Below, piece by piece: positions 1 through 64,000 of a stretch of 64,000 nucleotides of DNA. The notes beneath the pieces were generated by a model. That model had not been told where the DNA came from, ran no database searches, and worked only from the letters and a program-made list of their open reading frames with translations. The stretch covers positions 248,001-312,000 of the forward strand of contig NZ_LGUC01000002.1 in NCBI RefSeq assembly GCF_001307315.1, read 5' to 3'. This DNA comes from Halolamina pelagica. Lineage in GTDB: Archaea > Halobacteriota > Halobacteria > Halobacteriales > Haloferacaceae. Positions within the stretch are counted from its first letter, which is position 1, and every line of letters starts with the position of its first letter. The position numbers and the translations under genes were made by a program.

Positions 1-795
1 GCCCCCCGCGAGCTCGCTGATCGTCGCCGCGAGCTCGTCGATGCGCGTGGCCTCCCCGGTGCCGACGTTGTACGCGCGACCGACGCCGTCGGTCGTCGCC
101 GCGGCGAGATTCGCCCGGACTACGTCGTCGACGTGGACGAAGTCACGCGTCTGCTCGCCGTCGCCCTCGACGATGATGGGCTCGCCCGCCCGGAGCTGGT
201 CGAGAAACGCGCTGACGACGCCCGAGTCCTGTCCCGGCCCGTAGACGTTGAAGTAGCGCAGCGCGACCGTCTCCACCCCGTAGCGGCCGTGGTAGAGTCG
301 CGTGTAGTGGTCGGCCGCCAGCTTGTCGACGCCGTACGGGGAGGTGGGGTCGGTCGAATCGTCTTCGCCGATCGGGACCGACGATGGCGGGCCGTACACC
401 GCGGCGCTGGAGGCAGCCACGACCCGAGCATCCTGCTCACGCGCCGCCTCGAGCACTGCGAGCGTCGCGTCGACGTTGCGCTCGTGGCTCTCCAGCGGTC
501 GCTCGACCGACTCGGGGACGCTCACCAGCCCGGCCTGGTGGAACACGTAGTCGACGCCCTCGACGGCCGGCGCCAGCACCGCTGTGTCGCAGAGGTCGCC
601 TTCGAGGAACGTGGCTCCCCGAGGGACGCGGGTACGATCCCCTCCCGAGAGGTCGTCGACGACGCGTACGGTACAGGCGTCGGCGAGCGCGTGGGCGAGG
701 TGACTGCCGACGAAGCCGGCGCCGCCCGTGACGAGCACCGTGCTCCCCCGGATCGGCTCGGGGATCGTGATCGAGTCTGACTGGTCGCGGAACAT
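1..795 (-). CDS. NAD-dependent epimerase/dehydratase, 3' end outside window
   Basis: Extended short-chain dehydrogenase/reductase of the UDP-sugar 4-epimerase type. I read 265 uninterrupted codons from an ATG at 795 to the window edge, so the C-terminus is missing. An 18-residue lead is followed by the Rossmann motif TGGAGFVGSHL (residues 24-34), then VDDLSGG, the SSAAVYGP segment, the catalytic YxxxK (SPYGVDKLAADHY), RYFNVYGPGQ and the C-terminal DFVHVDDV, all in family order. It probably makes an activated sugar such as UDP-galactose or a UDP-uronate for cell-surface glycans, which fits the flippase and transferases upstream on the same strand. The exact substrate cannot be read from the sequence. 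Confidence 0.9.
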   Translation of the reverse strand, partial: MFRDQSDSITIPEPIRGSTVLVTGGAGFVGSHLAHALADACTVRVVDDLSGGDRTRVPRGATFLEGDLCDTAVLAPAVEGVDYVFHQAGLVSVPESVERPLESHERNVDATLAVLEAAREQDARVVAASSAAVYGPPSSVPIGEDDSTDPTSPYGVDKLAADHYTRLYHGRYGVETVALRYFNVYGPGQDSGVVSAFLDQLRAGEPIIVEGDGEQTRDFVHVDDVVRANLAAATTDGVGRAYNVGTGEATRIDELAATISELAGG

Positions 796-855
796 ACCGG
801 CGCCCTCACCGGACGCGGGGTTTGTTAGTAGGCGCGTACCGCGACGGTGGGGCGC

Positions 856-2324
856 TCACGTCAACAGCCGGTGCACCTGCTTCACGCTGACCACGCCGCC
901 GAGCACCGACAGCAGCGCCCAAACGCCGCCGCCGAGGGCGACGACGCCCAACAGCGACGGGAGGTCGCTGACGTAGGGGAGCGCCCCCACCACGACCGCC
1001 GCCATCCCGGCAGTGATCAGCGCGACGATGCCGAGTCGGCTCGCCACTTCCCGGAGATCGATCGGGAGCTCCTGGGCGATGAAGTGGACGTTCGAGCCGG
1101 TGTAGACGGTGTAGGTGATCACCGTCGCCACCGCCGCGCCGACCGCGCCCATCCGGGGGATCAACAGGAGGTTCAGCAGGAAGTTCCCGATCGCCGTCGC
1201 GGACTTGATGATCGCTCGCGACCGCGCCCGGCCGAGGTAGTCGAGGCCGTCGCTCGTCACCTTGTTGATCGCGTTGACGAGCATGAAGCCACAGAACACC
1301 TGCAGGACGACCACGCTCCCGAGGTAGTCGGGGCCGAACACGTAGCGGATCACCGGCTCGGCGACGAGGATCAGCCCCACGATCGCGGGCACGTAGCCCA
1401 GCAGGACGTACTGCAGCGACCGCTGGTACAGCGTGGCCGCGCGTTCCGCCTTGTCCTTCGAGGACTGCTCGGCCAGCGCCGGCGAGATGGTGTAGCCGAA
1501 CGACGACGCCGGTGCGGCGACGAAGTCGGACACCTGCTTGGCGACGGTGTAGTAGCCCACCGCGGTCATGTCGACGAGAACGCCCAGCAGCAGCGTGTCG
1601 ACTTTCTTGTCGAGCACGTTCGCCCCCCGCGTCGCCGTCAGGGGACGCTGTACTCCAGCAATCGTCGCGTGAGTCGGTCAGACGCCGCTGCCGCCGGCTC
1701 GAGGCCGCGGTAGAACCGCGTGTAGACGACGTAGCCGCCGACCAGCGATGCGAGCGCGAACGCCAGTACGTAGCCGGCGACGGCGCCGGCGACGCCGAAC
1801 CCCAGCACGACCAGGCCGACCACGAGCGGCAGGCGTGCGAGGCTGGAGATCGCAGTCAGTGTCGCGCTCCAGTCGACGCGGTTCAGCCCCTGGAAGATGG
1901 TGGTGAGGTAGCTCTGGGAGGCGCGGCTGGCGACGTAGAGCCCGCCGATCGCGAGCAGGCCGCCCACAGCTGGCGAGTCGATCGCGCGGAGGACGACCGG
2001 TCCCAGCACCACCGTCCCGGTGGCGACGATCACGACCATCGCCGTCAGGAACAGCGCCGACCGACGGATGACGTAGGGAACCTGCCCGGGGGCTGTCTCG
2101 GTGAACTCCGTCACGTACCGGGCGGCCGACCGCGGCAGCCCCAACGTCGCGAGCACGGTGACGACACTCAGCGCCGAGAGGACGAAGTTGAGCCGCCCGA
2201 ACTCGGCGGGGGTGAACAGCACTCGCGTCAGGATCAACACCAGCACCGCCTTCGACGCGAGGTTGAGCATGTTGGCGCCGAAGCTCGCTTTCACCCCGCG
2301 GGCGATCCGGTCGACCAGCGCCAT
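856..2324 (-). CDS. Polysaccharide flippase (Wzx/MATE-like), one frameshift
   Basis: Multi-pass membrane protein of the polysaccharide biosynthesis/export family, which moves lipid-linked sugars across the membrane. The N-terminal part (2324 to 1638) starts with an amphipathic stretch and the segment FGANMLNLASKAVLVLIL. The C-terminal part (1617 to 856) lies in another frame. One extra G in the four-base run at 1641-1644 joins them as LEYSVPLTATRGANVLDKK and gives exactly 490 codons, the usual size for this family. The ATG at 2324 directly abuts the stop of the upstream gene, so the two are co-transcribed. The break looks like a sequencing error because the same kind recurs across the window. 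Confidence 0.85.
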
Positions 2325-4130
2325 CTACGACTCCCCACCTCCGTCGACGTAGTAGAGCCGGAACCCGTCGTTCGCGCGGACGCGGTCGACGCCTGGCGTG
2401 CGTTTCAGCGCTTCGAACCCGCGCTCACCGTAGCGGAACCCCTCGTAGAGGTCGACCTCCTGTCGATGGTTCGCGTCGGTCGTCACGACGTACCGCGGCT
2501 CGCCGAACGCCGAAGTGTAGTTCGCGGTGCCGAACACCGACGGCGGGATTCCGTCCGTGTACCCCGGGAACGCGAGTTCCTCGCGGGCCTGCTCGGTGCC
2601 GTAGTGGTAGTCGACGTACCGGGCCGGGCCCCCACGGATCCCGGCGAACTCCACCTCGGGGGCACGGTGTTCGAAGGCGCCGCCGTGGCCGTCGATCTGG
2701 GCGGCAGTGACGTGCTGGGTCGGCTGGTAGACGTAGGGCGAGGCGTGGACCGCGACGAGCCCGGCCGGCGCGAGCACCAGCAGCGCCGCTAGCGCGACGG
2801 CGACGCCCGCTCGCTCGCCGCCGATCCGGGCCAGCCGGTCCCAGATCATCACCAGCCCGACCGCGCCGGCGACGGTCACTGGCACCATCAGGAACCCGTG
2901 ATAGCGGAAGTACATGTCGCCCATGCTGGCCGCGAACACGCCGAGGAACACGCCGGTCACGGGGACCAGCCCCGCCGCGAGCAGGAGCACCAACGGGCGT
3001 CGACGATGCCGCCGGACGGCGAGCAGGAACACGGCCGCGGCCAAAAGCGAGAGCACCGTCGCGGCACCGAACAGTTTGAGGAACACCTCGAGCAGGCTGC
3101 CGCCGACGCTGGTCAGCGACGTAGACTTGGCGCTGACGACTGACGCGCCCGAGGCGCTGCCCCGCAAGAGCCCCTCGAACGTCACCACGACCGCGCCGCG
3201 GACGCGCTCGAACCGCGGCGCCCAGAGGAAGAACACGGCGAGCACCACCACGGTGTGCGGGAGCAGCGATCGCGTGGACGCGATCGGGTGTGCGGGTCGC
3301 CGCCAACGGGTCACCCACTGGAGCACAGTCATCCCACCCAGGAACGCGGCGGCGTTCAGCGCCTGCTGTGGGTGGAGGAACACCAGCGCCGAGCCGGCGA
3401 GTGCGAGCAGTATCCCCCCACCGACCGACCGTTTGGTGCCGAAGTACGACCGGCTGCCGAACACCCCGGCGATGTACGCGAAGGCGAGGTAGAGCACGAA
3501 CGCGAACAGCAGTATCGTCTGACTCGCCGGGTGGGCGTTGGGGTGGACGGCGATGTTGTTGAGCGGCGCGAACGTCGCCGCCGCCAGGAGCCCGACCGCG
3601 GGGGCCGTGGGCCGGTCGACGAGGAGGCTCACCGTCGCGGGCACGAACAGGAGGTAGACGAGCGGGACGGCGACGAGCACGACGTACATGTTCCCCAGCG
3701 CGAGGGGTACGTCGCCGACGCTGGCGGCGATTACCGTGAGCCCGTGGATCCCGGGGTAGAGCAGCGACGCCGGATCGAGCGTGGCGCCGGCGATCTCGCG
3801 AGCCCAGCCCACGTGGCTCAGTGAATCGCCAGCGCCGTAGAAAGCGTACCCTCGGAGGATCGGCATCGCGTACACGGCGAGGGCGACCGCGCCGATCAGT
3901 GCCAGCCCGGTGGCGTGGAGATACCGCGAACGGTCCCGGGTGAGCGCGACGACGGCGCCGGCGACGAGGGCGATCACCAGTCCGAGCCACGTGACTGTCG
4001 GCGTCGCGTCGTACAGCGAAAGTTCGTAGCCCGCCGCCGGGGCGAGTCGGGCGGTGCCGATCGCCACCACCAGCGAGCTGTACCCCACCAGGAGTCCGAG
4101 TTTTGAGCGCCGGGCGCGCGGTTGTGACAT
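2325..4130 (-). CDS. Large polytopic membrane protein, possible GT-C glycosyltransferase
   Basis: About 601 residues from the ATG at 4130 (MSQPRARRSK); an in-frame ATG at 4187 would add 19 residues of non-typical composition. The first 420 residues or so hold a dozen or more hydrophobic segments, and the last 170 form a soluble, Tyr-rich extracytoplasmic domain. The first large loop carries an acidic GAGDSLSHVGW motif, placed where GT-C enzymes using lipid-phosphate sugars carry catalytic acidic residues. This layout and the position immediately upstream of the flippase suggest glycan transfer outside the membrane. I do not recognise a named family, so the GT-C assignment is inference. Confidence 0.6.
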   Translation of the reverse strand: MSQPRARRSKLGLLVGYSSLVVAIGTARLAPAAGYELSLYDATPTVTWLGLVIALVAGAVVALTRDRSRYLHATGLALIGAVALAVYAMPILRGYAFYGAGDSLSHVGWAREIAGATLDPASLLYPGIHGLTVIAASVGDVPLALGNMYVVLVAVPLVYLLFVPATVSLLVDRPTAPAVGLLAAATFAPLNNIAVHPNAHPASQTILLFAFVLYLAFAYIAGVFGSRSYFGTKRSVGGGILLALAGSALVFLHPQQALNAAAFLGGMTVLQWVTRWRRPAHPIASTRSLLPHTVVVLAVFFLWAPRFERVRGAVVVTFEGLLRGSASGASVVSAKSTSLTSVGGSLLEVFLKLFGAATVLSLLAAAVFLLAVRRHRRRPLVLLLAAGLVPVTGVFLGVFAASMGDMYFRYHGFLMVPVTVAGAVGLVMIWDRLARIGGERAGVAVALAALLVLAPAGLVAVHASPYVYQPTQHVTAAQIDGHGGAFEHRAPEVEFAGIRGGPARYVDYHYGTEQAREELAFPGYTDGIPPSVFGTANYTSAFGEPRYVVTTDANHRQEVDLYEGFRYGERGFEALKRTPGVDRVRANDGFRLYYVDGGGES

Positions 4131-4331
4131 AGTCGACCTGTTCGTATCGCTCTGCCCGACCGGGAGATAGTTATGCGGCGCGTACACCCCAGCGCCGCCG
4201 GCGACGGCGGTCTCAGCGGCCTCCGGACGTGCCAGTAAAAGGAGTCGACTATCTGCTGGCCAGTCACCGTTCCCTCGCTCTCCCGCCCGTCCGGGGAGCT
4301 TTATTCACGGGGCCCAAACTGCCGCCCAGAG

Positions 4332-4766
4332 ATGCCATCGTCGAGGCGCTACCTCGAAGCAGCCGCCGTCAGCGTGGGGACGTTCGTCCTCTTCGGGGCC
4401 GTGACCGGCCTGGTTCCGAACCCACTCTACGTGCGGATGGTCCCGCGAACGCCGCTCGACTACCTCTTTCTGAGCCTCACCGCGGGGTTCCTGGGCGTGT
4501 ACACGCTGCAGCGAACCGGTGAGCAGGGCAGCGACGGGAAGACGGTGACAGCCAGCGCCGCCCTGGGGTTTCTGGCGTTCGGCTGCCCGATCTGCAACGC
4601 CTTTCTGCTCGCGCTGTTCAGTAGCTCCGCGCTGATGACGTACTTCGACCCGCTCCGGCCGCTGCTGGGTGTCGTGAGCGTTGTGCTGTTCGCCGGGCTG
4701 CTCACCGTGCGATCACGGCGCTCGTGTGACGCGTGCGAGCCAGCGCTCGAGGGGGCAAACCGATGA
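4332..4766 (+). CDS. Small membrane protein with CPIC motif
   Basis: 144 residues with about four hydrophobic segments. A CPICN motif sits at the start of the third (residues 82-86), and the tail ends in CDAC. Paired cysteines at membrane edges suggest thiol redox chemistry or metal handling, but I do not recognise a characterised family. Its stop overlaps the next gene's start (ATGA at 4763-4766), so the two are co-translated. They stand alone on the plus strand between two minus-strand glycan operons. Confidence 0.65.
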   Translation: MPSSRRYLEAAAVSVGTFVLFGAVTGLVPNPLYVRMVPRTPLDYLFLSLTAGFLGVYTLQRTGEQGSDGKTVTASAALGFLAFGCPICNAFLLALFSSSALMTYFDPLRPLLGVVSVVLFAGLLTVRSRRSCDACEPALEGANR

Positions 4767-5023
4767 CGGACGAATCACCCGACGCCGACGGTTCGTCGGC
4801 GTCGACGAGCCGCCGGTCGCTGATCGGGCTCGGCGGCGCGGTGAGTCTCTGCTGTCTCTTCGCGACGCCGGCGGCGACTGGCGCAGTCGGCACGACTGTC
4901 GCGGGCGGGACGACCGCCGCCCTCGGTGGCGGGCTGATTCGGATCCTCGTCACCGCTCTCGGAGTGGGGATCGCGGCGTCCGTGATCGGCTGGCGGGCGA
5001 GTTGTGACTCCTGCGGCGAATAG
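4763..5023 (+). CDS. Small cysteine-containing membrane protein
   Basis: 86 residues from the ATG that overlaps the previous stop. A polar Asp/Ser-rich N-terminus is followed by RRSLIGLGG, a hydrophobic segment containing CC (LCCLFATPAATG), a Gly-rich turn, a second hydrophobic helix and a C-terminal CDSCGE. The layout loosely recalls small mercuric-ion transport proteins, but similarity is too weak to assign that role. It is translationally coupled to the CPIC protein; both end in a CxxC pair, so a joint redox or metal function is a reasonable guess. Confidence 0.6.
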   Translation: MTDESPDADGSSASTSRRSLIGLGGAVSLCCLFATPAATGAVGTTVAGGTTAALGGGLIRILVTALGVGIAASVIGWRASCDSCGE

Positions 5024-5057
5024 GCCCTTCCTGACGCGGCCGGGGCGCTCCCGCAAC

Positions 5058-6001
5058 TCAGCCGTCGACGACCTCACGATACAGCGCTAACAGCTGCTCG
5101 CCAGTGTGCTGACGGCTGATCTCCCGCACTCGCTCGCGACCCCGCGGTCGCTCGTCGGATCGCAGCACGGCCACGAGGCCGTCGACCAGTTCGGCGTCGG
5201 ACCGTCCGACGTGTGCCTGGGCGAGCCCGTCGAGCCGGGTGCGAACGTCGCCCACGTCGGTCGCGACCACCGGGAGGTTGCAGGCGAGCGCCTCCTTCAC
5301 GGCGTTGGGTGAGCCCTCGTGGTTGGACGTCAACAGCAGCGCGTCGGCGGCGTTGAGGTACGTCGGCATCTCCGCGTGCGGGACGCCCGTGACCGAGTGG
5401 AGCGTGACCGGGGTGTCGAGGTACTCTCGGGCGGCGTCGACGACGCGCTCGGCCCGCGGGTAGTTCTTCACCTCTCGCTCCCGTGGGTAGGGGAACAGGA
5501 CGTGGCGGCTCTCGGCGTCCCAGCCCACCCGTTCGCGGGCGGTGGCGGCCGGCTCGGGCCGAAAGCGCTCTAGATCGATCCCGTGGGGATGACGTGGCTC
5601 TCCCGGCCCAGCGCCGACGCCATCTCCGGCGACATGACCACCACCTCGTCGGCCCAGCGGGCACAGAACCGACTGACTCGGCCGTACTTCCCGAACAGAT
5701 CCGTCCCCCACAGCGAGAGCACGACCGGGAGGTTGGGCTGACAGATCGCATGCGGCGCCGTCAGGCCGTAGTTGGCGTGGATCAGGTCGTAGTCGCCGAA
5801 CGACGCGGCGAGTGCGTGCGGGTAGAGCCGCGCGTAGTCGAGCACCGAGCGCCCGGAAGTCTCGCCGTCGTCGTACTCACGCCGGCCCGGCACCGAGAGC
5901 GTCGTGCTCTCGACACCCAGCGAGTCCAGCGTGTCGATCTGCTGCTGGAAGAACCGGGAGGCCTCGCTCGGGACGAGGTTGAGCACGCGCAGGTCGCTCA
6001 T
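5058..6001 (-). CDS. Family 4-type glycosyltransferase, one frameshift
   Basis: GT-B fold retaining glycosyltransferase using a nucleotide sugar. The N-terminal half (6001 to 5570) has the typical LRVLNLVPSE start and DLIHANYGLTAP. The C-terminal half, in another frame, carries HGIDLERF, LFPYPREREVKN and the donor-binding NHEGSPNAVKEALACNLPVV. The run of four G at 5585-5588 is one base short; restoring it gives VIPHGIDLERF and 315 codons. Its ATG overlaps the stop of the FemAB-like gene (ATGA), so they form one operon. Most likely it extends a surface polysaccharide or protein-linked glycan. Confidence 0.88.
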
Positions 6002-7004
6002 CGGCTCACCAGCCGATAGGCCGTTTTCGCGGCGGTCATCCCCGGGCCGCCGGACTCGACGGCGTAGTACGGCGTCAGCGACGCGCCGAACTTGCTTTTG
6101 TACTGGCAGAGCCGCTCGGTGTTGGCGCCCATGAGGTCGTAGGTGTCGACGCTGGCCGGCGGTTCGTCGGCGGCGATGTCCTCGATGATCCGCCAGTGGA
6201 GCAGGCCGTTGACGCCCGTTCCCTCGTGGACGGTTCGGGTGCCGCCCAGCCAGAAGTACGCGGCGTCGTTGCTGTAGAGAACGACCACTCCCGAGAGGAA
6301 CTCGTCGTCCGGGCCGCGGACGACGTACGTTCGACAGCGACCCTCGGCGGCGAGCGCGTCAGTGAGATCGGTGACGTACGCACGGTCGAGCGGGAACCCG
6401 CGGTCCTGCTCCGCGTAGCGCTCCTGGGTTCGGTCGTAGATCTGCTGGACTGGGTCGGTGCCCCCGCGCTCGACAGTCACGTCCAGCTCCTTCGCGTCCC
6501 GAATCTCTCGCCGGAGGCTCTTGCTGAACGAGGCGAGCAGCGCGTCGGTGTCGCCGTCGACCGTGAGGTGGTAGGTAAAGCGCGTATCGAGCGAGAGATC
6601 CGACCAGACGTACGGCCGCGGGTCCGGGTAGCTCGTCGGGCAGACCAGCCGGAGCACCGTGAGCGACCGATCGACGCCCACGTCGTCGAGCACCGCCTCC
6701 GCGAACGTGGCGTTGACCTGCTCCCGTTTCCGGCGCTTGGGGCTGGCGGGCATGATTAGCGGCCCGAGCCGGGGGATCGAGAACCCCGGCGGCGGCGAGA
6801 GGATCGCCCGGCCGACCGCCGACTCCCTGACGACGACCGGCAGCAGCCCGACCGGGCGATCGCCTTTGAACCCGCCGTAGAGCCGCAGTTCGCCGGCGAC
6901 GTGGTCGTCGAGTACGTCCAGTGCCGCCGGGGTGTGAAACACTTCGAACCCGTCCGCTGGGAGTGCGTCCCCCACTCCGCGACCGAGAGCTGTCGGATCT
7001 CCAT
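5998..7004 (-). CDS. FemAB/BioF2-like GNAT-fold acyltransferase, one frameshift
   Basis: Peptidoglycan-bridge-type (FemAB, lipid II:glycine transferase) or BioF2-like protein with double GNAT folds. In archaea without peptidoglycan, relatives sit in polysaccharide clusters and probably add an acyl or aminoacyl group to a glycan. The natural start appears to be the ATG at 7004 (MEIRQLSVAEW). The frame breaks 10 codons later in the run of five C at 6969-6973; adding one base gives EWGDALPADGFEVF and 336 codons. Typical features are the FSKSLRREIRDAKEL helix, RYAEQDRGFP, a YFWLGGT strand near the end and a tail with YDLMGANTERL then QYKSKFGA. Confidence 0.82.
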
Positions 7005-7066
7005 TGGCTGGCCACAGCGGTGCCGGACCGATTGTTACCCCCTCCTTACCCTGGCCACGGCGGCGG

Positions 7067-8294
7067 TCACCGGTTCAGGCGGTCGCGGATCGCGTCCGCG
7101 AGCGCGTCGGCACCGACACTCGTGATCTCCCTGAGCGCGGCGACGGTCGTCGCGGGATCGTCCGGCCGGACGAACGGCTTGTCGGTCGTGGCCAGGGTGG
7201 TGAGGAACTCACCCAGCGCCTCGGGGTGGCCGTCGGCGAGGCGCTCGGCGAGCCACTTCAGGTCGCCGTACAGCAGTCGCTGCTGGACGACGCGCCGGTT
7301 GGCGCCGCCGTCGACTGTCGGCCGCTCGCCCGCCAGCACGCCGAGGTGGAGCCACGGGAGGTCGACGCCCGCGGCCGTCGCCAGCGGGAGCGACCCCAGT
7401 AGCGGCCGTTGATCTCGATGAGGTAGCAGTCCTCCTGGCTGCGCATGAACTCGACCTGGATCGGCCCCGTCCAGCCCAGTTCGGCGACGAGCTCGTCGGC
7501 GTAGGCGCGCATCTGGTCGTCGTGGATGCCCCGGATGAGCGTCGAGCTCCCGCCGGAGTGTGGCGTCGTCCGGAGCCGAAGCTCCTGAAACGTCGCCACC
7601 AGCTCGCCGTCGTCGGCGACGCCGACGGTCGTCGCCGTGTCGCCGTCGACGACCGCCTGAACGAGCGGCGGGGTGGCGCGCATCCCCGGGTCGGCGGTGG
7701 CGAGGCGCTCGTACGTCGAGCGCAGGTCCGCGGGCGAGTGGGCGTAGTCCCGGTCGCTGATCTCGTGGGTGTACAGCCGTCCCTGGTCGTCCGCGACGTG
7801 TTTGCTCCGGGGCTTGACAAGCACTGGGTAGCTGATTTCGTCGGCGATCGCCGCCACCGCGTCCGGGGACTCGGGTGTCCAAGTTTCGGGCACCGGCACC
7901 GAGAGGTCGGCCGCGAGGGCCACCGTCCGGGCCTTGTCGGCGACGCGGCGAAACCGCGACCAGTCCTCGACGCCGGCGAGCGTCCCCGTCGCGTCGAGGT
8001 GGTCCTTGTGTCGGGCGATCGCCGTCGTGGTATCGTCCCGGGTCGGGATCACGGCGAAGTACTCCTTCGCCTCGGCCGCCGTTTCAACGGCGTCGACGAA
8101 CGCCGCGGGCTGCGATGCAGGATCGGGGTACACCACCTCCGCGTCGACGTAGCGGGAGTGGGCACCCAGCGAGCCGCGTTCGAGCGCCCCCACGTCGAGG
8201 GGACGCCGCGGCTCCCGAGCGAGGAGAGAACGCTGAGTGAGGACTGGCTGCCGCCGTCGAGCACCAACACTCGTTCCCGCCGTGGGAGAACCAT
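7067..8294 (-). CDS. ATP-grasp carboxylate-amine ligase, two frameshifts
   Basis: ATP-grasp enzyme joining a carboxylate to an amine through an acyl-phosphate. It starts VLVLDGGSQSSLSVLSSLGSRG and contains the lysine strand YPVLVKPRSK, IQVEFMRSQ and the Mg-binding EINGRYWG. Two one-base gaps break it: a G run at 8199-8202 (repair gives GVPLDVGALERG) and a C run at 7394-7397 (repair gives RYWGSLPLATAAGVDLP). With both repaired the gene has 410 codons. The start at 8294 is supported by an AT-rich box about 30 bases upstream. It lies between deacetylase and transferase genes on the same strand, so it probably adds an amino acid or similar group to a glycan or its precursor. Confidence 0.85.
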
Positions 8295-8320
8295 CTGCCC
8301 TGGTGGTTCCCTCGACTGCT

Positions 8321-8330
8321 ACTTAAGTAA
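8321..8330 (-). promoter_or_regulatory. Probable TATA-type promoter box for the ATP-grasp gene
   Basis: The palindromic ACTTAAGTAA lies 27-36 bases upstream of the ATG at 8294, the distance expected for a leaderless haloarchaeal transcript. It suggests that the operon carrying the ATP-grasp, FemAB-like and glycosyltransferase genes has its own promoter. Confidence 0.5.
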
Positions 8331-8413
8331 GCACCGCCGTACTCCCGGCGAGCACGCGCCGGTACTTCCTTGGGGCCACTCAGAACTGCGGCGGCATCGA
8401 CTTCCAACCGGCG

Positions 8414-9362
8414 TCACTCCGAGTTCACCCGCGCGGGCCGGTCCAACTCAGCCGCCTCGTAGAACTCTGCTGGCGAGCCGACCCACGCGCCCAGTTCGAG
8501 CGCCGTTTCGACGAGCCGGCGGTAGAGCCGGCCGTACCCCGGGAAGTCGTCGACGCTGAACACTCGGGGTGCCAGAGCACCGACATCACCGCGCCGTTCT
8601 GCTCGGCCTCCTCAAGCAGGTTCTCACAGGTGGCCAACGCCTCGTCGAACTGCTCGCCTGGATCGGGGAGGGCGTTCTCCATCACCGTCAGCGGGAACAC
8701 GACGAACTCGTCGTCGAACGGCCGTTTGAGCCCGTAGCCGTGGGTGAACCCCGCCACCATGCTGGAGCCGAGGCTGGCGTCGTAGCGCAGCCCAAGCGCG
8801 CGGTAGTGGCGCCAGGTTTCCGGAACCGAAAGGTGGAGGTAGTGCTGGCGGCCGCCGACCACGTCGTCGTCCAGCACGTCCTCGATGGCCGTGAGTTCGC
8901 GCTCGAGCCGGTCGCGGTCGTCCGGGGAGTTGTACGAGCCGTGGAGGCCGACTTCCCAGCCGCCGTCGTCGAGGTCGTTGACGACCTCCCGGATCGCCGC
9001 ATCCGACAGCGAGTAGCGGCCGGCGTAGAGCCGCCAGGCACGGGGGCTGAGCCACTCCCGAGCCGGGCGCTCCCAGAGGCGCTGCTCCGAGAGGAAGTAG
9101 AACGCCGAGCGGACGCCCAGCGACTCCTCGAGGCGCATGACGGTCTCGAACTGCCAGTACGGCTCCCGACTCGGCAGCATCGACGTGAGGTGGTGGAGCC
9201 AGTTCTCGGTATCGCGGAGCGCGTAGTACGGCGCCTGGTACGTTTTGTACGGTCGGTCCACGTCGTGGGTGAGCAACAGGACGAACTCGTGGCCGTCGGG
9301 GATCGGTCGCTCCTCGCCCTCCAGGCCTGGGTACTCGCCGGCGTCCGGGGATTCTCGCTCAT
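8414..9362 (-). CDS. Polysaccharide deacetylase-like protein, two frameshifts
   Basis: Carbohydrate esterase 4-like (NodB fold) hydrolase with the metal-binding LLTHDVDRP near the N-terminus, SAFYFLSEQ, VGLHGSYNS and the late SVLWHP histidine, as in haloarchaeal deacetylase-like proteins. Two one-base gaps occur. One, in the G run at 9347-9350, restores MSENPPDAGEYPGLEG at the N-terminus. The other, in the G run at 8566-8569, restores WHPRVFSVDDFPGYGRLYRR and a stop at 8414. The repaired gene has 317 codons. Its ATG overlaps the stop of the DUF354 gene (ATGA). It probably removes acetyl groups from surface glycan. Whether all metal ligands are kept needs an alignment. Confidence 0.83.
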
Positions 9363-10387
9363 TCGCCGACCTCCTCGACCAGCGCGACCGCGAACGCGGT
9401 CGGGTCGACGACCTCCGCGAGCAGACGGCGCTGCCGGCGCCGCCAGCGCCGGCCCGCCTCGGGGTCGGCTGCCAGTTCGATCGCGGAATCGGCGGCGATT
9501 TCGGGGTCGTAGTGGGAGCGGACCAGTCCCGCCTCGCCCAACTGCTCGAAGTTCCCCATCTCCTCGTCGAGCGGGTTGTACCGGACCGATGGCGTCGCGA
9601 GCACAGCGGCCTCCGTCGCCATCGTCGAGGAGTCGCCGACGTAGCAGTCCGCGAACGCGAGCAGGTCGTGCATCGCGTCGACGGGCACCGGCGGGGCGTG
9701 GCCCGCGAGCCCCTCGGGGAGCGGCGACTCGCTGGAGACGTACACCTCGCCGTGGTCGGCGAGGCCGTCGACGAGCCGGCGGACCGTCTCGGGGGCGAAC
9801 CCCTCGCTCCCGCGGTCGTGGTGGGCGTCCATCGCCACGAGCCGGACGACGGCGTAGGGCTCGTGGGGGTCGACGCCGTGTTCGCGGAGCCTGTCGGCGT
9901 CGGGTTCGAACCGCGCCGGATGGAGGTAGGCGAGTTCGTGGAACCCGCGGTAGCGGAGGTGTTCCGTCGGGAGCTCCCGGTCGAACGCCGCGGGCGTGGC
10001 GACGACGGCCGCGGCCGGGAGCGTGACGCGGTCGAGCAGTCCCGCGACCTCGGTGTCGTGAAACACCACGTTCGGGACGCCGAGGGCCGTCGCGACGTAG
10101 GCGGCGGTGGGGTTGAGACGGCTCAGCACCACGTCGGGGTCGAAGGCGCGGGCGAGCCGGGCGAGCCGGAGCCCCCGCCCCGTCCACTCACGGAGCGCGC
10201 CAGCGGCGCCCGGCCGAGCGCGTGAGAGCGAGGTGTGCTCGATGCCGTACGCCGACAGCAGGTCGAGGGTCACGTCTTTCTCTCGGGCGACGACTCGGAC
10301 CTCGTGTCCCCGTCTCCGGAGGGTCGCGATCGCGTTACGGAACAGGTGGACGTGCGCCGGGTGGGTCACGTCGACGAGCAGGCGCAT
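9359..10387 (-). CDS. DUF354 family glycosyltransferase-like protein
   Basis: 342 residues of the DUF354 family, a GT-B-like family common in archaeal polysaccharide loci. It begins MRLLVDVTHPAHVHLFRN, typical of the family, and near residues 250-270 has CYVGDSSTMATEAAVLATP, resembling the donor-binding loop of UDP-GlcNAc 2-epimerase and GT-B enzymes. The ATG is preferred because it overlaps the previous stop by one base (TAATG). A much longer open frame runs upstream but is a shadow of the phosphodiesterase gene. Confidence 0.87.
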   Translation of the reverse strand: MRLLVDVTHPAHVHLFRNAIATLRRRGHEVRVVAREKDVTLDLLSAYGIEHTSLSRARPGAAGALREWTGRGLRLARLARAFDPDVVLSRLNPTAAYVATALGVPNVVFHDTEVAGLLDRVTLPAAAVVATPAAFDRELPTEHLRYRGFHELAYLHPARFEPDADRLREHGVDPHEPYAVVRLVAMDAHHDRGSEGFAPETVRRLVDGLADHGEVYVSSESPLPEGLAGHAPPVPVDAMHDLLAFADCYVGDSSTMATEAAVLATPSVRYNPLDEEMGNFEQLGEAGLVRSHYDPEIAADSAIELAADPEAGRRWRRRQRRLLAEVVDPTAFAVALVEEVGE

Positions 10388-11955
10388 TACTCCAAGTAAC
10401 CCAGATCGGCCAGTCGCTGTTCGACGGCCTCGTCGTCGTCTCCCGCGCCGGTGCGATCGCCAGAGATCGGCGCCCGGTACTCGACAGCCCGTTCGGCGGG
10501 CTCGGAGCCCGGGGCGAACACGTCGAGCACCTCGCCGTCGACGTCGTCGGGGACGGCGGCCCCCATCGTGTGCAACAGTGTGGGCAGCAAGTCGGTGATC
10601 GACGCCTGTTCGCCGAGCCCCGCGGAACGGAACCGCGGGCCGCTGAACAGGAAGATCCCCTCGGGCATGTTGCCGCCGGCCCAGACTCCCTCGTCGGCGA
10701 TGGGCTCTGCCGGGCCGACCGCGTCGCTGACGTGGACGTTCTGCCCCTGATCGAGCAGGAGATCCGGCGCGTGATGGGCGTAGGGGCCGTCGTAGTACGC
10801 CTCGCCGCGGTACACCGCCTTGACGAGCTGCTGGCCCGTCTGTGGGTGGGTGAGCGCCTCCAGCTTCCGGATCAGTTCGTCCCGAGTCGCCTCGTACGCC
10901 GGGTCGCCGGGGTCGAGCGTGAGGTAGATCGGCCCCTGGTTGCTGGCGACGGCGGTGGTCGCGTCCCAGTCGATCACCGACAGCACGCGGTCGGCTTTGA
11001 CGCCCTCTTCCCACGGGACCAGCCGCTGGACGCGCTCGGGCACCACGTTCGCCAGCGTCTCGGTCATCCCCAGCGACTTGGCGAGCGAGAGCGCTCGCTC
11101 CTTCGTGAACCCTACCCGGCCGAGCAGTTCGTCGACGCCGCGCTCGGTCGCGAGATACCCCTCCTGGGCCAGCCAGGCGTTGACGTAGAACACGGTGTCG
11201 ACGGGCCAGGTCCCGTGGTCGGACATCACGAGCACGTCGTGGCCCGCGTCGAGAAACCGTCCGAGGTTCTCGTCGATACGCTCCCACGCCCGCCGGACCG
11301 GCTCGCCGTCCCAGAAGTAGTGCTGGAGCGCCATGCTGTAGAACACGGTGAGGTGGAGGAACTCCGGGTCCTCGCGGTCGAGCAGCCGCTCGGCGGCCTC
11401 GAAGCGCAGCTCGATCAGGTCGAGCACCGCCTCGACCTCTGCCGCACCCTTCTCTGTCGGCGAGATCATGGGACTCGGATGGACGCGGTAGTCCAACTCC
11501 TCCCGAAGGAACTGCTCGACCTCGGGTGGCGTCGCGAACCCGGTGTCGAGCGAGCGGTAGGTGGTCTCCGAGGCGTCCGGGCCGCCGGCGACGACGAACC
11601 CGTCGATGGATTTCGGGGGGTACGTCGAGGGTTTGTTCACGACGCCGGCGGTGTGGCCCTCGTCGTTGAGGTAGTCCCACAGTTCCGCGCTCCGGAAGTC
11701 CGTCGCGTCATGGAACACGTGTTCCTGATTGGCCGTGTCGATGCGGTCGAAGCGGAACACGTCGAGCTTGCCGGGGTTCTTCCCCGTCGCGTAACACTTC
11801 CAGTTGGGGACGGTGATCGGCGGCAGACAGCTCTCGGAGCCGCCGCCGATCCCGTCGTCGATCAGTCGTTGTAGGTTCGGCAGCCGGCCCTCCTCGAGCC
11901 AGTCGCCGATCAACTCCCAGTTCGCGCCGTCCAGTCCGATCGTGATCGTAGTCAT
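10387..11955 (-). CDS. Alkaline phosphatase-superfamily phosphodiesterase
   Basis: 522-residue type I phosphodiesterase/nucleotide pyrophosphatase-like enzyme. Metal-binding features include the N-terminal TIGLDGANWELI with its Asp, the PPITVPNWKCYATGKNPG segment where the nucleophile is expected, and VLVMSDHGTWP (residues about 255-265) carrying the Asp-His-Gly motif. It is the first gene of a tightly overlapping three-gene unit with the DUF354 and deacetylase genes. In this setting it may remodel a phosphodiester or sulfate group on a surface polymer or lipid-linked intermediate; the substrate is inference. Confidence 0.85.
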   Translation of the reverse strand: MTTITIGLDGANWELIGDWLEEGRLPNLQRLIDDGIGGGSESCLPPITVPNWKCYATGKNPGKLDVFRFDRIDTANQEHVFHDATDFRSAELWDYLNDEGHTAGVVNKPSTYPPKSIDGFVVAGGPDASETTYRSLDTGFATPPEVEQFLREELDYRVHPSPMISPTEKGAAEVEAVLDLIELRFEAAERLLDREDPEFLHLTVFYSMALQHYFWDGEPVRRAWERIDENLGRFLDAGHDVLVMSDHGTWPVDTVFYVNAWLAQEGYLATERGVDELLGRVGFTKERALSLAKSLGMTETLANVVPERVQRLVPWEEGVKADRVLSVIDWDATTAVASNQGPIYLTLDPGDPAYEATRDELIRKLEALTHPQTGQQLVKAVYRGEAYYDGPYAHHAPDLLLDQGQNVHVSDAVGPAEPIADEGVWAGGNMPEGIFLFSGPRFRSAGLGEQASITDLLPTLLHTMGAAVPDDVDGEVLDVFAPGSEPAERAVEYRAPISGDRTGAGDDDEAVEQRLADLGYLE

Positions 11956-12196
11956 TGGTCCGAAGATTCCTGCGCCATCAGTGCGCGATACCGGACAATT
12001 CGCAGTTGGTCCATTTGTTATAGGGAGACTGTCGCCCGATCAACGGTGGTTCAGGACCCTGTCGTCGACGACCCACCAGCCTGTGGCCACGGTGTGGATA
12101 TCCTGTCTCGGCCTACCCATCGGTCGAGTAGGATCGTGTTTTCCGCGAGAGTTGGCCTGCTAACAAGGTCACTCCAGGCCGAAGGAGGGACTGCAC

Positions 12197-12367
12197 ATGC
12201 CAAACCAGTTTGAATGCAGCGAGTGTGGGTTCATGGTTCGCTCCGAGAACGACGACGAACTGATCGAGTTCGTCCAACAGCACGCTGACGACGCCCACCA
12301 GATGCAGGTCGCACCGGACGACGTTCGCGCCGGCTGGGAGAGCGTCGAGATGGGCGCGTCGAACTGA
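12197..12367 (+). CDS. DUF1059 small protein
   Basis: 56-residue protein starting MPNQFECSECGFMVRSEND, with the CxxCG pair, HADDAH and charged tail of the DUF1059 family of small proteins common in haloarchaea. A strong Shine-Dalgarno-like GGAGGG at 12184-12190 precedes the ATG by seven bases, unusual here because most genes look leaderless, and it settles the start. The two cysteines and two histidines could bind a metal. It stands alone between the glycan block and an AstE-like gene; no function is known to me. Confidence 0.85.
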   Translation: MPNQFECSECGFMVRSENDDELIEFVQQHADDAHQMQVAPDDVRAGWESVEMGASN

Positions 12368-12453
12368 GCCGGCGGCTACCGGCTGGGTTCCGGCGTTATC
12401 GAGCCTCCCGAAACCCGTATTTTTGAACGTCTGGGGTGCGAGAGGTACTGTTT

Positions 12454-12526
12454 ACTGCGGACACAGTGGTGTGCGGCGCGGTAGAACTCCGGACACGGTG
12501 GGGTGAACTGCGGACATGGTGGGGTC
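12454..12526. repeat. Three imperfect copies of a 19-20-base unit
   Basis: Three copies of a unit resembling ACTGCGGACAYGGTGGGGT start at about 12454, 12486 and 12507, in the gap between the DUF1059 gene and the end of the AstE-like gene. Spacing is uneven (32 and 21 bases). They may be regulatory sites or a local slippage product; nothing in the sequence decides. Confidence 0.5.
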
Positions 12527-12603
12527 CCAGAACGGGACTCGACTCGGTGAGCCGGCGACGGCCCGGAGTCCGCGGGCACGCGTCGGCCCGGCGCAGGGAC
12601 CGC

Positions 12604-13626
12604 CTACGTCGGCCCTTCCGGCATCGTCCCGGCCTGTTCGCGCTCGTAGGCGCGCCGTGTCGGCGCGTCGAGTTCGACCAGGTGGATCAGCGGGTTCCCC
12701 GGATACACCACGGGGTTCTCGAGCTTGCCGACGAGCAGTCCGGTAAACGGCGCTTCGACCTCCACGACGGAGGTTTTGAACGGGTTCGAGATGCTGCAGA
12801 CCACCTCACCCTCGTGGACCAACTCGCCGCTGTCGTAGTGCATGTCGACGAGGCCACCGGCGTCGGCCCGGATCCAAGTCTTCTGGTCGCTGGTGACGAT
12901 CGTCCGCCAGCCCGGCCAGCTCACTGGGTCGGAAGGGTACACGCCGTACTCCGCGAGCACGCTCGCGACGCCGTCCAGCGCGTCGTCGATGAGTTCCCGT
13001 TGGAACCGGTGGGCCTCGCCCATCTCGATCGTGATCGTGGGGACGCCGATGTCGGTCGCCTCGGAGCGAAGCGTGCCCGAGGCGCCGTCGCTGTCGATGA
13101 TCACGTTCGACCCGTACGCGCGGGCGAGCCGGGGCACGTCGTCGTCGGCCATGTCCGCCCGGACGTGGAGCATGTTCGTGCGGCCGCGGGTCGACGTGTG
13201 GAAGTCCAGACCGAGGTCGCAAGGCTCGATGAAGTTCCGAAAGATCTCGTCGGCCATGCGCTTTGCGCTCGTCGAGCCGGCGTTGCCGGGGAACGATCGG
13301 TTGAGGTCGCGGTCGTAGACGGGCAGGTATCGCTGCTGGGTGACGAACCCGGGGACGTTCATGACGGGCATGCAGACGAGCGTGCCGTGGAGGTTCGTGT
13401 GCGACCACTCGTGGGCGACCTCGCGCACGACCTCGATACCGTTGAGCTCGTCGCCGTGGGAGGCCGCCGAGAGAAACACCGTCGGGCCCGCGTGCTCGCC
13501 GTTGATGATCGAGACCGGGATGCGCACCGGATCGCCGAGATACGTCTCACTGATGCTGTACCGGATGTCCGCGCGTTCCCCTGGATCCACCCGGCCACCG
13601 TTGTACGTGAACGTCCCCTCGGTCAT
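12604..13626 (-). CDS. Succinylglutamate desuccinylase/aspartoacylase family protein
   Basis: 340-residue zinc-dependent deacylase of the AstE/AspA branch of the M14 carboxypeptidase fold. The metal site is visible as SAASHGDELNG (residues about 53-63, His and Glu ligands) and LGLDFHTSTRG (third His); DLNRSFPG provides the substrate-binding Arg. The C-terminal 90 residues form the beta-rich domain of this family. It lies head to head with a RimK-type ATP-grasp gene. Genes of this family often accompany RimK-like peptide ligases, suggesting one adds and the other trims amino acids on a small molecule or protein. Confidence 0.88.
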   Translation of the reverse strand: MTEGTFTYNGGRVDPGERADIRYSISETYLGDPVRIPVSIINGEHAGPTVFLSAASHGDELNGIEVVREVAHEWSHTNLHGTLVCMPVMNVPGFVTQQRYLPVYDRDLNRSFPGNAGSTSAKRMADEIFRNFIEPCDLGLDFHTSTRGRTNMLHVRADMADDDVPRLARAYGSNVIIDSDGASGTLRSEATDIGVPTITIEMGEAHRFQRELIDDALDGVASVLAEYGVYPSDPVSWPGWRTIVTSDQKTWIRADAGGLVDMHYDSGELVHEGEVVCSISNPFKTSVVEVEAPFTGLLVGKLENPVVYPGNPLIHLVELDAPTRRAYEREQAGTMPEGPT

Positions 13627-13733
13627 AGCTGCCTGCTTGGCGGCCGGCGCTTAAAACTGGGGTGACCGGCTTCTCGACGCCAGCACGCCGGCCACCGGCA
13701 TCGTTTAGTCGCCGTCGTTCGATGTTTCGCGTA

Positions 13734-15056
13734 ATGGACGATTCTGTCTCAGTCGGCGTACTCAGCCTCCACAACAGCAAAGAGACGAAGGCGATCCTGA
13801 ACGCGGTGGAGGCGCTCGGCCACACGGGCGTCTGGCTGCGCGAGGACAACCTCTGTGTCGACATCGAGGACGGCACCGCGACGCTCGACCCCAACGTCGA
13901 CGTGATCGCCAACCGACTCCTGCTCTCGAACACCGAACAGCCCGCGGAACTGCTCGGGCTCGCGCTGTCGCTGAGCAACCTCCGGCCGATGCTGAACAGA
14001 CCGCGGAACGTGCTCACGGCGTTTCACAAGTTCGCGACCGCCACCTCGCTCGTCGACTCGGCGGTCCGACTGCCCGACGCGACGCTCGCACTTGATCCCG
14101 ACCGACTGAACGGTGAGAAGCCGAAGTACGGCGACGAGGTCGTCTACAAGACCGCCATCGGCACCCACGGCGGCGGCACGTGGAAGATCAGCGCCGACGA
14201 ACAGGTCAACCCCCGCGTCGGCGACCGGTACGCGTTCCTCCAGGAGCTCGTCGAGCGCGACAGCGACCGGCACCGCGACCTCCGCGTCTACGTCGTCGAC
14301 GGCGAGGTGGTGGGGACGATGCGCCGGTACGCGCCGGAGAACGACTGGCGGACCAACGTCGCGCTCGGCGGCTCCGTCGAGGGCGTCGACGACCTCCCCA
14401 CGGCGGCCCGGGAGATGGCGCTGGTGGCAGCCGACAAGGTTGGACTGGACTACGCGGGCGTCGACCTCGTCGAGGGGGAGGAGGGCTGGCACCTGCTCGA
14501 AGTCAACCCGACCGCGGGGTTCAAGGGGCTGTTCGAGGCGACCGGCGTGAGCCCGGCGCCCGCCATCGCGAAACTCGCGATCGAGACCGCGGGTGGCGAG
14601 GTCGACGACGACCAGGTCACCGAACTCGCAGCCGTGCTCGATGACTCCCAACCCTCGACTGTGGCCACCGAGCCGGAACGGCAGGTGAAGGACGTGACGA
14701 CGATCGGGTACACCGAAGACGTGCTCGTCTCCGGCACCAGCGGGACCGAGCGCGTCGTCGCCAAGTCCGACACGGGCGCCTCGCGGACGAGCATCGACAC
14801 GCGCCTCGCCGCGGAGATCGGCGCCGGCCCGATCAAGTCAATGACGAAGATCCGCTCCGGGAGCGTCAAATCCGGGAAGTCCCGACCGGTCGTCGATATC
14901 GTCGTCGGCGTCGGCGGGGACCGCCACACCGTCGCGGCGTCGCTGGAGGATCGCGGCCACATGGACTACCCGCTGTTGCTCGGACGGGATATCCTCCAAC
15001 ACTACCAGATCGACGTGCGGCGGCGCTCGGACGGCGACGACTCCGACGAGGAGTAG
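13734..15056 (+). CDS. RimK-type ATP-grasp ligase fused to RimB-like retropepsin domain
   Basis: 440 residues. Residues 1 to about 290 are a RimK-like ATP-grasp: SVGVLSLHNSKETKAILNAV, the lysine strand VVYKTAIGTHGGGTWK, LRVYVVDGEVVG and the Mg-binding HLLEVNPTAGFKG. Residues about 315-430 are an ATP-dependent zinc protease/RimB-like domain with retropepsin features: KSDTGASRTSID (catalytic DTGA) and YPLLLGRDIL. RimK adds glutamates to a C-terminus, so ligase and protease in one chain suggest reversible peptide tagging. The start at 13734 follows the usual family N-terminus; an ATG four codons upstream (13722) is possible. It is divergent from the AstE-like gene. Confidence 0.88.
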   Translation: MDDSVSVGVLSLHNSKETKAILNAVEALGHTGVWLREDNLCVDIEDGTATLDPNVDVIANRLLLSNTEQPAELLGLALSLSNLRPMLNRPRNVLTAFHKFATATSLVDSAVRLPDATLALDPDRLNGEKPKYGDEVVYKTAIGTHGGGTWKISADEQVNPRVGDRYAFLQELVERDSDRHRDLRVYVVDGEVVGTMRRYAPENDWRTNVALGGSVEGVDDLPTAAREMALVAADKVGLDYAGVDLVEGEEGWHLLEVNPTAGFKGLFEATGVSPAPAIAKLAIETAGGEVDDDQVTELAAVLDDSQPSTVATEPERQVKDVTTIGYTEDVLVSGTSGTERVVAKSDTGASRTSIDTRLAAEIGAGPIKSMTKIRSGSVKSGKSRPVVDIVVGVGGDRHTVAASLEDRGHMDYPLLLGRDILQHYQIDVRRRSDGDDSDEE

Positions 15057-15080
15057 GTCCCGGGGGCACCTCGCGGCCGG

Positions 15081-15629
15081 TCACAGCGCGGCCAGCGACC
15101 GAACCGCGCCGATCACGAGCCGGTCGAGCGCGTGGGTCGCCGTGCTGTAGGCGACGAAGAAGACCACCATCACGACCACGCCGATCAGGTCGATCCCGCC
15201 GGGGTCGACAGTGGCGACGGCGGGGATCAGCGACTGAATCACCGCGACCGCACGCTCGAACGTCAGCGCCGCGACGCCGGCACCGACGGCCAGCGCCACG
15301 AGGTAGCCCAGCGTCCGCAGCGGGGCGGGGGTCACACGTGACCAGCCGCGCACCCGTGGCTGGCCGGCCACGATCCCTCGCGCCGCGAGTTGGCGGCGGA
15401 GCTCGTCGACGACGGTCACGACGAGGACGATCCACAGCAGCGCCGCCAGCGTGAAGCCGACGAACGACGGCGAGAAGTCGAGCACCGTCCCCGAGAACAC
15501 CTCGACGACCGCGGGCGTTACGCGATCGACGAGCACGTAGAACAGCACGTACCCGAGCGCAGCCTCGAGCGGCCCGTACGCGGGGAACCGCTCGTCGGGG
15601 GTCGGCTCCCGCGTAGTACCGGCCTGCAT
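15081..15629 (-). CDS. Haloarchaeal four-helix membrane protein
   Basis: 182 residues with four hydrophobic segments (roughly 25-45, 55-75, 105-125 and 145-165) joined by short charged loops. No catalytic motif is visible and I do not recognise the family. A promoter-like TAGTATT box lies about 28 bases upstream of the ATG at 15629, supporting this start. Confidence 0.65.
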   Translation of the reverse strand: MQAGTTREPTPDERFPAYGPLEAALGYVLFYVLVDRVTPAVVEVFSGTVLDFSPSFVGFTLAALLWIVLVVTVVDELRRQLAARGIVAGQPRVRGWSRVTPAPLRTLGYLVALAVGAGVAALTFERAVAVIQSLIPAVATVDPGGIDLIGVVVMVVFFVAYSTATHALDRLVIGAVRSLAAL

Positions 15630-15730
15630 GCTCGTTCTTGGAGGCGCGAAGCAATCAATACTACGACATTCTCGCCGGGCGGCTCCAGATCCGGGCTCGC
15701 ACGCCGCTCACAGCTGTCACGGGCGGCGAA

Positions 15731-15737
15731 CTTATGC
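15731..15737 (+). promoter_or_regulatory. Probable TATA box for acetamidase gene
   Basis: CTTATGC lies 27-33 bases upstream of the ATG at 15764, consistent with a leaderless transcript. Confidence 0.4.
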
Positions 15738-15763
15738 TGAGCCGCACCCAACGTTAGTGTGGT

Positions 15764-17071
15764 ATGTCTCAACAAGAAGTGGACCAGGAGCTGTACGTCG
15801 ATCAGTACACGCTCGGGCTCGTCGGGCCGGACCAGGAGTGGGCCGGCACCGTCGCCGACGGCGGCACGGTCACCACGTACACCCCGCCGGGCTGCTGGGG
15901 CCCGATGATCACGCCCTCGTTCCGCGGCGGCCACGAGGTGACCCGGCCGATCCGCGTCGAGGGCGCCGAGGTCGGCGACGCCGTCGCCATCCACATCCGC
16001 GACGTGGAGGTGACGAGCATGGCGACGAGCACGGGCTCGATGGCCGAACGCGAGGGCGCGTTCCAGGACGACCCGTTCGTCGACCACCGCTGCCCGGAGT
16101 GCGGGACGACGTGGCCCGACTCGGTCGTCGAGGGGACCGGCGAGGACGCCATCCGGTGTGCGGAGTGTGGCGCGAACGCCTCCTCGTTCGGCTTCGAGTA
16201 CGGCTACACGGTCGCGTTCGACCACGAGAACGCGGTCGGGATCACCCTCGACAAGGACGGCGCCCACGAACTCGCGACGAACGCCGAGGAGGTGATGGAC
16301 ATCCCCGAGAACTCCCGCCAGCACCCGATCCTGCTGTACGAGCCCGACGGGATGCCCGGGACGCTCGGGCGGCTCCGGCCGTTCATCGGCAACGTCGGCA
16401 CGACCCCGTCGGTCACGATGCCCGACTCCCACAACGCCGGCGACTTCGGGCAGAACCTCATCGGCGCCGAGCACGACTACGGCGTCAACACCGAGGAGGA
16501 CCTCGAGAAGCGGACCGACGGCCACATGGACATCCCCGAAGTCCGGGCGGGCGCGACGCTGATCTGCCCGGTCGATATCGACGGCGCGGGCATCTACGTC
16601 GGCGACCTCCATGCCAACCAGGGCGACGGCGAGCTCTCGCTGCACACGACCGACGTGAGCGGCACCGTCACGATGGACGTGGAGGTGATCGAGGACCTCG
16701 ACCTCGACGGGCCGATCCTGCTGCCCAACGAGGAAGACCTGCCGTTCATCAGCCAGCCCTACAGCGACGACGAGCGCGACGCCGGCCGCGACCTCGGCGC
16801 CGACCACGGCGTCGACGTGGAGACGGACATGGGGCCGATCCAGGTGGTCGGCTCGGGCGCGACGGTCAACGACGCCACCCAGAACGCGTTCGACCGGGCG
16901 TCGACGCTGCTGGAGATGAGCGAGGGCGAGATCCGCGCCCGCTGTACGTTCACCGGCGGCGTCCAGATCGGTCGCCTGCCGGGCGTCGTCCAGCTCGACA
17001 TGCTCGTGCCGATGGAGATCCTGGAGGACCGCGGGATGGCCGACCTCGTCCGCGACCAGTACGGTCTCTGA
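15764..17071 (+). CDS. Acetamidase/formamidase family protein with zinc ribbon insert
   Basis: 435-residue FmdA/AmdA-family amidohydrolase, releasing ammonia from formamide, acetamide or a similar small amide. Core features are GCWGPMITPSFRGGHEVTRP, VEGAEVGDAVAIHI, GNVGTTPSVTMPDSHNAGDF and a metal-site YVGDLHANQGDGE. An insert at about residues 105-140 carries CPEC (110-113) and CAEC (132-135), a classic zinc ribbon. It has no obvious operon partner. Substrate assignment from sequence alone is weak. Confidence 0.88.
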   Translation: MSQQEVDQELYVDQYTLGLVGPDQEWAGTVADGGTVTTYTPPGCWGPMITPSFRGGHEVTRPIRVEGAEVGDAVAIHIRDVEVTSMATSTGSMAEREGAFQDDPFVDHRCPECGTTWPDSVVEGTGEDAIRCAECGANASSFGFEYGYTVAFDHENAVGITLDKDGAHELATNAEEVMDIPENSRQHPILLYEPDGMPGTLGRLRPFIGNVGTTPSVTMPDSHNAGDFGQNLIGAEHDYGVNTEEDLEKRTDGHMDIPEVRAGATLICPVDIDGAGIYVGDLHANQGDGELSLHTTDVSGTVTMDVEVIEDLDLDGPILLPNEEDLPFISQPYSDDERDAGRDLGADHGVDVETDMGPIQVVGSGATVNDATQNAFDRASTLLEMSEGEIRARCTFTGGVQIGRLPGVVQLDMLVPMEILEDRGMADLVRDQYGL

Positions 17072-17189
17072 GAGGCCGGCCGCCGGTGTCACCTTCTTTC
17101 GGGCTCGGTCGCGGCGCGAACTGAGTCAGCCCGAGGCTGTCAGCGACCAGCCGCGAAACCGACTTGGTCCCGGCCGCCGACCAGCCTGT

Positions 17190-17624
17190 ATGTCCCCGAC
17201 TCAGCGTGCGCTCCTCCTCGGCGATCGGTCCCAGCGGAACCTCGACATCCTCGGCGCCGTCGTCCTCTTTCTCGGGACGTTCGTCGCGTACGCGATCGAC
17301 CTGTTCAGCGTCGCGGGCGGCATCGTCGTCCTGCCGTTCGACGCGACGCTCGTCGGCGTCGCCGCCGCCGGCCTGATCGGCTACGGTCGGGGGGCGCTGC
17401 TCCCCGCGTGGCTCTCCACGCTCGCTCCCTATCTGGGGTTTCACGCCGAGTGGGGCCTGTTGAGCCTGTCAAGTCACTTGCTCCCGGGGAAGCTCGCCTT
17501 TCTGTTCGACCCCGTGAGTCTCGGTGTGTTCGCGCTGGCGTCGATGCTCGTCGGGAGCGTCGCGTTCGGCGCGGGCTACCTGCTCCGCGTCGGCGTCGAC
17601 CGGCTCCGGGCGTCCCTGGCGTAG
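17190..17624 (+). CDS. Hypothetical membrane protein
   Basis: 144 residues with four hydrophobic segments after a short polar N-terminus (MSPTQRALLLGDRSQRN). The third holds HAEWGLLSL. Codon use matches neighbouring coding regions, so it is a real gene, but I recognise no family or motif. It stands alone on the plus strand, convergent with the histidine kinase gene that ends 30 bases away. Confidence 0.6.
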   Translation: MSPTQRALLLGDRSQRNLDILGAVVLFLGTFVAYAIDLFSVAGGIVVLPFDATLVGVAAAGLIGYGRGALLPAWLSTLAPYLGFHAEWGLLSLSSHLLPGKLAFLFDPVSLGVFALASMLVGSVAFGAGYLLRVGVDRLRASLA

Positions 17625-17654
17625 GAACTGCCAGCCGGCAGTTCGAGGACCTCG

Positions 17655-20306
17655 TCACTCGTCCGCGAACGACACGTCGGTGATCTCGAAGCGAGCGCCG
17701 CCTGCCGCCCCCTCGCGAACCGTGATCTCCCAGTCGTGGGCGTTGACGATCTGTTGGACGATTCGCAGCCCGAAGCCGGTGCCGCGATCGCTCGTCGAGT
17801 AGCCCACCTCGAACACGTCCTCGCGGGCGTCGGCGGGGATCCCGGGGCCGTCGTCTTCGACGTAGAAGCCGTCAGCTAGCTCGCCGACCGATACCGACAC
17901 GTCGTCCCCGGCGTGTTCGACGGCGTTGCGAATCAAGTTCTCAAACAGCTGGTGGAGGCGGGTTCGATCCGCCAGAATCGCCCGACTGCTCTCTACTTCG
18001 AGTGTTGCATCGGCCGTCGCCACGGTCTCCCAACAGTCGTCGGCGATGGTGTCGAGGGAAACGGGGCTGATGTCGCTCACGACCTCCCCTGGCGGGCGAG
18101 CGTGAGCAGGTCGTCGATCAGGGCGTTCATCCGTTCGTGTGCCCGTTCGACCGCGTCGAGATGCTCCAACTCGCCGGTCTCCTGGGCTAGTTCGACCCGT
18201 CCCTCGGCGACGTTTAACGGGTTCCGCAAGTCGTGCGAGACGATGCTGGCGAACTCTTCGAGCCGTTGGTTCTGCACCGTCAGTTCGCGTTCTCGAGCCC
18301 GGCGCTGCTCCATCTCCTCGATCTGCTCGAACGCGCTCACGAGGCTGCCGGCCAGGATCTGGCCCAGTACGAGGTCTTCCTTGTCGAACGTGTTGGGGGT
18401 CGGGGAGGCGGCGACGGCGATCCCGTACTCCCCAGCGGGAGATGCAGTTCGCTGCGAAGTGGGCTGTCCGGGTTGTAGATATCCGGATCGTCGTGGGTGT
18501 CATCGACGGCGAGGGCGTCGTTGTCCTCGAAGACGCGCCACGCGATGCTGTCGTCCGCGGTGAACGTCGGTGGCTCACCGATGAGGTCGAACAGTGAATC
18601 CGTCCCGGCGACGGGGACCAGCGCCGATCGATCGTCGTCGACGAGGTGGATCGCGTTCGCCTCGAGACCCAACACGTCCCGGGCGGCCTCGACGCCGATC
18701 TCGGCGATCTCCTGCCGAGATTCCGCCTGAATTAGCTCCTGAGCCATCTCGCTGAGCGCCGCGAGCCGGGACTCGTACGCCCGCTGCTCGGTGATGTCTC
18801 GATACGTCCAGAGATGCCCCTTCCCGTCGGGGAGTTCGATCGGCTCGTGAGTTCTGACGAACGTTCGCCCGTTGGCGAGATCGAGTGTTTCCTCGTGGAC
18901 GGCGATGTCCGCCGTGACGATCTCGTTAATCCGGTCGACGAACGCCTCGGGGTCCTCGAACTGCTCGCTGACGGCCTCGGCGATCTCTTCACAGTCGGAT
19001 CCGACAGTCTCCGCCGGGGAACCGGGGAAGTCGAACAGCTCTAACATCCGGTCGTTCACTGCCAACACCTCACGGTCCTCGCTTTCGGCGATGATTCCCA
19101 CCGGAAGCGTATCCAACAACGTCGAGAAGACGGCGTTCGTCCACTCGAGTTCCTGCTTTTGGGCGCGCTCCCCGCTGATGTCACGAAGGATGCCGACGAA
19201 CCAGCGCTCCTCCTCGTAGGCGACTTCGCCGAACGTGACGCCCACCGGGATCGGCGAGCCGTCCCGATGTTGGGCTTCGAACTCCGTGTACCCCCAATCG
19301 AGCGTTTTCTCGCCGCTCCGGAGATACTCCTCGAACCCCGACCGGTGGCGTTCGGCGACGGCGTCGCTCATGAGCTTCGTCAGCGGCTCGCCGGTCAGTT
19401 CCGCCGGCGAGTAGCCGAACGTCTCTTCCACGGCCGGATTCACCGACTGGACGACGTTCGACTCGTCGATGGTGATGATCGTGTTGCTCGCCGACTCGAT
19501 GACTTCGCGATGGCGTTCGAGCTCTTTCCGCTGTGTTCGGCGCTCGGTGATGTCCTGAAACTGTGAGAAGATCGCGACCACGTTGTCGCTGTCGTCAGTC
19601 ACGATGCGATTGTGCCACTCACAGATGATCCGTTCGCCGTCCTTTCGGACGTTCTCGTTGATGCTGTGGTACCCGCCGTCCCCTCCAACAACGCGTCGAC
19701 GACGGTCTCAACCGTCTCCTGGTCCGAGTCACTGACGATCTTTTCCACCGGCTCCCCGAGGAGTTCGGACTCGTCGTAGCCGAGGATCTCTTCGGCTGCC
19801 TCGTTGAGCCGGGCGAACTCGAACTCTTCGGTCCACTCGACGACGCCGAGCGGTGACTGCTCGAAAAACAGCGAGAGGCGTTTCTGACTGGCTTCGAGCG
19901 CACGCGTCGATCGGTACTGTTCGACGGCGTTCGTGATCCGGTTCGCCAGCACCGCGTACTGGCTCGTACCGCCTTCCTTCTGCAAGTAGTCGGTTACCCC
20001 CGCGGATATCGCCTCGCTCGCGACCTCCTCGGAGCCCTTGCCGGTGTAGAGGATGAACGGGAGATCTGGGAAATCCGCACGGACCGTTTCGAGGAACTCG
20101 ATCCCGTCCGTCTCGGGCATGTCGTAATCGGAGACCACACAGTCGATGTCCTGTGCGCCCAAGACGTCGATGGCGTCGTCGGGACTGGTCGCCGTCGCCA
20201 CCGAGAGCCGGTCGTCCTCACGCTCGAGCGACAGCGCAACGAGTTCCCCGAGATCCGGGTCGTCGTCGACGTGGAGGACCCGGATCGTGTCGGTTGCGAA
20301 CGTCAT
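17655..20306 (-). CDS. Receiver-PAS-PAS-PAS-GAF-histidine kinase, three frameshifts
   Basis: Hybrid sensor kinase of 885 codons after repair. From the ATG at 20306 it has a receiver domain (VLHVDDDPDLGE, phospho-acceptor in VVSDYDMPETDG, Lys in LYTGKGSEE), a PAS domain with ICEWHNRIV, a second PAS (VIESASNTIITID), a third PAS-like domain ending in the ITEQRAYE linker, a GAF domain, a HisKA box FASIVSHDLRNPLNVAEG and a HATPase domain (LIRNAVEHA, DDGPGIP, GTGFGLRIV). One-base gaps lie in C runs at 19680-19683, 18430-18433 and 18086-18089; each repair restores family sequence. No membrane segment is visible, so it should be cytosolic. It resembles the kinase at 30442. Confidence 0.88.
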
Positions 20307-20561
20307 GGGTTCCAGCGCATTACGCACCCATGACTAACGCGGGGGGTAATAGTTTTACGCGGATTCAGGCGGCTCTATTGGGCGAACCGCAGGGGACGAG
20401 GACCTGATTCATGGGTCTGCCCGTCCCCCGAGTGTCGTCGAGGCAAAACTGAACGGCCGGCGGGGCCGTGAATCTGTGCCGTGGAGGGGGTTAGAACGGG
20501 GTCCCTCGACAGTTCGGCCCGAACTCCGAAGAGTGTAGTGTCCAGCTCGGCGGCACGGAGG

Positions 20562-20569
20562 CTTAAGTA
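20562..20569 (+). promoter_or_regulatory. Probable TATA box for CPBP protease gene
   Basis: CTTAAGTA is centred about 27 bases upstream of the ATG at 20593, which favours that start (MSNTVRSW) over an in-frame ATG at 20578 and implies a leaderless transcript. Confidence 0.5.
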
Positions 20570-20592
20570 GGCGCTCCATGAGAGCAAACGTC

Positions 20593-21491
20593 ATGAGTAA
20601 CACAGTTCGCTCGTGGATCGATCGCCACCGCCTCCTGAGCTTCGTTGCGATCGCGTACGTCTTCACCTGGACGATTCAGGGGGCGCTCGCGTATTCAGGC
20701 ATGGAAGCGTCGTGGACGCACTCGATCCTGATCGGGTTGGGCGGGTTCGGCCCGCCGATCGGCGCCGCCGTCGTCATCTGGGCGTCCGGGGAAGCCTCCG
20801 CACCTGGGTCGGCCAGATGTTCAAGTGGCGTATCGGCGCGAAATGGTGGGCGCTGGCGCTCGGGCTCCCGCTCGTCATCCTCTCACTCGGCGTGGCGCTG
20901 TTCGTCCTCGCTGGCGGCCCGATCGATCTCACCGAGTTCGAGTCGCCGTTCATCTACCTGTTCGCGATGGCGTGGGGTACCGTCTGGGGTGGCGGGCAAG
21001 AAGATCTCGGGTGGCGCGGGTTCATGCTGCCCATTCTCCAAGACTCCTACAGCGCGCTCGCGTCGAGCGCGATCGTCGGCGTCACCTGGGCCGCGTGGCA
21101 TCTCCCACTGTTTTTGAACGCGACGACGACGCACGGCGGCTGGCCGCTCTCACAACAGCTCCTCTGGCTGGTCTCGATCTTCGCTGGCTCCATCCTCTGG
21201 ACGTGGATGTACAACAGCACCGGCGGGAGCGTACTCGCGGTCGCGGTGTTCCACGCCGGCGTCAACGCGATGGGGATCTTCCACCCCGCCGACCAGGATG
21301 CGCTCGTCCCGAACGGTGTCCCCGACCCGTGGCTGAACCTCCTCGCCGAGATTACGGGGGCGCTCCCGCTCGTGCTGATCGCGCTGGTTCTGGTCGCCGT
21401 TTACGGGCCCAAACGGCTCGCCGCCCGTGAGCCACCGACGCCCCAACATGCTGGAGTTCCGGCGGAGCCGGAATCGGCGGCCGCGGAGTAG
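20593..21491 (+). CDS. CPBP-family intramembrane metalloprotease, one frameshift
   Basis: CAAX-protease/bacteriocin-processing-like (Abi) membrane protein of 300 codons after repair. It has eight or so hydrophobic segments and the conserved intramembrane motifs GGGQEDLGWRGFMLP (Glu and Arg), AWHLPLFL (His) and FHAGVNA (His), which bind the metal. The frame breaks in the G run at 20788-20791; one added base gives IWASGGSLRTWVGQMFKW. Members process prenylated proteins or peptides in eukaryotes and some bacteria; in haloarchaea the substrate is unknown. Confidence 0.87.
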
Positions 21492-21583
21492 CCCACCCAG
21501 CCTCGACGGCGTGACTCGGGTGAGCAAGGGGACAGCTACTGTTAATGTACTTCCGCACGATATTTCGGCTGAGGTACACACAG

Positions 21584-22164
21584 ATGAGCGCCATTCTGAT
21601 ACTCTACGGGACTGGTGAGGGGCAAACGGCGAAGATCGCCGAGCAGATCGCCGCCACGCTGGATGCGCGGGGCCACGAGCCGACGACCGTGAACGTCCGT
21701 GACCCCCGGACGCGTTCTCGCTAGGGGAGTACGACGCCGCCGTGGTGGGCGGGTCGATCCACGTCGGCAAACACCAGGACGACCTTCGCGAGTTCGTCAG
21801 CGAGCACCACGAGGCGCTCGCTGAGATGCCGACCGCGTTCTTCCAGGTGTCGCTGTCGTCGGCGACGGAGGAGAACCGCGAAGCGGCTGCCGGCTACGTC
21901 GAGACGTTCATCTCGGATACCGGATGGCATCCGGACCGGATCGCACAGTTCGGCGGCGCGCTCCGGTTCTCCGAGTACGGCTTTCTCAAACGCCTCATGA
22001 TGAAGCGGATCGCGAAAGATCTGCTTGAGGAGGAAACGTCGACATCGAGTGATGTCGAGTTCACCGACTGGAACGCCGTCGACGCGTTCGCGGCGGATGT
22101 CGCGTCGTTCGTCGAAGGGCGACTGGGCGTGCCGCCGGACGAGGCGGAGCCAGCCGGAAGATGA
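21584..22164 (+). CDS. Flavodoxin-domain protein (HemG-like), one frameshift
   Basis: FMN-binding flavodoxin fold of 194 codons after repair. It begins MSAILILYGTGEGQTAKIAEQI with the phosphate-binding loop, and after the break continues GEYDAAVVGGSIHVGKHQDDL, the pattern of menaquinone-dependent protoporphyrinogen oxidase (HemG-like) proteins, ending before the usual FTDW helix. The gap is in the run of five C at 21713-21717; one extra base gives RDPPDAFSLGEYD. Its stop overlaps the start of the next membrane protein gene (ATGA). A role in haem synthesis or general electron transfer is possible. Confidence 0.85.
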
Positions 22165-23023
22165 CCACGACACAGTCACCCGGATGGCTCAGTCGCCCGT
22201 ACGTGGTGGCGTCGACGCTCACGCTCGTTCTCGCCGTCGTCGCGACCGTCGTCGGGCTGTTCGTCCCGGGGTTCTACCGGGACGCGCCGGTGCTCCTTCC
22301 CCAACTGTACGGCCAGGACCTCCTGACGCTCGTCGTCGCCGTGCCCGCCCTCGCCGGCAGCCTCTACGCGGCGTACTCGGGCTCACTTCGTGGCTACGTC
22401 GTCTGGCTGGGGGTCACGGGCTACGTTCTCTACACGTACGCGTCCTACGCGTTTCTCACCGCGTTCAACGAGCTGTATCTGGTGTACGTCGCGCTGTTCG
22501 GGCTGTCGCTGTTCACGCTGATCGGCGGCGTCACCCGCGTCGATCCGTCGGCGCTACAGGCCGCACTCGACGACCACCCGGTTCGTGGCTACGTCGCGTT
22601 CCAACTCCTCGTCGCCGGGCTCGTCGCGCTCCTGTGGCTCGGTGAGGTCGGCCCCGCCAGCCTCGCCGGCACCAGACCCCCGAGCATCGCCGAAACGACG
22701 CTGCCGGTCCCCGTGATCCAGTCGATGGATCTGGCCGTCGTCGTTCCGGCCTTTGCCCTCTCGGCAGCGCTGCTCTGGAAGCAGCGCGTGTGGGGCTACG
22801 TGTTCACCGGCGTCCTCCTCGTCAAGGGGACGACGCTCGGGCTCGCCGTGCTCGCCATGATCGTGTTCCTGCTCCGGGACGGCCAGCCGGTCCCCTCCCG
22901 CAAATCGTCATCTTCGCGGTGCTGAGTGCCACTGGGCTCGCCCTCGTCACGCGATTCGTCCGCGCGATCCCGGGGCGCTTCGGCCCGGCGCGAGCGCACG
23001 GCGACGCCGACGCGCCGACGTAG
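22161..23023 (+). CDS. Membrane protein coupled to flavodoxin, one frameshift
   Basis: 287 residues after repair with about eight hydrophobic segments and few polar loops. It starts by ATGA overlap with the flavodoxin gene, so the two are translated together. The frame breaks in the C run at 22892-22895; repair gives QPVPLPQIVIFAVLSATGLAL, adding a last helix and a basic tail. I recognise no family with confidence. Confidence 0.7.
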
Positions 23024-23095
23024 GCGGCTTTCTGCGCTGGTCCACCGACGACAGGAGCGCGCGAGCGCCTCGACATCGCGGAATCCGGCACCGTG

Positions 23096-23102
23096 TTTAA
23101 TA
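23096..23102 (+). promoter_or_regulatory. Probable TATA box for MFS-like gene
   Basis: TTTAATA lies about 39 bases upstream of the chosen ATG at 23138, which would place the transcript start some 12-14 bases before the start codon. Confidence 0.4.
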
Positions 23103-23137
23103 CATGTGCGACGAGACCACGGAGCAAGACCCACCGA

Positions 23138-24445
23138 ATGGAGCTTCTCACGCATCTCCGGCGGCGTCGATGGCCGACAGTGGCCGGCTACGGGCTGTTC
23201 GTCGCGCTGATGGTCGCCGGCTACTACTACAACATAACGTTCGTCCAACTGGGGCTGATCGATCTCGGCACCCGCCTCGTCGGGCTGTCCGAGACCGCGG
23301 TCTCGATGTGGATGGCGACGCTCGCGCTGGTAACGCTCGTCGTCGCCGTGTTGACTGGCGTGACGATGGATCGACGGGGATGGAGCAACCAGTTCCGCAC
23401 GAAACTGCAGCTCCTGTTCGGCGTCGTCTGCGTCCAGTTCGTGCTCACGTTCGTCGCGCCGATGATCCGCACTGTTCCGGCGTTCGGTGTCTGGATCGTC
23501 GTTGCGTCGATCGGCCTCGGCGTCGGCTTTCCGGTCTCGTTCGCGCTCGCGATCGATCTCGTGCCCGTCCCGGACCGCGGCTACGTCGCCGCCGGGATCA
23601 CCGCGATCGCGTACTTTATCGCGAACGCGATCCCGCTCTCGTGGTCGATCGACGTGTTCAGTCGGCTGATGGTCGTCGCGATGGCGCCGGGGATCGTCGT
23701 GCTGGCCGTCCTCTCGTTTACCAGCTTCGACCGCCTCGACGCGATCCTCGACGCCCTGGCGTCGCAGTCCGACTCGTTCGGCACTGGGCGGTTCTGTGAC
23801 GACGAGCCGGTTCGAGCGCGGCAGCTATCGTTTGTCGTTCCGGTCGTCCTGATGTTCGGCGTGTTCTTCATCGACAGTCTCGGCTTCCTCCGGATCATCG
23901 ACACGCCCTCGCTCCTGTTGAGCTCCTGGCAGTCGCCCCAGCTCTCGACGCGCCTGTTCATCGCCGTCGCCCACGTCGTCGGGGCGGTGCTGGCCGGCGT
24001 CATCTACGCCAACTACTCGCTCTCGCGCATCTTCCTCTGGACGTTCGCGCTGTTCGCCCTCACGCACGTGATGTACACCTCCGACCTGCGGTTCGCCGCG
24101 GTGTTCCCCTCGATCGCCGGCGACGGGACCTCGCCGCTGAACCCCGCCCTGTACGCGATCGCCGTCAGCTTCTACACGACGCTGAACTTCGCGCTCTGGC
24201 CCGATCTCTCGACGCCCGAGACGATCGGTACCCACGCCGCGATCGGGATCGGCGTCGCCGGGTGGCTCGCCACGTTCTCCAGCACGGCGCTCGCGCTGTA
24301 CTTCCAGGCCGCCGAACTCACCCTCCTCTCACACCTGAACGTGGTGCAAGCGCTCTCCTTGCTGCTCCTGTTCGGGCTCGCGGTCGGGTTGTACGCGAGG
24401 CGGATGGTCGATCTCGCCCGGGCGGGTGGGGAGGTGGGCGCATGA
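23138..24445 (+). CDS. MFS-like membrane transporter
   Basis: 435 residues with about 11-12 hydrophobic segments and the loop TGVTMDRRGWSNQFRTK between segments 2 and 3, resembling the basic loop of major facilitator proteins. A polar central loop (about residues 205-230) divides the protein in two. I chose the ATG at 23138 (MELLTHLRR) because the in-frame extension upstream is atypical and covers the probable promoter. Its stop overlaps the start of the bactofilin-like gene (ATGA). Substrate unknown. Confidence 0.65.
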   Translation: MELLTHLRRRRWPTVAGYGLFVALMVAGYYYNITFVQLGLIDLGTRLVGLSETAVSMWMATLALVTLVVAVLTGVTMDRRGWSNQFRTKLQLLFGVVCVQFVLTFVAPMIRTVPAFGVWIVVASIGLGVGFPVSFALAIDLVPVPDRGYVAAGITAIAYFIANAIPLSWSIDVFSRLMVVAMAPGIVVLAVLSFTSFDRLDAILDALASQSDSFGTGRFCDDEPVRARQLSFVVPVVLMFGVFFIDSLGFLRIIDTPSLLLSSWQSPQLSTRLFIAVAHVVGAVLAGVIYANYSLSRIFLWTFALFALTHVMYTSDLRFAAVFPSIAGDGTSPLNPALYAIAVSFYTTLNFALWPDLSTPETIGTHAAIGIGVAGWLATFSSTALALYFQAAELTLLSHLNVVQALSLLLLFGLAVGLYARRMVDLARAGGEVGA

Positions 24446-25314
24446 CACCGACAGAAGCGATCCCGTTGCTCGTCGTCGTCCTCCTGCTGGTCTCGATCGG
24501 CGGCGGTGACGTGGGGGCGATGTCGGTGACGTTCGAGGGCGACCACGAGGTCGACACGCGCGCGGACGTCCACGTCGTCGCCGGCGGGACTACTACCGTC
24601 CCGGACGACGCGACCCTCGACGGTGACGTGTACGTGATCGGCGGCACTGCGGCCGTCGACGGCACGGTCGACGGCGACGTGACTCTGCTCAACGGCAACC
24701 TTTCGGTCAGCGATGGCGCGACCGTCACCGGAACCGTCCAGTCGTACTCGGGGTCGGCGACCGTCAGCCCCGAGGCATCGGTCGGGCGAGTGTCGCAGTT
24801 CGAACCTCCCACGCCGTCGAGTTCGCCAACCCAGCGCGTCGGCGGGTTCCTCCTCCAGTTTCTCGGACTCGCCGCCTTCGGCTGGTGGCTGGTCGAGCGA
24901 CACCCACGCGTCGTCGCCAACGTCGGCGCGGCCATCAGCGACCACGCGCTCGTCAGTGGCGCCGTCGGCAGCCTCGGGGCGACGAGTCTGCTCGTCCTCT
25001 TCGTGTACATGGCGTTCACCCTGATCCTGCTCCCGCTGGCTATCGTCGGCCTGATCGCCGAGTTCCTGGTCATCCTCTACGGGCAGGCCGCCTTCGGCTA
25101 CCTCATCGGGACGCGGCTCCCGATCGAGCGCGACGGCGTCGCGACGGTCGCCGGCATCGGCGCCTTTCTGCTCCTCCTCGAACTCCTGGGCGCCGTCCCG
25201 TATCTCGGCGGGATCGCCCAGGTCGCCCTCGCCGTGGTCGGGTTCGGTGCCGTCCTGAACAGCTACTTCGGCCTCCAGCGGTTCGAACCCGTCACCATCC
25301 CGGGAGGGTCGTAG
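24442..25314 (+). CDS. Bactofilin-like polymer-forming domain with membrane anchor
   Basis: 290 residues. A signal-like hydrophobic N-terminus is followed by a beta-helical stretch at about 30-115 of short repeats (LDGDVYVIGGTAAVDGTVDG, DVTLLNGNLSVSDGATVTG), the hallmark of polymer-forming/bactofilin-like proteins. The C-terminal half has four hydrophobic segments. Such proteins may form an extracytoplasmic scaffold. It is translationally coupled to the MFS-like gene. Confidence 0.75.
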   Translation: MTPTEAIPLLVVVLLLVSIGGGDVGAMSVTFEGDHEVDTRADVHVVAGGTTTVPDDATLDGDVYVIGGTAAVDGTVDGDVTLLNGNLSVSDGATVTGTVQSYSGSATVSPEASVGRVSQFEPPTPSSSPTQRVGGFLLQFLGLAAFGWWLVERHPRVVANVGAAISDHALVSGAVGSLGATSLLVLFVYMAFTLILLPLAIVGLIAEFLVILYGQAAFGYLIGTRLPIERDGVATVAGIGAFLLLLELLGAVPYLGGIAQVALAVVGFGAVLNSYFGLQRFEPVTIPGGS

Positions 25315-25350
25315 CCACGTATTTGTCAACAGCGTACAACTGGTGGCAGT

Positions 25351-26007
25351 ATGGCTCCGGAACACGCGACTGGCCCGGTCGGGCGGCTCGCGACGCGGCT
25401 CGGGCGGTACATCAATCACGACGACGTGTTCGTCCGGTTCGTCGCCCTCTGGCTCGTCGTCGCTGGCGTGTTCACGACGGCGTGGGTTCTCAGCTACCTG
25501 TTCCTCCCGCAGGGCATTCTCCGTGGTGGGAACCCCACCGCCTCGCGGGCGTACGCGGGCTCAGTTTCACGGGAGTTCCTGACTCTGTTCGGGTGGAACG
25601 TAGCGATCTCCCTGGTCGCCGTCGCCGCGAACACGTTCCGGTCGGTGCACACGCCGCTCGGCTACGTCGTCCAAGTCGTCCAGGCGCCCCGCTACGGCGC
25701 AGTCTGGGGGACCGGCTCGCTCGCCATCGGGACGGGCGAGCGTATCGTGCCGTCCCTGGCCGTTCTCGTCGAGCGCAGCGGCCCAATGGAGATCACGGCG
25801 ATGGTGGCGATCGTCGTCGCGACGCGGGGCGTGATGGTCTGGCACCAGAAGTCCGGGCCGCGGTGGAAAGAGGAGTTCGAACGCGTCCGCTCTCCCAGGG
25901 ACTGGTCGCTGACGCGCGGGGAGTGGGCGCTGCTGGTCGGCGGCTACCTCCTGTTGGCGATCGCGTGCTACCGTGAGGCGGTCGCGATCGCCCTGGTGGC
26001 CGGGTGA
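25351..26007 (+). CDS. Membrane protein, weak resemblance to SpoIIM
   Basis: 218 residues with about five hydrophobic segments. The middle reads FLTLFGWNVAISLVAVAANT, then a small-residue stretch and IPS-like GERIVPSLAVLVERSGPMEI before another helix, which loosely recalls stage II sporulation protein M-like membrane proteins. The resemblance is by eye only. It lies 36 bases after the bactofilin-like gene on the same strand. Confidence 0.6.
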   Translation: MAPEHATGPVGRLATRLGRYINHDDVFVRFVALWLVVAGVFTTAWVLSYLFLPQGILRGGNPTASRAYAGSVSREFLTLFGWNVAISLVAVAANTFRSVHTPLGYVVQVVQAPRYGAVWGTGSLAIGTGERIVPSLAVLVERSGPMEITAMVAIVVATRGVMVWHQKSGPRWKEEFERVRSPRDWSLTRGEWALLVGGYLLLAIACYREAVAIALVAG

Positions 26008-26041
26008 GGGATGTGGACTGAAACGCGATGGGCCCGGAGCG

Positions 26042-26302
26042 CTATTCGTCGGCGAGCTGGATGCCACGCGCGATGACGTAGATCAACACGATCCCGGTGC
26101 CGAGAGCGAGAACGAACTGCGAGAGGATCGTGAACAGCCCCGCGAACACCGTGCTGCCACCGGCCAGCAGCCCGAGCAAAAACACGAGCACTGCCGCCGC
26201 CCCGAACAGCACGATGAGCGCGGCGAGCGGGAACAGCTCCGCGCGGATCTGACCGAGGTCCAACTCGCCCGATTCCTGGTCGATGAAGGGTTGTGACGAC
26301 AT
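26042..26302 (-). CDS. Small two-helix membrane protein
   Basis: 86 residues: a polar head (MSSQPFIDQESGELDLGQIR) and two strongly hydrophobic helices. A TATA-like box at 26326-26332 lies about 27 bases upstream of the ATG, supporting a leaderless start. It ends 34 bases from the convergent upstream gene. No function recognised. Confidence 0.65.
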   Translation of the reverse strand: MSSQPFIDQESGELDLGQIRAELFPLAALIVLFGAAAVLVFLLGLLAGGSTVFAGLFTILSQFVLALGTGIVLIYVIARGIQLADE

Positions 26303-26325
26303 AGTTGTTCTATGCTGACAAACCG

Positions 26326-26332
26326 TATATAG
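26326..26332 (-). promoter_or_regulatory. Probable TATA box for small membrane protein gene
   Basis: CTATATA read on the minus strand, centred about 27 bases upstream of the ATG at 26302. Confidence 0.55.
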
Positions 26333-26350
26333 CCACAGGGCCCCGAAACC

Positions 26351-27190
26351 CTAGCTCAGGTCCGCACGACGGAACCGTAGATACCCGACGGCGAGCGGCA
26401 CGACGGCCCACGCGACCAAGATGCCGAGGAACACCGCCGGGTCGAGGTACGCCGGCGCCGGGCCGCCGAGTCGTGCTTCCACGGCAGTGCCGGCTCCGAG
26501 CAACTGCCGCTGGACGAGCGCGTTGTACGCGCCGGTCGGGCTGAACCCCTGGAGGAGCAGGAACCACGCCGGGACTTCCTGGCCGGGCATCTCGCCGGTG
26601 ACCAACAAGTGAACGGCGTTGGGCGCCAGATCCCACAGCAGCGTCAGGCCGAGGTAGGCGGTGATCGCCAGCGTCATCGCTCGCGAGCGCGTCGACGTGA
26701 CGGCGGAGATCCCGATCGCGATGCCGACGAACGCGACGCCGAGCAGCACCGTCAACGCCGTCGTCCCGGCGAACGCGCTCACGGGGAGACCGCCGTACAG
26801 CGCTGCCGTGGCGACGCCGGAGACGACGAACCCGAGCGTGAGTCCGATCGCCACCACGCCGCTCCGGCCGAGAAACTTCCCGAACAGCAGTTCGCCCCGT
26901 GACGGCGGGAGCCCGAGAATCACCTTCAGGCTACCCGACTCCCGTTCACCGGCGATCGCGAGATAGGCGGCGATCAGCGCCATGATCGGGACGAGAATCC
27001 CCGCGAACTGCGAGGCGCCGCCGATCGCCATCTCGGGACCGCCGTCGGCGCCAGGAACGAGGAGGGAGATGCCCGCGGACAGCGACGTCATCACCGCGAT
27101 GATGGCCACGATCCCCCACATCATTCGGGACCGGAGCGCGTCGGCGAACTCCTTGCGGGCGATCGTCAGCCAGATCGGCTCGGGCGTCAT
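26351..27190 (-). CDS. ABC-2 type transporter permease
   Basis: 279-residue permease with six hydrophobic segments, starting with an amphipathic ARKEFADALRSRMMWG helix typical of ABC-2/NosY/NatB permeases, and the conserved loop GERESGSLKVILGLPPSRGE between helices 2 and 3. It pairs with the ATPase gene just upstream; start and stop overlap by four bases (ATGA). Likely exports a small molecule, lipid or drug. Confidence 0.88.
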   Translation of the reverse strand: MTPEPIWLTIARKEFADALRSRMMWGIVAIIAVMTSLSAGISLLVPGADGGPEMAIGGASQFAGILVPIMALIAAYLAIAGERESGSLKVILGLPPSRGELLFGKFLGRSGVVAIGLTLGFVVSGVATAALYGGLPVSAFAGTTALTVLLGVAFVGIAIGISAVTSTRSRAMTLAITAYLGLTLLWDLAPNAVHLLVTGEMPGQEVPAWFLLLQGFSPTGAYNALVQRQLLGAGTAVEARLGGPAPAYLDPAVFLGILVAWAVVPLAVGYLRFRRADLS

Positions 27191-28181
27191 CGCTCGCCCT
27201 CCGGGGCGTCGCCCTGGCGGGGCGCGTCGCCGGTGTAGGCGCTGAACAGATCCTCCAACGACGACTCCTCGATCGTCACGTCGAGTACCGCCGCCCCGTC
27301 GCTCCGTACTTGGTCGATCACGTCGACTTTCGCCGTCGCCTCGTCGACCCGGACACGGATGGTTCGGTCGTCGACGGCCACCTCGGAGACGCCGTTGATC
27401 TCCGCAAGCGTCAGCGAGTCCGGCACGGCATCGACCGTGAGGGTCACCGTCGATCCCGTGCCGAGCGCGTCGCGGAGCCCGTCGATCGAGTCGACGGCGA
27501 CGAGCTGGCCACGGTTGAGGATGCCGACGCGATCACAGACCGACTCGACCTGGCTGAGGATGTGGCTTGAGAAGAACACCGTCTTCCCCCGGTCGGCGTG
27601 ATCACGAGCGATCTCCCGGACGAGGCGAACGCCGTTGGGGTCGAGTCCCGACGACGGTTCGTCGAGGATGAGCAGCTCCGGATCGCCGACGAGCGCGATC
27701 GCGAGCGCCAACCGTTGCATCATCCCCTTCGAGTAGCCACCGACGACCCGCTCGGCAGCCGTCTTGTCGAGGCCGACTCGATCGAGGAGGTCGTCGACGT
27801 CGTCGCTCGCTCGTTTCAGCGAGATCGCGTACTCGAGATGTTTTCGGCCGGAGAGCCGGTCGTAGAGCCCGTACCCGTCCGGGAGGATGCCGACCCGTTC
27901 GTGGATCGCCCGCGTCTCCTGCTGAGCGTCGAACCCGAGCACCGTCGCAGTCCCGGCCGTCGGCCGGACGTAGTCCATGATCACGTCGATCGTGGTGGAC
28001 TTGCCGGCGCCGTTGGGGCCGAGGAAGCCGAATATCTCCCCTCGTACACCGTTAGGTCGACCCCGTCGACGGCCAGCACGTCCTCGCCGTAGCGTTTCGT
28101 CAAACCCGTCGTCTGGATGGCGATCGGCTCGTCGGCGACCGACACCTCCGCGTCTGCTTGTGAACGAAAACCCGTATCCAT
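27187..28181 (-). CDS. ABC transporter ATP-binding protein, one frameshift
   Basis: 331 residues after repair. Walker A is FLGPNGAGKSTT, the Q-loop region is ERVGILPDGYGLYDRLSG, the signature is GGYSKGMMQRL, Walker B is LLILDEPSSGLDPNG and the switch His is in FFSSHILSQVE. The C-terminal 90 residues form the small domain of NatA/CcmA-like exporters. The C run at 28038-28041 is one base short; repair gives VYEGEIFGFLGPNG. Much longer open frames on both strands here are artefacts of that break. Confidence 0.9.
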
Positions 28182-28205
28182 ACTGTCCGTACGGAGGGAG
28201 CCGCG

Positions 28206-28215
28206 AAAATACTAC
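28206..28215 (-). promoter_or_regulatory. Probable TATA box for the ABC-2 exporter operon
   Basis: AT-rich GTAGTATTTT read on the minus strand, about 28 bases upstream of the ATG at 28181. Confidence 0.45.
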
Positions 28216-28402
28216 CCTCTGGGTCGCAGCCGCTGAGAGAGCACCGGAGGGGGAGGGAGACTGCCGGCGGTTCTGCGCATCCGGATACCGACTATCGACG
28301 CGAGAGAGACACGCAACCGGCTGGCAGATGGCTCGCGCCCGCCGGCCTCGACGGCCCCGGTGGAGGGCAACAGTGAAGGGACCGTCCCGAGTCGTGCCAG
28401 CC

Positions 28403-30240
28403 ATGCCGGTCGAACTGTCGGGGGTGACCGTCGTTTTCCTCCTCATTCTCGCCGTGTTGGTGGCGTTCGTCACCGAGGTGGTACCGAACGACGTTACCGC
28501 GATCAGCGTGGTTGCCGCGCTCGTCATCCTCGAACCGTGGACCGGTGTGGGCACCCGCGCCGCGATCTCGGGGTTCGCCAACCCGGCGACGGTGACCATC
28601 ATGGCGATGTACATGCTCAGCGCGGGCGTCCAGAACACCGGGATCGTCCAGCGGCTGGGCGTCTACCTCGCGGGGTTCACTGCCGGCCGGGAGTTCCGCG
28701 CGCTCGTCGCCACCGTCTGCACGACCGGGCCTATCGCCGGCTTTGTCAACAACACGCCCGTCGTGGCCGTCTTCATCCCGATGGTCACTGATCTCGCCGA
28801 GAACGCGCAGATCAGCCCGTCGAAACTCCTCCTGCCGCTCTCTTACGCCGCCATCCTCGGCGGCACGCTCACGCTCGTGGGAACGTCGACGAACATTCTG
28901 GCCGGCGACTTCGCGCGGCTGCTCATCGACGGCCGCGACGGCATCGGGATGTTCGAGTTCACGAGCCTCGGCGTCGTCCTGCTCGGGGTCGGCCTGGCGT
29001 ACCTGCTGACGGTCGGCAGGCGACTCACGCCCGCACGGGTGGCCGTGGACAGCGACCCGGTCACGGAGTTCGATCTCGACAACTACCTCACGTTCATGGC
29101 CGTCCGACCGGAATCCGCCGCCGTCGGCATGAGCGTCGAGGCGTTCGACGCCGCCCATCCGGAGGTCAGGATCCTGCAGGCCCGCCGCGACGGCTCCGCC
29201 TACGCGGGGCCACACTCCGACCGCGTGCTCGAAGCGGGTGACGTGCTGGTCGTCCACGGCTCCGTCCAGGCGGTCAACCGGTTCCGCGAGGCGGCCGGGC
29301 TCGCCCACCGCGCCCGCGAGGCGGTGACTGGGGAGACGTTCGAGTCGGCGGCCACCGACGGCACGCTCGCGAAAGCGGTCGTCCCGGACGACTCGCCGTT
29401 CGTGGGCGAGACCGTCAGCGAGACCGGGCTCCACGACTACCACGAGACGAGCGTGCTCGCCGTGCGCCGCGGGGGCGACCTGTTCCGGACGGAGCTCGCC
29501 GACCGCACGCTGCAGGCGGGCGATCTCCTGCTCGTGCGGACGACCCCCGCGTCGATCCGGTACTTCACCGACACGGGCGATCTCGTCATCGCCGACGAGC
29601 GGGCGCTCGACCACCTGATGAGTACGGATATCGACGAGCTCGCCCCGCTCTCGCCGCAGACGCCGCTGGCTGTCGGGATCCTGGGCGGCGTCGTCGGTGC
29701 CGCCGCGCTGGACCTCCTCCCGATCGTGATCGCGGCGCTCGCCGGCGTCGTCGCGATGGTGGTCACGGGCTGTCTGACGACCGCGGATGCCTACGACGCC
29801 GTCTCTTGGAACGTCATCTTCCTGCTGGCGGGCGTGATCCCGCTCGGGATCGCGCTGGAGTCGACAGGCGGCGCGGCGGTGATCTCGGAACTGCTCGTCG
29901 CGACCGAGCGCGTCCTCCCGCTGCTCGGCGTGCTGTTCGTCCTGTACCTCGTTGCCAGCCTTCTGGCGAGCGTCATCACGTCGGTCGCGACGGCGGTGCT
30001 GATGATCCCGGTCGCCGTCGACGCGGCCGCACGGCTCGGCGCCAACGAGTTCGCGTTCCTGCTCGCGGTGATGTTCGCGTCGTCGACGTCGTTCATGACG
30101 CCGGTGGGCTACCAGACGAACTTGATGGTGTACGGTCCGGGTGGCTACGAGTTCACCGACTTCCTGCGAGTCGGCGGCCCGCTCCAGCTGCTACTCGCTG
30201 TCGTCGCGACGGCCGGGATCGCCGTCATCTGGGGGTCTAG
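28403..30240 (+). CDS. SLC13/DASS-family permease with two TrkA-C domains, frameshift at 3' end
   Basis: 612 residues after repair. N- and C-terminal blocks of hydrophobic helices carry the anion-transporter motifs GFVNNTPVVAVFIP and TLVGTSTNILAG, with a second-half counterpart FASSTSFMTPVGYQTNLMVY. Between them (about residues 205-400) lie two TrkA-C/RCK-C-like domains (VLEAGDVLVVHG, TLQAGDLLLVRT). Such proteins carry sulfate or dicarboxylates with sodium. The natural end is probably IAVIWGV then a stop at 30238-30240, reached by adding one G in the run at 30231-30235; otherwise an atypical tail of 55 residues follows. Confidence 0.85.
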
Positions 30241-30422
30241 CGGGGATGTCGTCGACGGCGTGTTCCTGATCGAGGCGGGGCGATCGTTCGAAACGTATTT
30301 TCCGTTAGTGGGTTCCCGCTGCCAACCAATATTGGCTGCCTGGCAGTTAGCGATGCGACTACGGGTGAAGACGACCGTATCCTGTCCTCCTCACCGACGA
30401 TATTAACTCCATGTAGAAGTAG

Positions 30423-30430
30423 CGATATAT
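30423..30430 (+). promoter_or_regulatory. TATA-like box upstream of histidine kinase
   Basis: CGATATAT-type AT-rich box 12-19 bases before the GTG start at 30442. The spacing is shorter than usual for a leaderless transcript, so either transcription starts inside the annotated gene or this is not the core promoter. Confidence 0.35.
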
Positions 30431-30441
30431 AGTGAAACCGT

Positions 30442-31928
30442 GTGACCAATGCTGACAACCTTGATGATCTAGACCACGCGCTAGAGGAGGAAGCGGAGTT
30501 CCTCGAGCACGCCGTCGATGTGCTAGACGACATCTTCTACGTGCTCGACCCGAATGGTGACCTCCGCCATTGGAACACGCGAGCGGTTGCGGTCACGGGC
30601 TATTCCGACGCCGAGCTCGCCGAGATGAACGTTGTTGATTTTCTGCCTGCGGATGAGCTATCACGCATTGAACAGGCACTGGAGGAAACGATGCGGACAG
30701 GCGAGGGAGTCATCGAATCGGAGCTGCTCACCGCCGACGGCGACCGGATCCCGTACGAGTTCACCGGCTCACAAGTCACTGATTCGGACGGGGACGTGAT
30801 CGGGATCGCCGGCATTGGTAGGGACATCTCCCCTCGGAAAGAGTACGAACATCAACTGACTGCGCTTCACGAGTTCGTCAACGAGCTGACGACGGTGGAC
30901 ACTGTCGACGACGTCTATTCACGGACGATCCAGGCCAGTGAAGATATTCTCGAGTTCGACTTGAGCATCATCAGCATCGAAGATGACGGGGTACTCGATC
31001 CGACGGCTACCTCGTCCGGGATCACGCCGGGAGGGGTAACGGAGATGTCCGTCGATGAGGGAATTGGCGGCAAAACCTATCGAACGGGGCGAACGTTCCT
31101 GATTAATGACTTGCCTGGGCATCCCGACGCCAAGCCGCAAGGCCCCTACGGCTCCTTGCTTAGCGTTCCGATCGGGGACTACGGTAACTTTCAGGCCGTC
31201 TCCGGGGAGAGTGGCGCGTTCGAGGAATCCGACCGCCAGTTAGCTGAACTGTTGATCACTCACACCGAGAACGCGATCGAGCGACTGTCGCGCGAGAGGC
31301 AACTGGAACGACAGACCGAACAACTCGAAAAGTTCGCGCAAGTCGCCTCGCATGACCTTCGGAACCCGCTTAACGTGGCGCAGGGACGGATCGAACTCGC
31401 ACGGGACGAAACAGAGTCTGAGCATCTTTCGGCAGCGAACAAGGCAATCGACCGAAGCCTTTCGTTGATCGCAGACCTGTTGACGTTAGCCCGAGAGGGA
31501 AAGACGGTCGACACTCTCGAGACGGTCGCGTTAGGTGAGACAGCGAGCAGGTGTTGGGGAACGTCGATACAGCGGCGGGCGACCTCGTCGTGGAATCCGA
31601 GCAAACGATTCGGGCAGATCCCGGACGGGTGAAGCAGTTACTGGAGAACCTCATTCGAAACGCCGTCGAACACGGTGGCAGCGATGTGACCGTAACGATC
31701 GGGGATTTAGTGGACGGGTTCTATGTGGCGGATGATGGGCCGGGGATCCCTGAACCCGACCGGGCGAACGTGTTCGAAGCCGGCTATTCAACGACGCAGG
31801 ATGGCACGGGTTTCGGATTAAATATCGTCCACGAGATCGCCAGTGCGCACGGGTGGGATGTCCGGGTCAGGGACGCCGATGGCGGCGGGGCACGGTTCGA
31901 GTTTACGGACGTTGACGTTGTCAAGTAG
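30442..31928 (+). CDS. PAS-GAF histidine kinase, one frameshift
   Basis: 495 residues after repair, starting at a GTG. A PAS domain (about 20-135; IFYVLDPNGDLRHWNTRAV), a GAF domain (about 150-285; GGKTYRTGRTFLINDLPGHP), a HisKA box FAQVASHDLRNPLNVAQG and a HATPase domain (LIRNAVEHGG, DDGPGIPEPD, GTGFGLNIV). The G run at 31556-31559 is one base short; repair gives CWGNVDTAAGDLVVESEQ. It has no membrane helix or receiver domain, and no response regulator gene is adjacent. Its kinase half closely resembles the kinase at 17655. Confidence 0.88.
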
Positions 31929-32265
31929 GGGTGGGACGGACTCAGCAGTGTTCGAGGGGGAATCGGCTTCGAGCGGAGCTATCGGACGAGTCCGACCCAG
32001 CCCGCTACGGAGTGCTACTGCCCCCTGAGTGCCGTCGACGGCCCCTTTGCGGATCGTCGCCAGGAACGCCCCTTCGACAGGGGTAGTGGGCGAGGCGATG
32101 GTGACTATCGGGATGGTCTGACGAACGGGTTGGCCGGATCTCGCGATGCAGCGTGTGACCGCTCTCACGCCGCTGAAAGCGGGGGTCTGGAGCTGCGTAG
32201 TCCACTTGAGGGACCCATCGACGCCGTCGGGTTCATGGTACCCACCCACCAAGGCGTAGATATCG
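31929..32265. other. 337-base gap, nothing recognised
   Basis: Between the histidine kinase and the phosphoesterase. Open frames here lack haloarchaeal codon bias or known motifs. I see no clear hairpin or promoter. Confidence 0.5.
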
Positions 32266-32940
32266 ATGCGTGTTGCACTCCTCTCGGATATTCACGCGAA
32301 CGAACCCGCGCTCCAGGCAGTGCTTTCTGATCTGCCTTCGGAACAAGTCGATTCGGTGATCTGCGTCGGCGATATTGTTGGCTACGGCCCAGATCCGAAG
32401 GCCTGTGTCTCGCTCGTACGAGCGCACGCCGATCACTGCGTCGCCGGCAACCACGACAGGGAAGCCAACACGCCCGACCGCTACAGTGGCCACCCAACCG
32501 CCGGTCCCGGCCTGCAACATACGTACGACCAACTGGGCGACGACGAACGGACGTGGCTGACCGAGCTCCCGGAGCGCCGAAAGCTCCCGGATCATTCGAT
32601 CACCGTCGCCCACAGCCACCCCGATCCCGCTCACACGGACCGCTACGTCTACCCCGACGAGTTCTCCACGGTCGGGGCACCCGTCGATACCGATCTCTTG
32701 GCGATGGGACACACGCATGTCCAGGGCGCCGAAACCGTCGACGGCACACTCGTCGTCAATCCCGGCAGCGTTGGGCAGCCCCGGGATGGCGAGCCAGGCG
32801 CCGCCTACGCGATTGTCGATATCGACGACCAGACGGCCGACCTCCGCCGGGTCGACTACGACATCGACGCGGTTCGGAACCGTGTCCGTGCCGCTGGGCT
32901 GCCTGACGAGACCTGGGAACGCCTCGAGGAAGGCCGGTAG
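32266..32940 (+). CDS. YfcE/MJ0936-type metallophosphoesterase
   Basis: 224 residues of the calcineurin-like phosphoesterase fold. The metal-site motifs appear in order: LLSDIHANEPAL (Asp, His), CVGDIVGYGPDP (Asp), VAGNHDRE (Asn, His), VAHSHPDP (His) and AMGHTHVQGA (GHTH). Members hydrolyse phosphodiesters or dephosphorylate nucleotides, often with low specificity. It is monocistronic, with a hairpin starting 19 bases after the stop. Confidence 0.9.
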   Translation: MRVALLSDIHANEPALQAVLSDLPSEQVDSVICVGDIVGYGPDPKACVSLVRAHADHCVAGNHDREANTPDRYSGHPTAGPGLQHTYDQLGDDERTWLTELPERRKLPDHSITVAHSHPDPAHTDRYVYPDEFSTVGAPVDTDLLAMGHTHVQGAETVDGTLVVNPGSVGQPRDGEPGAAYAIVDIDDQTADLRRVDYDIDAVRNRVRAAGLPDETWERLEEGR

Positions 32941-32958
32941 CCTCAGTTCGCTCAGTCG

Positions 32959-32977
32959 GTCTCCCCCACCGGGAGAC
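32959..32977 (+). terminator. Hairpin after phosphoesterase gene
   Basis: Perfect 7-base stem (GTCTCCC/GGGAGAC) with a 5-base loop, beginning 19 bases after the stop at 32940. No T-run follows, so it may act as an RNA end-stabiliser as much as a terminator. Confidence 0.45.
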
Positions 32978-33173
32978 GGAAATGAATCGAGACGAATGGT
33001 GGGAACCGGTTGGGGGATCCAGCTGTTCCACGTCATGCCCCGATTTACCGAGGTGGTCGAGCGCGGGATGGTTGTTCAGTGTCCCGCCGCACGCCAACGT
33101 GTGAGAAGGAGAGGGCGGTTCCGGGGGTTCGATAGGGCTCAAAGTTTTCCGATGTGCCTGAGTTACCGTGGGC

Positions 33174-34187
33174 ATGGATCTCCCCGAAGCGTTTCGAACG
33201 CTAGCAGACTGGGCCGGGGATAGCTCCCCGCTGTACGAGACCCTCTGTCGGGGTATTGCCGAGGATCCGACGTTGCTCGAACTCGCAGAGGAAGTGCCGA
33301 GAGATAGATGGGCACCCCACGTCACGTTGAGTGCGGTCCACTATCTACTGCTGGATGGTGCCGATCACACACTCGCACAGTTCTATCCGACTCTCACCGA
33401 GTCACCGGAAGATCCGGCTGGGGCGTATCCACATTTCCACGACTTCTGTGTGACACACACTGACGACTTGATCCCGTTGTTACGAAACCGACGTACGCAG
33501 TCGAACGCCGTCGGCCGCTGTGCGGGGCTCTACCCGGCACTCTGCTACATCGACCAACGAACGTCGACGCCGCTAGTGTTGCTCGAACTCGGCGCGAGTG
33601 CAGGGCTAAACCTGAACTGGGACCGCTATGGGTACACATACGACTCCGACCGGATCGGGGCGACGGACTCAGCAGTGACCGTACAAAGCGCTGTCCGAGC
33701 GGGGTCGCCGCCGCTTCAACAGAGCCCACCAGCCGTTAACGCGCGTCTAGGTATCGATCTCAACCCGCTTGACCCGACGGACCCAAGTGACGCTGCGTGG
33801 CTTCGAGCGTTAGTCTGGCCGGAGCATCCTGAGCGGCTCTCCCTACTTGATGCGGCCCTCAAACAAGCCCGGGCCAACCCGCCACAGGTCGTCGCTGACG
33901 ACGCAGTTGAGACACTCGTTAATCACGCGGGCTCGATGCCTGCCGATGGGGCACTTGTGGTGTATCATACGGCACTCCTCTACCAGCTCTCAGAAGCGCA
34001 GCGGAGCACCCTCCACCGAGCGCTCGCGACCATCGGCGAAACCCGCCCAGTGTGGTGGCTGTCTGGCGATGGCGAGACTGATACGTCCGGCACCTTCGGG
34101 CTCGAACTCACACGGTTCCCCGATGGGGACACCGTTCAGCTTGGTCGGTATGAACAACACGGCCGCTGGATCGAGTGGTACGACTGA
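33174..34187 (+). CDS. DUF2332 family protein
   Basis: 337 residues of the DUF2332 family: an N-terminal helical part (FRTLADWAGDSSPLYETLC), then LLELGASAGLNLNWDRYGY, a glycine-rich strand-loop recalling a methyltransferase-like fold, and VVYHTALLYQLS near the C-terminus. Function is unknown. A GTG two codons upstream (33168) is an alternative start. Base composition and codon use (more TTG, CTA, TAT) differ slightly from the first 30 kb, hinting at acquisition. Confidence 0.85.
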   Translation: MDLPEAFRTLADWAGDSSPLYETLCRGIAEDPTLLELAEEVPRDRWAPHVTLSAVHYLLLDGADHTLAQFYPTLTESPEDPAGAYPHFHDFCVTHTDDLIPLLRNRRTQSNAVGRCAGLYPALCYIDQRTSTPLVLLELGASAGLNLNWDRYGYTYDSDRIGATDSAVTVQSAVRAGSPPLQQSPPAVNARLGIDLNPLDPTDPSDAAWLRALVWPEHPERLSLLDAALKQARANPPQVVADDAVETLVNHAGSMPADGALVVYHTALLYQLSEAQRSTLHRALATIGETRPVWWLSGDGETDTSGTFGLELTRFPDGDTVQLGRYEQHGRWIEWYD

Positions 34188-34307
34188 CAGATACCCGTCT
34201 AAATAGGCTGGACCGCCCGCCTAGGGGGCGATACAGCACGCGCCGAAAACGCGCTGTTAGGGTGAACGTCCCGTTGTAGCTCCGGACCGCGGAGTACGGC
34301 ATCGTAC

Positions 34308-34850
34308 TCAGCAGTCCCGTTCGTAGATGACTGACGGGTTCTGCTCTCCGACGACGACGATCTCGCCCGTCCCGCGCTGTTCGAAGCCTTTGGCCTCGTA
34401 AAACTCACGGCCCCCGTCGTAGGCTTCGAAGGTCTCCAGGACGAGACGCTCGCACCCTTCCGGAACGTGTGATAGGGCAGTCTCGACCAGGGCGGCGCCG
34501 ACGCCGGTCCCTTGGTGGTCGGGGTCGACGTAACAGGCGCGAAGCTCGGCCTCGTCCTCGCCAACGAACTCGTTGGTCCACTCGGCATCCCACAGCAGGG
34601 TCACCCACCCGACGACTGCCGGCGAGTCCGCCGGCTCGTCGTCGGCGACCGCGACGAACGCCCGGTTATCGATCCCCGTCCCGGTGAACTCCGCGAGTTC
34701 CTGCTCGAAGTCCTGGTCGAGCATCACCTCTTCGATGGTCGATAGCGCTTCCGTCGAGAGGATATCCCCGTAGCCCTCCGCCCAGGCCCGAACCGTCAGT
34801 TCCCGCCCGGCCCGAACCTGCGCAGCGCTCTCCGGTTCGTGTATCTCCAC
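34308..34850 (-). CDS. GNAT-family acetyltransferase
   Basis: 180-residue GNAT N-acetyltransferase. The acetyl-CoA-binding motif A is visible as LRACYVDPDHQGTGVGAALV (about residues 106-125), followed by RLVLETFEAYDGGREFYEAKGF, the usual C-terminal helix and strand. The N-terminal part (TVRAWAEGYGDILSTEAL) is typical of the subgroup. Substrate unknown; it stands alone. Confidence 0.88.
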   Translation of the reverse strand: MEIHEPESAAQVRAGRELTVRAWAEGYGDILSTEALSTIEEVMLDQDFEQELAEFTGTGIDNRAFVAVADDEPADSPAVVGWVTLLWDAEWTNEFVGEDEAELRACYVDPDHQGTGVGAALVETALSHVPEGCERLVLETFEAYDGGREFYEAKGFEQRGTGEIVVVGEQNPSVIYERDC

Positions 34851-34950
34851 GGCTTTACCGCATTCTGCTGAAAATTAGACCTGTCGGAGTTCACGTCCCA
34901 TCGCGGCATCCGAAATGAGGGAATCGAGTGCTGCTTCAACCGTCTGTCGG

Positions 34951-35124
34951 TTACGGGGGCAGTGCCGTCCTGATAGCCGCGCCGGCAAAGAAGCCGGTCG
35001 CGACCGCAGGGAATGCCACCACGAACAGCACTGCCAGCGGCAGAGCGGCCATCAGCAGCGCCACTCCGAGAGTGGGCGGGTTGCGATACGGTCGGCGGTC
35101 GATCTTCTGCGTTGGTGGGTACAT
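34951..35124 (-). CDS. Possible 57-residue membrane protein
   Basis: Starts MYPPTQKIDRRPYRNPPTLG and continues into one long hydrophobic segment with a short C-terminal tail. Composition and third-position G/C fit haloarchaeal coding. A longer open frame extends upstream but its extension does not look natural. No homologous family recognised. Confidence 0.45.
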   Translation of the reverse strand: MYPPTQKIDRRPYRNPPTLGVALLMAALPLAVLFVVAFPAVATGFFAGAAIRTALPP

Positions 35125-35520
35125 CGTCTGTGGAGGGGTGCATCGTGCGTCAGCAGGGCGATGCCACGTCGCCGTCCCGGAACTACCCGGGCATCCAAGC
35201 TCAAGCGAGCCAGGGTCGGGACGGGGCCGTCGGGGACGAGCCGCGTTAGATCGCCCACTCGACGGGGGGACGACGACGCGCGTGAATCGGGCTCGGAACC
35301 CACAGGCACCGACCGGACCGCGGTCGGGCAACTGGGTCCCCTGCCCGGGGAGAAGCACGCTCATGGAGTGTCGTGTTCGCACGTCATCGTCACCTCGATC
35401 AGTAGTAGTCGAGACGACAGTAAAAATCTGAGTAGGGAGTGTTACCATACACCATATCGAATCTGTACTGATCAGGTTGCGGAGAAGGGCCATCAACACC
35501 CCGCTGCCGTTCGCGGCCGA
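35125..35520. other. 396-base gap, nothing recognised
   Basis: Between the possible small membrane protein and the PH-domain pair. Overlapping open frames on both strands show no motif or consistent codon bias. An AT-richer stretch lies near 35410-35475. Confidence 0.4.
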
Positions 35521-36093
35521 CTATCCGTTGAGCGAACGCCGGACTGCTCGAACTTCGTCGCGGATTTGCTGCCACTGGGTCAGATCGCCCGGGATGTCGG
35601 GTTCCACCGTATCGCCCCCACTGAGCCCGTCGTTGTTCGACGCTGCTCGATCGACGAGGGCCCGAATCGAACGAGGGTCCTCGATCGCTCGGAACGAGAG
35701 ATCGTCCCCGCCGGCGATCTCGAACGTAACTGACCCGTACCCGAAGACTGACCCGGTGATGTCCTGTTCGAAGGAGCTGTTCTGGACCGTTTCAAGGTTT
35801 GCCTGCGTCACGGAGCGGGTCAACACGCCGCGTTTCTCGTACAGTGCCTCGTCCGTTATCAGATACTGTACGCCTTGCAGCGCGAAGTACCGCCACAGCG
35901 GGATCGCCACGCCGAACGGCACGACGGCCAGGAACAGCGGGGACTCCCCGACGACACTGACGGCGATGCCGGCGATGAGGAGGAGCCCACCCACGACGAC
36001 TGCTGGTAAGATCGTCGTGATTCGTGGGCGGCCGGCCCACTCGACGGATTCAGCGCTGTCGATCGGGATCGCTGGGTCGATTGACTCGGTCAT
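35521..36093 (-). CDS. Bacterial PH (YdbS/YdbT-like) membrane protein
   Basis: 190 residues. A short acidic N-terminus with the VEWAGRPRITT lead is followed by two hydrophobic helices and a bPH2 domain: YLITDEALYEKRGVLTRSV, NLETVQNSSFEQDITGSVFG, VTFEIAGGDDLSFRAIEDP. This pattern is typical of YdbS/YdbT-like proteins, whose biochemical role is not settled. It starts 6 bases after the stop of a longer paralogue, forming a two-gene operon. Confidence 0.85.
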   Translation of the reverse strand: MTESIDPAIPIDSAESVEWAGRPRITTILPAVVVGGLLLIAGIAVSVVGESPLFLAVVPFGVAIPLWRYFALQGVQYLITDEALYEKRGVLTRSVTQANLETVQNSSFEQDITGSVFGYGSVTFEIAGGDDLSFRAIEDPRSIRALVDRAASNNDGLSGGDTVEPDIPGDLTQWQQIRDEVRAVRRSLNG

Positions 36094-36099
36094 GACTGG

Positions 36100-36795
36100 C
36101 TACCGTGGCTCACCTGACTCGTCCTCAACGCTCGAGTTCTCTGCCCGCTGATCGCTCCCCTCGAACTCAGCTCGGGCCGCGTCGTCCTCGCCAGTCGAGT
36201 GGTCGTTTGTCGCATCCCCAATGGTGGACGACTTCGTCGACGCCGCCCCTGCCGTCTCCTGTTGTGCTTCGAGCGTCCCGCGAATCTCGCGGAGTTCGAC
36301 GAGGATATCGTCGAGCACGTCACGCTTCGTTTCGGCGGACTCCGACGTCCGGTCACCACGGCTGCTCTTCACCCGTTTGTTGATGAGCTCCTGAACCTCC
36401 CGGGGCTCGGGGACTGACCGGAACTGCATTTCGACACCCGACCCGCCAGCCGTCGACACATCGACGTTCCCGTACCCGAACCGAGCGCCGAAGAACCCCT
36501 GGCTGTACGACGTGTTCTGCACTTTTCCGAAATCGATGCGCTGGACGTCACGTGAGAGAACGCCCGTTTTCTTGTATAGCCCGTCCGTCGTCACGACGTA
36601 CTGCGTATTCTCCCGCTGGAAATACGCCCCGGCAATGATGAACAGCCCGACGAGGAGAAGCGACAGCGGCAGCCCGACGACAAGCGCCGGAATCAAGCTA
36701 CTCTCGTGCGGTTTCCCGGACCAAACGATCTCTTCGTCCTCGTCGATAGTTAGCCAGTCTATCGTTGCTGGATCGATGGACGGCGACTCGGACAT
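36100..36795 (-). CDS. Bacterial PH-domain membrane protein with long charged tail
   Basis: 231 residues and paralogous to the next gene: EIVWSGKPHESS, two hydrophobic helices, then YVVTTDGLYKKTGVLSRDVQ and KVQNTSYSQGFFGARFGYG. Unlike its neighbour it has about 90 extra C-terminal residues, charged and Ser/Glu-rich, including a likely coiled-coil (LDDILVELREIRGTLEAQQE). I chose the ATG at 36795 because a TATA-like box sits 28 bases upstream; an in-frame ATG at 36900 lies before that box. Confidence 0.83.
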   Translation of the reverse strand: MSESPSIDPATIDWLTIDEDEEIVWSGKPHESSLIPALVVGLPLSLLLVGLFIIAGAYFQRENTQYVVTTDGLYKKTGVLSRDVQRIDFGKVQNTSYSQGFFGARFGYGNVDVSTAGGSGVEMQFRSVPEPREVQELINKRVKSSRGDRTSESAETKRDVLDDILVELREIRGTLEAQQETAGAASTKSSTIGDATNDHSTGEDDAARAEFEGSDQRAENSSVEDESGEPR

Positions 36796-36819
36796 ACGGG
36801 GTGTTACTCGAAATAGCTG

Positions 36820-36826
36820 TATTAAT
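36820..36826 (-). promoter_or_regulatory. Probable TATA box for PH-domain operon
   Basis: ATTAATA read on the minus strand, centred 28 bases upstream of the ATG at 36795. Confidence 0.55.
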
Positions 36827-36930
36827 CTCCCGACATGCTCGGCCCACCACTGGTTCAAACCTACTCCACCGTTGTCGAGTGAGCGGATTCGCGCCGGCAC
36901 CCAGCTGATGAGTGCAGAGACAGCTCTCCC

Positions 36931-36973
36931 TTAACCAACAGTAGCTCCGGAACGGGCGCGGTTTGTTGGTTAA
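36931..36973. repeat. 10-base perfect inverted repeat
   Basis: TTAACCAACA at 36931-36940 and its exact complement TGTTGGTTAA at 36964-36973, 23 bases apart, in the gap between the acyl-CoA dehydrogenase end and the PH operon promoter. It could be a dimeric regulator site, a long-loop terminator or a relic of a mobile element end. Confidence 0.6.
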
Positions 36974-37084
36974 TCGGCCTCAATGGGTCGCCGTTACCTT
37001 CCCCGGTCGCAGAACAGCGGAGCGGAGCGTAACATGTTGTGGGCCAGGACACACGTTCGATAACTGCGGGAATGGTGTGCCTAG

Positions 37085-38922
37085 TTACGTGCTGAATGGA
37101 GTGTCGGGAACTGCGGTTTCGTCGAGGCTGTCGTAGCGAACGATGGCGTCGAAGAACTCCATCGCTGGAGTCGTGTCCGTTTGGATGCGGCTCGAGGACT
37201 GTGGGGTGAGCGTGCGGTCGACGAAGAGGTTCGCAACAACGGCTTTTCGTGCGTCTCCATCGTCGAGGTGGTCCTGTGCGCGCTCCAGGAGGAGCGCCGC
37301 GGTCACCACGTCGTAGATGTATTCGGCGACGTCTTTGGCCGCGTACTGCGCCGTGTCATCCTCAGCGACGGCTAACTCGAGAAGGGCAGCCTGGAGTTCC
37401 TCGAACTCCGACGCAACCGTCTCTCGTAGCGGATCGAGGAATGGGTGGGTGACTCCGTCAAGGCGCCCGGTAACGTAGGGGATGAGCGCCTCGTGTGCCG
37501 CTTCCGACTCCATCGCGCGGAGGACATCGAGGGCGAGGATGTTCGCTGTGCCCTCCCAGATGGGGAGTGCTTGTACGTCTCGGTAGAGCCGGTTCGTCAC
37601 GAAGTCGTCGACGTAGCCGTTGCCGCCCTGGATCTCCATGGCGTACGACGCCGTTTCGACGGCTGTACGGGTCGTGACGTGCTTCGACACCGGCGCGAAC
37701 AGCCGCATCAGCCTGAACGCGTTCTCGTCGTCGTGGTCGCGTTCGTACCGATCGAGACACCGTGCCGATTCCATCGCAAACGCAAGCGTCGCTTCGTGGT
37801 CGACAGCCATCTCGACGAGGTCGCGCTGCATCAGTGGGAACTCCTGAATCGGCTGGCCGAACGCTTCGCGGGTGGCCGCCTGGATTTTGCTTTCGAGGAG
37901 GAGCCGGCCGATGATGCCGACGGCGCCGACGGCGTTCGTGACGCGCTCCCAGTTGAGCATCGTCGTCATGTACTTGAACCCGCGCTCGGGTTCGCCGACC
38001 AGATAGCCGGTCGTTCCGTCGAGTTCGACTTCGCCGGTCGGGACGCTTTTCGTGCCGAGTTTGTCCTTGAGGCGGCGGTACCGCTGGTCGTTCAGCCCGC
38101 CGGAGGGGAGCTCGTGTGGAACGAGAAATAGCGACAAGCCGTTCGTTCCGTCGGGGGCGTCAGGTCGCCGAGCGAGCGTGAGCGTCGCCTGGGCGTCGAT
38201 GTTCGAACAGAACCATTTCTCGCCGGTGAGTTCGTACGTTCGCTGTTCGAGGTCCCCGCCGTCCTGTGCCGTCCGAACTGCTGAACCCGCGGCATCGCCT
38301 TCGGTCCCGGGGGTGATTGGGCCGCTGGTTCGGCGACGGTTTCGGTCGCACCGACGTCGCTGCCACCCTGCTCCTCGGTCATGAACATCGCGCCTTCGAT
38401 GGCGCTGTCGTAGTCGCGGGTGGTGAGCGCGTCGAGGTACTGGCTGTACGTGCCAGCGTGGTCGTGATTTCTGAGGACGAGTGCAGCCCCCGCCGTCATC
38501 GATTGGGCACAGACCAGGCCCGTGTCGGCATACGACAACAGCAGTTGCTCGGTGAGCGTGTGTAGCAAGCCGACCGGATCGTCTCGCCCCGGCGGCGCGG
38601 TGAATGCGTCCGCGACGATGCCGTGTTCGTAGATGAGGCGCTCGTTTTCGTGCTGGTCCGGGTGGTACTGGACCTCGTTCAACAACTGCCCGTGTTTATC
38701 GTGAGTCCGGAGTTCGGGGCTGTGCGTGTCGATTCGGTCGGCGTTGTCGGCGATGGGCTCCCCGACGAGACCCCCGAACGCTGCCAGGTTCGCTGCCGCC
38801 CACTCGAACTCGTCTTCCGGATAGAGTCGTCGTGCCTCGTCTTGGAGCGCCGGGTTTAGCGTCCAGTAGTTTACGTGCCGCCCTTCGTCGAACTCGCTGT
38901 ACTCGAACGGCGGGTCAACCAT
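37085..38922 (-). CDS. Acyl-CoA dehydrogenase (AidB-like), one frameshift
   Basis: 612 residues after repair. The N-terminal part has NPALQDEARRLYPEDEFEWA and MTAGAALVL, then the flavin-binding FMTEEQGGSDVGATET characteristic of AidB-like dehydrogenases. After the break come YELTGEKWFCSNIDAQATL, then NWERVTNAVGAVGIIGR and EIQGGNGYVDDFVTNRLYRD. The G run at 38309-38313 is one base short; repair gives QSPPGTEGDAAGSAVRTAQD. The family oxidises acyl-CoAs with FAD; AidB itself is a DNA-damage-induced flavoprotein of unclear substrate. Confidence 0.87.
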
Positions 38923-39470
38923 TGTCCAGTACGTGTACAGGCCGGTATGTCATTAACGTATGTGAACTACGGGTTGGTTGGGCCTCGTTGTATCGTAGCT
39001 CGAACGCAGCCTTGTCGGCTGTTCCGTTGCAGATCCGTGGAACCTCGCGCTCGCGGATGGTCCTACAGTCGTCGGAAGCAAGCGCCCTGGTTTGGGAACG
39101 CGGCCCAGAATCACCGATGGGGACGCCGAGCAGGTGGCCACGTTCGTCGACGCTAGACCGTTCATCGAGGCGTTCGTCGTCACCCAGACACCCGTCGAGC
39201 TGACCGGGATGGTTGTCCTCACGCGAGTCGTGCCGGCCTGGCTGGTCCCGGGACCATCTGATCAGTCCCTGAATCCTGATGTTGGCAAGAGTGGCTGAGG
39301 CACCGGAGTTCGTGGCCTTCGTCAGCGACCCCGACTGTGACGAGGTACGTGAGGACCTCTCAGGTGACGTTCTGCCCGGTGATCATCAGGGTACAATCGG
39401 CGTCTGGAAAATAGCATCGGGTTAGCGTTGGGTCCGAGTGCTGTGGGCACAGCGGTTGGGGGTAGAGCCG
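38923..39470. other. Gap with probable coding relics
   Basis: 548 bases between the acyl-CoA dehydrogenase start and the end of arsM. On the plus strand, about 39101-39240 reads as acidic, haloarchaeal-like protein (DGDAEQVATFVDARPFIEAF) and 39281-39427 as another short acidic frame from ATG to stop (LARVAEAPEFVAFVSDPDCD). Neither is recognisable; they look like fragments of decayed genes. A TATA-like TTAATG box for the dehydrogenase lies near 38952-38958 on the minus strand. Confidence 0.4.
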
Positions 39471-40325
39471 TTAGGTGTCGTCGACCGCCGGCTTTCGAGC
39501 GGTAATACTCGCAGAGACGAGGAACTCGCTCACGTCGTAGTCGTCATCCCAGTCGCGGATGAACTCGTCACTATCGTCTTTCGGCGAGATACTCACCGAT
39601 TCGAACCCCGTCTCGGTGAGCATTGATTCGAGCCGATCGATGGTCGAAGCGCCAGCGACACAGGATGCCACCGAGTCCGGGTCAGCTCGAACTTCGTCTG
39701 GCACCGCTGCTGTCAGAACGACGTCCGAAATTGCGAGTCGCCCGCCCGGTCGGAGAACACGAAACGCCTCGTCGAACACCTGGGGCTTGTTCGGCGAGAG
39801 GTTCACGACGCAGTTCGAGATGATCACGTCGATGCTGTCGTCAGAAACCGGGAGGTGTTCGATTTCGCCGAGGCGGAACTCGACGTGCTCGGCGTCGTTT
39901 TGACTGGCGTTCGCACGCGCCTTCTCGACCATCTCGGGCGTCATGTCGACGCCGATCACGCGGCCCGACGCACCGACCTCTTGGGCCGCGAGGAAGCAGT
40001 CGAAACCCGCACCCGACCCGAGATCGAGTACCGATTCACCGCTATTCAGCGACGCGATCGCCTGCGGGTTCCCACATCCTAACCCCAAGTTTGCGTTCCC
40101 GTCGACGCTCTCAAGGTCGCCATCGGAGTACCCGAGTTGCCGGGCCGTCTCGTCGCTGGAGGTCGATTCTTCGTCAGGACTGCCACAGGAACTATCGCTC
40201 GAACAGCAGCTACTCTCGGCATCGCTCCCCTCGGTAGCAATGCGAGCGTACCGTTCCCGGACAACCTTCCGTTGGGTCCGGGCGTCAAGCCCCGACTCCG
40301 TCGAAGGGTCGCTTGGCTCAGACAT
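39471..40325 (-). CDS. arsM: Arsenite S-adenosylmethionine methyltransferase
   Basis: 284 residues. ArsM methylates As(III) to volatile or less retained species. A Cys-rich stretch near residue 40 (SSCCSSDSSCGSPDEES) and ANLGLGCGNPQAIASL supply arsenic-binding cysteines; VLDLGSGAGFDCFLAAQEVG is the SAM site; VIISNCVVNLSPNKPQV and SVASCVAGASTID carry the other conserved cysteines. All are in family order. It follows arsR and a shrunken arsC-like ORF whose end overlaps its start, so it is probably released from ArsR repression by arsenic or antimony. Confidence 0.93.
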   Translation of the reverse strand: MSEPSDPSTESGLDARTQRKVVRERYARIATEGSDAESSCCSSDSSCGSPDEESTSSDETARQLGYSDGDLESVDGNANLGLGCGNPQAIASLNSGESVLDLGSGAGFDCFLAAQEVGASGRVIGVDMTPEMVEKARANASQNDAEHVEFRLGEIEHLPVSDDSIDVIISNCVVNLSPNKPQVFDEAFRVLRPGGRLAISDVVLTAAVPDEVRADPDSVASCVAGASTIDRLESMLTETGFESVSISPKDDSDEFIRDWDDDYDVSEFLVSASITARKPAVDDT

Positions 40326-40464
40326 TCGTGGTCACCTCCTGTTCGATCTCGTCGACATCGTCAAGCTCTCGACGCTTCCGCCCGCGTTCGGCGACTGTAG
40401 TCGCCACCTGCGATCGCCCCGCATTCTGAACGCACACCGTGACACGACCCTGCCTGTCGGTCAT
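40318..40464 (-). pseudogene. Shrunken ArsC/low-molecular-weight phosphatase ORF
   Basis: 48 codons, ATG at 40464 overlapping the repaired arsR stop (ATGA), stop at 40318 overlapping the arsM start. It carries VTVCVQNAGRSQVATTVAERG, the CX5R phosphate loop and following helix of low-molecular-weight phosphatase/arsenate reductases, and then a charged tail. The remaining roughly 90 residues of a normal enzyme, including the catalytic Asp loop, are absent. It is most likely a deletion remnant of arsC kept in frame by translational coupling; a functional miniprotein is possible but less likely. Confidence 0.7.
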
Positions 40465-40858
40465 CGGTCGGCCCCCGCGTCTCGTCGAGAGCCGTCAGAA
40501 GCGCCTCGGCCCGGTCGGTCGTCCCGTAGTACCGCCACGTCCCGTCCTTTCGTCGCGTGACGAGCCCGGCATCGTAGAGGTCCGAAAGGGCGTGACTGAC
40601 CGCACTGTCACTCACGTCGACGATCGGATTGATTTCGCAGACACACAACTCCTGATCTGCGGCCTCGAGTAACCGAACGATGGTGTATCGCGTGTCGTTC
40701 CCCAACGTCTTGAGGGCGGTAAGATCGGATTCGGGATGAGTAGGCGTGTCCGACTGATACGATCGCAACGAATCGAGTCGGCCATCGATATCGACGTCAC
40801 AGCACCCACCACTTTCCTCGGTGATGAGGCGCTCGAGTCGCTCCGTTTGTGAACTCAT
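40461..40858 (-). CDS. arsR: ArsR-family metalloregulator, frameshift near 3' end
   Basis: 132 residues after repair. A Cys pair near the N-terminus (ESGGCCDVD) is followed by the winged helix: DLTALKTLGNDTRYTIVRLL, ELCVCEINPIVDVSDSAVSH (metal-sensing CxC then recognition helix) and LVTRRKDGTWRYY. ELCVCE is the classical As(III) site, so it should repress until arsenite binds. The run of five C at 40472-40476 appears one short; restoring it ends the protein DETRGADR with an ATGA overlap to the next ORF, instead of a 35-residue atypical tail. I chose the ATG at 40858 from the promoter distance. Confidence 0.88.
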
Positions 40859-40882
40859 AGATGCATAATTGAACAGTTCCTC

Positions 40883-40889
40883 ATATAAT
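40883..40889 (-). promoter_or_regulatory. Probable TATA box of the ars operon
   Basis: ATTATAT read on the minus strand, centred 28 bases upstream of the arsR ATG, fitting a leaderless transcript. The AT-rich stretch between it and the start is where ArsR would be expected to bind. Confidence 0.6.
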
Positions 40890-41134
40890 GCTGTCGGGAT
40901 GGAGCTGACGATACGGGCTATGCGCACCGAAGACGGTTCTGCGACAGTATATGCATTGAGACGGCCAGCCTCAACTACTGGCGGTCAGATCCCTCGGATA
41001 CGCCAAATTCGTGCACGAAATTCAGGTTGTCGGATGTGCACGGTACCAAAGGTTCGCCATTCGTCTCCCGGACTCGAGCAGTCCTCATCAATCAGTCTCG
41101 AACGGTTCAAACAGACGCCCCGCGAATCACCGGT

Positions 41135-42109
41135 ATGGACGGAGACTCACACGAGCACGTTGTTCCCGGAAGTGACGAAGAACTGGATACGCCGGACGTG
41201 GAGGGGTATGACTTCAGCGGCGAATTCGATTTTCAGGAGATGCTGGGCGCCTATGCGACGACTGGCTTTCAGGCAACCCAACTCGCAGAGGCGGTCGAGA
41301 TCGCCGAACAAATGCAAGACGACGACGCCACGATCTATCTCACGTGTACGTCGAATATCATCTCATCGGGGCTGCGTGAGGTCGTCGCGTATCTGGTCCG
41401 GGAGGGGTACGTCGACGTGCTTATTACGACCTCAGGGTCGCTAGCGGAGGATGTTATCAAGACGGCAAAGCCGTTCAAAATGGGGGAGTGGGATGCGGAC
41501 GAAGCCGCCCTCCGGGAACGGGGGATCAACCGCCTCGGAAACCTATTCGTCCCCTCCGATCGATACGTCTGGTTGGAGGAGTACCTGTACGATTTCTTTG
41601 ATGACTTCTTCGCCGAGGAGAAGGTTCGAACGCCGACGGCGTTTGCCAGTGAGCTGGGGCAAACGCTCGACGACCCGAATTCGGTGCTAAAGCAAGCAGC
41701 GGACAACGACGTCCCCGTGTACTGTCCGGCGCTGACAGACGCCGAGATCGGGAACTTCCTCTACTACTACAGACAGGGATACGACTCGGAGGTTGGCATC
41801 GAGATCCTCGACGATTATGACTCGCTTATCGAGGATGGAATGCTCGCTGACACCACAGGCCTGATCGCAGTCGGTGGGGGAGTCCCGAAACATCATGCGA
41901 TCATGACAAACCTGTTCCGGGGTGGGGCGGATTACGTCGTCTACATCTCGACTGGCATGGAGGGAGATGGGTCGCTCTCTGGAGCGCCGCCAGACGAGGC
42001 AGTATCGTGGGGGAAGATCAAAGACGACGAGCAGACGAATTACACACAGGTCGAGGCAGAAGCGACACTCGTCTTTCCACTGCTCGTGGCGGGTGCTTTC
42101 TGCGAGTGA
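41135..42109 (+). CDS. dys: Deoxyhypusine synthase family protein
   Basis: 324 residues. The family makes deoxyhypusine on translation factor aIF5A with NAD and an aminobutyl donor; haloarchaea are thought to use agmatine. Visible are ATTGFQATQLAEAVEIA, the NAD-binding LTCTSNIISSGLREVVAYL and DVLITTSGSLAEDVIKT, IAVGGGVPKHHAIMTNLFRG, and the active-site segment SGAPPDEAVSWGKIK with its essential Lys. The start at 41135 (MDGDSHEH) matches the normal family length; an in-frame extension upstream is atypical. It stands alone next to the ars locus. Confidence 0.9.
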   Translation: MDGDSHEHVVPGSDEELDTPDVEGYDFSGEFDFQEMLGAYATTGFQATQLAEAVEIAEQMQDDDATIYLTCTSNIISSGLREVVAYLVREGYVDVLITTSGSLAEDVIKTAKPFKMGEWDADEAALRERGINRLGNLFVPSDRYVWLEEYLYDFFDDFFAEEKVRTPTAFASELGQTLDDPNSVLKQAADNDVPVYCPALTDAEIGNFLYYYRQGYDSEVGIEILDDYDSLIEDGMLADTTGLIAVGGGVPKHHAIMTNLFRGGADYVVYISTGMEGDGSLSGAPPDEAVSWGKIKDDEQTNYTQVEAEATLVFPLLVAGAFCE

Positions 42110-42325
42110 GCACGATCCACTCACGGAATCGCGCACTGTACTAGACTGGTGTAGAAGCGGAGCAAGCGCGTCACGACAATGCGTGTATCCAACTCCGCGA
42201 TACTCGCGTCGGCGAACTCTACCGCGACCTCGTTCGCCAGCACTCCCACATCGACTACCGTCGGTTGTTGAGGGAGGTGACCGACGGTCGGCATGCTTTA
42301 CCGACGCCATGCACAAGCCGTAGCG
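42110..42325. other. Short gap with coding-like relic
   Basis: Between dys and the rhodanese gene. At about 42210-42290 one plus-strand frame reads RVGELYRDLVRQHSHIDYRR with haloarchaeal codon bias but without a plausible start, suggesting the tail of a lost gene. Confidence 0.35.
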
Positions 42326-42691
42326 ATGAGCAAAATCCGCCCGGACGACCTCGACACGGTGCCAGAGGAAGAGCAGCCATTCGTCCTGGATATTCGCCCG
42401 CGTGAAGCCTACCAAGCCCAGCATATCGACGGAAGTCACAACCTTCCGGTGTACGACGACCTGCGCGCTGGCGAGGAGGATGCGCTCCGACAGCGACTCG
42501 ATGAACTCCCAAGCGACCGGGAGATCGTGACCGTCTGTAAGATGGGCGTCGTTGCGAAGCGGGCGACCCGCATTCTCGTCGACGAGGGGTACGAGGCGAC
42601 CACTCTCGCCGGCGGCATGAGCGGCTGGCGAGGCTACCAAAACGGGTCACTCAGCTACAAGATCAGATCGCTGCTCTGGCGGCTGTACTGA
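42326..42691 (+). CDS. Rhodanese-like sulfurtransferase
   Basis: 121-residue single-domain rhodanese: FVLDIRPREAYQAQHIDGS, the catalytic Cys loop IVTVCKMGVVAKRA, and TLAGGMSGWRGY. It transfers sulfane sulfur to cyanide, thioredoxin or other thiols. I chose the ATG at 42326 (MSKIRPDDL); an in-frame ATG at 42293 gives an atypical extension. No linked partner; the proximity to arsM may be coincidental. Confidence 0.88.
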   Translation: MSKIRPDDLDTVPEEEQPFVLDIRPREAYQAQHIDGSHNLPVYDDLRAGEEDALRQRLDELPSDREIVTVCKMGVVAKRATRILVDEGYEATTLAGGMSGWRGYQNGSLSYKIRSLLWRLY

Positions 42692-42819
42692 ACTGACGGT
42701 CCTGCGATCCCAGACCACTCGATTTCGACGGATACCATAGCGTCCGTCGGTTGGGCACGGTTCGCGTTACCATGCAAGAGTCGTGCCGAGCGGTTCCGGA
42801 TGACCCAGGAACTGCGCGC

Positions 42820-44026
42820 TCACCCCCTGAGCGACTCCACCGGCGGCTCCCACGCCGCGCGGTAGGCGGGGTAGAGTCCACCGACGAGCGCGATCAGCAC
42901 CCCGAAGCCGAACGCGCCGAGGGCGACGAGTCCGTTGGTCGGTACGAACACCGCCGACAGGGGAGCCGGGTGTTCAGCGCGATCCCGACGACGACGGCCG
43001 CACCGAGGACGCTCCCCAGCGCGCCGCCGCCGACGCCGAGCAGCGTCGCCTCCACGAGCAGCGTCCGCAACACCTCGTTGCGGTGGATCCCAACCGCTCG
43101 GAGCACCCCGATCTCGCCGCGGCGCTCGGAGACCGTCATCAGCATGACGTTGAAGATAGAGACGCCGGCGACGACCAGCGAGATACCCGCCACCGCGAGC
43201 AGGAACCCGTTGAGCAGTGCGAAGAACTCCGTGATCCGGGAGAGCACGCTCGTCAGCGAGAGCACCGATACCCGCTCCTCCCGGGTGTTCAGCCGCTCGC
43301 GGACGCCGTCGGCGATCGCCCGCGCGTCGTCGGCAGAGTTGGCCTGCACCACGACCTGCGAGTAGCTGTCGGCGACGAACTCCCCGGGCGGGAGCACGAC
43401 CGCCGAGCCGGGTCGGATCGGCGAGAACGTCCCCCGGAGTCGATGATGGCGACGACCCGGTAGCGGTTCCCCTCGATCTCGACGGTCGAGCCGACCTGTG
43501 CGCCCAGCCCCTCCGCGAGTTCGTCGCCGACGACGGCGCCCTGCCGGTGGTACTCGGGAACGCCGTCGACCCCGAACAGGGCGGCGGGCTGGGTCGTCCC
43601 GTAGAGTTGGGCGAAGGACTGCCCGTCCGGCCCGGAGACGCTCGCCCCGCCGGACTTCAGCGGGACGACCGTCCCGCCGCCGGCGGCCGCCTGCCGAATC
43701 GCCCCCAGCTCGCGGGCACCGAGCCCGTCGCCGCCGTCGGCGGGGCTAACGATCACCTGATTGCCGAGCCCGCCGAGTTCGGCCAGCGCGGCGGTCTGGA
43801 GCGCGGTCCCCAGCATCCCCAGCGTGACGACTGCGAACACCCCGATGACGATGCCGAGCGTTGCCAGTCCAGCTCGCAGTCGCTGTCGGGAGAGGTTCCG
43901 GAGCGCGAGCGATGCGGCCGGGAACCGCCGGGCCAGCCGATTCCCCAGGGTGGGGTCAGCCGCCGCGGGCTCGGTCTCCGGGACGCGGACCCCGGGATCG
44001 TCCCCCGATTGGTCTGTCTCAGTCAT
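42820..44026 (-). CDS. MacB/FtsX-type ABC transporter permease, two frameshifts
   Basis: 402 residues after repair. One N-terminal helix after LSRQRLRAGLATLGIVIGVF, a large extracytoplasmic MacB core domain, then three C-terminal helices with GVSIFNVMLMTVSERRGEIG and RAVGIHRNEVLRTLLVEA, the FtsX/MacB hallmark. Breaks in the C run at 43431-43435 (repair: DSGGTFSPIRPGSAV) and the G run at 42960-42963 (repair: RLPLSAVFVPTNGLVAL) leave 403 codons and a stop at 42820. It overlaps the ATPase gene by eight bases. Such proteins drive lipoprotein, peptide or drug export without carrying the substrate through the membrane themselves. Confidence 0.87.
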
Positions 44027-44737
44027 GGAGCACCCCGTCGATCAGTTCGACGGTGCGGTCGGCGTACTCCCCGACGAGTTCGTCGTGGGTGACGGCGACC
44101 ACGCCGACGCCGCCGTCGGCGATAGTGTTGATCTCGTCCAGTACGGCCTCGCCGGTGTCCCGGTCGAGGTTCCCGGTCGGCTCGTCGGCGAGCAACACGT
44201 CGGGCTTGTTGATCAGTGAGCGGGCGATCGCGACGCGCTGTTTCTGCCCGCCCGAGAGCTCGTCGGGCGTGTGTCGTAGCCGATCGCCGAGCCCGACCCG
44301 CGTGAGCAGGTCGGCCGCGCGGTCGGTGTAGTCGGCGTCGAGAAAGCGCGTCGGCAGCCGGACGTTCTCGACAGCCGACAGCGTCGGGATCAGGTGGAAG
44401 TCCTGGAAGACGAAACCAACGCGTTCGCGGCGCACGTCGGTCCGCTCGGCCGCCGAGAGGTCGGCTACCGGCTCTCCGAGCAGCTCGACGCTGCCAGTTG
44501 TCGGGTCGTCGAGCAGCCCGAGCATGTTCAGCATCGTCGACTTCCCCGAACCCGAGGGGCCCATGACCGCCGTGACCTCGCCGCGTTCGACAGTGAAACT
44601 CACGTCGGCGAGTGCGGTGACGGTGCCGCCGCCCCCTCGTACTGTTTGGTGACGCCGTCGAGCCGAAGCGGAGGTGGATCGTCGTCGGGTGCCGTGGCGT
44701 GGGCCGTTCCGTCTGCGGCCTCGTGGTCGCCGCTCAT
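44019..44737 (-). CDS. MacB/LolD-type ABC transporter ATPase, one frameshift
   Basis: 239 residues after repair. Walker A VMGPSGSGKSTMLNMLG, Q-loop GFVFQDFHLIPTLSA, signature DELSGGQKQRVAIARS, Walker B VLLADEPTGNLD and switch His VTHDE, all typical of the LolD/MacB ATPases. The N-terminal 30 residues are acidic and low-complexity. The C run at 44632-44636 is one short; repair gives YEGGGGTVTALADVSF. Its ATG at 44737 overlaps the stop of the CARDB-like gene (ATGA), placing it in the middle of a three-gene operon. Confidence 0.9.
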
Positions 44738-46304
44738 CGGTACCGATTGGCGCTGAAGACGATCAGCGGGATGGTGACCACCACCCCGAGGGTGACACCG
44801 ACGACGGTCCCGCCGAGCCCGCCGAGGAAACCGCCTCCGGTTCGGCCGGTGTCCTGCGGCAGGACCACCTCAACGGTCGTCGACCGGCGCTCCCCGGCAG
44901 TCGTGTAGGTGACCTCGACGGGGACGCTCGTCGCGTTCGCGGCGTCGACCCGTGCGGTCAGTTCGAACGGCGCGAACTCGCTGGGGCCGACAGTGCCGAG
45001 GAACTGGTCCCGGCTTGGATACGCCGGCGCGGCGTACTCGCTCTCGGCGACCCCGAGGACGACACCGCTCACTTCGCCGTCGCCGACGTTGCCGAGGTTG
45101 CCCGACAGCCGCAGTCGGTCGCCGTCGAGGCTGACGTTCAACCCCGTGAGCGACACCGCCCCCGTCTCTCGGTCGAGCCCGTACTGTCGGGTCACCTCGC
45201 GCTCCTCGGCGTCGAGTTCGTACCTGACTGCGAACTCGACTGACGCGGCCCCGATACCCGAGAGATCGACTGTCACGCTCTCGGCATCACCGGGGGCGAT
45301 AGCGTCGGCGACGGCGATCCGGCCCAGTTCCGCCACCCCGCTCCCGTTGGGGAGTCGGGGGACGAGCACCGCGTTCTCGATCGGCGCGTTGCCGAAGTTC
45401 GTCACCGTCACGCTCACCGCACCCGCCTGCTGCCCGTCGTCGCTCTCGCTGTCGGACTGGAGCGTGTTGCCGCCGCCGAGCGCGCCCGCGAGGCCGGCGA
45501 TCCCGCCGGCGCCACCGCCGTCAGCCGCCGTCCCCCCATCGGCGCTTGCCCGCTCGACGCGGACGCCCACGTCGTCGGACAGTGTCGCGACGTCGACGGA
45601 GCGCTCCCAACGCTCCGTCACCTGCGTCCCGACGGCGGTAGTGTAGGTGACTTCGACCGCGAGGTCACGCTCGCCATCGGTGTCGGCCCGGAGGCTGAAG
45701 TTCAGCGTCTCGCTCCCCCGGCGGCGAGGGTGGGGATCGTCCGCCGGGTCCGGTCGCCGTCGACGCCGGCGACGGTGACGGAGATGTTCCGGAGGGCGGC
45801 GGTGGCGGGGTTCGCGACTGTCACGCTGGCAGGGGAGTCGACGCCGGCGACGAGCCCGTCGAGGTCGGTCTCGACCTGTGGCGCGCCGGACTCGACGACG
45901 ACTGACAGCGGTCGGCGGACGGTCGTGCGCTCGTCGTCGGCGTCGGAGACGGTCGCGAGAACGGTGAGGTTCCGCGCGCCCGGATCGGGGAAGCGGACTG
46001 TCACGGGGACCGAGAGCGTCTCACCGGGCGAGAGCGAGCCGAGATCCGTCGCCGTGCCGAGGCTCTCGCCGTCACCGCCGACGATCTCGACGCGTTCGAG
46101 TGTCGCTGCGGAGGTGCTGCCGGCCGAGAGCTGGACCGTCGCGGCGATGGTCGTCGGGGCGCCCGCCGTGGGCGTCCCCGGCGAGACGGTCGCATCGGTG
46201 ATCGTCACACGGTTATCAGGGATCGTCCCGGCGGTCAGTCCGGGCATCCCGGCGAGCACGAGGAGGACGGCTATCACGAGGGCGGCGCCGCGGGCACGAG
46301 CCAT
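44734..46304 (-). CDS. Secreted, membrane-anchored CARDB-like protein, one frameshift
   Basis: 523 residues after repair. A signal peptide (ALVIAVLLVLAGMPG) is followed by several immunoglobulin-like beta domains of the CARDB/NEW3 type (SPGETLSVPVTVRF, SPASVTVANPATAALRN, SVTVTNFGNAPIENAVLV) and one C-terminal transmembrane helix ending in basic residues. The C run at 45715-45719 is one short; repair gives AAGGSETLNFSLRADTD. As the first gene of a MacB-type operon it is probably the extracytoplasmic partner that binds the substrate or links the transporter to the surface layer. Confidence 0.8.
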
Positions 46305-46330
46305 TGATTGCCTCAAGTAAGGGATGGAGA

Positions 46331-46337
46331 CTTATGA
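46331..46337 (-). promoter_or_regulatory. Possible TATA box of the MacB-type operon
   Basis: TCATAAG read on the minus strand, about 30 bases upstream of the ATG at 46304. Confidence 0.4.
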
Positions 46338-46343
46338 GTTCTT

Positions 46344-46369
46344 CCCGCGCGTGCGCGAATACGCGCGGG
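46344..46369. repeat. 9-base inverted repeat upstream of MacB-type operon
   Basis: CCCGCGCGT at 46344-46352 and ACGCGCGGG at 46361-46369 form a perfect stem with an 8-base loop, just outside the probable promoter of the operon. Position suggests a regulator site; on RNA it would be a stable hairpin. Confidence 0.5.
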
Positions 46370-46531
46370 CGGAGCATCGGGCCCGTCCGCTTCGAGAAAC
46401 GAACGAGAAACCGCCGACTATTCGGCTATGAACTCGATCACGGCGGGGACACGATACTGGAGACAGGGATCGGCAGCGAGGAATCCGACATCGAGTTCGG
46501 GAGCGGGGTGTACAGGTGGTGCAAGGCGACT

Positions 46532-46554
46532 GCCTCGGGGCTTCCCCCCGAGGC
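46532..46554 (-). terminator. Hairpin downstream of serpin gene
   Basis: Perfect 9-base stem (46532-46540 with 46546-46554) and 5-base loop, 55 bases after the serpin stop at 46609. A probable transcript end; no T-run follows. Confidence 0.45.
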
Positions 46555-46608
46555 GGTTCACTGTCTCCAGCGGCGTTGCAGCACGTCTTGGGGCCGCGGC
46601 TGAACCGC

Positions 46609-47949
46609 CTACTCCTGTGCAGCGCCGGCGTCGACAACATGTCCCGTGAAAAGCACGGTCCCGGTTGGCCGGTCTCGGATCACGAAGAGGAATGGCCGAT
46701 TCGCGTTGAGTACCGTCGGCGGGAGCGACACGAGATTCACCACTGATCCCGTCGCCACTGCTGCTTCGGTGCCCTGCTCGTCGACGCTGATGGACGTGTC
46801 GTGGTACACTTGGTCGACGAAGAGGTTGCCCCCGGTCTCGGAAAGATCGGCCATCCGCGAGAAGTCCGCCGCGTCCGGGTCGAACGCGTCGGTCATGCCC
46901 AGCGCCTCCAGGGCTTGCTCCAGCTTGCACGACGAGTCGAACTCGAACCGTGGGAGGTTGACGTAGCCACGCTGCGGTTCGAGCGCGTCGACGATCCGGC
47001 CGAGCTGCTCGCCGTCGAACGATCGTTCGTAGGCCGCGAACTCGCCAGCGGGCGGGACGACGATGAGCATTCCCGTCGTCCCGCCGACGTACGGTAGTTC
47101 GACGGCTTGGGCTCCGTCGACGGTCGCCGCCGGGACCTGGACGTCCTGGGACATCATCTGGACTGTGCTCGTCGAGCCATCGAGCGCGGTAAACTCGGCC
47201 GGCTCAGTTTGGTCTTCGTCGAACGGGTGGCGCCAGTTCGCCATGAAGGAGATGGCGTTCGTCAGGACGAGCACGGTCTCGGACGTGATCGAATCCGCCG
47301 GAAGCAACGCTTCGATCCGGTCATCGGTCTGGTCGGCGATCCAGGCGTTGATGGCTTCGCGGACACCGTCCGGATTCTCGACGAAATCGACCTGATTGAG
47401 GCCGCCGCCGTAGTGGTTCTCCAGCGTGGTTCGGTACTCGTCCCGGAACGGAAACCCCGCTTGGCCCCAGATGGCGTTGACGAGCGAGAGCTGGAAGGGA
47501 ACGGGATCGTCGCCCTCGTCGTAGTCTGACGGGAGGTCCTCCCCGTCGAGATCGTCGTCGCGGCCAGACAGCGTTCGCTGGAGTTCGTTGAACGCCGCAT
47601 GGAGCTGGTGGTCGGCAACTGTGTAGCCGAGGGACGCCCGCATTTGTTCGCGAGTGGTCCCGCTGGAACCGGCGTACGTCATCGCCAGCGCGATTGTGGC
47701 ACTGATGGGCGAGACCAGCAGGTTCTCCGATTCAGCAGCCGTGCGGAGCTCGTCGAACAGGTCCAACGCGAACGTGTTCGTTCCAGTAACCAACTCGTCG
47801 AGCGTGTCGCTGTCGACGTCCGGCTGGAGGGCAGGTGTGGACGGTGCGCTCGCGCTGACGTCGGCTTGCGAGGCCGCGGGGGCTGTACAACCCGCGAGGG
47901 CACCGGCGAGGAGGGCGCTCGAAACGGCGAGATATCGGCGACGGTCCAT
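46609..47949 (-). CDS. Secreted lipoprotein serpin (serine protease inhibitor)
   Basis: 446 residues from the ATG at 47949. The N-terminus MDRRRYLAVSSALLAGALAG with a Cys at 21-22 is a Tat-type lipoprotein signal with lipobox LAGC. The serpin fold follows: NLLVSPISATIALAMTYAGS, NAIWGQAGFPFRDEY, VLVLTNAISFMANWRHPFD, ELPYVGGTTGMLIVVPP and the C-terminal NANRPFLFVIRDRPTGTVLF. The reactive-loop hinge DEQGTEAAVATG has the small residues needed for loop insertion, so an inhibitory serpin is likely. P1 falls around SVVNLVS, suggesting an elastase- or chymotrypsin-like target. It may guard the cell surface against halolysins. Confidence 0.92.
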   Translation of the reverse strand: MDRRRYLAVSSALLAGALAGCTAPAASQADVSASAPSTPALQPDVDSDTLDELVTGTNTFALDLFDELRTAAESENLLVSPISATIALAMTYAGSSGTTREQMRASLGYTVADHQLHAAFNELQRTLSGRDDDLDGEDLPSDYDEGDDPVPFQLSLVNAIWGQAGFPFRDEYRTTLENHYGGGLNQVDFVENPDGVREAINAWIADQTDDRIEALLPADSITSETVLVLTNAISFMANWRHPFDEDQTEPAEFTALDGSTSTVQMMSQDVQVPAATVDGAQAVELPYVGGTTGMLIVVPPAGEFAAYERSFDGEQLGRIVDALEPQRGYVNLPRFEFDSSCKLEQALEALGMTDAFDPDAADFSRMADLSETGGNLFVDQVYHDTSISVDEQGTEAAVATGSVVNLVSLPPTVLNANRPFLFVIRDRPTGTVLFTGHVVDAGAAQE

Positions 47950-48198
47950 ACGCGTCGATTCAGGAGGTGCTGTGGAGTATCTTCTGTAAGCACAAACCAT
48001 CCTTTGAGCGACTGCTTCAACCGTCCCCGGCGGCGCGGGGTATTCGGGTTAGCCATGCAGCGACCGGGTACTCGTCGAGCCGCTGGAGCAACTGCGTATC
48101 GTCGGGACTGTGCTCCCAACTGCGGAGCGGACTGATCGTCGTGAGACGCGTTCTCGCTTCCTCGGGGCTATGCTCTTCTTCAACGTATTACCGAGGCG

Positions 48199-48504
48199 TC
48201 ATCGTTCCTTCTGCTCTCGCTCTGATCCCTCAGCCATCAGCTCACAGAACTGTTGGAGGAACGTTTCACGGTCAGTTCGACCGGCGTCGGCTGCGATGAG
48301 CGCTTTTTCGAGTCCGTCACGGGTCCGGCGGCAGTTTTCCCGGTAACAGGGCTTACAAACGCGTTCGAACTCTTTCCCCTGGCGGCACCACTGATCCCCG
48401 TACTTGTCGTATTCGTAGGTATCGTCCTCGTCGAATTTCTCGCCGCAGGCGATGCAGGTTACCTCTGGACTGGAGTTTTCGGCGAACGGCGTCGCACCCC
48501 TCAT
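48199..48504 (-). CDS. Small zinc-finger protein
   Basis: About 101 residues if started at the ATG at 48504; in-frame ATGs further up (48549, 48585) are possible. VTCIACGEKFDEDD and VCKPCYRENCRR give four to five cysteines spaced like a treble-clef or zinc ribbon, with WCRQG between. A helical C-terminal half (GLEKALIAADAGRTDRETFL) follows. It resembles uncharacterised haloarchaeal zinc-binding proteins; DNA or RNA binding is a guess. Confidence 0.7.
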   Translation of the reverse strand: MRGATPFAENSSPEVTCIACGEKFDEDDTYEYDKYGDQWCRQGKEFERVCKPCYRENCRRTRDGLEKALIAADAGRTDRETFLQQFCELMAEGSEREQKER

Positions 48505-48813
48505 TTGCCAGGTTGTTTTCGGCGAACTCCGGTAGGCGCGTTGCCTCATTATTGAGGAGATTGATAAACGGGCACCCGCCGCCAAGGCTTGTCACCTGGG
48601 CGCTTCACATCATGTCTGCGGATCATTGGACAGCACCCGGGCTGCTATCCTCCGCAGACGATGTGTAATCGGCTCCAGACACGCGGACCGAACTCTTACC
48701 GGACGGTGTGATACGCATCTTCCTCCGGAAAATTGCGGACATCCCGGGGGTGGGTGACGGGCCGACTCGATGACCCATTGGCAGGATCTGGACGGCTGTC
48801 CTCGGGGAGTGAC

Positions 48814-50743
48814 CTACCCCGGTCGGAAGAGCGATCGAACGAGGGCACGTAGATCCCGATCGACCGACGTGGCGTCCGTGGTCACCAGCGCGTCGAAGTA
48901 CTCCGGATCGCCGTCCGCATCCGGATCCACGTACACGCCGTACACCGGGAACGAGCAGGCGGCCAGTTCGTCCCTGTAGGCGTCGGTCGAGTCGGGTTCG
49001 CCGTCCGTGACGACGAACACCAGCGGCACAGCGCCTCTCCCGGTGTCGAGCAGCGATTTCGCGGCCGCGAGCGTCTCCGACAACGGGGTGGTACCACAAG
49101 CATCTCGGCGCATGAACCGGCGGACGTGATTCCCCGGATCACCCCGACCGGCACTTCCAGATACGGGAGGCTCTCGTACAGCGACAGCAGGCCCGTATCG
49201 ACGTCGGCCTCGCTGAACGCCGAGAGCAGCTGGCCGACCGCCTGCTCTGCCGCCTCGAGGCGGGCTCCGTCCATGGACCCCGATCGGTCCAGCACGATCA
49301 GGCAGGTGTAGTCCCGTTCGTCACCGCCTGTTCGCCGCTGAAACACACGATTGTCCCCCGGACGGCATTGGTGACTCTGGAACTGTCCACGCGACCGGTC
49401 CGGCGACCGCCTTCGAACCGAGTCCGCCGACGCCGTCGGAGTTTGGCGTCGAGGTCGGCCGCCAGCTGTCTCGCCCGCCGTTGCGCGTTCGCCCACCGCT
49501 CGTGGGCATCGCCCGCGTCGGACTTCTCCCCGATCCCGATGCGCTCGACTCCGGTCGACTCGTCGCGGACGAACTGGCGCAGCGACTTCGCAGCCGCTTC
49601 CAGCGTGGCCGTGGACTGATCACTGCGACGGCGGGCGACGTTTCCGGCCTGCCGAGCTCGCTGCCGGAGCTCCCGCTGTGCAACGGCTCCCGGGGGCAAC
49701 CGTGATCGGTCCTCGTCCGTGTCCGCATCGCCGCCGGTTGTGCTGGCCGTCGACGCCCCGTCGGCACCGGCGTGGGCTGCTCGCTCACGCCCGTCACGGA
49801 CGTACTCCCGCGCCTGTTCACTGTCGGGGAGGGCGGTCGCTCGTCTGGACGCACCGAACGTGTCGGTGTCGGCGTCCTGTGGACGGACGACCATCTGGTC
49901 AACGGGCCGGTGTTGGATCGCCGGAAGTGGGTCGAGTCGGTCCCGGACGTGCTCGAAGAAGCGAGCAGCGATATCGACGCGCTCGACACCGTCCGGTTCG
50001 GCCAGCATCGTGGCGACGTACTCATCCAACGCGGGTTCAAGCTCCCGTAGAACGTCCTCCCGGCCGTCTCTGACCTGCCTGGTCGGGTCTGCCGGATCGA
50101 CGAGCTCCGCAAACCGGTCGCCACGGGTGAACCCGCGGTCGAGGATGCCGACTTTCAGCCCTTCGAGGACGGTGTACTCTCCACGGACGGGAGGATCGGC
50201 GCCCGCCCCCGTGGCAGGGCCGAGTTCGAACAGCGCCGCGAACCGGCGGTGGCGGTCCTCGGCCAGTTTGCGGAACGTCCTGTTCAACAGCACCAGGTCG
50301 TTGGTGACGTTGAACTCGTTGGCAATCTGGGTCTCGACGACGGCGTCCTCGGCGGCGTTGTAGATCGTCCGAAAAACCGGCGTCCACTCGGGGCGAACGT
50401 CGTCGAGCAGCTCGTGAAACCGTGCGAAATCCGAATAGAGCACGTGGCCGAGTTCGTGGAACAGCAGCCCGACCTGCACCCGCTTGTTCCAGACTGCCGG
50501 CGGGAGGTCCGTTCCTGGCTGGTCGTACGCCCGCGTCGGGATCCGGATCTCGTACGCTTCGCCCGGGCGGTCGTCGACCACACAGCAGGCACCGTCCTCC
50601 ACGAAGCTGACAGACACGGACACCGCTCTGGGCGTACAGAGCCCGGCCAGCCGTTCGAGCGTGTCCCGCCGGCTCTCGGAGGCCCGTTCGGCCGTCGAAA
50701 GCGAGGCGAGCTCCACGTCCGAGGTTTCGGGTGTGACTTGCAC
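48814..50743 (-). CDS. NorD/CobT-like VWA protein with HExxH domain, two frameshifts
   Basis: 643 residues after repair. Residues 1 to about 260 form a metallopeptidase-like domain with the zinc motif LLFHELGHVLYSD (HELGH at 96-100) and NAAEDAVVETQIANEFN, where a third ligand could lie. A charged, disordered linker is followed by a C-terminal VWA domain with MIDAS LDRSGSMDG and VFVVTDGEPDSTDAY. Breaks in C runs at 49355-49359 (repair: RGDNRVFQRRTGGDERDY) and 49132-49135 (repair: GVIRGNHVRRFMRRDACG) leave 644 codons. It begins 2 bases after the MoxR ATPase gene; such pairs remodel or insert cofactors into target complexes. Confidence 0.85.
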
Positions 50744-50745
50744 TG

Positions 50746-51662
50746 TTAGAGGCGTTTCGCGATGTAGGTCTCGACCAGCGTCTCGTCGTACTCGGAGACG
50801 CGGGCCACCAGTTCGCTCTTGGCAGCCGCTTTCAGGTCCATGAAGTCGTCCTGGATGAACTGAGCGATCCTGACGAGCTCGCGCGTGGTCACGGGCGTCG
50901 AGAGCTCGCCGTCGACGTACGCTTCGCGCAGTCGCCCCGCGAGCGCCACGAGGTCCTCGACCTCCTGCCTGCGGGCGTCGTCGAGCCCCGTCCGGTCGAG
51001 GATCAGGTCGGTCTCCACCTCGGCCGGGAGATACGTCAGTTTGATGTGGCGGAACCGGTCTTCGAACGCGTCGTTCAGCTCGTAGGTCCCCTGGTAGCCG
51101 GGGTTTGCGGTCGCAACGACCCGGAACTCCGGGTGGGGCTCGATCGTCTCGCCCGTCTGCGGGATCGTCAGCGAGCGGGTCTGTCGCTGCTCCATGACGG
51201 CGTTGAGCGCAGCGACCGTGTTCGCGTCGGCGGCGTTGATCTCGTCGAGCAGCAGGACGCCCCCTCCCGGACCGCCCGCGTCAGCGGCCCGTCGATCCAC
51301 TCCGTCCGAGTGCCGCCGTCGTCGGAGCTCAACAGATGGAGGTGGCCGAGCAGGTCCTCCTTGTACGTCGTCTCCGAGAGGGTGATACGGTACAGCGGGC
51401 GGTTCGTCTGCGCACAGAGATACTTCGCCAAGTAGCTCTTGCCGACCCCCGGTGGCCCCTTCAGCACCACGTTCATCCCGAGCGCCAGCGCGCGAGTGAC
51501 GATCTCCACGTCCGTCCGACCGCCGGCGACCGAGCGCCGGTGGTACGTCTCCTGTGTGATCTCTGGGACCATCGGGTGCCCGGTCGGTTCGAGCACCGCC
51601 AAGTTCCCGAACGTCTCCGTAGTCGCTGCCCCGACGGTCTGCGTTGAATCCTCCGTACTCAT
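50746..51662 (-). CDS. MoxR/NorQ/CbbQ-type AAA+ ATPase, one frameshift
   Basis: 305 residues after repair. Walker A is VVLKGPPGVGKSYLAKYL (GxxGxGKS at 69-76), Walker B VLLLDEINAADANTV, sensor 1 VVATANPGYQG, and the arginine-finger region DAFEDRFRHIKL. The C run at 51260-51264 is one short; repair gives VREGGVLLLDEINAA. The ring-forming ATPase acts with VWA partners, here the next gene, to remodel proteins. The 199-base gap to the plus-strand HEAT gene must hold both promoters. Confidence 0.9.
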
Positions 51663-51861
51663 GATGATCTGCGTCGCGCGGCGACGACATCTGGATGTAC
51701 AGCACGATACCCATACCGGTTCTACCGTCGGCGTTCACCCACGCCGAAGCAGGCCGATCCGACTCGGGAGGACGAAGGCTGCCGGGTCGATGGGCCGTTG
51801 TCGGTCGTCTCGACCGGACTCGGGGAAAGGGTTTGTCGGCTGCTCGTCGTCTCGCCGATAC

Positions 51862-54800
51862 ATGGATCTCGAAGGCGTCGAACGATGTGCGACGGAGCTC
51901 CGGGCCGGCGAACGGGACCCCGGATCGGTCGTCGACGACGTTCTCCCGGCGCTGACCGCACGACCGCGGCTAGTCCGCACGCGGGCGCTCGAAGTGGCGA
52001 CGACGGCCGCTGAGCGGGCGCCGGAGAAATCCCGCGCGGTGATCGAGTCGCTCCGGTCGGGACTCGACGCCGACGCCGAGCTGACCACCCACGAGATCGA
52101 GACGCTCGACCGGATCGCGGGTCACTCCCCGCGGGCGATGGCCGACTGCGTCCAACCCCTCGTGAGCGCGATCAGCGACGAGGGAGCGTCGGACCGGGCG
52201 GCGGCCGCGGCGACGGTTCTCGCGACGATCGCGGCCGGCGAGCCGGGGCTGCTACAGGGGGCAGTCCGCCCGCTCGTCGACGGGATCGATGCCGACTCTC
52301 AATCCGGCAGAGACTGTGCGTGGGCACTCAGACGGCTCGATACCGCGGAGCCGGCGGTCACCCGCCCCATAGTCGCCGACGCCGTCTGGACGCTCCAGGA
52401 CGGTGACGACACAGCCAAACGCGACGCGCTCTATCGACTCGCGCAGTTGGGCCGGATCGTCCCGGAGCGCATCCCCGACCCGGCGATGGACGAGATTGCG
52501 GCCCGCACCTCGGCCGCGGAACCGGCCGTCCGTGCTGCTGCCGTCACCACGCTCGCGGCGATCGGCGGACGGCCGCCGGAGCCTGTTCTCGAACGCGGCG
52601 CCGAGCTCGACGGCGGGAATCTCTACACCGGAATCGGCTCCAGCGAGACGGACAAGCTGCTCCGGGACAGCCTCCGCCCCCTCGGAACGGCTGCGTTCAA
52701 CCGACTCACACCGTATCGTGATCGCCTCGAGTCGGCGATCGTCGACCCGGCTCCGGAGGTGCGGGCCGCAGCGCTCGACGCCGTCCGAACGCTCGGCCGG
52801 GAGCGACCGGGATGGCTCCGGTCGATCGTCGACGACCACAGAGCGATGCGCTCCGCCGCCGAACGCACGGTTCGGCGACGGTTCGTCTCAGTGCTGCAGG
52901 TGTCGACCCGTGGCGCCTCCGGCGCCTATCGTGAGCAGGTGGCGACCGACCTGCTCCGGACGTTGGGCGACGCCGACGTGACCACCGCTCTCCGCGCAGT
53001 TGCGGGGCTCAGGGCGCTACTCGAAGCCACTGGTGATCAGGAGGCGCCAGTCCCTGACCCCGAGGCAGTTCGGGACGCACTGCTGGCCCGACTGCTGACG
53101 AGTGACGGCGACCTCATGAACGAGCTCATCGACACCGTGTTGCATCTCGATCAGGAGAACGTGATCGAGATCACGTCCAGCAAGATCGCTGTCGTTCTGG
53201 ACCGCTTTCACGCACGCCTCGCCAGTCCCGAGACGACGATCGAGAACGTGGGCGGGATTGCCCAGTTCCTCGCCGAGACGATCGGTGAGATCGACATGGC
53301 ACGGGAACTGATCGAGCGGGCACCGGAGGCGGAGTTCGAGATCCCGGACGAACTCGATACTGCGCCCGTGTTCCGACTGCTCGTAGAGAACGCCAGCGAC
53401 TGGGGGACGACGCCGCGCTTTGGGAGACCCTCGCCTCGGCGTACACCGATCCGGAAGCGTTCGACGCGGAGGAGTTCCGGACCGATATCGTCGAGGCGTT
53501 TCTCGACGCGGAGAACCCCGACCTGGGAGCCGCCGCCGACCTGCTCCGGGCGCTAATCGAGGAGCTCGAAGCCGACTCGTCGCCGTACTGGAACACTGCC
53601 GACGGGATCAACACGATCGAGGCGCTCCTCACTCGGCACCCTCGCGTCGCCGAGGAGTGCCGGGCGGCACTCTACGAGCTGGCGGTCGACACGGAGAAAC
53701 GGGGGGTCGTCGGGTTCCGCCTCCTCGGGACTGCCTGCCTCGCGGCCCCGCCCGCCGGCGAACGCTGGCGTCGTCGCCTCGAAGACCAACTTGATACCCC
53801 CGAGCGAGAAACCTCGAGCCACGCGTGGCTCGCGGGGGCAGTGCTCGTCTGCAGTGCCGACCCGGACCAACGAGCGTACGCGAAACGACGACTGCTGTCG
53901 GCTATCGCGCAGGGCGAGTCGGGGCCGGTGTCGGACGTGCTCGGGCGCATCTGTGACACGGTGGGTGCGCCGCCGACGAGCGTCGCCGCGGAACTGGCGG
54001 TCGCCGAACCGAAACGGACACTCGAAATACTGACGCACAGTTCGCCACCGAACCAGACAGGGCAGGAAATCGTGACGCAGGTAGTTCGGTCACTCCCGAG
54101 CCACCCGTCAGGGAGCGTCCGAGCGGTGGTCGAGGAGTATCTCGAGTCGACGACCGCAGCCGACACTGTCCCCTCGGCCATTCGCACCGAGTATAGTCAC
54201 GTGTTCCTCCGATTCGGTTCGGACGCACTCCGTGAATCAGTGCTGTGTCACCTCCGAGAGCAGGCCGACAAGTGCGGTCGTGCGGGGCTCACCGTCGACG
54301 CCGCGACGCTGGCCGCCGTCGGGGCACTTCGGCGTCACCCGGTCCGCCGAATCCGGGAGACGGCCGCGACCCTTCACGACCGACTCGACGCCGGGGCCCG
54401 ATCCCCGGGAACGCCGCGCCAGACTGGCGTCGTCGGGACGGCGGCGGCCGATGCCGGTTCGACCGTCCTCGAACCGCGCATTCTCGAGCCGGTGACGGTC
54501 CGCCGGCTCGGGGACGAACTGCTGACGACGGCGACCGCCCCCTCGGCGGCCGTGGTGGACTCCCTGAGAACCACTGCGAGAGACGGTGAGCCGCCGGCAG
54601 CCGCGGCGGCGCTCCGGACGCTGCGGACGCTGCTTCGGGCGGGCCGGGTGGACTGGGAGCGGATCGAGGGCGTCGTCGTGACGCAGTTGACCGACCCACA
54701 CCGACTCGTTCGACGGATCGCCGCCCGTGGCCTGCTCACCGCAGCGCACCTCGGCGACCTAGAGGGCGACCGGTCCTTCGTCGTCGACCGGCTCAGCGCG

Positions 54801-56041
54801 GACACCGCGACGAGCGGCATCCTCGCCCGGCTGCTCGCCCTCTCCCCGCCCGCCGAGTGGCACGCCCCGTCGGTGGCCGCCAACGCCCTGATCAAGGCGC
54901 TGTTCGAGAGCCCCACCGCCGCACAGCGACACGCATGCGGCGTGGTGTTCCGCCGACTGGTAAACAGCGCGCCGGAGCAGTCTCGTGCCGCGGTCGATTC
55001 CGGGCTCGACCTGCTCGACGAGGGGAAGGGTCACGCGTTGAGTGCGTACCACCTGTTGCTCGCCTTCGGCGACCAGATCGAGGACCACGGTCGCCTCGTG
55101 GGCTCCCACGACGAGCTCGTCTCGGCGATGATCAGCAACGCGTTACAGACCGGCATTCCGGGGAACTGGGGCCCCGACACCGAGTTCTTGCACGACGAGG
55201 CGACCGTGACGGACCCGATCGAACTGACGACCGTCTGGCGGGCCGCGCTTCGGGTCGCCGCTGTCGGGGGGCTGCCCGTGTACAAGCGGGCCCTGGACCC
55301 CCGGACGAACTGACGGACACCGACCTAGTCACCGTCGACTCGGTCCGTTCGTTCCTCCGGAACGCGTCCGAACAGCCCGTCGAGGAGTTCGGCGAGGCGC
55401 TCCTGCAGGCGCTTTCGCAGTCGCAACTGGAGCGGTTGGTCAGTCGCTGGACGAGCGATGCGTTCGCGCCGTCGACGGAGCTCGCTCGCCGGGAGGTTTC
55501 GATGCTCCCGGCGTTCGCTGCCGTCGATGAGCGCGCCGACCAGAACAGCCACCGATATCTCGACCTGGCGCTGGCCGCGGCCGAGCGCGACGACGAGGGG
55601 CTGAGAAAAATCGCCATCGAGGCGCTCAGCGACCTCGCCGAGCAGGGGCTGCTGTCGGCGTGGGCGTTCACGTCCCGGCTGATCGCCCACGTCGACGACC
55701 CGAGCGGCTGGGTTCGGCGCCGTGTCGCCGAGGAGCTCGCGACCCACGTGTCGGAGGGGCACTTGTCCGCCAGTTGGCTCCTGCGGTGGGCTGAGGCTGA
55801 ACTGACCGATCCAGACGGGCTCGGGGCACAGACGGCGGCGATGGCGGTCGGAGCCTTCGGTGTCGAAGCGGCACGGCACCGACGGGACTGTCTGGCTCTC
55901 GTCGAGACGGCGTACGAAACGGGCCAGCCGATCCTCGACTCACGGCTCCTCGAGGCAGCGAGCCGGCTCGTGGAGGCGTCCCCCGGCCTCGCGGACCGCT
56001 GTGAGATCGGGCGTGAGCAACTGCAGACCGTCGAGGGGTAA
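51862..56041 (+). CDS. Giant HEAT/ARM-type alpha-solenoid protein, two frameshifts
   Basis: 1393 residues after repair, made almost entirely of HEAT-like helical pairs, for example PAPEVRAAALDAVRTLGRER, DPHRLVRRIAARGLLTAAHL and DDPSGWVRRRVAEELATHVS. No signal, membrane segment or catalytic motif is visible, so it should be a cytosolic scaffold. The frame breaks in the G run at 53402-53406 (repair: ASDWGDDAALWETLASAY) and the C run at 55298-55302 (repair: RALDPPDELTDTDLVTVD). It is divergent from the MoxR/VWA pair and followed by a second HEAT gene, suggesting a platform or substrate of that remodelling system or of the nearby ubiquitin-like system. Confidence 0.8.
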
Positions 56042-56095
56042 CCACGCCCCTGCCCGCAACGTTTACCCGTCGGACGGCGAAGCCCAGATAGAGCG

Positions 56096-58737
56096 ATGGG
56101 GGCCCGGCAGAACGACTCGGCGGTGGAGACGCTTTTGGGTGCTGCCCGCGAGGGGAAGGAGACGCCGGCACAGCTCCGGTCCCGTCGGCACGCCGTCGCG
56201 GTGGCGCGGGACGCGCCGGCGGCGGCCGCCGAGCATCTGCGGACGGTCTGGGAGATCTACTTCGCGGAGATCGACCGACAGGTCTCGGCCGTCGACGAGT
56301 TCGCACAGATCGACGACTACTCGACCGACATCCGTGCGACCTGTGCCGAGGTGTTCCTCGCGGTCGCCGACACCGACGGGCAGCGATTCACCGGTCACCA
56401 GTCGGCCCTCCTGCGCGCGCTGCGGGTGGAGTCGATCGAACCGATCCGTGAGACGTTGATCGAGACGGCCGGGTCGCTCGTCGAGCAAGGGATCGCTCCC
56501 GACCGGGAGCTCGTCGACGTGCTCTGCGAGATCGGAAAAACGACCGAGCAGACGGGGACGGGGGCGCAGTTGCGACGGTGCTGGGAACGTACGCGGCCCC
56601 CGAGTTCGACGAACCGATACAGCGGCACGCCGCGAGTGCACTCGAGTCCATCGTAGAACACCAGCGGGCGTATTTCGCTATCTCCACGCTGCGTGAACTC
56701 GGCCGGATCGCCGTCGACAACGGGTACGACGATCTCTCGATGACTGCGGTCGACCGGCTGGCTGCCGTCGTTGACCAGCACATGCTGACTGACGAGGATG
56801 GGGACGAACCGCTTCAGCGGGTCCGTGAGGCGTTTCTCACGGCCGCGGAGGCGAACGACTGGGCAGCTGCCGAGTCGACGTACCTGCTCGAAACGGCGGT
56901 GGACGCCGGGCCGGTGGTGAACACGGAGATGATGGGCCCGATATTCGAGGCGGGCGTCGACATCGACGACGAAGGGCGGCTGCAGGAACTGATGGAGTTC
57001 GCCTCGGATGCGACGTTCGACCTCGAGGCGATGATCCGATTCGCAGCGTTGACCGAACTCAAGAGGATCGGCGCCGGTACTGACTCGACTGCGGTCAGGC
57101 GGGAGGTACTGGGGGTTCTCGACCGGATCGTCAGGGAGAGCGAGAAACTGCACCTCAGCCTCGTCGCTACGCTCAAAATCGGGGAGGTGGGCGAGTGTAT
57201 CGCGGATACGACGCTTCGCCGGGATGCGATCGCGATGCTCGAACGGGCACTGGAGACGGACGAGTACCTCGCGAGAAGCGCGGCCGCGGACGCGCTCGGC
57301 GACGTTGCAGCGTCCAGCACCTCGATATCGCTACTGGATCGGGTCCTCGACGTACTCCGTGTCGAGTTCACCGCAGGGGAACCGGAGCCACTCCACAGCG
57401 TACGGAAACCGATTCGGCAGATCGGTATCCGGACCGACGACCCCGAGGGACAGGCGATGGTGCTCGCACTCGTCCGGTCGCTCGTGAGCAGAGAGCGCGA
57501 CGGCGCAGTCGAGATCCTCAAAGACGCCCCGAAACTGCTGGAAGCACTCGACCAGCGCCTCGCACCCGAGGCCCTCGACGTCATTCGGGCCGCCGTGTGG
57601 AACGGCTACCACCACGTGAGCGCCTCGGGCGTGGACGCCGTTTCCGGCGCTTGGCTCGCGGCACAACCCGCCGAGACCCAGCGAGCGATACGGCGAACGC
57701 TGTTTGACGCCGCGCTTCACGACGACGCGAGCCCGCTGGCGAAGCAGAAAGTAATCCAAACGCACCTGGAGTTCGTCGACGAGGGGGTGACAGCCAGCTA
57801 CTCGTCCCCGTGCTGGGCTACCTTGCGGCGGCAGATCACGACGTGGTCCGGCTGTTCGCGATGGCGGCGCTCGCCCGACAGTCGACCGACCGCGCGGACG
57901 CCATTCTCGGCAGTTTCCTGGAGGACGACGAGACCGCCGTCAACCTCGCGATGGCGTGGGGGCGGGGTGACCTCCCGGTCGACCCCCGTCGGCGGCGACG
58001 GACCACGAGGACGCGTTGACAGCGATAAACGTCGCTGCGGCTTCCGATCAGGAGCGGACCGAGCAGGTCGTCCTGTCCGAACTCCGGTTCACCTCGACGC
58101 CCGACGCCGAGATGGCTCTCTCGCCGGACGACGATTTGGACGTCGTTGTGGCCCACGTCCTCACGTCGGGGTCGCTCCAGTTCCGCCGCGAGACCGTCGA
58201 TCTGCTGCAGGAACACGCCGACGGGTTCCGAACCTCGGTCCGTCGACGCCTCGTCGAGACGCTGGCACTCGGGATGGTCGACGACAACGGGGCGGTCGGG
58301 AACGCCACCGCGAACGCGGTCGCGAGGCTGTGTGTGACGACTGACGACCGGCAGACGTGGGAACGGGGAGTCGAGGTACTCCGGACCGGGATCACTGACG
58401 GTCGGAGCCACGCCGTCAGCGGGGCCGCCGAGGCGCTCACCGAGATGGCCACGTCCGCGCCGCCAGAGGCACCCATCCAGCGCATCCGCGAGGCGCTCTA
58501 CGCCGCGATCATCAACGGGGGCGGATCGCCGCCGTCGCAGCGGTCGAAGGGATCGCCGAAGTCGGGGCGGACGCGCGCGACCTGCAACAGCTGCTCGTGT
58601 CGACCCCCGAATGTCGACCCACGCTCGGGAAGGCGAGCCGGGACAGCGACCTCTCCGATCGAGGGGTCTCGGTCGCGATCGACCTGGCGGCGACCACCGG
58701 CCCGAGCACGGCGAGGCCGTCGTCGGCCGAGGAGTGA
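56096..58737 (+). CDS. Second large HEAT-type alpha-solenoid protein, four frameshifts
   Basis: 881 residues after repair, again repeated helical pairs (ALETDEYLARSAAADALGDV, DHDVVRLFAMAALARQSTD) with no catalytic motif. One-base gaps lie within 56554-56564 (repair: GAVATVLGTYAAPEFDEP), at 57783-57787 (repair: DEGGDSQLLVPVLGYLAA), 57983-57987 (repair: VDPPSAATDHEDALTAIN) and 58517-58521 (repair: NGGRIAAVAAVEGIAEVG), giving 882 codons and a stop at 58737. It starts 54 bases after the first HEAT gene, so they probably form one transcription unit with the small acidic gene that follows. Confidence 0.78.
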
Positions 58738-58808
58738 TACTTAAACACTTCGCAGACTGTGGCTCGTCGGAGGGGTCGATGCGCCTCCAGCCAGTAGGAG
58801 GAGGTGTG

Positions 58809-59204
58809 ATGGCAGCAACGGACACCACGGCGGCCGACGACGACGAACAGGCTGACTCCCCGATCGAGGCACTCACACAGCGCCTGGCCGAACAGGCCGA
58901 GCACCAGGAGAACTTCCAGACGTTCCTCCGGGTCCGCTCGGACCCGGATGCCGACGCCGCAGAACAGTTCCAGGAGGACCTGATCGAGTTCATCAAGACC
59001 AAGATGGCCGAGGAGGATATCGGCGTTCCCGAGGCCGCGATCGCGCTCTGGGAACAGGTGGCGCTGATGGAGCGGAACGTTCGCGACGGCGACGGCGATG
59101 CCGGCGAGCCGTCCGCGATGCCCCAGCAGGGCGACTCCCGTGACGCGGCCCGGGACGACGGCGACAGCGACGCCGGGCTGCCGGACGACCCGGCGTTCCA
59201 GTGA
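58809..59204 (+). CDS. Small acidic hypothetical protein
   Basis: 131 residues, very acidic. A helical middle (about 25-95; LTQRLAEQAEHQENFQTFLR, EFIKTKMAEEDIGVPEAAIA) is flanked by disordered Asp-rich ends. The strong Shine-Dalgarno-like GGAGGAGGT just before the ATG at 58809 fixes the start. It is third in the HEAT operon and ends 39 bases from the convergent JAMM-E1 gene. It could be an adaptor or client of the neighbouring systems; no family recognised. Confidence 0.7.
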   Translation: MAATDTTAADDDEQADSPIEALTQRLAEQAEHQENFQTFLRVRSDPDADAAEQFQEDLIEFIKTKMAEEDIGVPEAAIALWEQVALMERNVRDGDGDAGEPSAMPQQGDSRDAARDDGDSDAGLPDDPAFQ

Positions 59205-59243
59205 GCCATCGGTCGTTCTCTTTTTTCGACGAGCGGAGCGGCG

Positions 59244-61037
59244 TCAGGATCGGCTCCTGAGCCGCCTGATCGCGACGAACGCCAGGACGGCCAGGCCTAG
59301 CAGCCACTTTCGCTCCCGCGCCGCCCGGCTGAGCCGACTCGCCCCCGACGGTGAGCGGTCGCTGGCTGAAGCCATCGAGGAGTCGGCTGTTTGCTGTGCT
59401 CCCGCTGCGCCGGGGTCGGCAGTCGAACCCCACGCCGTCGACTCGACGGCCTGCGCCGCCGGGCCGGCAGCCGACGCTGTGCCTGCCGGATCGGGCGCCG
59501 GGCCAGCCGTCCCGTCGTCGGGGGTTCCAGAATCACTCGACGCCTCCTGGAGCGTGTCGCCGGTGATCGTCGTCGCTTCGACCGCCTCCGCCTCGCTCGC
59601 GGGCGACGACACGTCGATGTCACCGCCGATCAGGGCGTCGGTCTCGAACGCCTGCTCGCCGACGCCGAGCATCCCGTCGGCGCCGCAGGTGATGCAGTCG
59701 TCCGACGGGTGCGTCCCCACGTCCACCAGTTCCTCGTCGAGCCCATCGAACCGGAGGTAGTCAGTCGGCGAACTGTAGCCGGTGACGAGTTTGGTGAACA
59801 GCCGGCTGATCGACGAGGCGGCCATCCCGTTGAGTGGGGTGATCGCGGGTTCCGGCGACCGGACGTCCTCGTCGATATAGCCCCGCTCGATGTCGGCCTC
59901 GATCTCGTCGTCGGACATCTCCTCGACCCGGAGGTGTTCCGGGTCGTTCCGACCCAGACAGTCCAGACACGCGGTGACGCCGGGGGCGACGAGCTGGATC
60001 AGCCCCCGCTCTTCGGTCACCCGCTCGTCGTCGTCGGTCTCGATGGCGACGCCGCCGTCGATGTAGTAGCGGAGGTGACGAGTGGCGAACTCGTTGCAGT
60101 AGAGGCGCGCACTCAGCCTGTCGACGGCGCCGATGACGACATCGCACTCGGCGAGAACGCGCTCGGGGACGGCCTGCACGCGGTCGTTGTAGGCCCGTAC
60201 CTCCGCGTCCGGGTTCGCCCGGACGACCTGCTCGCCGACAACGTCGACCTTGTCGCGGCCGATGTCGGCCGCCGTCGCCCCGTAGATGCGGGGGAGGTTC
60301 GACCGTTCGACGACGTCGGGATCCGCGAACACGAACTCCTGAACGCCGAAGCGTGCCAACTGCAGCGCCACCATCGACCCCAGTCCCCCGAGGCCGGCGA
60401 TCCCGACGGTGGTGTCAGCCACTTGCTGCTGGCCGTCGTCGGTGAGGGCCCTGATGGACCGGTCGTATCGGTCCGCATCGACCGACACGTCGGGCGCCGT
60501 GCTCGGCGTCTCGAGCGGCGTGTCGAGCGTCCACTCGCCGACGATGTCGACCCCGAGCCGGTCCCGCTGGGGCTCGGTCGGATCGGTGTACACCGCGGTA
60601 TCGACGCCGCGGTGACCGACGACGACGAACCCGAGCGGCGTCTCCGGGTAGAGTTTGCCCAGCCACTTTCGGTAGGACTCCATGATGTCGTCGTCGAGCG
60701 CGCTGAACCCCGGCCGCTGGCTGAAGGGGTGGCTGTGGACCATGATCGGTACCAGCCCCGCCTCCATCGCCGCCCCGAGCCGCTCACGCTCGACAGCAAG
60801 CTCCGGGCGAACGGCGCTCGACTCCATCACGGCACAGTCCTCGGCGGGGATCGGATCGATCTCGCGGGCGAGCAGTCGGCCGTGCTGGGGCTCGCAGTAG
60901 ATGTAGGCGAACCGCTCGATACCGTCGTCCTGGAGTGTCCAGTCCCGTAGCTGCGCCACCTGTGCTGCAGTCAGGACCAACTCCACGTCGTCGGCCACCT
61001 CGCCGCTCGTAACCGAGACTGTCGCTGACTGGTCCAT
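59244..61037 (-). CDS. JAMM-E1 fusion: ubiquitin-like activating enzyme with deubiquitinase domain and membrane anchor
   Basis: 597 residues, intact. Residues about 15-160 are a JAB/JAMM domain with MVHSHPFSQRPGFSALDDD (HxH at 101/103, Ser112, Asp115), the zinc site of isopeptidases. Residues about 185-455 are a ThiF/E1 adenylation domain: VGIAGLGGLGSMVALQLA (215-221), FADPDVVERSNLPR, DIGRDK, and zinc-knuckle pairs CLDC (357-360) and CITC (448-451). A low-complexity Ser/Ala/Gly linker leads to one C-terminal helix (LLGLAVLAFVAI) and a basic end, anchoring it to the membrane. It would activate the two ubiquitin-like proteins encoded upstream and process or remove them. It starts 3 bases after the E2-like stop. 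Confidence 0.9.
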   Translation of the reverse strand: MDQSATVSVTSGEVADDVELVLTAAQVAQLRDWTLQDDGIERFAYIYCEPQHGRLLAREIDPIPAEDCAVMESSAVRPELAVERERLGAAMEAGLVPIMVHSHPFSQRPGFSALDDDIMESYRKWLGKLYPETPLGFVVVGHRGVDTAVYTDPTEPQRDRLGVDIVGEWTLDTPLETPSTAPDVSVDADRYDRSIRALTDDGQQQVADTTVGIAGLGGLGSMVALQLARFGVQEFVFADPDVVERSNLPRIYGATAADIGRDKVDVVGEQVVRANPDAEVRAYNDRVQAVPERVLAECDVVIGAVDRLSARLYCNEFATRHLRYYIDGGVAIETDDDERVTEERGLIQLVAPGVTACLDCLGRNDPEHLRVEEMSDDEIEADIERGYIDEDVRSPEPAITPLNGMAASSISRLFTKLVTGYSSPTDYLRFDGLDEELVDVGTHPSDDCITCGADGMLGVGEQAFETDALIGGDIDVSSPASEAEAVEATTITGDTLQEASSDSGTPDDGTAGPAPDPAGTASAAGPAAQAVESTAWGSTADPGAAGAQQTADSSMASASDRSPSGASRLSRAARERKWLLGLAVLAFVAIRRLRSRS

Positions 61038-61040
61038 TTG

Positions 61041-61460
61041 TCAGGCCTCCATGAGCGGGTTCTTGGCGCGGGGGTTCTCCAGGGAGACTTCGAGCACGTT
61101 GAACATCGTCTTCAGATCGTGCTCGGCGGGGTCCCAGTCGGGAAGCGTGTGGATACAGTACTTGATGAACCCCGCGGGCGCGACCGAACGGGCGTACAGC
61201 ACGTGCGGGCTGTCCCCTTCGTACCGCATGTCCCCGGAGACGTACACCTTCGGCTGCTTGCGGGGGTACGTTCGACTCAGGTCGAAGATCACGTCACCGA
61301 AGCGCGTGCCGTCGCTGTTCTCCCACCCCTCCGGGAAGCGGAGCTGTTCGATCCGGACCTCGAGTTCGTCGGCCAGGTCGTACGACATGATCGGGTTCTG
61401 TCGCTGCTTGATCATCTCGTGGAGCTCCTGGACCTCCGGGACGACGCGGTTCGGGTTCAT
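61041..61460 (-). CDS. E2-like conjugating enzyme with single cysteine
   Basis: 139 residues. UBC-fold features run in order: an N-terminal helix (VPEVQELHEMIKQRQ), RIEQLRFPEGWENS, FDLSRTYPRKQPKVYVSGDM, then FIKYCIHTLPDWDPAEHDLK, where Cys102, the only cysteine in the protein, is followed by W-x-P and a helix, as after the catalytic cysteine of E2 enzymes. It should accept a ubiquitin-like protein from the E1 domain of the next gene. Its ATG overlaps the stop of the second ubiquitin-like gene (ATGA). Homology to E2 is by pattern and context; a structure model would test it. Confidence 0.8.
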   Translation of the reverse strand: MNPNRVVPEVQELHEMIKQRQNPIMSYDLADELEVRIEQLRFPEGWENSDGTRFGDVIFDLSRTYPRKQPKVYVSGDMRYEGDSPHVLYARSVAPAGFIKYCIHTLPDWDPAEHDLKTMFNVLEVSLENPRAKNPLMEA

Positions 61461-61842
61461 CGCGCGCCGAACACCTCCGAGTCGCCCATCGGCTGGGTCT
61501 GGATCTCGCCGCCGTCGTCGACGTAGTCGGCGACCACGTCGTCGTCGGTCAGCGCTTCGATACCGTCGGGGGACCGGTAGGTGAACACCGCCTCGGAGCC
61601 GACCCCTCAGACTCCCGTAACTCACCGACAGTGGTGTCTTGGCGGATACTGACCGGCTCACCGTTGAGCGATACGGTATGGCGCTCGGTGGCCGCTGTTC
61701 CACCGGCCGCGCCGTCGTGGTCCGTGTCGCTGGTCGTGTCGGGTTCCTCGTCCGGGGCAGCTTCGCCCTGCGTCGCCGACGGCAGTTCGTCGGCCTCCCG
61801 GAGGCGCTGTTCGATCGTCGTAGCTGTCGTGTCTCTCGTCAT
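61457..61842 (-). CDS. Ubiquitin-like protein with N-terminal extension, one frameshift
   Basis: 128 residues after repair. About 55 acidic, disordered residues (MTRDTTATTIEQRLREADEL and on) precede a beta-grasp-like domain: HTVSLNGEPVSIRQDTTVGE, VFTYRSPDGIEALTDDD, VVADYVDDGGEIQTQPMGD, ending VFGAR. The C run at 61603-61606 is one short; without repair the domain is destroyed. The domain aligns well with the 76-residue protein at 62268. The last residues are GAR rather than a di-glycine, so either trimming occurs, conjugation does not depend on GG, or this copy has another role. Confidence 0.78.
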
Positions 61843-61848
61843 AGGGTG

Positions 61849-62271
61849 TTAGTTCTGGACTTCGTCGAACCCATCCGGGCTTTCGAGCACCGCCTGGAGC
61901 CGTTCGAACACGGTGACGAGGGAATGGGCACTCGCGTCCCAGCTATCGGGATCCGAGAACAGGTCGAACGCCGCCCAGTCGGCAGGCGCATCGACGCGTC
62001 CCGGCGCCATCTGGACGGGCCGTGACCCCTCGTACCGCATGTCGTCCGAGACGAACACCCGCGGCGGGTGCTCCGGATACGTCTCCGGGAGTTCGATCAA
62101 GATGGAGCCGTAGCGCCCGCCGCTGCGGTTCTGCCACCCATCCGGGAACGCGAAGCCGTCGATCCTGACCTCGTGGTCGTCGCTGAAGTCGTAGCGGAGA
62201 CGGCCGGCGAACTCGTCGCCGAGGCTGCGTTCCAACTCCCGAACGTCGCTGAGCGCCGCCGCGAGCGTCAT
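61849..62271 (-). CDS. E2-like protein lacking cysteine (E2 variant)
   Basis: 140 residues, clearly paralogous to the E2-like protein at 61041: RIDGFAFPDGWQNRS, ELPETYPEHPPRVFVSDDM and RYEG match it without gaps up to residue 102. At 102, where the paralogue has its cysteine, this protein has Phe (PADWAAFDLFSDPDSWDA), and the whole protein has no cysteine. It therefore cannot form an E2 thioester and resembles UEV proteins, which pair with an active E2. Its ATG overlaps the stop of the ubiquitin-like gene (ATGA). Confidence 0.78.
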   Translation of the reverse strand: MTLAAALSDVRELERSLGDEFAGRLRYDFSDDHEVRIDGFAFPDGWQNRSGGRYGSILIELPETYPEHPPRVFVSDDMRYEGSRPVQMAPGRVDAPADWAAFDLFSDPDSWDASAHSLVTVFERLQAVLESPDGFDEVQN

Positions 62272-62498
62272 GGTCCACCGAAGACGTTGTCGTCAGCCAA
62301 CGGTTGGGCAGTCAGCTGTGCCCCCTCGTCGACGTGGTCGACGACGATGTCGTCGTCGTTGAGCGACTCGAACCCGTCGTCCCCACGGTAGGTGAGGATC
62401 GCGTTCTCGTCGAGTTCGGCGAGCTCTTTCACGTCCGCTGCGGTGGTGTCCTCTTCGACCGGAATCTCCTGATTGTCGACCGTAACGATCTGCGCCAT
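62268..62498 (-). CDS. Ubiquitin-like protein, 76 residues
   Basis: Exactly 76 residues, beta-grasp-like: MAQIVTVDNQEIPVEEDTTA gives a beta-hairpin, ADVKELAELDENAILTYRGD the helix and third strand, FESLNDDDIVVDHVDEGAQL the remaining strands, and the tail ends DDNVFGGP. A di-glycine is present but followed by one Pro, so a protease such as the JAMM domain of the operon would need to remove it to expose GG. The ATG at 62498 is the first of a five-gene operon with ATGA overlaps. Confidence 0.8.
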   Translation of the reverse strand: MAQIVTVDNQEIPVEEDTTAADVKELAELDENAILTYRGDDGFESLNDDDIVVDHVDEGAQLTAQPLADDNVFGGP

Positions 62499-62838
62499 TG
62501 TGGTGTGGGTTGGTGCTGTCTGCCCGGATAACCGTCCGGGCAACGGTGGGTTGTTGGCCGTACTGTGTCGGGCTGTGTGGGGACAGTGATCGGGTCGTGA
62601 TCGCTCACGACCGTGTCTACCCCAGTGTACACCCCTGACCAGCATCACCGTAATCGCGAGTAGGAATGGCTGCGCTCGGAGAAGACAGACCGAGCCCGAT
62701 TCGTCGTGGCTCACCCGCTCTGGGAGGCGCCGACGCCCCTTCCCGACTCCAGTCGGGGTACTCTGTGTCACCGATCAGCGCCGGCCGCAGCGCTTCCAGT
62801 CTGAACGGACACCATCGGCGGCTCGAGTGGCGGGCGGC
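62499..62838. other. 340-base gap with hairpins before the ubiquitin-like operon
   Basis: No gene is supported. Three perfect short inverted repeats occur: CCCGGA/TCCGGG at 62523-62540, GTCGTGA/TCACGAC at 62594-62611, and CCCGAC/GTCGGG at 62742-62757. The last lies 80 bases after the end of the upstream zinc-cluster gene and may end its transcript. A weak AT-richer GGTTATCC near 62526-62533, about 30 bases before the ubiquitin-like ATG, could be its promoter. Confidence 0.45.
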
Positions 62839-64000
62839 CTACCGCGCGTCTTCGAGCGCCTGAACGAACTGGAGCTTGTGCTCCCGCACAGTGTCGACCA
62901 TCTGTGCGGAGGGACAGCCGTCGGGGTGACACCGCCCGTGGCCGAGATGCCACAGAGCGGACACGCGACGGTCCGATCGGCGTCCCGTCCAACCATCCCG
63001 AGGAGCGTGTCCAACAGTTCGTTGCCGAAGTACACCCGCTCCCAAAGCTGTTTGTACGTCTCGACGGCGTCGACGGGCACCCCGAGGGCGTCGTCGGGAA
63101 CGGCCTCGTCCGCGACCAGCGGGTTCACTAGCCAGTTGGGCTGGATCCCGTCCTCGGTTTCGATGCGGTAGACGACGCCGCCGAAGTTGCCGGTGAACCG
63201 GAAGGCGGCGTTGATGATCTGCCCCATCTCCGTCGGCGCCTCGAGCACGACGTCGTACTTGTTGCGGAGCAGGTCGGTCGACTCGATCGACTGGGGGATA
63301 TCAAGCAGTGGGAGGTCGAGTTCGCGGGGATGTACGCCCTCGGCTCCCTGGACCGGCCCGGACAGTTCGGCCTCGATTTCCGCCAGGAGCGCCTCCTCGG
63401 ACTCCTCGTCGACGTCGCCCGGATCGATCCTTCGAACCGCGCTAACGGCGGCGTCGAGCCGATCCCGGAGGTTCAGGTCGCCAGCCGGGATGGCGTCGAA
63501 CCCGTCGATGTCGTGCGGGCCGACGAGATACGGCGTATCGAGCGCGGCGTCGGCGGCGAGTTCCGTGACACGCCGACCGTAGTCTCGCTCCAGGCCGGCG
63601 AGGGTATCGTACACCTCGGCGTCCTCTTCCCTGGCTCGGCGGGTGAGGAACTCCCGGAGGCGTTCGAACCGCCGTTCGACCGTCTCCCGGTCGGCTGCCT
63701 CGTCGAGCGAGAGGTACTGGTCGATATGCCGGTCGAGATACCCCGTTTCCGACATCACCGACTGACAGAGATACTTGTCGACGCCTTCGAGGAACGAGAA
63801 GCGCCGCTCGTGGAGGGTGTCGATCGCCTGTTCGGCGTCGACGATCCGCTCGGCTGCCGACTGGATGCGGCTGGGGTCGTCGATCGCGTCGAACAGCGCA
63901 CGGATACTCCGCATTCGAAGCAGGTGGTGGCTCCGAGTGAGGCCGAACCGGTGCCGCCGTCCGTGCATCATCTCCTCGGCCAGCCCGAACGTCTGGAAGT
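62839..64000 (-). CDS. Uncharacterised protein with C-terminal Cys/His zinc cluster, 5' end outside window, one frameshift
   Basis: At least 387 codons, open at the window edge (FQTFGLAEEMMHGRR in frame at the border). A helical, acidic N-terminal region (EQAIDTLHERRFSFLEGVDK; RRFERLREFLTRRAREEDAE) leads to a mixed domain (YDVVLEAPTEMGQIINAAFR) and a C-terminal cluster CPLCG then HGRCHPDGC, ending VREHKLQFVQALEDAR. The frame changes between these two motifs (about 62941-62955), so one base is missing there; the short GG or CC gives no long homopolymer, so the exact repair is uncertain. Two Cys pairs plus His suggest a treble-clef or RING-like zinc site. Confidence 0.7.

Follow-up and report, generated by a model that had tools for sequence, protein, structure and literature searches.

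A haloarchaeal operon of ubiquitin-like proteins, E2-fold proteins and a JAMM-E1 fusion, and its probable kinship with the bacterial Bub pathway

In the Bil (bacterial ISG15-like) systems a ubiquitin-like protein (Ubl), a Cys E2, an E1 and a JAMM protein are encoded in one operon, the E1 and the JAMM as separate genes, and type II CBASS has an E1-E2 fusion protein. Bub, the bacterial ubiquitination-like pathway, is represented in the PDB by BubB and BubCD of Citrobacter and corresponds to type 6e of Iyer et al. 2006; according to PMC13373217, it is not shown to protect against phage. The zinc-finger protein of type 6e appears to be BubE, which would be DUF6527. Haloarchaea conjugate the SAMP Ubls with the E1 UbaA (PMC2948915, PMC3403918), a system that is not known to include an E2 or a JAMM-E1 fusion. 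Archaeal JAB-E1 fusions were described earlier for methanogen RC1 (PMC2948915) and, as Nmag_0356, for Natrialba magadii (PMC3403918), in passages that mention neither an E2 nor a Ubl operon. An archaeal E2 has already been described in Caldiarchaeum-type systems, where it is accompanied by an E1, a Ubl, an Rpn11-like JAMM and a small RING protein.

We analyzed a stretch of 64,000 nucleotides from Halolamina pelagica (the window). The initial annotation had proposed a minus-strand row of five genes arranged as Ubl, E2-like, Ubl, E2-like and JAMM-E1, and the row is found at 59244-62498. In transcription order its members are:

62268..62498, minus strand, Ubl1: 76 residues, predicted beta-grasp, C-terminus VFGGP
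61849..62271, minus strand, E2a: 140 residues, probable E2 fold, putatively UEV-like, Asp in the column of the active-site Cys
61457..61842, minus strand, Ubl2: acidic N-terminal extension and Ubl domain, C-terminus EVFGAR, frame-broken near 61603
61041..61460, minus strand, E2b: 139 residues, predicted E2 fold, with Cys102, Trp109 and Pro111 (KYCIHTLPDWDP)
59244..61037, minus strand, JAMM-E1: 597 residues, comprising a JAMM, an E1 adenylation domain, a long linker and a C-terminal hydrophobic tail

This set is a real operon, in which four of the five genes are intact, the exception being Ubl2. Of the three ATGA overlaps that had been claimed, only two are present, at Ubl1/E2a and at Ubl2/E2b; at the remaining junctions the genes are separated by 6 and 3 bases, as annotated. 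The survey of haloarchaeal gene order that had been suggested found the identical order in four other haloarchaea, namely Haloferax marisrubri (L007/L008), G389 (L019), Natribaculum luteum (L020/L032) and N. longum (L033), a repetition that is more than chance. An Rfam scan of 46000-64000 gave nothing at the gathering threshold.

The JAMM residues of the fusion protein are E41, H101, H103, S112 and D115. Among these, H101, H103 and D115 are invariant in 12/12 aligned rows, and E41 and S112 are kept in at least 90%. The motifs reported from the sequence (HxH...S..D, GxGGxGS and paired CxxC) were read as HSHP...S..D, GLGGLGS and two CxxC pairs of the E1 domain at 357/360 and 448/451. The ThiF domain matched at E 3.8e-42. 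Prok-JAB, at 14.1 bits, fell short of its Pfam cut-off of 25, so the JAMM assignment is based on the motif together with the match to BubCD. As a single sequence JAMM-E1 matched Citrobacter BubCD at E 9.8e-26 (9ea4). Residues 19-414 were matched in chain 9ea5_A at E 1.7e-25, residues 1-199 alone gave E 0.0082, and a profile that included two bacterial rows gave E 1.3e-74. BubCD is the best solved relative of JAMM-E1, which makes Bub, and neither Bil nor SAMP/UbaA, the closest of the characterised pathways. The comparison with Bil in the initial annotation, which did not name Bub, was thus not the closest one; one JAMM-E1 fusion takes the place of the two separate Bil genes. Against the UbaA model the protein scored 74.4 bits, for a cut-off of 450; the SAMP/UbaA system shares with this locus a haloarchaeal Ubl and an E1, whereas the operon has two E2-fold genes in addition. 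RC1 and Nmag_0356 likewise join an E1 and a JAMM in one archaeal protein and are set apart by their descriptions, that of Nmag_0356 giving a C-terminal JAMM (PMC3403918), whereas it is N-terminal here. PADLOC returned 28 matches for JAMM-E1 and none for the other proteins of the operon. The 25 matches listed were all to E1-E2 models and covered the E1 part only, and the E2 of this locus, unlike that of type II CBASS, is a separate gene. The membrane anchor that had been annotated is retained as a C-terminal hydrophobic stretch, but its strength is modest (mean Kyte-Doolittle 1.52 over 17 residues).

The E1 domain resembles ThiF/MoeB, and apart from the CxxC pairs no Cys is common to all 12 lineage-I rows; MoeB, too, is not known to have a conserved catalytic Cys. 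These features would suit a sulfur-carrier system of the ThiS/ThiF kind, in which the E2-like proteins are not transferases, and the window does hold a rhodanese gene (42326-42691, E 3.8e-15), though about 17 kb from the operon. The nearer neighbours that we scanned include no sulfurtransferase, and neither the JAMM fusion nor a Cys E2 has an evident role in such a system, which we regard as highly unlikely here.

The AF2 model of E2b (pLDDT 82.2, pTM 0.80) supports a UBC fold. Judged by its title, each of the 50 Foldseek matches listed is an E2/UEV protein or a complex with one; none has an E-value below 0.001, and the TM-scores against Citrobacter BubB are 0.66/0.71. E2b has no Pfam match above cut-off. 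A mixed E2 profile of archaeal and bacterial rows matched BubB at E 1.1e-8, and Prok-E2_E is found at E up to 0.1 in 15/19 members of the mixed set, E2b not among them. A profile of 12 Cys E2s that excluded the bacterial rows did not list BubB in the PDB at E up to 10 and gave only weak matches, for the most part UEV and Ufc1 chains and one of RWD type (GCN2). The kinship with BubB thus rests on the mixed profile, the model and the common gene order.

E2a can be aligned to E2b. Its Pfam matches, to UEV (E 0.061) and UQ_con, are weak and below cut-off, and phmmer matched it to E2-25K at E 0.0026. The E2-like Cys followed by WxP that had been noted is present in E2b, as Cys then WDP, but the active-site Cys is missing from E2a. 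The same holds in all 5/5 five-gene operons: the catalytic Cys is confined to the downstream E2 (E2b), and E2a, Cys-less, retains a motif of its own. In the E2 tree E2a falls in a Cys-less clade with 98/98 support. One Cys E2 is present in each of the 13 E1-bearing lineage-I operons read. Accordingly, the operon comprises one Cys E2 with a putative UEV-like partner; the duplicated Ubl-E2 pairs annotated earlier stand as gene order, but not as equivalent pairs. Two independent pathways, Ubl1 with E2a and Ubl2 with E2b, were also considered and were rejected because there is a single E1 and E2a is Cys-less.

For Ubl1 the AF2 model (pLDDT 83.6, pTM 0.65; element order beta-beta-alpha-beta-beta-alpha-beta) supports a beta-grasp fold. 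Foldseek returned mostly ubiquitin-like folds, among them the bacterial multi-ubiquitin 8u38_C at a TMq of 0.72, and no match with an E-value below 0.001. Ubl1 is 75, 71 and 58% identical to relatives at the same position. The initial annotation depended on UBC and beta-grasp folds, and it withstands that check for E2b and Ubl1, the two proteins modeled; profile searches likewise support a Ubl conjugation operon. Of the two beta-grasp-like proteins it named, Ubl2 does not stand as an intact reading frame. Its N-terminal piece spans 61842-61549 and its C-terminal piece runs in another frame to 61457. The break is a one-base frame change across which the H. marisrubri Ubl2 aligns in two frames, and the Ubl2 genes checked in three relatives (L007, L019, L020) have no internal stops (0/3). 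The FG is kept in the Ubl tails of 13/13 rows from E1-bearing loci in the Ubl alignment. The Ubl tree has no well-supported (starred) branch and allows no inference on the descent of Ubl1 and Ubl2.

A broken Ubl2 and an E2a lacking its Cys could be taken as signs that the operon is decaying in this strain. Against this, the MoxR, vWA and tubulin-like genes appear split like Ubl2, as does, on another contig, a proteasome-family gene, and the genome is 79.9% complete though in 3 contigs, which makes assembly indels likelier than decay; moreover, E2a is Cys-less in every five-gene operon and yet retains its motif. The Ubl2 break is probably an assembly indel, and decay is very unlikely.

The likeness to Bub extends beyond single proteins. 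Both have a JAMM fused N-terminally to the E1, a stand-alone E2-fold protein and short Ubl genes, in the order Ubl-E2-JAMM/E1, and both have plasmid copies; in 4/7 of the bacterial Ubls read, the FG lies 0-4 residues from the C-terminus. All 10 bacterial E2s read have Ser, in a Ser-x-His, where E2b has its active-site Cys, and the haloarchaeal operon adds the Cys-less E2a and a second Ubl. Multi_ubiq matches none of the 15 aligned Ubl rows at E up to 0.1, whereas the Neotabrizicola Ubl matches it at E 9.1e-13. DUF6527 was found in 0/19 haloarchaeal genomes searched, a set that did not extend to S. marinum, Natrinema sp. and N. longum; the control search was positive in 1/14 genomes (Caulobacter). 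The hydrophobic tail of JAMM-E1, the archaeal host and the MoxR, vWA and tubulin-like neighbours also distinguish this locus. The neighbours in the window are:

62775..63998, minus strand, upstream neighbour: CPLC zinc-knuckle-like motif (by reading), extending beyond the end of the window as far as L027 10202
51862..53556, plus strand, HEAT-like repeat ORF: Adaptin_N and HEAT matches below curated cut-offs
50746..51738, minus strand, MoxR-like AAA+ ATPase: two frame pieces, AAA_5 at E 4.6e-10
48814..50743, minus strand, vWA-domain protein: three frame pieces, found with the vWA protein of N. luteum as tblastn query

The upstream neighbour is probably frame-broken at its C-terminal end. The window MoxR is 66-67% identical to that of N. 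luteum, whose bpMoxR score of 26.4 bits lies below the cut-off of 27. In N. luteum the vWA protein matches VWA_2 at E 5.3e-7, and the largest piece of the window vWA alone has no Pfam match. Over 190 residues the HEAT-like ORF shares 25% identity with part of L061 (E 1.9e-5). The ORFs onward to about 58.7 kb look like its frame-broken continuation; HEAT_2 in 55502-56041 is below cut-off. Pfam matched nothing in 56096-56656 or 56578-58344, nor in 53841-55313, where the best hit (E 0.062) was unrelated. MoxR and vWA adjoin the operon in the window (48814-51738) and in N. luteum, and tubulin-like genes lie within about 11 kb of 5/5 five-gene operons. Searches for MoxR and vWA gave no match in the 54 kb surrounding the operon of H. 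marisrubri or in the stretches covered around single-cassette relatives, which makes this part of the setting variable. The MoxR, vWA, HEAT-like and tubulin-like neighbours are a setting of NTP-dependent conflict systems. In Kaur et al. 2020 (PMC7159879), FtsH-ternary MoxR-vWA systems with a Ubl tri-ligase likewise join Ubl conjugation genes to MoxR-vWA genes; they differ in having separate JAB, E1 and E3 genes, a Ubl-E2 fusion, and EAD and caspase-like effectors. The Caldiarchaeum cascade has its RING protein, whereas Pfam found no RING in the neighbours scanned around the haloarchaeal operons.

The Ubl and E2 parts could serve mainly as a non-covalent scaffold or adaptor of the conflict locus, conjugation being secondary or limited to auto-modification. 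The E1-less locus G242 would fit this, with an E2 in the Cys-less clade of E2a (the tree omitted G253, a near-copy of this locus), a Ubl without C-terminal Gly, and Hsp70, GrpE and vWA genes; the zinc-knuckle-like and 288-aa neighbours are also common to the window locus and the E1-less loci, the upstream neighbour being 27% identical to a protein of L021 and L022. These two loci have no JAMM-E1 match better than 1e-10 in 18 kb around the Ubl/E2 pair, their Ubl tail is VFR, with Gly lost, and their E2 is Cys-less. The joint loss of Gly and Cys where the E1 is absent fits a conjugating role for these residues, and in the five-gene operons the E2b Cys, the JAMM residues, the residues of the E1 nucleotide site and the FG at the Ubl end are all kept. 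We consider the scaffold role unlikely. A housekeeping, SAMP-like pathway, in which the Ubls feed proteasomal turnover and the conflict genes are accidental neighbours, would draw on the known SAMP conjugation by UbaA, on the proteasome genes of this genome and on weak SAMP2 Pfam matches in 2/15 Ubls. The distribution argues otherwise: E2 relatives are patchy (10/391 class genomes, or 19/391 by profile; none in six same-genus genomes), and four plasmid records hold a relative. Such a housekeeping role appears quite improbable.

We favor, as the probable reading, a Cys-E2 cousin or sister of Bub adapted in haloarchaea, making Ubl conjugates, possibly at the membrane, in a defence or stress locus. 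The proposal draws on domains, residues, the folds of E2b and Ubl1, gene order and distribution. The JAMM would trim whatever follows the conserved FG (or FGG) at the Ubl terminus, and the E1 domain would adenylate the trimmed end. Since the E1 has no conserved Cys except the zinc-type CxxC pairs, the Ubl would pass from the adenylate directly to Cys102 of E2b, which would conjugate it to either a target or another Ubl; the JAMM could take it off again. E2a may be a non-catalytic UEV-like variant that works beside E2b or holds the Ubl, like Mms2 with Ubc13, and JAMM-E1 may be tethered to the membrane by its tail. The pathway would serve the conflict locus with its MoxR, vWA, HEAT-like and tubulin-like genes, and would probably counter viruses or stress. 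More tentatively, and doubtful in its full extent, this could be a complete haloarchaeal Cys-E2 Ubl cascade that arose outside the Asgard/Caldiarchaeum line, in which E2b and the conserved inactive E2a act jointly, as Ubc13/Mms2 do, with a membrane E1 devoid of catalytic Cys, to tag a tubulin-like and MoxR-vWA antiviral machine, and which would link the canonical Cys E2s to the Ser E2s of Bub.

Among the literature titles and beginnings of abstracts listed, a scope outside which the main Bub paper fell, none describes a haloarchaeal E2 operon. The Cys E2 beside a BubCD-like E1 in Haloferax marisrubri, Natribaculum, Salinigranum and Natrinema possibly offers a tractable archaeal model of E2-dependent Ubl conjugation, and Cys and Ser active sites can be compared within one enzyme family. 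No E2b relative was found in viral contigs. JAMM-E1 matched 53 phage records, none with one place covering 80% of the protein, and the 20 of these 53 that were listed match mainly its E1 part. The single E2 of Salinigranum is nearer E2b than E2a (4/4 comparisons), and its Ubl is nearer Ubl1 than Ubl2 (3/3 comparisons).

The initial annotation had placed a ubiquitin-like conjugation operon at 59244-62498, and both its coordinates and its domain calls are upheld on the minus strand. The operon consists of two ubiquitin-like proteins (Ubl1 and Ubl2), two E2-fold proteins (E2a upstream and E2b downstream) and a JAMM-E1 fusion:

62498-62268, minus strand: Ubl1
62271-61849, minus strand: E2a
61842-61457, minus strand: Ubl2, frame-broken
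61460-61041, minus strand: E2b
61037-59244, minus strand: JAMM-E1, 597 aa

ATGA overlaps occur at two junctions (Ubl1/E2a and Ubl2/E2b) and not at three as first counted, the other two junctions being gaps of 6 and 3 bases. The frame break in Ubl2 had been overlooked, and homologues of this gene align in more than one frame. Alignment of the Haloferax marisrubri and Natribaculum luteum homologues to the genome gave one break in Ubl2, one in MoxR, two in vWA and one in a tubulin-like gene that lies beyond the window. One proteasome-family gene, on a different contig of the same genome (completeness 79.9%, in 3 contigs), also appears split. The breaks in all of these genes are taken as probable assembly indels.

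The AlphaFold2 model of E2b (four rows allowed) has a pLDDT of 82.2 and a pTM of 0.80. Of 603 Foldseek matches, the 50 listed are all, by title, E2/UEV structures or complexes containing them, none with an E-value below 0.001; the highest TM score among them is that of Citrobacter BubB (0.66/0.71). The AlphaFold2 model of Ubl1 (pLDDT 83.6, pTM 0.65) is a beta-grasp, and its 50 listed matches of 802, again none below 0.001, mostly have ubiquitin-like folds (FERM, RBD, variants of ubiquitin and bacterial multi-ubiquitin proteins). For these two proteins, structure prediction supports the folds first assigned.

As a single sequence against all PDB sequences, JAMM-E1 had Citrobacter BubCD as its best match (E 9.8e-26); its JAMM-containing residues 1-199 alone gave E 0.0082, and a 12-row JAMM-E1 profile with two bacterial rows matched BubCD at E 1.3e-74. 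A mixed E2 profile (19 rows, one bacterial) matched BubB at E 1.1e-8, and BubB was absent from the PDB matches when the profile held 12 Cys E2s and no bacterial sequence. Most of the fetched bacterial plasmid relatives are operons of multiubiquitin, E2/UBC, ThiF and DUF6527, the E2 sometimes being fused or unannotated. This make-up agrees with the type 6e operons of Iyer et al. 2006 (PMC1779556), described as having an E1 with an N-terminal JAB, 1-3 Ubl repeats, a Cys-less E2-fold domain and a Zn-finger protein. Bub is the current name (Ye et al. 2026, as cited in PMC13373217), also used in PDB entries. The haloarchaeal operon, in contrast, has a Cys E2, no DUF6527 found and no Multi_ubiq match, and for these reasons it is by the tests run a cousin of Bub, not a member.

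Bub acts via an oxyester. The bacterial E2s carry Ser at the active-site position and His two residues on in ten of ten cases read (eight aligned, two by eye), and a hand-read HMMER alignment of the 19-row profile to BubB places its Ser at the Cys column. Among the operons of the window's lineage (lineage I), all 13 that have an E1 (19 E2 genes) contain exactly one E2 with Cys in this column. E2a has Asp or Ser there, without His two residues on, and the motif RPxxMAPxR at the place of SPHVLY in E2b; it forms one clade (98/98) with the E2 of an E1-less locus, G242. All 12 aligned rows share the JAMM residues H101, H103 and D115. Since the two CxxC pairs are the only Cys columns common to the 12 lineage-I E1 rows, an E1 thioester of the classical kind seems improbable. 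Ubls aligned from E1-bearing loci keep FG at their end, followed by 0-7 residues. At G242 and G253 the Ubl ends in VFR and the E2 is without Cys, and the 18 kb stretches around these pairs held no match to JAMM-E1 below E 1e-10. That the Ubl Gly and the E2 Cys are lost together is the strongest indirect indication that the two would act jointly. From residues and kinship, we infer that JAMM-E1 would adenylate the Ubl, which would be transferred onto the E2b Cys, conjugated and removed by the JAMM, with E2a as a putative UEV-like partner.

A survey of haloarchaeal genomes for the gene order, as first proposed, located it in 4/391 class genomes (the window, H. marisrubri, G389 and N. luteum); N. 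longum, from the plasmid collection, has a further five-gene operon. With the window's own genome counted, E2b as query matched 10/391 class genomes and 2/99 close relatives, and the 19-row profile matched 19/391 in the class and, own genome again counted, 4/392 across the phylum. Single Ubl-E2-JAMM/E1 operons are found in G320, G362, G388, G326, G189, Salinigranum marinum and Natrinema sp. SYSU A 869, a Ubl-E2-E2-JAMM/E1 arrangement in G218, and Ubl-E2 without nearby E1 in G242 and G253. Lineage II, in which coiled coil, Ubl and E2 are fused beside a JAMM-E1, is present or apparently present in six more genomes. Its loci include L064, L046, L048, L052 and L075 as well as plasmid records of Halorarius, Haloarcula and Halorubrum, and its E2s likewise have Ser-x-His. 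G079 represents a third type, with a candidate Ubl ORF (L063; L049 1143-1406) ending in GC, not FG. In a tree built from 25 JAMM-E1 rows (by a quick method, with SH-aLRT as the sole support), lineage I is one clade (100), within which the four five-gene rows group together (95) with S. marinum as sister (100). The G396 and Halorarius copies of lineage II, from different genera, are nearly identical on the tree, which suggests recent transfer. In G446, of the same phylum and outside the class sample's matches, a fused Ubl-E2 that appears to have the Cys (WFCTGH...WDP; L067 1255-1905) is followed by a JAMM-E1 (1859-3367), and the Cys form may extend beyond haloarchaea.

The neighbouring genes, from which a defence role is inferred, recall NTP-dependent conflict systems of the MoxR-vWA or GTPase type, some of which have tubulin, HSP70 or Ubl genes (Kaur et al. 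2020, PMC7159879). In the window, vWA and MoxR genes lie at 48.8-51.7 kb, with HEAT-like ORFs (matches under Pfam cut-offs) between them and the operon. The N. luteum operon adjoins annotated vWA and MoxR genes, and in a 2335-aa neighbour Cnd1 scores above its cut-off and HEAT_2 below. Tubulin-like genes, called as Tubulin_2 by Pfam at the H. marisrubri and G389 loci and by tblastn with the H. marisrubri protein elsewhere, lie within ~11 kb of each of the five five-gene operons. The E1-less locus of G242 has Hsp70, GrpE and vWA genes, that of G253 is near-identical, and both have counterparts of the window's zinc-knuckle-like and 288-aa neighbours. For the H. marisrubri operon, 54 kb of surrounding sequence gave no MoxR/vWA match, and neither did the stretches fetched around single-cassette relatives; the contig of G389 spans just 8 kb.

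Other neighbours are of note. HTH_20/MarR-like winged-helix regulators (L024 4050-4481, L025 10944-11531, L026 10276-10737, L045 2409-3002; two of them scoring under the Pfam cut-offs) adjoin four single- or double-E2 operons and recall the Cap regulators beside Bub operons. Two small acidic proteins, 51% identical over 74 residues, flank the locus on either side (window 58809-59204, L027 18491-18955), one directly adjoining the JAMM-E1 gene. A weak transglutaminase-like match at the G242 Ubl/E2/Hsp70 locus (L021 10367-11410; E 0.0075, below cut-off) could conceivably be an alternative cross-linking enzyme. On the S. marinum plasmid NZ_CP100464.1, a preQ0-type set (FolE, QueC, QueE and 6-pyruvoyl tetrahydropterin synthase; L028 1398-6651) with a queuine/tRNA-guanine transglycosylase gene, possibly a 7-deazaguanine modification system, lies ~2 kb from the single-cassette Ubl operon. 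Genes for deoxyhypusine synthase (E 2.4e-99) and, after it, a rhodanese (E 3.8e-15) occupy window positions 41135-42691, ~17 kb from the operon.
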